A stretch of 39,797 bases of DNA, taken from assembly GCA_031254615.1 (NCBI GenBank), contig JAIRUC010000092.1, positions 1-39,797 on the forward strand, read 5' to 3'. The DNA is from Treponema sp. (GTDB lineage Bacteria > Spirochaetota > Spirochaetia > Treponematales > Breznakiellaceae). Each line of letters begins with the position of its first letter. The stretch's first letter is position 1. Below, piece after piece: positions 1 to 39,797 of the stretch. The notes below the pieces were generated by a model. The model saw only the letters and a program-made list of their open reading frames with translations, searched no databases and had not been told where the DNA came from. The position numbers and the translations under genes are program-made.

Positions 1-830
1 TTGTGAAGATACCGTTCCGCTATTTCGCTAAAGGTTATCAGATTGAGGTCATAGTCCAGCTTGGGAAAAAACACATCACGGTTCTCCCCAAGAAGACAGG
101 ACATAAGGCACAACTCACCAGATTCCTGCGGAGTTACAAAATAACGGCGCACATCATTGGGCGCAGAAAGGGGCTGCTCTTTTTCCATGCGGCGGTTAAA
201 TCCGTAGAGCAGAGAACCGTCGGAAAAAGCGACGTTGGCAAAACGCGCGGTCGAAACCGGTAATTCCAGAGAACAGCGCATTAAAAACATTTCCATAATG
301 CGCTTTGAAGCTCCCATCATATTGACCGGATTCGCCGCTTTATCGGTAGAAACACAAAAATACTTTCTCGCGCCTTTTTCTTTTGCCTGTTGAATCGTTT
401 TATCAGTATTGAAAACATTTACATCTATCATCCGCATTAGAGTAAACGGGTCTTTCTCACTCCGCACATGCTTGAGGGCGGAAAGATTAAAAACATAATC
501 ATACCCCTGCCCGTTCAACATTAAGGAGTCAAAAATATCAGACCCGCAATCAATGGCAAAAGTGGCAAATTCGCCGTCAATATATCCAAGAGAACTGCGA
601 ATATCCCGAACAAGCTCTACCATATTGTTCTCGCTAATATCCACTACGTGTAACAACTTGGGATTACGCTTGAACAATTCACATACTACAGCAGAGCCGA
701 TAGAACCCGCGCCGCCTATCACAAGAAAGCGAGAAGAGGCAATAAGAGTTGAAAGTTCCTTTTCGTGAAGAGAAATATCAGCGTAAAATAACGGTTCGGT
801 GCGCCCTATGAGGGAAAGTATATATGACAT
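1..830 (-). CDS. Polysaccharide biosynthesis nucleotide-sugar dehydratase/epimerase (UDP-GlcNAc 4,6-dehydratase-like SDR), C-terminus cut by window edge
   Basis: My reverse-strand translation from ATG at 830: MSYILSLIGRTEPLFYADISLHEKELSTLIASSRFLVIGGAGSIGSAVVCELFKRNPKLLHVVDISENNMVELVRDIRSS...; GGAGSIG Rossmann motif, NxSALKHVR and STDKAANPVNMMGASKR motifs of this SDR family. Open to position 1, so missing from the ORF track. Confidence 0.85.
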   Translation of the reverse strand, partial: MSYILSLIGRTEPLFYADISLHEKELSTLIASSRFLVIGGAGSIGSAVVCELFKRNPKLLHVVDISENNMVELVRDIRSSLGYIDGEFATFAIDCGSDIFDSLMLNGQGYDYVFNLSALKHVRSEKDPFTLMRMIDVNVFNTDKTIQQAKEKGARKYFCVSTDKAANPVNMMGASKRIMEMFLMRCSLELPVSTARFANVAFSDGSLLYGFNRRMEKEQPLSAPNDVRRYFVTPQESGELCLMSCLLGENRDVFFPKLDYDLNLITFSEIAERYLH

Positions 831-1979
831 TTAACTAACCCTCACACTGCTGGGAATATTAACAAGACGATCTGCAATATATTCAGCATTGGGCATTTGT
901 GTATGCTGACAATGCTGATACGGCGGTAATGTATGTAGCAATGTCCACGCAGGCCGGGTTTGAACTCCGTTATCGTTTGAATATTCAAGAAATTCATCAC
1001 GCTGACTGCGATCATCAAGCAGAATGGCGTTTAACCAGTAATTCGATTTCGCGTTATCCGGCTCTGTAATGAATTTGATATCAAGTTTATCAAAAAATTG
1101 TTGATACATAAGCGCCGTCTCTCGTTTGCTTTCCAGTATCCGGTCAAAATACTCAAGCTGCGCCAAACCGACTGCCGCATTTAAACTGGGCATACGAAGA
1201 TTGTACCCAACTTCATCATGATAGAATTCCCAACGGTGCGGACGCTTCGCAGTTGTTGAAAGATACCGTATTCTATTGGCAACTGCTTCATCATCGGTGA
1301 TTACCATACCGCCGCCGCCTGTTGTCACCAATTTATTACCATTAAAACTTAATATACCTGCCCTGCCGAATGTTCCGGTATGTTTTCCATTGTAAAAACT
1401 TCCCAACGACTCAGCGGAATCCTCAATGAGCAGTAGTGAGTATTTATCACATATCGTTTGAATTTTATCTATCCGCACAGGATGACCAAACGTATGCATG
1501 GGAATAACAGCTTTTATTTGTTTTCCGGTTTTTTTATTAAAACATTCTCTGTTTTTAACTTCAGCGTATTCCTCAAGAAAATCAGCAAGGCTTTCAGGGG
1601 ACATACCAAGGGTATTTTGTTCCACATCAACAAATACCGGCGCAGCTTGAGCATGAACAATCGCCGCAGATGTTGCCACAAAAGACAAGGATTGGGTAAT
1701 AACTTCATCACCCGGATTAATTCCTATTGCCAATAACAGCATATGCAGGGCAGAAGTTCCATTAACCAAAGCCACAGCATACTTTGTGCCGGTTATTTCC
1801 TTGATTTTATCTTCCATACCCGCAACAAAGCGGCCTATGTAGGAAACATATTTGGTATCAATACACTCAGCGAGATATTTCTTTTCGTTGCCAAGGAATT
1901 CGGGGCAGTGGAGGAGAACAGGGATTTGATTAGGGTAGAGAGTTTTTATATATTCAGTGATTTGTTGGTTAAGAGACAT
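831..1979 (-). CDS. DegT/DnrJ/EryC1/StrS (LegC-like) PLP-dependent sugar aminotransferase
   Basis: 382 aa; GTSALHMLLLAIGINPGDEVITQSLSFVATSAAI, LLIEDSAESLGS, FNGNKLVTTGGGGMVIT (PLP Lys). Stop codon directly abuts the ATG of the downstream dehydratase. Confidence 0.9.
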   Translation of the reverse strand: MSLNQQITEYIKTLYPNQIPVLLHCPEFLGNEKKYLAECIDTKYVSYIGRFVAGMEDKIKEITGTKYAVALVNGTSALHMLLLAIGINPGDEVITQSLSFVATSAAIVHAQAAPVFVDVEQNTLGMSPESLADFLEEYAEVKNRECFNKKTGKQIKAVIPMHTFGHPVRIDKIQTICDKYSLLLIEDSAESLGSFYNGKHTGTFGRAGILSFNGNKLVTTGGGGMVITDDEAVANRIRYLSTTAKRPHRWEFYHDEVGYNLRMPSLNAAVGLAQLEYFDRILESKRETALMYQQFFDKLDIKFITEPDNAKSNYWLNAILLDDRSQRDEFLEYSNDNGVQTRPAWTLLHTLPPYQHCQHTQMPNAEYIADRLVNIPSSVRVS

Positions 1980-2009
1980 ATTTTTATCCTATTAAAAAAA
2001 TCTTATATA

Positions 2010-2654
2010 TTAAAATACTCGTTTTGCAGGATTACCAAATACAGTACAATTAGGAGGAACATTTCTTATTACCACAGAACCAATGCCAATTTTACTATTT
2101 TCTCCGATGGTCTTATTCTGCAAAATTCTTGTGCCATTGCCGATTTCAGCACACGAACCAATAGTTACATTTCCAGAAACACTTACATTACCATACAAAG
2201 TTACAAAACTCTCAAGTTTTACATCATGGCCAATGGCACAATTATGATTAAGTAAGACAAAATCACCTAGGAAAATATTCGCAAGTAATGTAGAATGATA
2301 ACCAATAATACAACCTTTTCCAATCATAACAGTATCAGAATATTTTACATCATTTTCAATAATAGTAGGAAAAGAAATATTTTTTTTATAAGAAAACCTC
2401 TCATAAATTTGTTTCTTCGTTTGAGGGGTGCCAACTGCAATAGTAACATCAATATTGTCATTATAATTATGCAGCCAGGAATCGTCACCTAATACCGGAA
2501 AATTATTTATTATTTTATTTTGTAATTCAGGTGTATTGTCTATAAAACCCAGAATGTCATAGCAATTGTTTTTTTTATTTATATCTAATAACATAAATAA
2601 AATTTCACGGCCTAATCCTCCAGCACCTATAATTACCAGTTTTTTCTTTTCCAC
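2010..2654 (-). CDS. PglD/NeuD-like sugar O/N-acyltransferase (left-handed beta-helix)
   Basis: VEKKKLVIIGAGGLGREILFMLLD...; hexapeptide repeats; HNCAIGHDV with catalytic-type His. ORF track starts at 2771 but the N-terminal extension overlaps the upstream KASIII; GTG at 2654 preceded by GAGGAAAA is the better start. Confidence 0.85.
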   Translation of the reverse strand: MEKKKLVIIGAGGLGREILFMLLDINKKNNCYDILGFIDNTPELQNKIINNFPVLGDDSWLHNYNDNIDVTIAVGTPQTKKQIYERFSYKKNISFPTIIENDVKYSDTVMIGKGCIIGYHSTLLANIFLGDFVLLNHNCAIGHDVKLESFVTLYGNVSVSGNVTIGSCAEIGNGTRILQNKTIGENSKIGIGSVVIRNVPPNCTVFGNPAKRVF

Positions 2655-2665
2655 TACATTTTCCT

Positions 2666-3667
2666 CTATAGAATTTTTAACACACACCCCGCCCACGAAA
2701 GACCAACACCAAAACCAGCAAGTAAACTTTTCATTCCTCTTTTCAAACTTCCGGTTTTTATTGCTTCGCACATCGCAATGGGGATTGTCGATGACACACT
2801 ATTACCCACTTCAGATAAATAGATATAAAATTTTTCCTGTTCAATTTTCAGTTTTTTCCTCAAAAAATCCAACATATATTTATTAGCCTGATGAAAAATG
2901 AATAAATCAATGGCATCTTTTTCAATGTTATTTTTATTAAGCGTATTATTTACCAAATCAGGAACGGCAGCCAGAGTAAAAGAAAATATTTCACTGCCGT
3001 TCATGTATATATAATCAGGTGAAATCGGATTATTGTTTTCATCAAATTCAACTGTATTGGACTTTTCAGGATTACGCGCTGCCCCAGTTTTCATTATCAG
3101 ATGTTCAGCACCGGAACCATCAGTTCCTAAACAGAATTCTCCTATTTCAGCAAAACCTTCGGTACTTATCAGCGTAGCAGAGGCTGCATCGCCAAAAATC
3201 GTCCGGTTACCCTTATCCAGCATATGTAACCTCTTGGTATAAATCTCAGCGGTAAGTAAAAGAACATTTTTCGCGATATTCCCCAATATCAACCCTTTTG
3301 CAAGGGACAAACCGTAAACAAAGCCGGAACAGCCCTGATTAAAATCTATTGCGCCTATATCCTTCGACAGTCCTAACCGATCCTGTATTATACAGGCGGA
3401 AGCCGGCAGAAAATAATCAGGGCTTTGGGTGCAAAATAAAATATAATCAATACTTCCTTTATCAATACCTTGATTAAATAGTTTTTGTGCGGCTTCAATT
3501 GCCAAATCTGTTGAGGTTTCATGTTCCGCGGCAATATGCCGTTTATTTATCCCTACTTTCTCAATTATTTTATCTACACTCCATTCGGGAAAATCCTGAA
3601 TTAATTCCTCGTTGGTCAATACTTTTTGCGGCAGATAATAATCTATAGCCTTGATATAAGCATTCAT
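2666..3667 (-). CDS. 3-oxoacyl-ACP synthase III (KAS III/FabH-like)
   Basis: 333 aa; DFNQGCSGFVYG (Cys), FIFHQAN (His), EVGNSVSSTIP (Asn); C-terminal GFGVGLSWAG. Confidence 0.92.
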   Translation of the reverse strand: MNAYIKAIDYYLPQKVLTNEELIQDFPEWSVDKIIEKVGINKRHIAAEHETSTDLAIEAAQKLFNQGIDKGSIDYILFCTQSPDYFLPASACIIQDRLGLSKDIGAIDFNQGCSGFVYGLSLAKGLILGNIAKNVLLLTAEIYTKRLHMLDKGNRTIFGDAASATLISTEGFAEIGEFCLGTDGSGAEHLIMKTGAARNPEKSNTVEFDENNNPISPDYIYMNGSEIFSFTLAAVPDLVNNTLNKNNIEKDAIDLFIFHQANKYMLDFLRKKLKIEQEKFYIYLSEVGNSVSSTIPIAMCEAIKTGSLKRGMKSLLAGFGVGLSWAGCVLKIL

Positions 3668-3685
3668 TTTTATTCAATTTCCAAT

Positions 3686-4435
3686 CTAATAAGAAACAGA
3701 TCTTCCTCCATCAAGTAATAAATTTGAACCGGTTACCCAACTGCTTGCATCAGATAATAAATAAATTACTGCATATGCAACTTCTTCTGGTTTCCCATAT
3801 CTTTTTAAAGGATACTTCTCTTTATCTTTTTCAAAATCTTCTTTCGATAAAGTCCCACCCTCCATAATAGGAGTATCTATCATACTTGGCATAACACTGT
3901 TTACTCGTATACTTTTAGGAGCTAACTCTATACACATACCTTTGATCATTCCATTTAATGCTCCCTTTGTTGAAGAATACAATGAACCACCAATATAAGA
4001 GGATAAAATTCCAGATGTAGAAGTGATAAAAACAATTGATGAATTTTTCTTTAATTTTTTGTTTTTTAATATGGATTGAGTTAAGTACAAAGGTGAAAAG
4101 TAATTAATGCTAAACATTTGTTCGATTTCATTTTTCTTTAAAAAAGAAAAAAGAGAATGTCCTGAAATTCCTGCACAATTTACTAAACCATCAAGCATTG
4201 GCAAATTATCAACTATTTTTTTTCTTTCATCCTCATTATTCAAATCGGCCACAATAATAGTATGAGCTTCCCTTTCCATTTGCGATATGGTTTCGTTTAA
4301 ACGTTCTTTGTTACGTCCGGTCAAAACTACAGTTGCATCCATCTTTGAACATTCAATAGCTATAGCTCGTCCAATTCCCGAAGAAGCGCCTGTTACCAGT
4401 ATTGTTTTCCCTGTCAGTGAAAATGGATTGTACAT
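3686..4435 (-). CDS. SDR oxidoreductase, 3-oxoacyl-ACP reductase (FabG)-like
   Basis: 249 aa; VTGASSGIGRA cofactor motif, NCAGISG, ITSTSGI...YSSTKGAL (Ser-Tyr-Lys). Confidence 0.9.
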   Translation of the reverse strand: MYNPFSLTGKTILVTGASSGIGRAIAIECSKMDATVVLTGRNKERLNETISQMEREAHTIIVADLNNEDERKKIVDNLPMLDGLVNCAGISGHSLFSFLKKNEIEQMFSINYFSPLYLTQSILKNKKLKKNSSIVFITSTSGILSSYIGGSLYSSTKGALNGMIKGMCIELAPKSIRVNSVMPSMIDTPIMEGGTLSKEDFEKDKEKYPLKRYGKPEEVAYAVIYLLSDASSWVTGSNLLLDGGRSVSY

Positions 4436-4436
4436 C

Positions 4437-5498
4437 TTACATCTCTATCAATGGCGGACAAACAATATGGTCTGTCGTAAAATACATACTACCCCAAGAA
4501 AGCCCAACACCAAAACCGCAGGCAATATGCTGCAATTTATTGTTACTCATATCTTTTTGCAATTCTGTAATCATAGTGAGAGGAATAGAGGCGCTACTGG
4601 TATTTCCAAATTCCTTCAATGAGTAAGGAACTTTTTCAGGAGGCAATTTCAGTTTTTTCCGTATTTGTTCATTCATAAAAAGATTTGCCTGATGGAAGGT
4701 AAAATAATCGATCTTATCTTTATCAAGGTTGAATCTTTCAATTAACCCATTAACAGACTTAGGCGCCTCTCTTATTCCAAAGGAAAACACATTCATCCCA
4801 TCTAACATTACTTGTAGGTTATTAGAAACAATTCCTTCACCGCGCTCGACTTCATCTAATGATGATAATGAAACAAGATTCCGGTAACCTCCATCATTTA
4901 TCATTATTGCATTATATCCGCTTCCATCAGAATTCATACTAAAAAATATAGGCTCGGCATCCGGCTTATACTCTAATGCTGTCACTGTGCCTGCATCTCC
5001 AAAAAGAGGATAGGTACTTTTATCATTTGGGGACACCATCTTTGATGGAGTATCCCCAACCAACAATAAGGCTTTTGCTTTGTGGGGGGTAATATTCATC
5101 ATCAATGTGCTAATAACACTCATCCCATAAACCCAGCCGCTGCATCCCAAAGAAACATCCAGTGTATAACAATCTTTACCAAGCCCTAATCTTTGCTGAA
5201 TAATAGAAGAAGTAGCGGGCAAAATATAATCAGGTGTCTGTGTAACAAACACCACTATTGAAATATCTTCTTTGATCCAGCACAAGTTTGAAATCAAAGT
5301 TTCTGCGGCAGATACACATAAATCCGATGTACAGACATTATTATCTGATTTTCTTCTCCGTTCAATTCCGGTAGTGGCGACAAAATTTTTTAAGCCATCA
5401 TCATCAAAAAAGGAACAAGAGGCATTATCTTCTATTTGTTTTGGAACACAAGCAGAAATGCCACTTATTTTTACATTTTCTATTTTTAAAAACGCCAT
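4437..5498 (-). CDS. 3-oxoacyl-ACP synthase III-like, second divergent paralogue
   Basis: 353 aa; DVSLGCSGWVYG (Cys), FTFHQAN (His), EFGNTSSASIP (Asn). Confidence 0.9.
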   Translation of the reverse strand: MAFLKIENVKISGISACVPKQIEDNASCSFFDDDGLKNFVATTGIERRRKSDNNVCTSDLCVSAAETLISNLCWIKEDISIVVFVTQTPDYILPATSSIIQQRLGLGKDCYTLDVSLGCSGWVYGMSVISTLMMNITPHKAKALLLVGDTPSKMVSPNDKSTYPLFGDAGTVTALEYKPDAEPIFFSMNSDGSGYNAIMINDGGYRNLVSLSSLDEVERGEGIVSNNLQVMLDGMNVFSFGIREAPKSVNGLIERFNLDKDKIDYFTFHQANLFMNEQIRKKLKLPPEKVPYSLKEFGNTSSASIPLTMITELQKDMSNNKLQHIACGFGVGLSWGSMYFTTDHIVCPPLIEM

Positions 5499-5731
5499 TA
5501 CGACTTGTATTCCTTCACAATATTGAACAAGTCTTCAATGGTTTCAGATTTTCTGATGTCATCACCTTTAATGGTAACACCGTATTCATCGTCTACCATT
5601 GCGATAATCGACAGAGCAATCATGGAACTCCAGTCAACCAATCCCCTAAATTCCGTATCCGCTTTGAACTCACTTGCATCAGTTTCATCAAACTGTTCCG
5701 CAAATTTTCCTACAAATTCCTGTAAATCCAT
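5498..5731 (-). CDS. Acyl carrier protein (stand-alone, variant Ser motif)
   Basis: 77 aa acidic; LVDWSSMIALSIIAMVDDEYGVTI aligns with the ACP phosphopantetheine helix; SSM replaces DSL. Overlaps the KASIII start by 1 nt. Confidence 0.85.
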   Translation of the reverse strand: MDLQEFVGKFAEQFDETDASEFKADTEFRGLVDWSSMIALSIIAMVDDEYGVTIKGDDIRKSETIEDLFNIVKEYKS

Positions 5732-5761
5732 AATAATCTCCTTTTAATTTGTATTATATAA

Positions 5762-6466
5762 TCATTTCAAATATATTTCAAGTTCTTTAGGCGTCGGTGG
5801 TAAATTATCAAATGCCCTTATCCAGAAATCAGATGATGAATTCAACACACTAATTGCTGTAAAAAAAATTATTTTGAAATATAATACTAACCCAATATTC
5901 TGGGTATACCATTTTTCAAGTTCACCTTTATATGGAATAATCATATTTCTATAAAAATCTTCTTGATCTTTCACTTTTTGCATTATTTCTTCCTCATTCC
6001 GGAAAACAATCGATCCAATACCGGATAAGCCTGGATTAAAATTATACAACTGCTGTTTGACTTCATCAGAATATTCTTCATATCCTTCCCGTACTAATGG
6101 CCGATACCCTATAATACTCATCTGCCCGATAAAAATATTTATAAGCTGCGGCAGTTCATTAATTTTGGTTTTTCGTAAAAACTTACCTAACGGTAATATT
6201 CTTGGATCATTTTTATAGGTAAATATTCCTCCGGGTAAATTAGGAGAATCCCTTAACATCGTGGCAAACTTTAACAGATTGAATTCTTTCCCATAACGGC
6301 CAACACGTTTTTGTCTATAAAAAATATCATGTTCTCCTGTCAATTTTAATATAATCATTATAGGAAACATAAGCGGAAATAATACAATTATTGCAAAAAA
6401 CGAAAAAAGAATATCAAAAAATCGTATTAAATAAGATTGATATTTTTTGTTAAGCATAAATTCCAA
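5762..6466 (-). CDS. Undecaprenyl-phosphate sugar phosphotransferase (PglC/WcaJ-type bacterial sugar transferase)
   Basis: 234 aa; single N-terminal hydrophobic helix, FYRQKRVGRYGKEFNLLKFATM, KTKINELPQLINIFIGQMSIIGYRPL, FNPGLSGIGSI. Confidence 0.92.
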   Translation of the reverse strand: MEFMLNKKYQSYLIRFFDILFSFFAIIVLFPLMFPIMIILKLTGEHDIFYRQKRVGRYGKEFNLLKFATMLRDSPNLPGGIFTYKNDPRILPLGKFLRKTKINELPQLINIFIGQMSIIGYRPLVREGYEEYSDEVKQQLYNFNPGLSGIGSIVFRNEEEIMQKVKDQEDFYRNMIIPYKGELEKWYTQNIGLVLYFKIIFFTAISVLNSSSDFWIRAFDNLPPTPKELEIYLK

Positions 6467-7280
6467 AATCTATATTAAGTGTATGATGCAATCCTCTCGA
6501 ATTTACAGGCGGTGGAGTTAAATAATCACCATATTGTTCACTTAAAAATAAGTGATAATCCTCCGGAACAGGCATCAGCGTATCCTCAAATGGTATATAT
6601 ATTATTTTTGAAATTGTAGAACGCAGATGTCGTTCCTTCTTGAAGCCCCAACGTCCTCTTAACAAAACAACATGACTACTATTAAGTTTTTCATATTTTT
6701 TATAATAATTCTCCAAAATTGATTTAAGCTTTTTAGTTGAAATTGGTAAACACAAAACAAAGCCTAAATATATTATTAAACGCATTATAAAATTTTGGGG
6801 GTAAAGATGGTATCCATTACGTAGTACACATACCCGGATAAAAATATTAAAAATACCATGATACAAATAACCACGTAAAAACGAATTAGGTATATTATCA
6901 TAAGGTAATATATCTATTCGAAAACCCTCATGTTTCATATTAGCAGGTTCATATCTTGTAAAAACTTTCGTACCATTTAACTGGACACGGGCAAGACAAT
7001 AATCAAAGTATTGGGGATCTGTTGATGGGGTCTGTAAAAAAAATTCATTTGATAGTTCAGATGGCGCAATCTTGCAAAATTTGTCGTAATTGTCCCTTGT
7101 CATGCCAACATCTATATCATCATCCCAAGGGATAAAACCTTTATGCCGGATAGCTCCGATAAGGGAGCCGCCAATTAGAATGAAAGCGATGTTATGTTTA
7201 TCACAGACTCTTTTTACTTCCACAAGAATTTTTAATTCAAGGAGCTGCATTTTTCGTAAAATTTCAGGTGTTATTTCCAT
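6450..7280 (-). CDS. LicD family phosphotransferase
   Basis: 276 aa; [55 protein letters not shown] is the LicD nucleotidyltransferase-fold signature. Confidence 0.92.
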
Positions 7281-7665
7281 TTTTTATCTCCATCTTTATT
7301 TGCGTAGTAGATATTTCAGGCGTCCTTTCAAGATAAACGACCTCACATTGTTTTTTTAAAAAGTCAAATTTTTCTCTCCAATCATCACCCATTACAAAAA
7401 TATCAACATGATATTGATGAATATCGGTTTTCTTTTGCTCCCAATTTTCTTCCGGTATAACCAGATCAACATATCTAATTGCCTCAAGCAGTTGCTTTCT
7501 TTTCTCATACGAATAATAACATTTTTTATTTTTTTCAGTAAGGTTAAATTCATCTGTTGATAAAGCTACAATCAGATAATCTCCAAGAGCTTTAGCTCTT
7601 CTTAACAGATTAATGTGACCATAATGGAGAAGATCAAATGTTCCGTAAGTGATTACCCTTTTCAT
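7264..7665 (-). CDS. Glycerol-3-phosphate cytidylyltransferase (TagD-like)/cytidylyltransferase family protein
   Basis: 133 aa; [24 protein letters not shown] (HxGH), [11 protein letters not shown]. Confidence 0.88.
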
Positions 7666-7676
7666 CTTATGAATAA

Positions 7677-8654
7677 CTATTTCCCGTTTCTTATATTAGA
7701 TAGTAAATTTTGAATACTTGAATAAATACATCCTAAGAAAAAACATTTTTTGTATATTATAATTAGTGTCTTACAAAAAAAACTTAATTTTCTTTTTTCT
7801 GTAAAAGGAAGATAATATTCATTATATAAATATTCAATATCTTTTTTATTTATTTTTTTTGAAAAACGTAAAAACTTAAATACCCCGATTTGCAGAAAAT
7901 CAAATGTAAATGAATGCTCTACATCAGAAAATAAATTATGTTCTGTTAAATAATTTTTTATCCATAAACGGAATTTTATTCTTGGATACTCATAACAATT
8001 ATTACATACAATTTTTTTGAGAGCTGTTAAATTAGTATTTGTAATACGATTATAATAATATACTATATCACTAATGACCGCGATATTTTTATATTCACAG
8101 TGTGTAAATATTTGAATATTTACTATAGCATCTTCACCTACATTGAATTCCGGAACTTCATAATCATTAAAACAGCTTTTTCTGTATAACTTACCTACAA
8201 GATATCGCATTTGATATTCATAAAATGACGCATTCAATGGTGAATCATATTTTTTTATACTTGAAGGCTCATAAATTTCTTCTCGGCGGGGAAATATTGT
8301 TTTATATCCTCCAATAACAATATCTGCATTTGATTCTTTTTGTTTTTTCAACAAAGCATCTATTGCATTTTCGCTTATCCAATCATCACTATCAACATGA
8401 ATAATAAATTCTGCTTTAGCTATATCTATGCCCGTCTTTCTTGCTTTTGGTAGTCCTTCATTTTTTATTTTATGAATTACTTTTATACGATTATCTTTTG
8501 CCGCATATTCATCGCAGATTACAGGACAATTATCAGGAGAAGCATCATCAATAAGGATGCATTCAAAATTTGTAAAAGTCTGTGCTAATATGCTGTCAAT
8601 ACATTTGCGAAGATATACTTCTACATTATAAACAGGAACTATAATTGAAACCAT
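7677..8654 (-). CDS. Glycosyltransferase family 2
   Basis: 325 aa; [43 protein letters not shown]...[16 protein letters not shown]. Confidence 0.93.
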
Positions 8655-8672
8655 GGTAATTTTTCCTCTATT

Positions 8673-9851
8673 TTAATTTGTTTTATGATAATTTTTTATT
8701 GATAAAATGTAATAAAAACATAATAAATTATAACCCATAGTAAACCCCCCTAAAAATAATGACATAAATAAATATGAATATATATATTTATAATTGCTTA
8801 CTCTAGTATATTGATTCATAATTACAAATAATAAAATACAATTTATAATACTAAAAATAATTCCCTTTTCTACAAATAAACCCAGAAATGAATTATGAGC
8901 TGGTCCCCATATTATTTTAGCAGTTCCCTTTCCATTTCCTCTTTGCCAATATTCTTCTCCTGCCCCATCAATAACAGCCATCCTTGTCCCTGATGATAAA
9001 AATAATAAACTTTGTGCACTAAATGTAAATCGTGCTATATTTGAATCATCTTGTAAAGAGAATGTGTCTCTATCTGATTCCGATTTTGCAACGTTAATAA
9101 ACCAAGCCCCAAATAATAATACAGCTATTTGAAAAAAAACAAGCACAAATATTGGTTTTACCTTAGAAAATATTTTTTGAAAAAAAGGGATACTTTCAAA
9201 ATAACCAATTATATAAAATACCATAATCCCTAATATAAAATTTCTACTTTGAGTTAATAATCCTAAAAACAAAAAAATGTATTTTAATCCACTATATCTT
9301 AATTTATAGGATAATAAAAAACATAAAAAGAAATACAATGCCGAATAATTCGGATCATTAGAATTGAATATCATTCTGGTTGTCAGCCGGCTCTTATGAA
9401 TATCATAAAAAAATGTACCCTGTAAAAAAGAAGATAATAAACTAATAAATATTATTAAACTAAAATAACTTCTTTTCATATATCTTTTTGCATCTATTTC
9501 TTTAGGCCCAAAAATGAAGGGGAAAAAAATAATAACCCGCATTAAATCGGAAAAAGAAAAAGAGCCACGAAAATAAAAAAGTAAAAATATAAAAATTGTA
9601 CCTATCAGAATAATAAAAAAATTTTTTATATTTATGAATATATTATCATATGAACAGATTATATATAATAATAAAGCAAACCATAAAATTATATAGATTA
9701 AATATCTTAAATAAACTATATCCAAAAAAAACATTTTTGGCTGCTCATTACTTATATAATAATTAGACAACATTGCTATTGTAAAACATACAGTTAATGA
9801 TAATTCAAAAATGAAACTACAATCTGATAATTGATTTGATGTCTTAATCAT
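8673..9851 (-). CDS. Polytopic membrane protein, candidate O-antigen polymerase (Wzy-like)
   Basis: 392 aa, many hydrophobic segments; NDPNYSAL and GPAHNSFLGLFVEKG motifs resemble O-antigen ligase/polymerase families; position between GT2 and other glycan genes. Confidence 0.7.
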   Translation of the reverse strand: MIKTSNQLSDCSFIFELSLTVCFTIAMLSNYYISNEQPKMFFLDIVYLRYLIYIILWFALLLYIICSYDNIFINIKNFFIILIGTIFIFLLFYFRGSFSFSDLMRVIIFFPFIFGPKEIDAKRYMKRSYFSLIIFISLLSSFLQGTFFYDIHKSRLTTRMIFNSNDPNYSALYFFLCFLLSYKLRYSGLKYIFLFLGLLTQSRNFILGIMVFYIIGYFESIPFFQKIFSKVKPIFVLVFFQIAVLLFGAWFINVAKSESDRDTFSLQDDSNIARFTFSAQSLLFLSSGTRMAVIDGAGEEYWQRGNGKGTAKIIWGPAHNSFLGLFVEKGIIFSIINCILLFVIMNQYTRVSNYKYIYSYLFMSLFLGGFTMGYNLLCFYYILSIKNYHKTN

Positions 9852-10906
9852 TTGAATACATCACGTAGAAATGAAATAGATTCTTTACGTTTTTCATTTA
9901 ATGTATTATTTACATTATTATAATCAATATCTTTCAATGTTTCCAAATTGGTATCAAAGCCCAAACGGTTTAACAATTTAAATTGAGATAAGACATTATA
10001 AAGACGATTATTTCTTTTTTCATCATGATGATTATACAGAAAAAAATATTTATTAAAAATTATAGATAAGACAAGGCCATGAAAAGAATTTGTAAAAACA
10101 TAGTCCGCATATTGAATATATGACAAGAAATCTTGAATTCCTGCGTTTGAAATAATTTTATGTTTGATTTTCAATAATCGTTTAAAAGGAAAACCATATG
10201 TTATTTCTATAACTTTTAATTTTTCCTTTTTTGCCAGTTGATATGCCTCTTTAATAACTTTGTCATTTTTACCCATACAATAAACAATAATATAATTTTT
10301 GAATTTTCTTTTAGCTGAAAATTGCTTCCAGAAATTATCATTGAATAAAAAAACTGGATCCAATACTGTTTGAGGATAAAGATTATATCGCTCTAAAACG
10401 GGAAGCATAGTTGGTTCTCTTACTGAAATCATGTCTACACATACTAAATATTTTCTTAATAATGATGGCTCAACATCATCCAGATGGCCGCCGTCACTAA
10501 CAGCATAAGTAATTACTTTTCCTGTAAAGCCCCTAATCATTCCAAAATAGCATGGATCAAGTCCTTTTGTAATTATTGGATTCCATATTTGATCGCTGCC
10601 ACATACAATATAGTCAAGAGTATGTACTTCATCAATACTAATAAACTTAATATTTCTTTTTCTGAAAAAATCAAACATTATTTTTCGCCGCAAGGACATA
10701 GGCAATTGTATAATTGAATTTATAAATGTAAATATACTTTTAAAATTAATAATATTATATATATGTGTAATAGTTTTAGGCCGATAATCAAGAATAAATA
10801 CTTCATTGGGAGCAAATAATTCACTTATTTTTTTATACAATGCGAATGCCTGCAATAAAGCACCATAGTTATTCGCGCAATGAACAGTAATTATACCTAT
10901 TTTCAT
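9848..10906 (-). CDS. Polysaccharide pyruvyl transferase family protein
   Basis: 352 aa; MKIGIITVHCANNYGALLQAFALYKKI...VCGSDQIWNP...TNSFHGLVLSIIF. Confidence 0.9.
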   Translation of the reverse strand: MKIGIITVHCANNYGALLQAFALYKKISELFAPNEVFILDYRPKTITHIYNIINFKSIFTFINSIIQLPMSLRRKIMFDFFRKRNIKFISIDEVHTLDYIVCGSDQIWNPIITKGLDPCYFGMIRGFTGKVITYAVSDGGHLDDVEPSLLRKYLVCVDMISVREPTMLPVLERYNLYPQTVLDPVFLFNDNFWKQFSAKRKFKNYIIVYCMGKNDKVIKEAYQLAKKEKLKVIEITYGFPFKRLLKIKHKIISNAGIQDFLSYIQYADYVFTNSFHGLVLSIIFNKYFFLYNHHDEKRNNRLYNVLSQFKLLNRLGFDTNLETLKDIDYNNVNNTLNEKRKESISFLRDVFK

Positions 10907-12093
10907 ACTTTGTTTTTTATCCTTTTCATTAATGTATATAGACCTAATTTTTTAAGTACAAATACTATAATTCTTCTATAAAGAGGCGGTGTTATTAATT
11001 TTTCAATCAATGATATAATATTACCATTGTTCATTTCTTTAAAAAAATGATCACGTTTAGATGATAATTTAAGGGATTGTTCAAGAACAATATTTTTACT
11101 TAAAGCATCTTTATAAGAAGTTTCTTTTTCATCCCTTTCTAAAACAGTATAATAATTATTTCCTTTTTGAGTATTTATAATAACACAACTAATTCCTTTA
11201 TCATCATCAAATTCAGGTTTAATATTTTGTATCCTCCAATAATCCCCAATTGTAATATCACTGCCGCTTTTAAAAAATCTAACAGGACAATTATGACATG
11301 ATGGCCGAATAAATAAACCTTCATAAAAACCTCTTATATAAGAGTTTTTATTCCATAATTCACTATATGAACTATATTCTATATTGTTCTGTGCTATACA
11401 ATTTATGGTAAAACTAAATGTTTTCCATCCATATTTCTTATCACGAAAACTTATTTCTTTGATTAGACTAGGATTGTTTAAAGGAATATTATTCAAAATT
11501 TCAGCAAGATATTTTCTCCAAACTAAAGGGCTTGGAACTCCTTCACATATTAGATCAACCGTCAGAAGATTATCGTAATCTTTCTTTAAAAAAGCTTTTA
11601 GCCCTGAAACCTGACAAGGTGTTCCTGAAAAAAGAACTCTTCTTCCTGTTACCAAGAAATCTTCAACTTTTTTATATGTATCATTAACTTTACTCTGGAC
11701 ATATTTTGAACCGCGAAATACCGATAATATTCCTATCGTTTCTGTATAATCATGTATTACTTCCCAGTTATCGTTAAATCGTGCTCCAAATACAACGCCG
11801 CCTTCATGGATTATATGTTCTGCAAGCAGGGTAAACATTCCTCCAGATGAACTCTGTCTTCGTATTTCCTCATTAGGATTTTTCACGGCATATACGTGTA
11901 ATGGTTTTCTTTCGCTTTGCTGCGTGATCACAGGGCAGCTTTTTTCACATTGTTTACATTGGGTACATTTTTCCTCGTCGATAAGTGGATACAAAAATCC
12001 TTCTGTATCCTCTTTCATTGAAATACAATGAACGGGACATATTGAATAACAAGCGGAACAACCTGTACAAAATTGTTTGTCAGCAAGTTTCAC
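10903..12093 (-). CDS. Coenzyme F420 hydrogenase/dehydrogenase beta-subunit-like (FrhB family) Fe-S protein
   Basis: 396 aa; CTGCSACYSICPVHCISM and CTQCKQCEKSCPV (two 4Fe-4S motifs), RRQSSSGGMFTLLAEHII, SGTPCQVSGLKAFL. Confidence 0.88.
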   Translation of the reverse strand: MKLADKQFCTGCSACYSICPVHCISMKEDTEGFLYPLIDEEKCTQCKQCEKSCPVITQQSERKPLHVYAVKNPNEEIRRQSSSGGMFTLLAEHIIHEGGVVFGARFNDNWEVIHDYTETIGILSVFRGSKYVQSKVNDTYKKVEDFLVTGRRVLFSGTPCQVSGLKAFLKKDYDNLLTVDLICEGVPSPLVWRKYLAEILNNIPLNNPSLIKEISFRDKKYGWKTFSFTINCIAQNNIEYSSYSELWNKNSYIRGFYEGLFIRPSCHNCPVRFFKSGSDITIGDYWRIQNIKPEFDDDKGISCVIINTQKGNNYYTVLERDEKETSYKDALSKNIVLEQSLKLSSKRDHFFKEMNNGNIISLIEKLITPPLYRRIIVFVLKKLGLYTLMKRIKNKV

Positions 12094-13619
12094 TATATTC
12101 TCCCTTTAAAAATATATTTACCTATTACGCTTTTTACTTTTTGTTGTTCTTCTCCGTTCAATCCTATAAAATAACTATAAATACATACTGAAATAATACT
12201 CAAACCTGTTACAAGACATAACCGTAACATATTTTGTGGTAAGATATAACAAAATATTATTGGCAGAATAGCGGATACTACCGAAATAACACAAATAGGT
12301 GTTACAACCATTCTTAAAAATTGTCGTATAGAATAATCAATTAGTCTCTTTAATATCAATAACCGCACTATACACGCTATAAATGTTAAAACAATTGCCA
12401 CAATCATCGCTGAATACGCCGGCGCTCCCATAAGTAAAAATATCCATACTATTGGCACATTCAATAACAATATTCCTCCGACTACAGCCTGATAAAGCCT
12501 TATCTTGCCCGTAGCATGCGCCGCTGTCATTATTGGATAACTTAGAGAATTAATGAGTACATCGAATAACATCAATCGCGTAAAAAGCACAGCATATTCC
12601 GGCGGATTTTTGAGCCAAAGTGTAAGAACTATCGGCATCTCAAGTACAAGAGGCAAAACAAAAAGATACATCAGCAAGTATGTACCTTTTGCACCGCGAA
12701 ACACCAGAGAAAACATAGCTTCTTTTTGTTCGGCAGCATAGCTTTTAATTATCTGAGGACGTATTGCGGTACTGAAGTTTTGGGAAAAACTCATTGCAGC
12801 GCTATCTACCATTGCTGCAATACTGCGGGCAGCAACTACCACCGGATTAAAAAATTGATTTAGCATAATATTTACTATCTGGTTTTTGAATATACCCGCT
12901 GACGCTCCAAACATATTCCATCCGGAATAGCCGGCAATTTCTTTAAATAGATTTTTATTCCAATAGAAAGAAAATTTGCATACGTTATATTTTTTCATAC
13001 AAATTGCTCTATAAATAGCTGTTATTGTTACGACAACAGCTAACATTAATATACCGTATAGAAAAAGTTTATCCCATGAGATTGCACGTAATATAAAGAC
13101 AATCCCCAATTTTAATAAAGCCTCGACAATTGACACATACGCATAAATGTTCATGTCTTCGTGGGCGATAATCATTGCCATATACGGGCTGGTTAGCACA
13201 GTAAAAAGAAACGATATTATTGAAAACTGATATACCCACAGTGCCGCGCTTTCCCTTTCCAAGGGTATTACCAATTTATTGCTTACGAACCACAATCCTA
13301 TTGTTTCGCCCAGTAATAAAATTACAACTCCAATCAGAACATAAATTAAAAGACTTAAACTGAATACTTTTTTTAGCTGCTCAAAATCACCTCTCCCCAA
13401 TTCAAATGAAAAATAACGCTGGCTGGCTGTCGCCATTGAGCCGCTCAAAAAGCCAAACATGGTAACAACGCCTGCTACCACATTATAAATCCCGTAATCT
13501 TCCACGCCCAAGGTATTCAGCACCACCCGCACAGTGTACAGGCTTACCAGCATAATCAGAATTTGCCGGAAGTAGAGCGCGAGTGTGTTTTTGGCTATAC
13601 GGGTTGTATTAGAGGGCAT
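12093..13619 (-). CDS. Polysaccharide flippase (Wzx/MATE-like, MVF superfamily)
   Basis: 508 aa polytopic; RQILIMLVSLYTVRVVLNTLGVEDYGIYNVVAGVVTMFGFLSGSMATASQRYFSFELG. Confidence 0.88.
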   Translation of the reverse strand: MPSNTTRIAKNTLALYFRQILIMLVSLYTVRVVLNTLGVEDYGIYNVVAGVVTMFGFLSGSMATASQRYFSFELGRGDFEQLKKVFSLSLLIYVLIGVVILLLGETIGLWFVSNKLVIPLERESAALWVYQFSIISFLFTVLTSPYMAMIIAHEDMNIYAYVSIVEALLKLGIVFILRAISWDKLFLYGILMLAVVVTITAIYRAICMKKYNVCKFSFYWNKNLFKEIAGYSGWNMFGASAGIFKNQIVNIMLNQFFNPVVVAARSIAAMVDSAAMSFSQNFSTAIRPQIIKSYAAEQKEAMFSLVFRGAKGTYLLMYLFVLPLVLEMPIVLTLWLKNPPEYAVLFTRLMLFDVLINSLSYPIMTAAHATGKIRLYQAVVGGILLLNVPIVWIFLLMGAPAYSAMIVAIVLTFIACIVRLLILKRLIDYSIRQFLRMVVTPICVISVVSAILPIIFCYILPQNMLRLCLVTGLSIISVCIYSYFIGLNGEEQQKVKSVIGKYIFKGRI

Positions 13620-13646
13620 TGTTTACAAAACTTAGCGGTTTTTGAC

Positions 13647-14402
13647 TCATTGTAGATCTTTAAATGTATAGAATTTCAACTCAAGTTCTCGACATTTCTG
13701 CAAAACAAATTCCAGCCTCTCAAGAGTTATTCCCCAATCATTGGTAGTACCTATGTTATGCGTAATTAACGGCATATATTGTTTTTGGTCTTTAGCCGCC
13801 GTTAATATTCTTGTAACTCGGGACTCAAAAATATCATCTGAGCATCTATGGTTGTAATTGTCAAGTGATGTTGAACGTACAAATCCTGATTTCATTTGAT
13901 TTCTGCTATAAAGATGATAATTGGGATAGGGAGAAGCAGCTGTACCACGTAATACTTTATAGTAATTCAACAATAAATTATTTGTATTAGCAGAATGGCT
14001 GCCATATGGATATGCAAATGTTGTCAACTCTATTCCTTCCTCTCTAAACATAGGGATATGAGAAACTGCTTCAATCAACAAGTCTTCGACTGAAAGAATC
14101 GATGCATGTAAATGATGAATGGTATGGTACCCTATTTCATGCCCAAGATCTTGCGCGTCGCGGCAAAAATCAAAGTCAACTCCATATCTTTCATCAACAA
14201 AAAATACTACTTTTGCATCATATTCAGAAAATAATGGAAAACCATTCTGCCTCCATTCAGTAAAATGGAAATCATCAAATGTTAAAATTATTCCTCCCTC
14301 ATATTCATCTGATTCATCCTGTAGACCAGATGACTCCTCGCAAGAAGAATAACCCAATAAAACAATGCCACAAATTATTAAGGAAATAAAAAAAGATTTC
14401 AT
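13647..14402 (-). CDS. Polysaccharide deacetylase (NodB-like), exported, possible lipoprotein
   Basis: 251 aa; MKSFFISLIICGIVLLGYSSC signal/lipobox-like; LTFDDF, GYHTIHH, FAYPYGSHS motifs. Confidence 0.85.
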   Translation of the reverse strand: MKSFFISLIICGIVLLGYSSCEESSGLQDESDEYEGGIILTFDDFHFTEWRQNGFPLFSEYDAKVVFFVDERYGVDFDFCRDAQDLGHEIGYHTIHHLHASILSVEDLLIEAVSHIPMFREEGIELTTFAYPYGSHSANTNNLLLNYYKVLRGTAASPYPNYHLYSRNQMKSGFVRSTSLDNYNHRCSDDIFESRVTRILTAAKDQKQYMPLITHNIGTTNDWGITLERLEFVLQKCRELELKFYTFKDLQ

Positions 14403-14418
14403 ATTTTTTCCTTTGTTT

Positions 14419-15501
14419 TTATATCTTTACCGTATACTTCATTCCGGTACTGGGCTCCACCAGAAAATTTTCGATAACAAAATTAACATCGCCACTTTCG
14501 ATACCATCATTCAGCCTGACCGTAATAGTCTGGGTACTCTGTGATCTTATAACATAAGGATAAAGGGTATAATTACGAAAATATGTTAATCGCTTGTCAT
14601 GACTGGTCTCTCTTAAATTAAAAACCAAATCAGATTTATTTTTAAAAGTAATACGCGCTGTGTTACCGGTTTTTGTCACGCTTATATCTACCGCATTTTC
14701 GAAAAGTTCTTTCAGATATATTTCTTCACCAATGACATATTGATTGTAATAAACCGCCGTTCGTCGTTCTTTTAACGCCTCATAAATAGCTTCGGAGGTT
14801 TTGTTACGGGCAAATACAAGTGTCATTGTACGATGATTTCCGGAAGTAAAAACCTGCATAGGCTCATGAGTGTCAGTATTACCAAACATGGTTAGTTTTT
14901 TTTCAAGGCACCATTGATGCGCTTCGGGGGAATAGGTTCCATTTACAACTTCAATGCCTTGCATAATTCCCTGCTCCAGTAATTTTGTGTGTTCCGGCCA
15001 CCACAAAGTGGTATCGGGCTGCTGCCTTTCCCAGTGCGGATGATTCCAAAAGATAAAGGCATTTTGAGCTTGGGCAGCACGAAAAATATCCATATACCCA
15101 GGCTTATCCAATTTATCAACATCGGTAAGAAATATAGCGTTGAAATGTCCCGGAGGCATATTACGGGTAATCTCGCAGCCCTTAACAAGAATCATACCTC
15201 TGGACTTGGCAGTAGGCTCGGCTACTTCATACGAACGATTATGTGAACCATTTATATCCTTACTATGCGGATGCCAATCAATATGATCGGTAATTGCTAT
15301 TGCATCCAAGCCTTCACGGTAAGCTTCTTCTATTCGTACTGTAGGCCAAACATTCCCATCCGAAAAGACCGTATGTATATGGAAATCACATTTGAGCGTG
15401 ACATAGCCGTTTAAGTTGGGGATAACAATGCCCCTTGACTGTGCGGATAACGGAAAAATTATGCAAATTACTAAAAGTAAAACCAATATTATTTTTTTCA
15501 T
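14419..15501 (-). CDS. PHP-domain phosphodiesterase (Sb-PDE-like family), exported
   Basis: 360 aa; signal peptide MKKIILVLLLVICIIFPLSAQS; DFHIHTVFSDG, AITDHIDWHPH, NTDTHEPM metal-binding motifs. Confidence 0.82.
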   Translation of the reverse strand: MKKIILVLLLVICIIFPLSAQSRGIVIPNLNGYVTLKCDFHIHTVFSDGNVWPTVRIEEAYREGLDAIAITDHIDWHPHSKDINGSHNRSYEVAEPTAKSRGMILVKGCEITRNMPPGHFNAIFLTDVDKLDKPGYMDIFRAAQAQNAFIFWNHPHWERQQPDTTLWWPEHTKLLEQGIMQGIEVVNGTYSPEAHQWCLEKKLTMFGNTDTHEPMQVFTSGNHRTMTLVFARNKTSEAIYEALKERRTAVYYNQYVIGEEIYLKELFENAVDISVTKTGNTARITFKNKSDLVFNLRETSHDKRLTYFRNYTLYPYVIRSQSTQTITVRLNDGIESGDVNFVIENFLVEPSTGMKYTVKI

Positions 15502-15590
15502 AGTGGGTCAAGCTCCTTTGAGCACTTCTCTATAACACCAATACAATCATTCCCTTGCTGCCATGAGCCAGATGAACCTAGCGCCATCTA

Positions 15591-16127
15591 TCACAGATCA
15601 AACTCCGGATGCGCTTTATCTTTGTCAGAAAGGATATAATCCATTCCCAAATCCGGCCATTTAATGCCAATAGTCGGATCGTTCCAGATAATTCCACATT
15701 CGTCTTCGGGAGTGTAAAAGTCGGTACATTTGTAGGTGAAGAGCGCAGTGTCGCTTAACACCAGAAAACCGTGGGCAAAACCTTCAGGGATATAAAACTG
15801 ATTCTGCTTTTCTCCGCTAAGGATAACAGAATACCATTGTCCGAAAGTCGGTGAATCCTGGCGGATATCAACAGCAACATCAAAGATTTCTCCTTCAATT
15901 GCGCGTACCAGTTTAGCCTGCGGCTTTTTTTTCTGATAGTGCAGACCGCGCAGTACGCCTTTTACGGAGCTGGACTGGTTATCCTGCACAAACTGTGCGG
16001 CAATACCGGCATCTTCGTAAGACTTTTGCGAGTAACTTTCCATGAAATAACCCCGATTATCTCCGAACATTTTTGGCTGTATTTCAAACAGGCCGGAAAT
16101 AGGGCAAATAGAAAATGAAAACTTCAT
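15591..16127 (-). CDS. rfbC: dTDP-4-dehydrorhamnose 3,5-epimerase (RfbC/RmlC)
   Basis: 178 aa; DNRGYFMESYSQKSYEDAGI...FVQDNQSSSVKGVLRGLHYQ...FYIPEGFAHGFLVLSD. Confidence 0.92.
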   Translation of the reverse strand: MKFSFSICPISGLFEIQPKMFGDNRGYFMESYSQKSYEDAGIAAQFVQDNQSSSVKGVLRGLHYQKKKPQAKLVRAIEGEIFDVAVDIRQDSPTFGQWYSVILSGEKQNQFYIPEGFAHGFLVLSDTALFTYKCTDFYTPEDECGIIWNDPTIGIKWPDLGMDYILSDKDKAHPEFDL

Positions 16128-16212
16128 TAACTTTCCTCCGTTATATATTTTATATTATTACCGTATCCGGTTCCAGCCGCATACGCTTGGCTTGATATTT
16201 TTTGCAATTGCA

Positions 16213-17355
16213 TTACTTTAAAGCCCTAACCAATGCGGCGCAAACAACATCAACATCGCTTTCCATCATATCAGGATACAGGGGCAATGTTAACTCATGG
16301 GCGCAGACATATTCGGCTTTTGGCGTCTTGTTAATTTTATTTTTATAAGCACTAAAACCCTGAATAGCCGGATAATGGATGCTTGTTTGTACCCCGTCCT
16401 GTTTCATGGATTGAATAACCGCGGCCCTGTCTGTCGTCTCAGAAAGCAGAATGGGCATTATATGATAATTCGGCTTTCCCCGTGAAAAATGCCTGTAAGG
16501 AATTGAAACCGAAGGAATATTGTCGAGCCGCTCAAAATAACGCTCCACAATTTTTTTACGTTTGTTGTTCGCTTCTTCGAGCTTTTGCAGTTGGACAAGG
16601 CCAAGGGCAGAACTTATTTCGTGAATACGGTAATTTAAGCCCGGCGATTCTACGTCATAAGAGACCGCCCTGCCCTTATAACGGTCAAACGAAAGGACGG
16701 ACATTCCGTGAGAACGCAGACCTTTCAGCTTATTAAACAATTCCTGATCACGCGTAACAACCATGCCGCCCTCGCCTACTGCTATATTCTTGTTGCCAAA
16801 GAAACTGAAAGCGGAAATATCGCCAAAAGTGCCCAGCGCCTGTCCTTGATTCGAAGAATCGTTGTAACATGCCCCAGGCGTATGGGCGCAGTCTTCTATA
16901 AGAAGCAGATTATGCCGCTTACACAAACCGGCGATACGTTCCATATCACAGGCGAAGCCCGCATAATGGACGATCATTACAGCCTTTGTTTTTGGCGTAA
17001 TTTTCGCTTCGATATCATCCGGGTCCATTGACCAGTCTTCCATCGAAGTTATATCGGCAAGGACATTTTCGGCGCCAACCATTTGGGTAACGTTCTGATC
17101 GGCAACAAAAGTAAGAGAAGGGGTGATTATTTCATCGCCCCCGCCTAGGCCGCAGACTAAAAGAGCCATGTGAAGCGCCGCAGTACAGTTTGAAACCGCG
17201 AGACATCGCACATCATGCCCCAAAAAAGCGGCAAAAGCGGCTTCAAAATCATAGGTCTTCTGGCTGATTGTAAGCCAGCCAGAATCAAGAACCTCTTTTA
17301 CAGACTGATATTCTCTTTCGTCGTAATTTATTTTATGAAGCTGTACTTTCCACAT
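16213..17355 (-). CDS. DegT/DnrJ/EryC1/StrS PLP-dependent sugar aminotransferase
   Basis: 380 aa; SNCTAALHMALLVCGLGGGDEIITPSLTFVADQN; LLIEDCAHTPGA; SFFGNKNIAVGEGGMVVT (PLP Lys). Confidence 0.92.
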   Translation of the reverse strand: MWKVQLHKINYDEREYQSVKEVLDSGWLTISQKTYDFEAAFAAFLGHDVRCLAVSNCTAALHMALLVCGLGGGDEIITPSLTFVADQNVTQMVGAENVLADITSMEDWSMDPDDIEAKITPKTKAVMIVHYAGFACDMERIAGLCKRHNLLLIEDCAHTPGACYNDSSNQGQALGTFGDISAFSFFGNKNIAVGEGGMVVTRDQELFNKLKGLRSHGMSVLSFDRYKGRAVSYDVESPGLNYRIHEISSALGLVQLQKLEEANNKRKKIVERYFERLDNIPSVSIPYRHFSRGKPNYHIMPILLSETTDRAAVIQSMKQDGVQTSIHYPAIQGFSAYKNKINKTPKAEYVCAHELTLPLYPDMMESDVDVVCAALVRALK

Positions 17356-17670
17356 GAAATTTACTTGAAACCAAGCTGTGTTCGTGCCATCTATAGTATT
17401 AGCGTTTGTCGCCTAAAGACAGGTACGGTTTTTTTAGGCAAAACCAATCCAAACCACTAAAAAATGGCTTTTTTATTGTTTTTTTGTAGAAATCTAACCG
17501 CTGCCGAAACAAGCTGGCCTGATTTGTGTCTTTTTATTTAGACACTTTCTCTTTATAATCAATTATATCATTGTTTTAGGGGTTTATTCAACGACATAAA
17601 ATAAAATTTGGGCTTTTTGTAATTCGATCAATTGACGATTTTCCAATATAATGGTTAAATTAAACAGCAA

Positions 17671-19401
17671 ATGCCGGAAACAGCTATCAATCAAGAAGAT
17701 CTTGACCTTCACTGGATGGAAGAAGACGCGGAACTGGGCATTCCATCGGAGGGAATATACTGTAAAAACCTGGACGAGCTTTCAAAATATATCTCTGATG
17801 TAAAAAACACGGTAGTAAAAATCAATTTGGATAACCAGCCTGCCCTTAAGCAAATTCCACCTGTTTTGGGTGAGTGCATACGACTTGAAAAACTCGACAT
17901 ATCCCACACAGAAATTACAGAGATTCCGGATTTTTTATTTTCCCTGCCGAATCTGCGTTCTCTTTCCTGTTGCTGCAATCGGCTTAGCTGTCCTCCCAGC
18001 GGCTTTTCAAAAGCCAAAAAGCTGGAAAATCTGCATATAAGGATTAATGAAGGCTGGGCCTTTCCGGATGAAATAACCGCCCTGCCGGAACTAAAAAACC
18101 TTAACATTGATTTATACAAAAATATCGCTCTGCCGGAATCCATCGGAAATCTTGAAAAGCTGGAAACATTAACTCTGTCGTTAAAATACAAAGGAGGGGA
18201 CTGTGAGCCTTTGCCCAAATCTTTATCCGGGCATGACGCTTTAAAAAAAGTCAGCGTTAGTTCATTTTTTAACAAAGAAAAAACGTATGATCTTGACAGA
18301 ACAGCAGAGATGCTTGCTTCATGCCCTAAACTGGAATCTCTTTTACTTTCCGGCCTTAAAATTGAAGGCGGGCATGAGGCTCTTTCAAAACTTGCCGGTT
18401 TAAAAGAACTGAAGCTGGAACATTTGCACATTGACGGAAATGTTTTTACCATGCTCCCTGCTCTTTCCAAACTTGAAAAACTGATAATATGGGGCAGTGA
18501 ATTTAAAATAACCAAAATGCCCGATATTTTTGAAAGCCTGCCGAAACTACGGATATTTTCTTTTTCGGGCAATTTTGTACGCGATCTGCCGCCGTCACTC
18601 TACTCTCTTAAAAATTTGACAGAGCTGGAAATTGACAGCGCCGGTATTGCCGTGATAGACAAAAAAATAGGAGAGCTGAAAAACCTTAAAAAATTTCATT
18701 TTCAGGACAATGTGCTGGAAACCCTGCCTGAATCTATTTTTACACTGCCTAATCTTGCGATTCTGGATATCGAAGACAATCTTATTGTGCAAAAAGAACT
18801 TATGAAGATAAATGAGAACCTTATCCATCTTCACAAAAAAGGACAGAGGGTAGCGTTCTTTTACAAGGGACAGGGTGTTAATTACAAAATAAAACGTCTT
18901 CGCTCTGTTAATAGTACAGATGAAACGGATATTGACACCTATTATAAATATTGCCTTGAAGCGGTGTCCGAAGACCCTCATGCCATTCAATATGTTGAAA
19001 AAGACAAATTAAAAAACAACCAGCATTATTATGCCGCCCTTTGCGCCGCAGCGGTGGGCAAAAGCTGTTTTGCTTTGGAATATATAAATATCGAAACATT
19101 GGGACATTCGTCATATTTTAGCGTTTGTATGCAGGCGGCAAAAAGCTCCAACATCGGGCATATTTTTAAGCGTATCAGGGATGATCTGTTAACCGACATT
19201 GAATATACCAAAGTGTGCATAGAAGCTGCTCTGCATAACAATTCGGCGGATTTTCTTTCCCAAATAAACATTAAACGTTTCAGCCGTGCAGACTACGAGC
19301 GTATCTGCTGGGTTTCCATTTTACATAACCCTGCAACAATTTCCAAAGTAGATAATCCCAGTAATGAACTTCGCAAACTTGCTGAGAGACAAAATAGGTA
19401 G
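17671..19401 (+). CDS. Leucine-rich-repeat protein with C-terminal tandem ~30-aa repeats (DUF4116-like pattern)
   Basis: 576 aa; LRR units such as LEKLDISHTEITEIPDFLFSLPNLRSLSCCCNRL and LPKLRIFSFSGNFVRDLPPSLYSLKNLTELEID; last ~150 aa show five YxxxC-centred repeats. No signal peptide. Confidence 0.85.
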   Translation: MPETAINQEDLDLHWMEEDAELGIPSEGIYCKNLDELSKYISDVKNTVVKINLDNQPALKQIPPVLGECIRLEKLDISHTEITEIPDFLFSLPNLRSLSCCCNRLSCPPSGFSKAKKLENLHIRINEGWAFPDEITALPELKNLNIDLYKNIALPESIGNLEKLETLTLSLKYKGGDCEPLPKSLSGHDALKKVSVSSFFNKEKTYDLDRTAEMLASCPKLESLLLSGLKIEGGHEALSKLAGLKELKLEHLHIDGNVFTMLPALSKLEKLIIWGSEFKITKMPDIFESLPKLRIFSFSGNFVRDLPPSLYSLKNLTELEIDSAGIAVIDKKIGELKNLKKFHFQDNVLETLPESIFTLPNLAILDIEDNLIVQKELMKINENLIHLHKKGQRVAFFYKGQGVNYKIKRLRSVNSTDETDIDTYYKYCLEAVSEDPHAIQYVEKDKLKNNQHYYAALCAAAVGKSCFALEYINIETLGHSSYFSVCMQAAKSSNIGHIFKRIRDDLLTDIEYTKVCIEAALHNNSADFLSQINIKRFSRADYERICWVSILHNPATISKVDNPSNELRKLAERQNR

Positions 19402-19548
19402 CAGATAGTTGAGAATGGGGAATTGAACTTGTTTCTATGTTTTTTGTCAATTTGTGTGAAAAAGAGCAGTTTGTTAATCAGATAAAACGGCCTTGTCTGA
19501 CATAAATATAAATTGTTTTTTTTAAAATTAGTGTTATATTTATAGTAT

Positions 19549-19983
19549 ATGACGAAGATTTCCGAACGCTGTCGAAAAATTCTCAGAACGGTTTTTCGCG
19601 GTATTGGCGTATCGGTGGTTTCGCTGATTATTCAGGCATGTTACGGCATACTGCCTCCGGATGAACCCGGTTGTGAATACGGAATGCCTCCCCCGGATTA
19701 TATCCAGGAAATTTCGATCCGTGGAACAGTAACGGCAAAGAAAACCGGAAATCCTATTTTCGGGATTCGAGTTTCTGTTGTAATCGAAGAAACCGAGTAT
19801 TGGGAGCGTACCGACAAATATGGATATTTTAGTCTCTGGGTTCCGGTTCAGGATGTTTATCAGTTAAAAATTGAAGATGTCGATGGCACATACAATGATG
19901 GCCTGTTTAAGGAACAAACATGGACGCTTAAACATAACGATACATACAGCACCCTATTGATAGGTATGGATATTGAGGAGTAA
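19549..19983 (+). CDS. Putative lipoprotein of the rSAM/lipoprotein type
   Basis: 144 aa; hydrophobic stretch then SLIIQAC lipobox-like; EYGMPPPDYIQEISIRGTVTAKKTGNPIFGIRVSV resembles rSAM-associated putative lipoproteins; overlaps the following rSAM gene. Confidence 0.75.
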   Translation: MTKISERCRKILRTVFRGIGVSVVSLIIQACYGILPPDEPGCEYGMPPPDYIQEISIRGTVTAKKTGNPIFGIRVSVVIEETEYWERTDKYGYFSLWVPVQDVYQLKIEDVDGTYNDGLFKEQTWTLKHNDTYSTLLIGMDIEE

Positions 19984-21049
19984 ATTTTCACATTTTATTT
20001 TTAATCTGTACCGATATAATGAAACGCAGCTTCATCAGTTAAAGTATCTGTTTTGGGAATGTACACGCCGCTGTAATTTAAATTGTATTCACTGCGGTTC
20101 GGATTGTTCTGCAAACGCCCAAAATCAGGATATGCCTTTTGATGATTTTCTGAATGCGATACTGCCCTACGCCGAATCAAATGCAAAAGAACGCATCGTC
20201 ATTGCCATTACCGGAGGTGAACCTTCCTTGCGGGAAGACCTCTCCGATTGCGGGCGCAAACTTCGCGAGCACGGGTTTTTGTGGGGCATGGTAACCAACG
20301 GATACAATTACACAAACAATTTGCATTCAAAACTGATGTCAGCAGGATTGGGTTCCGTTACAGTGAGCCTTGACGGTTTTGAAGCCTCGCACAACTGGCT
20401 TCGCGGCAGCCCGCAAAGTTTTAACAGAGCGGTCAAGGCGATTGATATTATCGCATCCACACCCCGGCTTACTTACGACATTGTAACCTGCGTCAATCAA
20501 AAAAACATTGATGAGCTTGAAGCGTTTAAAGATTTTTTAATCCGGCACAAGGTAAAAGCATGGCGGCTGTTTACGATCTCGCCAATCGGGCGTGCGGCCG
20601 ATAACCCCGACTTACATTTGAGTCCAGATCAATTACGTTGGCTGATGGATTTTATTGTCCGCTCACGCGCCGATAACCGCATTAAGGTATACTTTAGCTG
20701 CGAAGCTTACACCGGCGATTACGAAGGAAAGGTACGCGACGGTTATTTTTTTTGCCACGCCGGTATCAATATCGTTTCGGTTTTAATTGACGGTTCAATT
20801 TCCGCCTGCCCGAATATCGACCGGCATTTTATTCAGGGAAACATTTACAGTGATAATTTTCAGGATGTGTGGAATAACCGCTTTGAAGTAATGCGCGATC
20901 GCAGATGGACAAAAACCGGACTTTGTAAAAAATGCCGCGACTACCGCAACTGCAAAGGAGGCGCTATGCACCTGTGGAATGAAAAGCAGGACGGCATTAT
21001 GCGCTGTATTCATCGTGACATAACGGACAAAACAGAAGCTGTTCCATGA
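19973..21049 (+). CDS. Radical SAM/SPASM protein, rSAM/lipoprotein system type
   Basis: 358 aa, TTG start; LKYLFWECTRRCNLNCIHCGSDC (CxxxCxxC), AITGGEPSLRED, SPASM-like C-terminus CPNID...GLCKKCRDYRNCKGG. Confidence 0.9.
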   Translation: MRSKFSHFIFNLYRYNETQLHQLKYLFWECTRRCNLNCIHCGSDCSANAQNQDMPFDDFLNAILPYAESNAKERIVIAITGGEPSLREDLSDCGRKLREHGFLWGMVTNGYNYTNNLHSKLMSAGLGSVTVSLDGFEASHNWLRGSPQSFNRAVKAIDIIASTPRLTYDIVTCVNQKNIDELEAFKDFLIRHKVKAWRLFTISPIGRAADNPDLHLSPDQLRWLMDFIVRSRADNRIKVYFSCEAYTGDYEGKVRDGYFFCHAGINIVSVLIDGSISACPNIDRHFIQGNIYSDNFQDVWNNRFEVMRDRRWTKTGLCKKCRDYRNCKGGAMHLWNEKQDGIMRCIHRDITDKTEAVP

Positions 21050-21054
21050 TTCCG

Positions 21055-22383
21055 CTACAACTGCCACTTTTCACTTGTATCGCTTTGCATTATAGGAACA
21101 CGCCTTTCAATGTCCAGTACTCTGACTTGCAGACGACGCATAGCGCCGGTTCCGATTATGCCGATAACAACAATTATATTTGCTCCTGCGGCATTGCCTA
21201 TACTTAAAAAATCATCGTCGCTTACATAGCCGGACATTTGGAATTCTTGTTCCGCTTCAATTAATTTGGCGTTCTGCCGATCAACAACGCCTATGCCCTT
21301 CCGTATAAAGTCGGAAGTTATGTTATCAGCAACCGCCGTTGTCATTGGATTAGCGCTTACATCGTTATAAATCCACACACGCGCATCTTTGGGAAGAACG
21401 TTCTGAACTTCGCTGCTTGCAAGGGCGGCAACCCGGTCTGTCTGACTGCGGGAGTTATCATAGTCGCTGGCAAGCATTGCCTGATCCTGTAAAATTCTGT
21501 TCAGCCGGGCAAGCACTTCCCTTGCTTTTGGATTTCCCGTTTCATCAAAAACCTGCTGCATAAAGTTAGCTGCAACTTTTGTTTCTCCGAACGCCTCATA
21601 AAGAACAGACGCATTCTCCGCCGCGGCAAAGCTTTTATACCGCTCATAAATTCCAAGGTAGGCTTCAAGGGCTGTCCTGTAGCTTCCCTCTTTCACGCGG
21701 GCAAGGGCGTCTTTCATTTCCGCCTGCAAAATTTTGTCTTTTGACTTATCTTTCGCTAAAGCGCGGTTTTCAATTGCGGTATAAGGGGCAACATCCCTGC
21801 CAAGATATTTAAGCTGTCTGTCAACAACAGCCCTTAGAAGCATTGATGCGGAAGGATAATTTTCTCTATCCGAAGATCTGTTGCTGTCTTTTTTAAAAAC
21901 CGGACCGATAACGCTTCCGTCGCGGGAGCGTGTAAGAGAATAATTAAATTCAATTTCTACATTGGTGACATAATCAGTATAATATACAGTTTTGCCGTCC
22001 TTGGTTTTGTATGAACCTTGCTGGGCTTCAGTCATTGCATCAACCCGTGTTATCCGCCCGACAAACAGAGCATCCACATAGTTCTCTATACTTTGGTTAC
22101 TCCTTCGCAGGCGTTCAATTTCCGAAGGGTCTACCAGAGTAAAATAATTCAATGCCTTTATGTTGATGGTCGCGGCTGTCGCAGCATATTGAGCCATTTC
22201 CCTATAGACGCTGTTATTGGAAGCGGCTTCAAACGTCATAATCGCGATACGTTTGATGCCGGCAGTATTTAAGGCCGGCGGCCGCTGTACCTCTAATCTA
22301 ATCGTTGTGGCGCAGGCGGTGAGAAGTAAAACCAGCAGTACAGGCAGCGCAAAAATTATACAATTATTTTTTTGTACCATATT
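21055..22383 (-). CDS. CsgG/LpoB-like lipoprotein
   Basis: Frame 21055..22416; likely start near MVQKNNC with lipobox LLLTAC; two halves with LpoB/CsgG-like sequence (IKRIAIMTFEAAS...FTLVDPSEIERL; ARVWIYNDVS...IGVVDRQNAKLIEAEQEFQMSGYVSDDDFLSIGNAAGANIIVV). Exact start approximate. Confidence 0.7.
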   Translation of the reverse strand, partial: NMVQKNNCIIFALPVLLVLLLTACATTIRLEVQRPPALNTAGIKRIAIMTFEAASNNSVYREMAQYAATAATINIKALNYFTLVDPSEIERLRRSNQSIENYVDALFVGRITRVDAMTEAQQGSYKTKDGKTVYYTDYVTNVEIEFNYSLTRSRDGSVIGPVFKKDSNRSSDRENYPSASMLLRAVVDRQLKYLGRDVAPYTAIENRALAKDKSKDKILQAEMKDALARVKEGSYRTALEAYLGIYERYKSFAAAENASVLYEAFGETKVAANFMQQVFDETGNPKAREVLARLNRILQDQAMLASDYDNSRSQTDRVAALASSEVQNVLPKDARVWIYNDVSANPMTTAVADNITSDFIRKGIGVVDRQNAKLIEAEQEFQMSGYVSDDDFLSIGNAAGANIIVVIGIIGTGAMRRLQVRVLDIERRVPIMQSDTSEKWQL

Positions 22384-22559
22384 GTTCTTTCCTTGATAAA
22401 CTTTCATTTCTGCCATGCGGCTCTATTCTTCAGCTATATTTATCATAACGCAAATAATGGAACTGCACAACTGCGCCACACGCTGTGGAGACGGCGTAAA
22501 AAATTTGCCCTTCTATAAAAATGATGACAGACGCCATTATCTGTGGTAGCCTGATAGGT

Positions 22560-23546
22560 ATGAAAGACAGCATCAACTGGGCATTAACAGGAACCGGGGG
22601 GATTACCAATAAATTTCTTGAGGGGCTTAGGGCTACCAATGGGCGGGCGGCGGCGGTAGTTTCCCGCACACGGGAAAATGCGGAAGCCTTCACCGCGAGA
22701 AACGGTATTGAAAAGGCGTTTGATAACTTTGATCTAATGCTGAAAGACCCGTCTATTGATGTGGTGTATATCGGCACTCCACACACTACCCATAAGGATT
22801 TTGCCGTCCGCGCTCTAAAAGCGCGGAAAGCGGTGTTATGCGAAAAACCCGCGGCGATTAACGCCGGCGAACTGAAGGAGATAATTCAGACAGCACGGGA
22901 AAATAATGTTTTTTTTATGGAGGCCATGTGGACCCGTTTTATCCCGCCGGTGCGCAAGGTTCGGGAATGGCTGTCCCAGAACCTCATTGGCGAGGTACAA
23001 ATGATACAAGCCAATTTTGGTTTTAACGCCCCGTTTGATCCCAATCACCGGCTGTTCAACCCTGATCTGGGCGGCGGAGCATTGCTTGATGCGGGCATTT
23101 ATCCCCTTTCATTTATCTCCATGGTCTTTGGGGGCAAAAAACCAGCAGACATTCAATCGCGGCTTTTCTTCGGCAAGAGCGGAGCGGATGAAGAAGACGC
23201 TATCATTCTTTCCTACGGCGGCCCCCGGATAGCCCATGCCGCCGCCGCGCTTACCGTTCAACTGGAAAACGATGCATGGATTTATGGGACGCTGGGCAGA
23301 ATTCATATTCCCAATTTTATTTGGTCGCGCGGCGCAAAACTTTTATTGGACGGTAAAGACGAATACCACTTTCAGCCTGAGTTTATTTCCAACGGCTACA
23401 ATTACGAAGCCGAAGAAGTAATGCGCTGCATCCGGGAAGGAAAAACAGAAAGCGCCGTGATGCCTTGGGACGAATCTCTGGTTATTATGGAAACCATGGA
23501 CACAATCCGCAGTCAATGGGATTTTCGTTACCCGTCAGAAATATAA
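22560..23546 (+). CDS. Gfo/Idh/MocA family oxidoreductase
   Basis: Start at MKDSINWALTGTGGITNKFLEGL (ATG 22560, in frame with track start 22521); YIGTPHTTHKDFAVRALKARKAVLCEKPAA; GGGALLDAGIYPLSF. Confidence 0.92.
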   Translation: MKDSINWALTGTGGITNKFLEGLRATNGRAAAVVSRTRENAEAFTARNGIEKAFDNFDLMLKDPSIDVVYIGTPHTTHKDFAVRALKARKAVLCEKPAAINAGELKEIIQTARENNVFFMEAMWTRFIPPVRKVREWLSQNLIGEVQMIQANFGFNAPFDPNHRLFNPDLGGGALLDAGIYPLSFISMVFGGKKPADIQSRLFFGKSGADEEDAIILSYGGPRIAHAAAALTVQLENDAWIYGTLGRIHIPNFIWSRGAKLLLDGKDEYHFQPEFISNGYNYEAEEVMRCIREGKTESAVMPWDESLVIMETMDTIRSQWDFRYPSEI

Positions 23547-23697
23547 AAGCTCAGATGCCGCTGGAATTACATACATTTTAACCGTACCGCTTAGGGCTTG
23601 AAAAATCCGCCTTATAGCGGGATAATGCAGATAGTGAATGTAAATTTAGCCCGTTTTTATAAAAACCCGCAATTTCCAACAAACATGCCATAGGAGC

Positions 23698-24774
23698 ATG
23701 AAAATGGAAATACTTGTAGCGAGCTATCGTCTTGCCGGTACCGGCGGCAGCCAAAATTACACTTACGCGATAATCACAGAGCTTTTACGGCTTGGACACA
23801 ATGTGGAGTATTTTGCTCTCAATAAAGGGCTGGTCTCTGACAAAATAGAACAACTTGGCGTGCGGTTTATGTCAAAACGGCATTATGATTTAATTATCGC
23901 CAATTACAAACTGGTAACTCAGCTTTTATTTCAGCGCGGATATATCATACAGACAAGTCACAGCATACTGCCCGGTAATGACGAACCGTCCCTCTTTGCC
24001 GATTACCATGTGTGCGTAAGCGAATTTCAACAAAAATTTTTTTTGGAGAAAAAAATAAAATGCGAGGTTATCTTAAACGGCATTGACTGCGAACGGTTTT
24101 ATCCTGAAACGCCGGTACATAAAAAACTGACCCGTGTGTTGTCGTTGTGCCAATCCGAAGAAGCCAATAAGCTTATCGCCTCCTGCTGCAGGCGTATTAA
24201 TGTTAAATTCGTAAAGTGTTACAAACTAAAGCACAATGTTTGGGATCTTGAAAAAGAAATCAACAAGGCTGACCTTGTGGTAGGCGTTGGGCGTTCTTTG
24301 TATGACGCAATGGCCTGCGGAAGAGCGGTAATATCTTATGACACGCGTTATGTTGACAGAAATTTTGAAGGCGACGGATACCTTGATAAAAGCAATATTA
24401 ATGCATCGTTAGTGTATAATTGCTGCGGCGGTGCGAGCCGGCGCTTTTTTACGCCGGAAGAATTTATTATCGAATTAAAAAAATATAACAGCGACGACGG
24501 CGCGTTCATGCGGGAATTTGCCGTAAAAGAATTGAATATTCGTAAAAGCGTTGAGCGTTACCTTTCCATTTATAACGCAAATGCAAATAAAAATAAAAAA
24601 GACGGTGATACATGGTGGGTTCCATATTACAATGAATTGTACGCTGAATTTGAAAAACTAAATGCTGAAATAACCGCATTAAAGTCATCAAAAGCATGGC
24701 GTATTACGGCGCCATTGCGAAATTTTGCAGAAAGAATGAGAAAATTTAAACGGAGTAAAAACAGGCGTTTCTGA
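23698..24774 (+). CDS. Glycosyltransferase (GT4-like)
   Basis: 358 aa; RLAGTGGSQNYTYAIITELLRLGHNVEYFAL...VILNGIDCERFYP...GRSLYDAMACGRAVISYD; C-terminal LNAEITALKSSKAWRITAPLR typical of glycosyltransferase tails. Confidence 0.87.
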   Translation: MKMEILVASYRLAGTGGSQNYTYAIITELLRLGHNVEYFALNKGLVSDKIEQLGVRFMSKRHYDLIIANYKLVTQLLFQRGYIIQTSHSILPGNDEPSLFADYHVCVSEFQQKFFLEKKIKCEVILNGIDCERFYPETPVHKKLTRVLSLCQSEEANKLIASCCRRINVKFVKCYKLKHNVWDLEKEINKADLVVGVGRSLYDAMACGRAVISYDTRYVDRNFEGDGYLDKSNINASLVYNCCGGASRRFFTPEEFIIELKKYNSDDGAFMREFAVKELNIRKSVERYLSIYNANANKNKKDGDTWWVPYYNELYAEFEKLNAEITALKSSKAWRITAPLRNFAERMRKFKRSKNRRF

Positions 24775-24901
24775 TACGAATGATTTTGCAGGATTATTTA
24801 TGCTCGCGCTTGATGATTACAAAAAAGACGAACTAAACAAATTATGAGTTACAATGGTAACAGTATACGCATATGGTAATAAGCACCGGAGCGCGTCTAA
24901 A

Positions 24902-25210
24902 TCACTTCCCTCTTAAAAGATTATATTCCACTTTTGTCCTGAAGTCGGCAATGGCCTGGTCTTTGGGTTTTCCTTCAAATAAAAAAAGCACAAGTTCGTC
25001 TTTGAAATAACTTTCGATCTCTCTGTCGTATCCCGTAGTAAGCTTGCCGTTAATATTCTGTGCCATTTGCGCGAATTCCATATAGTGATTCTGGTTTTTA
25101 AGGAAAGGTTCCTTAAAATTCTTGCTGATCTTATTGACGACATTAATATTGCTTACAAAATCACCGGTAGCTTTGGCGCCAGACACTAAAATTCTATTTA
25201 CCCTTCCCCA
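24902..25210 (-). pseudogene. C-terminal remnant of an ABC-transporter extracellular solute-binding protein (family 1 type)
   Basis: ...ILVSGAKATGDFVSNINVVNKISKNFKEPFLKNQNHYMEFAQMAQNINGKLTTGYDREIESYFKDELVLFLFEGKPKDQAIADFRTKVEYNL resembles the C-terminus of sugar-binding proteins; the rest of the gene is absent and the ORF N-terminus runs antisense into the VOC gene. Confidence 0.6.
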
Positions 25211-25265
25211 TATCAGAATTGCCAATTCCTCATCATAAAAGATATAATGCGGCAAGGGGTGAAAA

Positions 25266-25700
25266 ATGTTCAAACGACTTGGGCATATAGCGATACGGGC
25301 AAAAGACATTGAAGTAACGGCGGCATTTTACCGCGATATTCTGGGCATGAAGGAAGCTTTCAGAATGTACAACGGAGAAGGCGGCGCACTAAGCACTGTT
25401 TATCTCTGCGCAGCGCCCGGTCAGTTTATTGAAATATTTCCCGGCGGCAGTGAAGAGCGCGAAATTAATGACCGTACAATCGGCTATTCGCATCTGTGCA
25501 TAGAAGTAGAAAACGTCGAGGAAACCTGTAAAGAGCTCCTCGCCAAAGGACTGCAGACGGATACCGAAGTAAAAACCGGGTTTTCAAAAAGCAGGATGTT
25601 CTGGACACATGATCCCGACGGAAATCGAATCGAATTCATGGAGTTGACGCCGGAGAGCCTTCAGGCACAGGCCATTGATCGCATGGCAAAGGAACAATAG
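25266..25700 (+). CDS. VOC/glyoxalase family protein (lactoylglutathione lyase-like)
   Basis: 144 aa; LGHIAIRAKDIEVTAAFYRDILGMKEAF...GQFIEIFPGG...HLCIEVENVEETCKEL...DPDGNRIEFMEL; RBS-like AAGGGGTG upstream. Confidence 0.88.
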   Translation: MFKRLGHIAIRAKDIEVTAAFYRDILGMKEAFRMYNGEGGALSTVYLCAAPGQFIEIFPGGSEEREINDRTIGYSHLCIEVENVEETCKELLAKGLQTDTEVKTGFSKSRMFWTHDPDGNRIEFMELTPESLQAQAIDRMAKEQ

Positions 25701-25794
25701 ACAAAACCACGGTGTCACGCTCTTGTCCTACTCCTCACTAACTGCCCACTGTTTACTCCTTGAAAAACCTCCCCTTTTCCGCTACCCTGAACCA

Positions 25795-27303
25795 ATGAAC
25801 ACAAACCCTGTCGCGGATTATCTTGCCGCTGTTTCACCGGATAAAATCAACACAAGCCTTTTGGCTTACCTTTGTAATTTGACAGAGGTCGCCAAAGTAA
25901 CACCGGAAATCGCCTCTTCAATTGTAAAAGAGCTGGAAAATCAGCGCAAAAGATTGAAATTGATCGCCAGCGAAAATTACTGCTCCATGGCGGTACAGCT
26001 TGCGATGGGGAATCTTTTAACCGATAAATACGCCGAGGGTGTCCCCAACCACCGGTTTTATGCCGGAAACGAAAATGTGGACGCTATTGAGGCGCTTGCG
26101 GCGCAGGAGGCGTGCAAGCTCTTTGGCGCACAGTACGCCAATGTTCAGCCCCACTGCGGGGCGGACGCCAATTTGCTCGCGTACTGGGCAATCCTTTCCA
26201 CCCGCATCGAAAACCCTGCGATGGAAAAATGGGGCAAAACAAATCTTTACGATCTTACCGACGCCCAATGGAAGGAGTTAAAAACCGCGCTTGGAAATCA
26301 ACGCTTTTTGGGGCTTGATTATTATTCCGGCGGACACTTAACGCACGGTTACCGGAACAATATTTCCAGCCGTATGTTTGATGTTTACGGATATTCGGTT
26401 TCCGAAAAAGACGGGCTTTTGGATTATGATGAGATTGAGAAACAGGCTTTGGAAGTGCGCCCGCTTATCCTTCTTGCCGGGTATTCAGCGTACCCACGAA
26501 AAATCAACTTTAAGCGAATGAGGGAAATCGCGGATAAAGCAGGCAGTGTCTTTATGGTAGACATGGCGCATTTTGCCGGTCTTGTCGCGGGAAAGGTTTT
26601 TACAGGCGAGTTTGATCCTGTGCCCTGGGCTCACGTTGTTACAAGCACAACCCACAAAACATTGCGCGGCCCGCGCTCAGGAATTGTGCTTTCTACTTCC
26701 GAGTTTGCCGAATCTTTGGACAAGGGCTGTCCCTTAACTATGGGAGGCCCTCTCCCCCACGTGATAGCGGCAAAAGCGGTCGCCTTCCGCGAAGCCTCCC
26801 TGCCCGAATTCAAGCAGTATGCGCGTAACATTGTCGATAACTGCCAGGCGCTGGCAGAATCCTGCATTAAAAACGGGCTGAATGTGCTGACGGGCGGAAC
26901 CGATAATCACCTGATTCTGGTAAATGTTGACAAGAACGGCCTTACTGGCAGGCAGGCGGAAAGCGCCCTGCACGAGTGTCACATAACGCTTAACCGCAAC
27001 AGCCTTCCGCGCGACACAAACGGCCCGTGGTATACATCGGGTCTAAGAATCGGAACAGCCGCCGCCACAAGTCTTGGAATGGGCAAGGCGGAAATGACGG
27101 AAATCGGCGCGCTGATTGCCGATGTTGTAAAAGGGACAACCCAGGCGCCTGACAAAAAAGACCCCTCCAAAAACAGCAAGGCAAAGTACAACATCGACGC
27201 CGCTGTAAAAGAGACGGTAATCAAGCGCGTAAAAGATTTACTCGACCGCTTCCCGGTGTATCCGGAACTGGATTTGGAGTTACTGAAAAAATCTTTTGTG
27301 TAA
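25795..27303 (+). CDS. glyA: Serine hydroxymethyltransferase
   Basis: LIASENYCSMAVQLAMGNLLTDKYAEGVPNHRFYAGNENVDAIE...VTSTTHKTLRGPRSG (PLP Lys). ATG at 25795 preferred over track start 25675, which overlaps the VOC gene. Confidence 0.95.
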   Translation: MNTNPVADYLAAVSPDKINTSLLAYLCNLTEVAKVTPEIASSIVKELENQRKRLKLIASENYCSMAVQLAMGNLLTDKYAEGVPNHRFYAGNENVDAIEALAAQEACKLFGAQYANVQPHCGADANLLAYWAILSTRIENPAMEKWGKTNLYDLTDAQWKELKTALGNQRFLGLDYYSGGHLTHGYRNNISSRMFDVYGYSVSEKDGLLDYDEIEKQALEVRPLILLAGYSAYPRKINFKRMREIADKAGSVFMVDMAHFAGLVAGKVFTGEFDPVPWAHVVTSTTHKTLRGPRSGIVLSTSEFAESLDKGCPLTMGGPLPHVIAAKAVAFREASLPEFKQYARNIVDNCQALAESCIKNGLNVLTGGTDNHLILVNVDKNGLTGRQAESALHECHITLNRNSLPRDTNGPWYTSGLRIGTAAATSLGMGKAEMTEIGALIADVVKGTTQAPDKKDPSKNSKAKYNIDAAVKETVIKRVKDLLDRFPVYPELDLELLKKSFV

Positions 27304-27304
27304 A

Positions 27305-28765
27305 CTATTGCTTGCTCTTCTGCTGTTCTCTGATAAATGACTCGAAAATATCAAAAAGGATAGCATCAATCTTAGTGTATTTTTCGACAAATTCTACGCG
27401 CATCATTGCGAGGGCTTCATCCGGAGTCATTGACTTGCGGTAGACCCGGTGAGGATCGGTAAGGCTGTCGTACACATCAATTATTTCTAAAACCTTTGCC
27501 GGGAAGTAAGCAAGCGCCTCATAATCTAAAATTGGTTCAAGGTCATATGTCATACAATAATCCTGCCTCGCTTCGGGATTTTGTTTTTTGTACTGCTGCA
27601 AATACGCGCGGAAATAGCCGTAACCTGTTACATCGCCGTAATACTCGTGATGGTAACCAATGATAAGACTCGCTTCCATAGGGTAGTTTGTTTTATTCAG
27701 AACAGACTTATACCCCTGTTTAACATGATCAATTACAATGTTGCGGTTGTAAGAAGCTTCCCCTTCGTGATACTCAACATTGGATGCCTTTCCAATATCG
27801 TGAATAAGAAAACCAACAGCCCACTTAAAATAAAGGTCCGGCGGGATCGCCCTCATACCTCCGTAAAAAACACGCTCCAAAGAAAGGTCGTCTTTATCAA
27901 TATGCGGAAGCAGTTTATGGTAAAATTCACGGTACTTTGATTGAAAAGAAATTCGCAGTCTTTGTATTGCGCTGGATGTTGAAACAAGGTTGTTGTAATA
28001 CGAAAGAAAGGCAATCCCGTTAAGGTACACCCTTGTCATGTGCTGGACAATCGTACCGTTGGATTTTTGCACCAGCGTATTCATCAATTCATTATTAAAG
28101 ACATCCACGGTTAAAAGCTGTGCGGATGATTTTACCATTTCGTTGGTAGAATCCACCAAACTCTGAGTGACTTTTTTCGCTTCATCATCCGCAAGAGATA
28201 TAGCGTCTACCAATACCGAATGATTGATTAATGCGGCATCTTTGGCAGTATCTACAAGAACTTCGGTAACAACTTCTGTACCTTTATTTTTAACGGCAAG
28301 AAGCTCATTTAACCGCTGTTTGTTATGGTTAAGATAATTAACTTTTTCGCTGGTGGACATTCTGGCAAAAGTTTTATACTCACTTCCGTATCCTTCATGA
28401 GCTTCCAACTCTTCAAGATTGTCATCCCCGGTTTGAGGCTTCGGCTTTGTATCTTTTTTGGTTTTCTTTTTTACATCGGGAAGCTCGTCTACCCACGAGC
28501 CATTAGCGGCAATATATTTTTCTTTGATTTTATTCAGAGTTTCTTCTGTAATAGAATATTCCCAAGTGGTATCCTGCTTCCAGAAGGTTTCATTATTATT
28601 ATATAATGTTTTAAAAGGGATAAGCTTTTTACTTTTTGAAGATTTTTTTGTGCATAAAACAGGAATATCCTCTTCCTTAAGAATATCTATAATTGATTTA
28701 AGCCTTTTTCCATCGGGCTGTAATAACAAAGTTGAAAGTGAAACTTTAACTTCATCTTTCACCAT
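27305..28765 (-). CDS. HD-domain phosphohydrolase, variant HD-GYP-like
   Basis: 486 aa; FLIHDIGK, DHVKQGY, IIGYHHEYYGDVTGYGYF, LEIIDVYDSLTDPHRVYRKSMTPDEAL. Confidence 0.85.
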   Translation of the reverse strand: MVKDEVKVSLSTLLLQPDGKRLKSIIDILKEEDIPVLCTKKSSKSKKLIPFKTLYNNNETFWKQDTTWEYSITEETLNKIKEKYIAANGSWVDELPDVKKKTKKDTKPKPQTGDDNLEELEAHEGYGSEYKTFARMSTSEKVNYLNHNKQRLNELLAVKNKGTEVVTEVLVDTAKDAALINHSVLVDAISLADDEAKKVTQSLVDSTNEMVKSSAQLLTVDVFNNELMNTLVQKSNGTIVQHMTRVYLNGIAFLSYYNNLVSTSSAIQRLRISFQSKYREFYHKLLPHIDKDDLSLERVFYGGMRAIPPDLYFKWAVGFLIHDIGKASNVEYHEGEASYNRNIVIDHVKQGYKSVLNKTNYPMEASLIIGYHHEYYGDVTGYGYFRAYLQQYKKQNPEARQDYCMTYDLEPILDYEALAYFPAKVLEIIDVYDSLTDPHRVYRKSMTPDEALAMMRVEFVEKYTKIDAILFDIFESFIREQQKSKQ

Positions 28766-28837
28766 ACCTTAATAATATACAAAATTTCATTATTGTCAAG
28801 GTATTTTTTTATGAAGTATAATAACAATAGTAGAATA

Positions 28838-29797
28838 ATGAAAACAAATAATGCGGCATCTGCCCTGCTTGAAGGCGCGGGTAAGATTATAAAAGGAAAA
28901 GAAAATTTCCTGAAACTGTTGCTCTCTTCAATTTTTGCCGGAGGTCATGTTCTTATCGATGACAATCCGGGATTGGGAAAAACTACTGTTGCGAAAACAC
29001 TTGCAAAATTAATTGACGGCGGGAAAAAGGGGCTGGACTTTAAGCGTATTCAATTTACTCCCGATCTTCTGCCTTACGATATTACCGGCGTTGATGTATT
29101 TGATCCCAAATCGCGTACCTTCCGTTTTATGCCCGGCCCTGTACTTTCTAACATTGTGCTTGCAGACGAAATTAACCGCACAACACCGAAGGTTCAGTCC
29201 GCAATGCTGGAAGTAATGGCGGAACGGCAGATTACTATCGGGCAGAATACTCACAAGCCGCCCGAACCTTTTTTTGTAATCGCCACAGAAAATCCGATAG
29301 AAAGCGAAGGCACTTTTCCGCTTCCCGCCGCACAGCTTGACAGATTTATGATGAAGCTGGCTTTGGGCTATCCCGATCGTGAAGCGGAGCTTGCAATACT
29401 TGACGAAAACCCCGCCGAAGAAGGGCTTGCCAAACTTCAGCCTGTTATTCGCGTAACGGATTTTCTTGCCGCAAAAAAAGCTGCGGCCGCCGTCTTTTGC
29501 CATCAGGCTCTGAAAGAGGCAATTGCCGATATAATCAGAGACACCCGTATTCATAAAGCGTTCAGTCTTGGGGCAAGCCCCAGAGCCGGTCTGCATTTTT
29601 TGTCGGCGGCAAAAGCGTATGCCTTTGTTAACGGCAGGGATTATGTTATTGATGAAGACCTTGCGCTTCTTGCCGCGCCTGTCCTTGCGCACCGCGTAAG
29701 GCTTCGCGATCCAAGGTCTTCGAGCGAAAAATCCATACGCGAAATTTGCCTTGCCAGAATTGACGGTTTGGTAACCGATGGAAAAAAGAACAGCTAA
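28838..29797 (+). CDS. MoxR family AAA+ ATPase
   Basis: DDNPGLGKTTVAKTLAKL (Walker A), VLADEINRTTPKVQSAMLEVMAERQITIG, FFVIATENPIESEGTFPLPAAQLDRFMMK. Confidence 0.94.
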   Translation: MKTNNAASALLEGAGKIIKGKENFLKLLLSSIFAGGHVLIDDNPGLGKTTVAKTLAKLIDGGKKGLDFKRIQFTPDLLPYDITGVDVFDPKSRTFRFMPGPVLSNIVLADEINRTTPKVQSAMLEVMAERQITIGQNTHKPPEPFFVIATENPIESEGTFPLPAAQLDRFMMKLALGYPDREAELAILDENPAEEGLAKLQPVIRVTDFLAAKKAAAAVFCHQALKEAIADIIRDTRIHKAFSLGASPRAGLHFLSAAKAYAFVNGRDYVIDEDLALLAAPVLAHRVRLRDPRSSSEKSIREICLARIDGLVTDGKKNS

Positions 29798-31037
29798 ACG
29801 CGCGGCGGTTTTCTATCCCCGGACAATGGGTGTGTTCATTCTGCTGATAATTATCCTTTCTTTTACAGCGGGAACAATCAGGCGCGAACCCGTTCTTTCG
29901 CTGACAGGAGCTGTAATTCTGGCAATATGGACATATTGCCTTGTTATGACTTTGCTGCTTGCGCTGTTTCACCGCCGCCGCGCAAAAAACATTTTTATCC
30001 GTCTTGAGCCGGAAAGGATTGTTTGCGCGGGATGGACAAATGCGGCGTATCAGGAAAAAAATGACATTCCATTCGGGAAAAATATTTTTCAGCTTCCGGG
30101 CATCCTTGTCCGCTGCCGCGTACTGTTAAACACAAAAGACGGTCGTCGCGTAACCTATGATTTTAAACCGGAAAACAAAACCGGCGTACAGCAAAATACA
30201 TTTCAGATAAAAAAACGAGGGGCATATTTTTCTGTCTTTGATGAATTTGCTGTTTTTGACATCTTGGGATTTTTCCGTTTTGCTTACCGCATATCAGCCG
30301 CTGTCAGCGACGGCAGCGGCGCACGTCTGCTTGCAAGCCCTAATGCCGCCGCAGAGCAGGTTTTTGTCAAGGCGAGGGGCGGAGAGGCAAACAGGCAGGA
30401 CGCTCTTACCCTTGAACGTACCGATTATCTTATTGATCACCGTCCCTATGTGCCCGGCGATGATCCGCGCCGCATTAACTGGAAGCTGTACAGCCACGGC
30501 GGCGAACTTATTGTCCGTCAGGGAGAACGCGAACCGCCGCCTTTTTCCAACATGACAATTTTAATTGATACTCAATATGATGCGCTCTATGCTGCAAATA
30601 ACTTCGCAGCCGAGGCAGTGGATTCACTCTGCGAAAATGCGCTGTCAATTATCAACAATGCCGGCAAGGAAACAAATATACAGATTGGGGTTACGGGCTA
30701 CAATGAAAAAAGCGTCCCGGCTCTGCCACAGGCAGAGCCGGGATTTTTCCTGGCATATCCGGCGGCAATGCCGGCGAAAACCGTGGCGGCGTTGCCGCCT
30801 GTAACAGAAGACCGCGGCATAATCATTTTAGCGCTGCCAAGGATTGATACGGGACATTCGGCGCTGGATAAATTTTTGACAGATAACGCAAACCGTTCAA
30901 TAGAATTGATATTTATTTACGGAGCCGGCAAAAACGAAAGTGCCTTGTATGAAAAATATGCGGCGGCAGCTCTTATGTGCGCTCGTTTTTACAACACTCG
31001 CCCCGGCGTAAGGGCGCAAGTCTTTGGGGTACAGTGA
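29778..31037 (+). CDS. DUF58 domain-containing protein
   Basis: 419 aa; two N-terminal hydrophobic segments; LIDHRPYVPGDDPRRINWKLYSHGGELIVRQGERE. Confidence 0.92.
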   Translation: MEKRTAKRAAVFYPRTMGVFILLIIILSFTAGTIRREPVLSLTGAVILAIWTYCLVMTLLLALFHRRRAKNIFIRLEPERIVCAGWTNAAYQEKNDIPFGKNIFQLPGILVRCRVLLNTKDGRRVTYDFKPENKTGVQQNTFQIKKRGAYFSVFDEFAVFDILGFFRFAYRISAAVSDGSGARLLASPNAAAEQVFVKARGGEANRQDALTLERTDYLIDHRPYVPGDDPRRINWKLYSHGGELIVRQGEREPPPFSNMTILIDTQYDALYAANNFAAEAVDSLCENALSIINNAGKETNIQIGVTGYNEKSVPALPQAEPGFFLAYPAAMPAKTVAALPPVTEDRGIIILALPRIDTGHSALDKFLTDNANRSIELIFIYGAGKNESALYEKYAAAALMCARFYNTRPGVRAQVFGVQ

Positions 31038-34000
31038 TGGAAAGAAATAACTATTTCGCCCTTGCTTTCCGTTCCGCCGCTGTTTTTATAATTCTTTTTC
31101 AGATCAGGCTTATCGCGGCAGACCTTGCGGACACTCCGGTTTTTACATTTACACTGCTTGCAGGATTTTCAGCCGCGGTTTTTCTTTCAGCCATAAAGAC
31201 GGACGGCAAACAGGTAAAAACAGCGGCAGCCGTTATTTCTATCGCTCTTATTCCGTGGGCCGGCAGATTGTTAGTCGCTATGCCGCGGATTTTTATTCCG
31301 GACAGAACAGATATTACGGCAATTACCTTTGACTCCATGCTGCTCAACCTTGATCGCAATAATTTTGTTTCCTTGTTTCCGTATTACTGGAGTGCGGTAA
31401 CAACATTTTTTTCCGTCCGTTCGCGAAAATTTTTAAGAGCTGCTGTAATAGCGGACGCTTCTCTTCTTCTTTTTATTTTCAGCGTCGCCCGCACCGATAA
31501 AATAGAAATCTACCGCTGGCCGGTTGTTATGATTGTCATGTTTGCCTCGGTTGTCTTTTTACAGGCGCTTGCCCTGCTCTTTTCAACGCCGCCGGAAACA
31601 AAAACAAGAGCCAAAGAAATATGTTTTGCAATAGCGGCAGTTTTTTTAATTATTGCTGCAGGCGGTTTTTTATTTTTAAAACCAATTCAGGAACAGGCGG
31701 TAGAAATGGGCGGCGGCCTTTTAGAGCCAAAATTTTTCAGTTTTGATTTTTCCAAATTTCTAAAACTTGATCCGGAAATTTCCGTAAAAAACGATTTAAT
31801 CCTGATTGTAAAAAAAGACAATGACGACAATATTCTGCTGCGCCGCTCGGTGCTTTCCGGTTACAGCAAAAAGCACGGCTTTTATAAAATTGAAGAGCTT
31901 GATGAAAAAACACATCCGCAGAAACTTCCCGCAGGGCATGTTTTTCTTAACTCCCCGGTTTTTAAAGACGCCCGCGAATCAATGCAGGAATATTTTTTGG
32001 TAAATGTGGAAAGTACCGCGTTTATCGGCATGAAAGAACCTGTCGAAATTATCCCTTACGAAAACTGGGACGCTTCATCTTTCAAAGCCGCCTATGCTGT
32101 GAACAGTCTTGTCAGTGACGCGAAATTCCAGGAGTTGAAAACGAGTACTCCTAACCGGCCGTCAGCATCCGATCTGGGTTTGAGCGAAGACGAATTTAAA
32201 ACCTACACGGAATACGGAAATGATAAAAACATCCGCTCTCTTGCCGAAGAAATAACAGACGGCTATGCCTCTTACACTGATAAAATTATCGCTGTTTACA
32301 GATATCTTAAATACGGAGATTACCGCTACAGTTTAAAACCCGGCATCGCACCGGACGGTGATCAACTCGGGTGGTTTCTCTTCAAATCAAAAAAAGGCTA
32401 CTGTTCATACTACGCGTTTGCCATGACGCTTCTTCTGCGTTCTCTGGAAATTCCCGCCCGTGTAGCCGCCGGTTTTTTTGTGGATCAGGAAACCAATGTT
32501 TTTGACTACTATCCGGTACGTTCCGACATGGCGCACGCATGGGTCGAGATAGCTTTTCCGGAATACGGCTGGATCGAATTTGATCCCACTACGGAAAATC
32601 TTGCCGAAGACGAAGAGTTCCGTTTTTCGGCGGGTACTGACCCCGTTCTTTTTGAAAAACTAATGCGCGAAATTTTTGAAAATCGTTTTAACATGAAAGC
32701 AAGAGAAGCTGCGGATAACGCCGCATCTGTTTCCGGCAATAATTCTTTTGCTCAAAACGCATATACTCTTCTGCGAAATAATTGGCTGACGCTGCTTATT
32801 TTCATATTGATCTTCCTTTCTCTTTACATCCGCTGCGGTTTATACCTTTCCGTTTTCCTGACACGGTATCCAAGAAAAAAATCCATCCGGCTTATGAAAC
32901 ACGCCTGCCGCCTGCTGCGCCTTGCGGGATTGCGGCGGAAGAACGAGCTTTCCGAACCGGAATGGGCATTGAAGCTTGACAATCAGTACAACGGGATTTA
33001 TTCGCTGTACCAGTGTGCCGCCGCCGCCCGTTTTGCGCCCGAATATTCAAAACAGGAGCTTGCTCTTCAACTAACAAACTATAAAATTTTCCGCTCTTCG
33101 TACCGCGCAAAAGTTCCGCTTTGGCGCAGGATAACAACATGGGTTTTTCCCGCGGCGATAATTTCTTCCGGCAGGTTATTAGTTATTTTTCTTTTACTTG
33201 GAATTATCGCAGGCTCGCAACCCGGAGCGCAAAATAACGAAGAAGACTTAATAAGCGCGGACGCTCTTTTTAGGGAAGCCTCCGACGCTGATTTTTCGGA
33301 ACACTGGGAACGGGCGATAGAATTATACAGAGAAGGCTCAAAAATTTTTCCCGAGGATGCGCGGTTTTCGTGGGCGTTGGGAAATCTTTATTTCAGCCGT
33401 TCCCTTTACGGCCTTGCGTGGGACGAGTACCGGAAAATTGAACCTCTTATACCCGACAATACAGCTGTTCTAATCAGGCTTGCAAGAACTGCCGGGCATC
33501 TGAACCGCTATGCCGAATCGGTGGACTTTTATGAGCGCGTAATTGAAGTTGAACCGGATAACAGTGACGCGATTGACAGTCTTGGCTGGATGTATTTCAA
33601 AGTCCACCGGCTTGCGGACGGAGAAAGACTGCTTGTTTGTGCGGTTGAACGCTTTGGCGACGATTCGGATTTTTCTATGACGCTTGGAACTATTTACTCC
33701 GATTTGTACCGCTACGATGACAGCAAATATTGGTATAACAAAGCCATTGCTTTCGGGGAAAGCCTTGGCAACAATGTATATACCTCAATAGCATGGTACA
33801 ACCTTTCAATTTTGGAATCGCGTTTTTACCATTACGACCTTTGCATGGACGCGACAAATTCTTCATTAAGAATGTATAACAGGGCTTCCGGCCACCTTGC
33901 CCGCGGAGAACTTTTAAGACGTCAGTTAAAACTGACAGAAACTCAAAAAGAGTACGAAGCCGCTTACGAGACGGACACTTCTCCGCTTGCAAAATTAGCT

Positions 34001-34930
34001 CTTGCGCAGGTTTATCAATTATCCGGACGGCTGGAAGAGGCGCGGCTTTATGCGCAAGACTGCCTGAAGGACAGCGATAACTCATGGATGATAAATTTCG
34101 GCATAGACCCCAACCAATATAAAAGAGATATTCATCTGATACTTGCAAAAACATATTCCGGTCTTCTGAGCACCGAACGTTTTTTGCCATGGGTAACTCC
34201 AAAAGAAAAAATACTGTCATTGTTCAGAACTGTCTCGTATATGTTAAAAAAAGAAGTAAACCTAAAGCTATACAGAAAATACAGCCTTGCCGCGGCAAAT
34301 GCGTATGGGGAATTTTTTTCGGACGGCGGAGAGCACATCGACACTCATCTGGATTCGCTTATCCAATACAATAATGCCTTTTATGATTATCCGCACCGCG
34401 CCGTTACCTATTTGAACAAAGCCCGTATGTTTGAAACGACGCTTATTCCTGCCGCAGTCCCTCTTTATGATTTGGAAGAGGGCATTTTATTTAACAAAAA
34501 ATACCTTATAGAAAAAGCAATGTATAAATTTGATGCTTTCTGGGAAAAGGAATTTATTGCCAACTGTTATAAAGAATCTAAAAATGCACAAGACCTTTTT
34601 GCAATGAACCGGGGAGCGGTGAATCAAGCCGGAATGAGGCTTCCGGTACAGATAGATTTATTTTTGGAAGAAGCGGTAAATTCAAAAAAACATCTTGAAA
34701 AGGCGCTTGAAAAAGCAGGGTTCAAAAAAGAACCGCCAACCGCAAGATTCAGGCTGGCTGTACAAATTCATGGCACGCAGGAAGGCGGTTACACGGCAAT
34801 TTGCGAACTGGTTGACAAAAAGGGAGAAACGGAAGATTTGCGGTATTCATTTCCGTTACGTGAAACAACACGGGCTGAATATTACAAACTTGCAAGGTTT
34901 CTTAGAAACGAAATATTTACAGTCAATTAA
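31037..34930 (+). CDS. Transglutaminase-domain membrane protein (TgpA-like) fused to TPR repeats
   Basis: ATG at 31037 overlaps the DUF58 stop; multiple N-terminal TM segments; GYCSYYAFAMTLLLRSLEIPARVAAGFF, MAHAWVEIAF, FDPT (Cys-His-Asp); C-terminal TPR-like units (ARFSWALGNLYFSRSLYGLAWDEYRKIEPLIPDN...YAESVDFYERVIEVEPDNSDAIDSLGWMYF). Confidence 0.9.
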   Translation: MERNNYFALAFRSAAVFIILFQIRLIAADLADTPVFTFTLLAGFSAAVFLSAIKTDGKQVKTAAAVISIALIPWAGRLLVAMPRIFIPDRTDITAITFDSMLLNLDRNNFVSLFPYYWSAVTTFFSVRSRKFLRAAVIADASLLLFIFSVARTDKIEIYRWPVVMIVMFASVVFLQALALLFSTPPETKTRAKEICFAIAAVFLIIAAGGFLFLKPIQEQAVEMGGGLLEPKFFSFDFSKFLKLDPEISVKNDLILIVKKDNDDNILLRRSVLSGYSKKHGFYKIEELDEKTHPQKLPAGHVFLNSPVFKDARESMQEYFLVNVESTAFIGMKEPVEIIPYENWDASSFKAAYAVNSLVSDAKFQELKTSTPNRPSASDLGLSEDEFKTYTEYGNDKNIRSLAEEITDGYASYTDKIIAVYRYLKYGDYRYSLKPGIAPDGDQLGWFLFKSKKGYCSYYAFAMTLLLRSLEIPARVAAGFFVDQETNVFDYYPVRSDMAHAWVEIAFPEYGWIEFDPTTENLAEDEEFRFSAGTDPVLFEKLMREIFENRFNMKAREAADNAASVSGNNSFAQNAYTLLRNNWLTLLIFILIFLSLYIRCGLYLSVFLTRYPRKKSIRLMKHACRLLRLAGLRRKNELSEPEWALKLDNQYNGIYSLYQCAAAARFAPEYSKQELALQLTNYKIFRSSYRAKVPLWRRITTWVFPAAIISSGRLLVIFLLLGIIAGSQPGAQNNEEDLISADALFREASDADFSEHWERAIELYREGSKIFPEDARFSWALGNLYFSRSLYGLAWDEYRKIEPLIPDNTAVLIRLARTAGHLNRYAESVDFYERVIEVEPDNSDAIDSLGWMYFKVHRLADGERLLVCAVERFGDDSDFSMTLGTIYSDLYRYDDSKYWYNKAIAFGESLGNNVYTSIAWYNLSILESRFYHYDLCMDATNSSLRMYNRASGHLARGELLRRQLKLTETQKEYEAAYETDTSPLAKLALAQVYQLSGRLEEARLYAQDCLKDSDNSWMINFGIDPNQYKRDIHLILAKTYSGLLSTERFLPWVTPKEKILSLFRTVSYMLKKEVNLKLYRKYSLAAANAYGEFFSDGGEHIDTHLDSLIQYNNAFYDYPHRAVTYLNKARMFETTLIPAAVPLYDLEEGILFNKKYLIEKAMYKFDAFWEKEFIANCYKESKNAQDLFAMNRGAVNQAGMRLPVQIDLFLEEAVNSKKHLEKALEKAGFKKEPPTARFRLAVQIHGTQEGGYTAICELVDKKGETEDLRYSFPLRETTRAEYYKLARFLRNEIFTVN

Positions 34931-34963
34931 CGTTTAATGCTTTGAGTTTTAACGTTTTACGTT

Positions 34964-35872
34964 TTATTGTTTTAACTTTTCTACGATTTCGGCAATGATC
35001 CTGTCGGCGTCCTCACAGGAAACCTGGCACGTTCCTACCTGCTTGTGGCCGCCGCCGCCGTAACAAAGCAATAGCGCGCCAACATCCGTAGTCGCAGTCC
35101 GATTTACAATACTGTACCCGACAGTAACAGCAACATTTACTTTATTCCGTCCGTCCACAATCCAAACTGAAATATTTTGCTCCGGAAAAAGCGTGTATAT
35201 AAAAAACCTGTTTCCGGCATAGATTGTTTCCACATTCCGCAGGTCTATCATAATAACATTACCAACGGGTTTGGCGTGTTGAAGAACCATCTCTTTATAA
35301 TTGAGTGTCTGTTCAAAATACAAATCCAGGCGTTCTTTTACATCCGGCATGGCAAGTATTTCATCAATATTTTTTTCGGAACAGGCTCTGGCCAGCTCTT
35401 TCATTAAATCGTAATTACTGATGGTAAAATTCCTGAAACGGCCAAGACCGGTACGCGGGTCCATGATAAAGCCCAGAAGTATCCATCCTTTAGGATCCAA
35501 AATTTCATCAGGAGTCAGGTTGCCGGAATCCACCTTATCAACATAATGGATCATCTCCGCAAATTTACCCAGTTTGGCATCGCCTCCGTAATATTCATAA
35601 ACTACCCTTGCGCAGCTTGGAGCCGGTTTTGACACTCCCTCAAAATAAATATTTTTACCTAATCTTTCAGATTCACTGGAATGATGGTCAAACCACAGTT
35701 TACAGCCCTTAATATAGGGAATATTCGCCAGGATATCGTTATCCGTAGCTTCAATAAGTCCATCTTGAATATCTTTAGGATGTACAAATTTCCATTCATC
35801 GATCAGACCCAAGTATACTAAAAGCGCGCCGCAGGCCAGTCCGTCAAAATCAGATCTGGTTAATAACCTCAT
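34964..35872 (-). CDS. DHH family phosphoesterase
   Basis: 302 aa; MRLLTRSDFDGLACGALL, LWFDHHSSE, C-terminal CYGGGGHKQVGTCQV (DHHA1-like). Confidence 0.88.
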   Translation of the reverse strand: MRLLTRSDFDGLACGALLVYLGLIDEWKFVHPKDIQDGLIEATDNDILANIPYIKGCKLWFDHHSSESERLGKNIYFEGVSKPAPSCARVVYEYYGGDAKLGKFAEMIHYVDKVDSGNLTPDEILDPKGWILLGFIMDPRTGLGRFRNFTISNYDLMKELARACSEKNIDEILAMPDVKERLDLYFEQTLNYKEMVLQHAKPVGNVIMIDLRNVETIYAGNRFFIYTLFPEQNISVWIVDGRNKVNVAVTVGYSIVNRTATTDVGALLLCYGGGGHKQVGTCQVSCEDADRIIAEIVEKLKQ

Positions 35873-36105
35873 AACTTTACCATCCTTACCAATAGAATCT
35901 TATTTATAATTTCGGCATATTCTACCATTTTCTTCAATTGTACACCACCTTTGCAAGATGATAAAGACGGCGCGGCAGTTCACAAAGCCTGATCCAAGAT
36001 ACTTTTCAGAATATTTACAAATGATTTCTCTCGTTTTTTAGAAAAATAGGACGTTTTTTATTAAAATCAAGTCAAATTTTCGCCTCTATATTTCTTTTTT
36101 TTAAC

Positions 36106-36113
36106 GCCGATAA
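36106..36113 (+). promoter_or_regulatory. Sigma-28-like promoter -10 element (GCCGATAA) with a partial -35 (TATATTTC at 36087-36094)
   Basis: TATATTTC-N11-GCCGATAA, compared with the enteric FliA consensus TAAAGTTT-N11-GCCGATAA; exact -10, 5/8 -35, exact N11 spacing; located 48 nt upstream of the flgF-like start. Confidence 0.6.
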
Positions 36114-36161
36114 TTTGACAGAGGGGATAAAGGTTAAACGCCCTTTTTATCGGAGGTTGGT

Positions 36162-37046
36162 TTGATTAGAGGATGGTATACGGGCGCCAGCGGCATGAGG
36201 GCGCAGCAATTCCGGCTGGACGCGGTTGCGAACAATCTGGCTAACGTTGATACGGACGGTTATAAGCGGGATGTGGCGTCTTTTAAGGCCTTTCCCGAAA
36301 TGCTGATACGGCGGCAGGACGATGATGGGGTGTATAAAATCCCCTTTGGTTCGGCGGATGCCGCGCCCATTGTCGGAAAAATGGGTACAGGCGTAGAGTT
36401 AAATGAACTATTCACCAACTTTGAGCAGGGCTCGTTAAAGGAAACCCAGAGTGATTTTGACATTGCCCTTGACGATGGTGAACGCAATGGTGAGATGTTC
36501 AGAAAAAACAGGGGTTTTTTTAGCGTAGCGACCCCCTACGGCGAGCGTTATACCCGAAACGGCTCGTTTCACCTTGGAAAAGAGGGCTTCCTTGAAACCA
36601 AGGAAGGCTATCCCGTCCTTGGCGAAAACGGCCCTATCAGGGTAAAAGCCAACAACTTTCAGGTAGATAAAGAGGGAAGGGTTTGGGTGAACGCCGCCTA
36701 TCCCGATGAACCGAATGTATTTGCGGGCAGAGAATCCAATCTTTGGGAAGAGCCGATTCTGCTCGACACCCTTAAAATTGTCGAATTCGATATTGAACGC
36801 TATCTGGAAAAACAGGGAAGCAGCCTTTACCGCGAAAGCGAAACTTCCGGCCCCGCGATGATAATGCAGGAAAGGGATCGCCCAAAAGTTTTGCAGGGCT
36901 TTGTCGAAGCGTCAAATGTTAACCCTGTAGTAGAGATGGTTCAAATGATCGAAGTAAACCGCGCTTATGAAGCGAATCAAAAAGTTATACAGACCCATGA
37001 CTCAATGCTGGGTACTTTAATAAATCAAGTTGCCAAATTCGGCTAA
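36162..37046 (+). CDS. flgF: Flagellar basal-body rod protein FlgF/FlhO-like
   Basis: TTG start with GGAGG 5 nt upstream; IRGWYTGASGMRAQQFRLDAVANNLANVDTDGYKRD; C-terminal VEASNVNPVVEMVQMIEVNRAYEANQKVIQTHDSMLGTLINQVAKFG. Confidence 0.9.
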   Translation: MIRGWYTGASGMRAQQFRLDAVANNLANVDTDGYKRDVASFKAFPEMLIRRQDDDGVYKIPFGSADAAPIVGKMGTGVELNELFTNFEQGSLKETQSDFDIALDDGERNGEMFRKNRGFFSVATPYGERYTRNGSFHLGKEGFLETKEGYPVLGENGPIRVKANNFQVDKEGRVWVNAAYPDEPNVFAGRESNLWEEPILLDTLKIVEFDIERYLEKQGSSLYRESETSGPAMIMQERDRPKVLQGFVEASNVNPVVEMVQMIEVNRAYEANQKVIQTHDSMLGTLINQVAKFG

Positions 37047-37056
37047 GAGGTAAATT

Positions 37057-37857
37057 ATGGTTAGAAGTTTATGGACAGGCGCATCGGGAATGATTGGACA
37101 GCAGGCTAATACGGATGTAATTTCGAATAACCTTGCAAACGTGAACACTCACGGCTACAGAAAACAGCGCGCTGATTTTGAGGATCTTCTTTATCAGACG
37201 GTCAAGGTTGCAGGCACTCCCGCTACCGAAGACACTGTAGTTCCGGTTGGAGTTCAGATGGGGCACGGCGTTAAACTGGCGGATACCCAGCGTGTTTTTT
37301 CGCAGGGCTCTTTACAGCAGACCGAAGTGCCCACCGACATGGCGATTATGGGCGAAGGCTTCTTCAAGATTCAGATGTACGACGGCAGTATGGCGTATAC
37401 GCGTAACGGAAACTTTAAAGTCGATTCCGACGGGCGTATGGTAAACAGCAACGGTTACTGGCTTATACCCGATATAATGATGCCGGAACTTTTTTTGCCG
37501 GAAACGATTAACATTACAAAGGACGGCAGAGTAAGCGTAAAAGTTCCGCGCGACGGCGATCTTGTGGAAGTTGATATCGGCAGAATTGAGCTTTACCGTT
37601 TTCCGAATCCGGTCGGCCTTACAGCCGTCGGAGAAAATCTTTTTAAAGTAAGCAACGCTTCGGGAGAAGCAATTCCGTCAATTCCCGGTTATGAGGGCAT
37701 GGGCACTATTCAGCATAAGTTTTTGGAAATGTCCAATGTGCAGATCGTACAGGAAATGGTCAACCTGATTGTCGCCCAGCGCGCTTATGAATTTAATTCA
37801 CGCACGATTCAAACCAGCGACAATATGCTCGGAACAGCGACCACGCTAAAGAGGTAA
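37057..37857 (+). CDS. flgG: Flagellar basal-body rod protein FlgG
   Basis: 266 aa; MVRSLWTGASGMIGQQANTDVISNNLANVNTHGYRKQRADFEDLLYQ; EMSNVQIVQEMVNLIVAQRAYEFNSRTIQTSDNMLGTATTLKR. Confidence 0.95.
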   Translation: MVRSLWTGASGMIGQQANTDVISNNLANVNTHGYRKQRADFEDLLYQTVKVAGTPATEDTVVPVGVQMGHGVKLADTQRVFSQGSLQQTEVPTDMAIMGEGFFKIQMYDGSMAYTRNGNFKVDSDGRMVNSNGYWLIPDIMMPELFLPETINITKDGRVSVKVPRDGDLVEVDIGRIELYRFPNPVGLTAVGENLFKVSNASGEAIPSIPGYEGMGTIQHKFLEMSNVQIVQEMVNLIVAQRAYEFNSRTIQTSDNMLGTATTLKR

Positions 37858-37862
37858 ATTAA

Positions 37863-38270
37863 ATGGAAATAACCGGCCTTGGAACGGCATATCTGGATGA
37901 TTTTAAAATGTCTGCAGGTTCGCCTTCCGCCGCAATTACGGGGCAGGGCAAACAGGATTTTTCCGAGATTCTCGCAAAGGCAAATGCCGCAAGGGAAGGA
38001 ACCGGCACTTCTGCCAGAATTTACAAAAATGTTGAAGTTGACAAGACCGATAAACTTTACGAACAATGCCTGGAGCTGGAAACTTTTTTGGTAAAAAATC
38101 TGTTAACCGGGATGAGGAACACCATCCAAAAATCCGGCTTAATCGACGAGGGCTTTGCCGGAAAAATGTACGAAGATATGCTCTACGATGAGTACGCCAA
38201 AGATTTAACCAAACACGGCGGCTTCGGCCTTGCGGAGCAAGCCTACCGGCAACTGAAGCAGTATGAGTGA
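37863..38270 (+). CDS. Rod-binding protein (FlgJ N-terminal-like, no muramidase domain)
   Basis: 135 aa; LYEQCLELETFLVKNLLTGMRNTIQKSGLIDEGFAGKMYEDMLYDEYAKDLTKHGGFGLAEQAYRQL. Confidence 0.88.
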   Translation: MEITGLGTAYLDDFKMSAGSPSAAITGQGKQDFSEILAKANAAREGTGTSARIYKNVEVDKTDKLYEQCLELETFLVKNLLTGMRNTIQKSGLIDEGFAGKMYEDMLYDEYAKDLTKHGGFGLAEQAYRQLKQYE

Positions 38271-38288
38271 TAGGCTGCTGCCATGACG

Positions 38289-38312
38289 CAGCGGCAAAGA
38301 TGCCGCTGTTTT
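38289..38312 (+). terminator. Rho-independent terminator after the flagellar rod operon
   Basis: CAGCGGCA-AAGA-TGCCGCTG-TTTT: perfect 8-bp stem, 4-nt loop, short T run, 18 nt after the stop. Confidence 0.8.
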
Positions 38313-38355
38313 CCAATCTTTAGCTGAAGTTTTGCCAAGGGACGTCAATTTTTCA

Positions 38356-39797
38356 TCAATCTACTTTAAACTTTGAAACTTCCCGCATCAAAGTGTCGAT
38401 GCCTTCGCGGTTTTTGTTGCTTATCTCGTTGACTTGGTTTACCGCTACATTTATCTGCTCCGCGCCGGAAGCCATCTCGTTCATGCCGCCGGTTATCTCC
38501 TGCGTCACTTTTTCAAGATTCTGGCTCTCGTGCATTACTTCCTTGCTGCCGTCAAGCATCTCCTCGGAGCCGCCCTTTACCTGCTGGGTAATGCTGTTCA
38601 AATCGCCTGTGGCATTTAATAGCTGCTTGCTTCCCGACTCCTGCTCTTCCATCGCGTTGCGGACATTTTCTTCCTGCACCGCTACGGTCTTGACGCTTGA
38701 GTCAATCGCCTCGAATTTGGTAAGCACGTTTTCGGTTGATTTGGTTATCTTGTCTATCGAACCTTTTATCTTTTTCAGAACATTACCGATGGTCTTTGAC
38801 TGCTCGCTGGAACTTTCCGCCAGTTTGCGGATTTCATCGGCGACAACGGCAAAGCCCTTGCCCGCCTCTCCCGCGTGAGCCGCTTCGATAGCGGCGTTCA
38901 TCGACAAGAGGTTGGTCTGGCTGGCGATGTTTTCCATTACCGAGTTAATCTCCAGCAAACCCTCCGACTCGCGGGCGATTTCCTGTATATCCTGAGACAC
39001 TTCCTGCAATCCGGTTCGGCCCACATCGGAGGCTTCCTGTAACGTGTTTACATTGGCGGCGTTATTTATCAGCGTATTGGTAACCGAATTGATGTTGGCT
39101 ACCATTTCCTCGATCGCCGATGAAGCCCGTGAAACATTATCGCTCTGGCTCTCAACATGACCGTTAAGTTTGTTGATGTTCGCTATTACCTGTTCCATAG
39201 TGGCGTTAGTTTCGGTAACGCTGGCGCTCTGGTTAAGGACTCTGCCTTTGATGCTTTGGATGTTAGCGGTAATCTGGTTCACCGCGGCGGCGGTTTCGGT
39301 CATGTTACTCGCAAGATCGTTGCCGATGTTATTCAAATTTGCCGCCTCTTTCTTGATGATTATAATCAGGTTTTTGATCTTCGCTATTGTTTCGTTAAAG
39401 TACATGGCAAGATCGCCAACCTCGTCTTTTGAATGGACGACAATGGTTCGCGTAAGATCGCCTTCGCCTTCGGCAATGTCCTTGAGCGTGTCCGCTACCG
39501 TAACGATTGGTTTGGTAGTTCTGCTGAGAACAATGTATATAATTACCGCCACTCCTGATAAGGCTGTCAGCGCGACAATGACGGCATATTTGATCATTTG
39601 ATAGACTTCCTTCATAATATACGAGCCCATGGTTCCGATTAATATCGACCAGGTTTCACCTGTATTTCCAATCTCAAGGGGCTGAAGCACAAAATAAGCA
39701 TTCTCCTTGAGGTTAGGATCATACGTACTGAATTCAAAGAACTTCCCCTCCTGTACTGCCTTAAAAGCTTCCTGTTGGTGGGAGCCGTATTCAAAAT
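38356..39797 (-). CDS. Methyl-accepting chemotaxis protein, N-terminus truncated by window edge
   Basis: HAMP-like segment ([28 protein letters not shown]) and signalling hairpin [40 protein letters not shown]. Frame stays open past the track start at 39690 to the window edge ([42 protein letters not shown]..., dCache-like). Confidence 0.95.

Follow-up and report, generated by a model that had tools for sequence, protein, structure and literature searches.

The window analysed here is a stretch of 39,797 nucleotides from contig JAIRUC010000092.1 of a draft genome assembly (GCA_031254615.1) of the Treponema group. Its closest named relatives are Treponema MAGs, and the names of isolates, together with the related taxa, suggest a termite-gut habitat. 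Two overlapping genes on the forward strand encode a small lipoprotein-like protein and a radical SAM (rSAM)/SPASM enzyme, with the following features:

19549..19983, + strand: lipoprotein-like substrate candidate, 144 aa, TIGR04134-like (ORF; TIGR04134; PF13620)
19564..19641, + strand: signal/hydrophobic segment, residues 6-31, ending QAC31; proposed rSAM recognition leader (AlphaFold helix 6-31)
19639..19647, + strand: candidate site 1, C31-Y32-G33, the lipobox Cys then Tyr-Gly (sequence)
19675..19689, + strand: candidate site 2, E43-Y44-G45-M46-P47, X-Y-G-x-P consensus (YGxP conservation among neighbours)
19708..19980, + strand: transthyretin/carboxypeptidase-regulatory-like beta domain, residues 54-144 (AlphaFold pLDDT mostly >90; Foldseek; alignment A2)
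19973..21049, + strand: rSAM/SPASM enzyme, 358 aa, TIGR04133; proposed to be Tyr-Gly-directed and splicease-like (TIGR04133; AlphaFold)
20072..20095, + strand: CxxxCxxC of the radical SAM [4Fe-4S] cluster (C34, C38, C41), then G42-S43 (homologue alignment)
20753..21007, + strand: SPASM domain cysteines C261-C345 (PF13186, 33.7 bits, cut-off 21.5)

The preliminary description of this locus had reported both ORFs, their 11-nt overlap, the TTG start of the enzyme gene, the QAC end of the hydrophobic segment, the CxxxCxxC motif and the Cys-rich SPASM tail, and all are present as stated. The lipoprotein ORF begins with ATG; the TTG start of the enzyme ORF was picked mechanically and the real start may be another. 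The 5′ neighbour of the pair (17671-19401, + strand) encodes a leucine-rich-repeat protein and the 3′ neighbour is a convergent gene, and the unit therefore appears to consist of two genes. The leucine-rich-repeat protein is 576 aa long and lies just 5′ of the pair on the same strand, and positions 1-17355 on the reverse strand hold an apparent surface-polysaccharide cluster, its ORFs read by eye only, with sugar aminotransferases, KAS III-like enzymes, a flippase, glycosyltransferases and an RmlC-like epimerase.

The enzyme matches TIGR04133 (NCBIfam) over profile positions 2-347 of 350 with 462.9 bits (E 5.8e-139), passing the cut-off of 425, and also exceeds the cut-offs of PF04055 and PF13186. 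Cysteines C34, C38, C41, C261, C279, C318, C321, C327, and C345 are invariant across 88 homologues. In the AlphaFold model (pLDDT 94.6) the rSAM domain is preceded by just a 20-residue helix, and its fold neighbours in the PDB are SkfB, BlsE, SuiB, anSME, and PqqE; no solved splicease structure for comparison was evident there by sequence or fold.

The lipoprotein matches TIGR04134 with 33.6 bits (E 3.4e-8), short of the cut-off of 39.8, and is therefore TIGR04134-like rather than a formal member; thus the TIGR04133/TIGR04134 assignment of the preliminary description holds in full for the enzyme in the HMM search and for the lipoprotein below threshold. The TIGR04134 family also calls for an adjacent TIGR04133 gene, and here the two genes overlap. 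TIGR04134 is matched at E <= 0.01 by 50 of 54 aligned lipoproteins (this one and neighbours in other genomes), and the match of this lipoprotein to PF13620 (E 2.2e-6) is under cut-off. Its hydrophobic segment ends SLIIQAC31, where a lipobox Cys at the IQAC end of the modelled helix is plausible for a spirochaete. Tyr-Gly (YG) follows at 32-33 and EYGMPPPDY at 43-51. Residues C31, Y32, and G33 are invariant in alignment A2, whose rows were selected for having YG, and the YG of site 2 is retained at two other loci (L003 and L004). In the AlphaFold model residues 31-50, containing both YG sites, have pLDDT values of 54-61 and form a linker between the signal helix and the beta domain. The best Foldseek matches of this domain are 9hfj (SusC N-terminal extension) and 6fb3 (teneurin), and assigning a function from the fold was abandoned, the matches being merely generic transthyretin/carboxypeptidase-regulatory folds. 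The domain also carries a DxDG..NG motif (residues 110-118; 19876-19902) that is strongly conserved in A2, with D110 invariant, and possibly binds metal. No lipoprotein paralogues were found in the same genome; a TIGR04134 profile search of that genome missed even this gene and is therefore insensitive to sub-threshold members.

Members of TIGR04133 scoring over cut-off occur in 14 of 100 relatives and in 8 of 297 Spirochaetia genomes; among Bacteroidales they occur in 87 of 393 genomes (97 of 393 at E <= 1e-60). Among the 58 Bacteroidales genomes with TIGR04134 over cut-off, 55 carry TIGR04133, compared with 97/393 overall (hypergeometric p 1.5e-36), as do 69 of the 80 with TIGR04134 at E <= 1e-5 (p 7e-42), counts and p values that ignore the relatedness of the genomes. 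These genome profile surveys confirm the earlier statements that the two families are linked and occur mainly in Bacteroidetes, and the adjacency survey that had been proposed shows the pairing to recur in Spirochaetota and Bacteroidales, so it is not due to chance. Spirochaetota and Bacteroidota sequences are intermixed in the enzyme tree, with about ten label changes required, a pattern that fits repeated transfer.

To compare partners we took 86 TIGR04133 enzymes sharing <85% identity; for 80 of them a neighbour that starts with a hydrophobic segment could be chosen, without regard to any motif. YG occurs within 60 residues past this segment in 68 of the 80 neighbours (shuffles: mean 19, maximum 33), where it is the most frequent dipeptide, and YGxP in 55 (shuffles: mean 1.1, maximum 5). 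The residue preceding YG in the 68 partners is C in 35, M in 10, E in 9, K in 5, L in 4, Q and A in 2 each, and V in 1. The twelve misses include wrong picks by the script at four loci (L015, L044, L100, and L111), each of which also holds a YG lipoprotein, and two Tyr-Ala variants (CYAPGG in L046 and CYASQ in L114). Of the lipoprotein-like ORFs in these loci, 37 of the 41 adjoining the enzyme have YG, versus 6 of the remaining 39 (Fisher 6e-12, computed without removing five of those six that are further members of the cluster). Partners lacking a lipobox Cys retain YG, as AAYGM in L015 and as the AQYG class in L081, L088, L182, L186, L189, and L192, and in partners of 53-100 aa without the beta domain the signal segment and YG are the sole common features. 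The spacing from Cys to YG is highly variable, reaching tens of residues. The conserved feature of the partners is thus X-Tyr-Gly-(x)-Pro just past the signal peptide, and partners can do without either the lipobox Cys or the domain. The pair in the commensal Parabacteroides distasonis (L136), for example, has the motif CEYGSPHANF. At several loci (L180, L182, L185, L225, and L226) YG lipoproteins occur in tandem, and some of these copies carry two or three YG sites, which suggests an expansion of substrates.

The signal segment is itself under unusual constraint. The 26 residues ahead of the Tyr are better conserved than the C-terminal domain in 37 of 45 Treponema-type pairs and in 28 of 28 ACYGTPQD-group pairs; this is clear in two of four groups and the pairs are not independent. 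Such conservation is unusual in signal peptides, which suggests that the enzyme may read the segment.

The motif is also maintained at a distance from the enzyme gene. Among TIGR04134 paralogues on other contigs of enzyme-bearing Bacteroidales, 11 of 12 retain YG. Three genomes with no detectable enzyme have lost YG or its Tyr and kept the flanking residues (G472, EPSNYPHKM; G888, GNGSPYAKF; G951, DNKTPHADY), while G810, a draft assembly in which the enzyme was not found, keeps YG in both copies; the Tyr is thus absent in three of four enzyme-less genomes, a comparison of small numbers and draft assemblies. YG is kept in G408, where enzyme fragments remain, one of them at a contig edge, and is missing from some neighbours or paralogues where the enzyme is present (L066, L181, L123, and, at L220, the second ORF). 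The direction of the loss is that expected for an enzyme target. In L190 and G408 (G408:C36:4-144) an enzyme fragment (profile 248-349) adjoins an intact YG lipoprotein, with a second fragment at a contig edge; this is a decayed locus, possibly accompanied by an intact second copy.

The evidence from these comparisons points to X-Tyr-Gly as the target of the enzyme, and the earlier proposal that the lipoprotein is its substrate is well supported.

As to the reaction, the best non-self NCBIfam family of the enzyme is TIGR04103, 'nif11-class peptide radical SAM maturase 3' (130.2 bits, E 7.7e-38, far from its cut-off of 725 bits), followed by MftC (1.4e-35) and then AhbD. We take TIGR04103 to be the family of PlpX (IPR026482), as supported by a Nostoc locus with a Nif11 precursor ending ALYGLPPELF, a TIGR04103 enzyme, and a 71-aa ORF. 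The enzyme is 28% identical to this Nostoc enzyme, which in turn is ~48% identical to TIGR03913 enzymes, whose DUF1843 precursors carry RPYGPAM, QPYGAGI, or RPMYMAT. A further relative, from Agathobacter (E 7e-37), has an upstream ORF ending PVMYGTGVRM. In an unrooted maximum likelihood tree, in which the outgroup was limited and TIGR04103 was represented by one annotated sequence, TIGR04133 joins TIGR04103, TIGR03913, and the Agathobacter enzyme, split with support of 99/94 from PqqE, MftC, TIGR04053, and others. MftC as the closest relative was rejected (AU test of a TIGR04133+MftC clade, p 0.015). The G42-S43 pair is common to the PlpX/GDL/Agathobacter group and rare in PqqE, MftC, and others; N109, R198, R207, and F286 are shared with MftC and absent from the PlpX group. 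The target of PlpX is X-Y-G (PMC10533398; PMC11002830), and excision of tyrosine from a backbone is rare, being to date, in the accounts available, demonstrated for small peptides and engineered tags. On this evidence the TIGR04133 enzyme would be splicease-like in action; yet sequence identity is low, its score misses the TIGR04103 cut-off, MftC alone shares some of its residues, and no PlpY/RRE-like ORF was seen on inspecting the ORFs adjacent to the pair, and therefore we do not file it under TIGR04103.

Several of the related loci are of interest in themselves. On an Agathobacter rectalis plasmid (NZ_CP143948) an unannotated ORF (L137:2728-2931) ending GPVMYGTGVRM adjoins a radical SAM gene, and probably encodes a spliceotide-like precursor of a human gut Firmicute, a 35-aa peptide from MFNLEELS. 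In L139, L144, and L145 the DUF1843 'GDL' peptides beside TIGR03913 enzymes have Tyr-Gly/Ala/Met close to their N-terminus, suggesting that they are likewise Tyr-directed substrates. A Tropicibacter oceani plasmid (NZ_CP124618; L148) encodes a TIGR04103-like enzyme, 47% identical to the Nostoc one, with no annotated precursor and with a phosphotransferase, a trypsin-like peptidase, and an M23 peptidase as neighbours. Bacteroidota radical SAM proteins at four loci (L127-L130) fall within the PlpX-type clade, and a YG neighbour is not evident.

Motif conservation establishes the site and not the reaction, and X-Tyr-Gly could be modified by other radical chemistry, such as a Tyr crosslink, C-beta functionalisation, or epimerisation, without excision of tyramine. 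The Tyr-modifying enzymes MftC and PqqE also match, and the several conserved residues in common with MftC would fit such a reaction. We nonetheless regard this as unlikely, because the tree of the sampled set groups the enzyme with the PlpX-type enzymes rather than with MftC or PqqE, and the Gly and Pro downstream of the Tyr agree with PlpX-type cores. Adjacency by itself does not prove a substrate relationship, and the families scoring close to the enzyme include the haem-modifying AhbD/NirJ, such that the enzyme could make a small molecule for which the lipoprotein acts as sensor, carrier, or partner; this is improbable given that conservation centres on a short motif of an unstructured linker, found in proteins without a common folded domain, kept in unlinked paralogues, and mostly lost where the enzyme is absent. 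SPASM enzymes frequently make thioethers, and the Cys that immediately precedes YG in 35 of 68 partners might suggest that the enzyme forms a bond, thioether or otherwise, at the lipobox Cys or within the Pro-rich segment, where the preliminary description had suggested looking for crosslinks; we consider this very doubtful and no longer the leading idea, since the Cys-less AAYG and AQYG partners keep YG and the Cys-YG spacing varies widely. That YG merely provides lipoprotein sorting or signal-peptidase context retained for export, as its position right behind the presumed lipidated Cys in about half of the partners might suggest, is the least credible explanation, YG being almost absent from other lipoproteins of the same loci, located as far as tens of residues away from the Cys, present even where the partner has no Cys, and without its Tyr in three enzyme-less genomes.

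We therefore favour, with a probability of roughly 0.57, the interpretation that the pair is a dedicated modification unit in which the enzyme would splice Tyr from the lipoprotein at X-Tyr-Gly before export. Because it lacks a signal peptide and depends on iron-sulphur clusters, the enzyme would act in the cytoplasm on the unfolded pre-lipoprotein. The conserved signal peptide would serve as the leader bound by the enzyme, with the flexible segment behind it entering the active site, and Tyr 32 and/or Tyr 44 would be excised at C31-Y32-G33 and/or E43-Y44-G45. Export, cleavage, and lipidation would come after splicing; by chemical reasoning the amine and thiol of Cys 31 would survive, so that signal peptidase II cleavage and lipidation should still be possible. 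The predicted product is an electrophilic ketoamide near the membrane anchor, which could serve to trap a protease or inhibit it, or could form a crosslink with another nucleophile. Protease inhibition has been reported for spliceotides (PMC10373908) and, by analogy, is our best guess for the function of the lipoprotein product, albeit a weakly held one.

This splicing unit would resemble several known systems and differ from each. Other members of the TIGR04133/TIGR04134 pair, whose function is undescribed in NCBIfam, likewise have an enzyme over cut-off, a TIGR04134 match, and adjacent genes, but the lipoprotein here is under the TIGR04134 cut-off and carries two YG sites. The PlpX-type spliceases (TIGR04103, IPR026482) are also rSAM/SPASM enzymes and share a clade with this one in the tree of the sampled set, and the partner motif X-Y-G-[LMTSV]-P, EYGMPPPDY in this lipoprotein, is reminiscent of the PlpX tag PLYGLPI and the Nostoc core ALYGLPPELF. 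PlpX operates together with PlpY, its RRE partner, for which there is no gene beside this pair; moreover its substrate is a Nif11 peptide rather than a lipoprotein, whereas the modified region here would be N-terminal to a folded domain and several substrates can be encoded away from the enzyme gene. The TIGR03913 'GDL motif' enzymes belong to the same clade and their DUF1843 precursors carry, close to the N-terminus, a Tyr with G/A/M behind it, but these small peptides lack a signal peptide. Mycofactocin MftC and PqqE are SPASM enzymes acting on Tyr of peptide substrates and share some residues with the enzyme, but lie on separate tree branches, act on short peptides, and have dedicated peptide chaperones (MftB and PqqD).

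The families themselves were already known, and the likely target, X-Tyr-Gly, appears to be new here: we found no paper naming TIGR04133/TIGR04134 or linking spliceases to lipoproteins, in a search that did not cover the survey of Scott et al. (2022), and it seems rather unlikely, if far from negligible, that this survey already assigns TIGR04133 to the spliceases. We put at even odds the broader proposal that TIGR04133 is a large RRE-independent branch of the spliceases, present in about one quarter of Bacteroidales and scattered Treponema, that acts on signal-peptide-bearing substrates, several per genome, and would place alpha-keto-beta-amino acids beside the lipid anchor. A family of undescribed function in approximately one quarter of the sampled Bacteroidales thus gains a specific prediction, a loss of ~135.07 Da at X-Tyr-Gly. 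If true, backbone splicing would extend beyond peptide natural products to an export-linked modification of cell-envelope proteins, the enzymes might need just a signal peptide and YGxP and so be of use in protein labelling, and the envelopes of gut bacteria would carry a reactive ketoamide.
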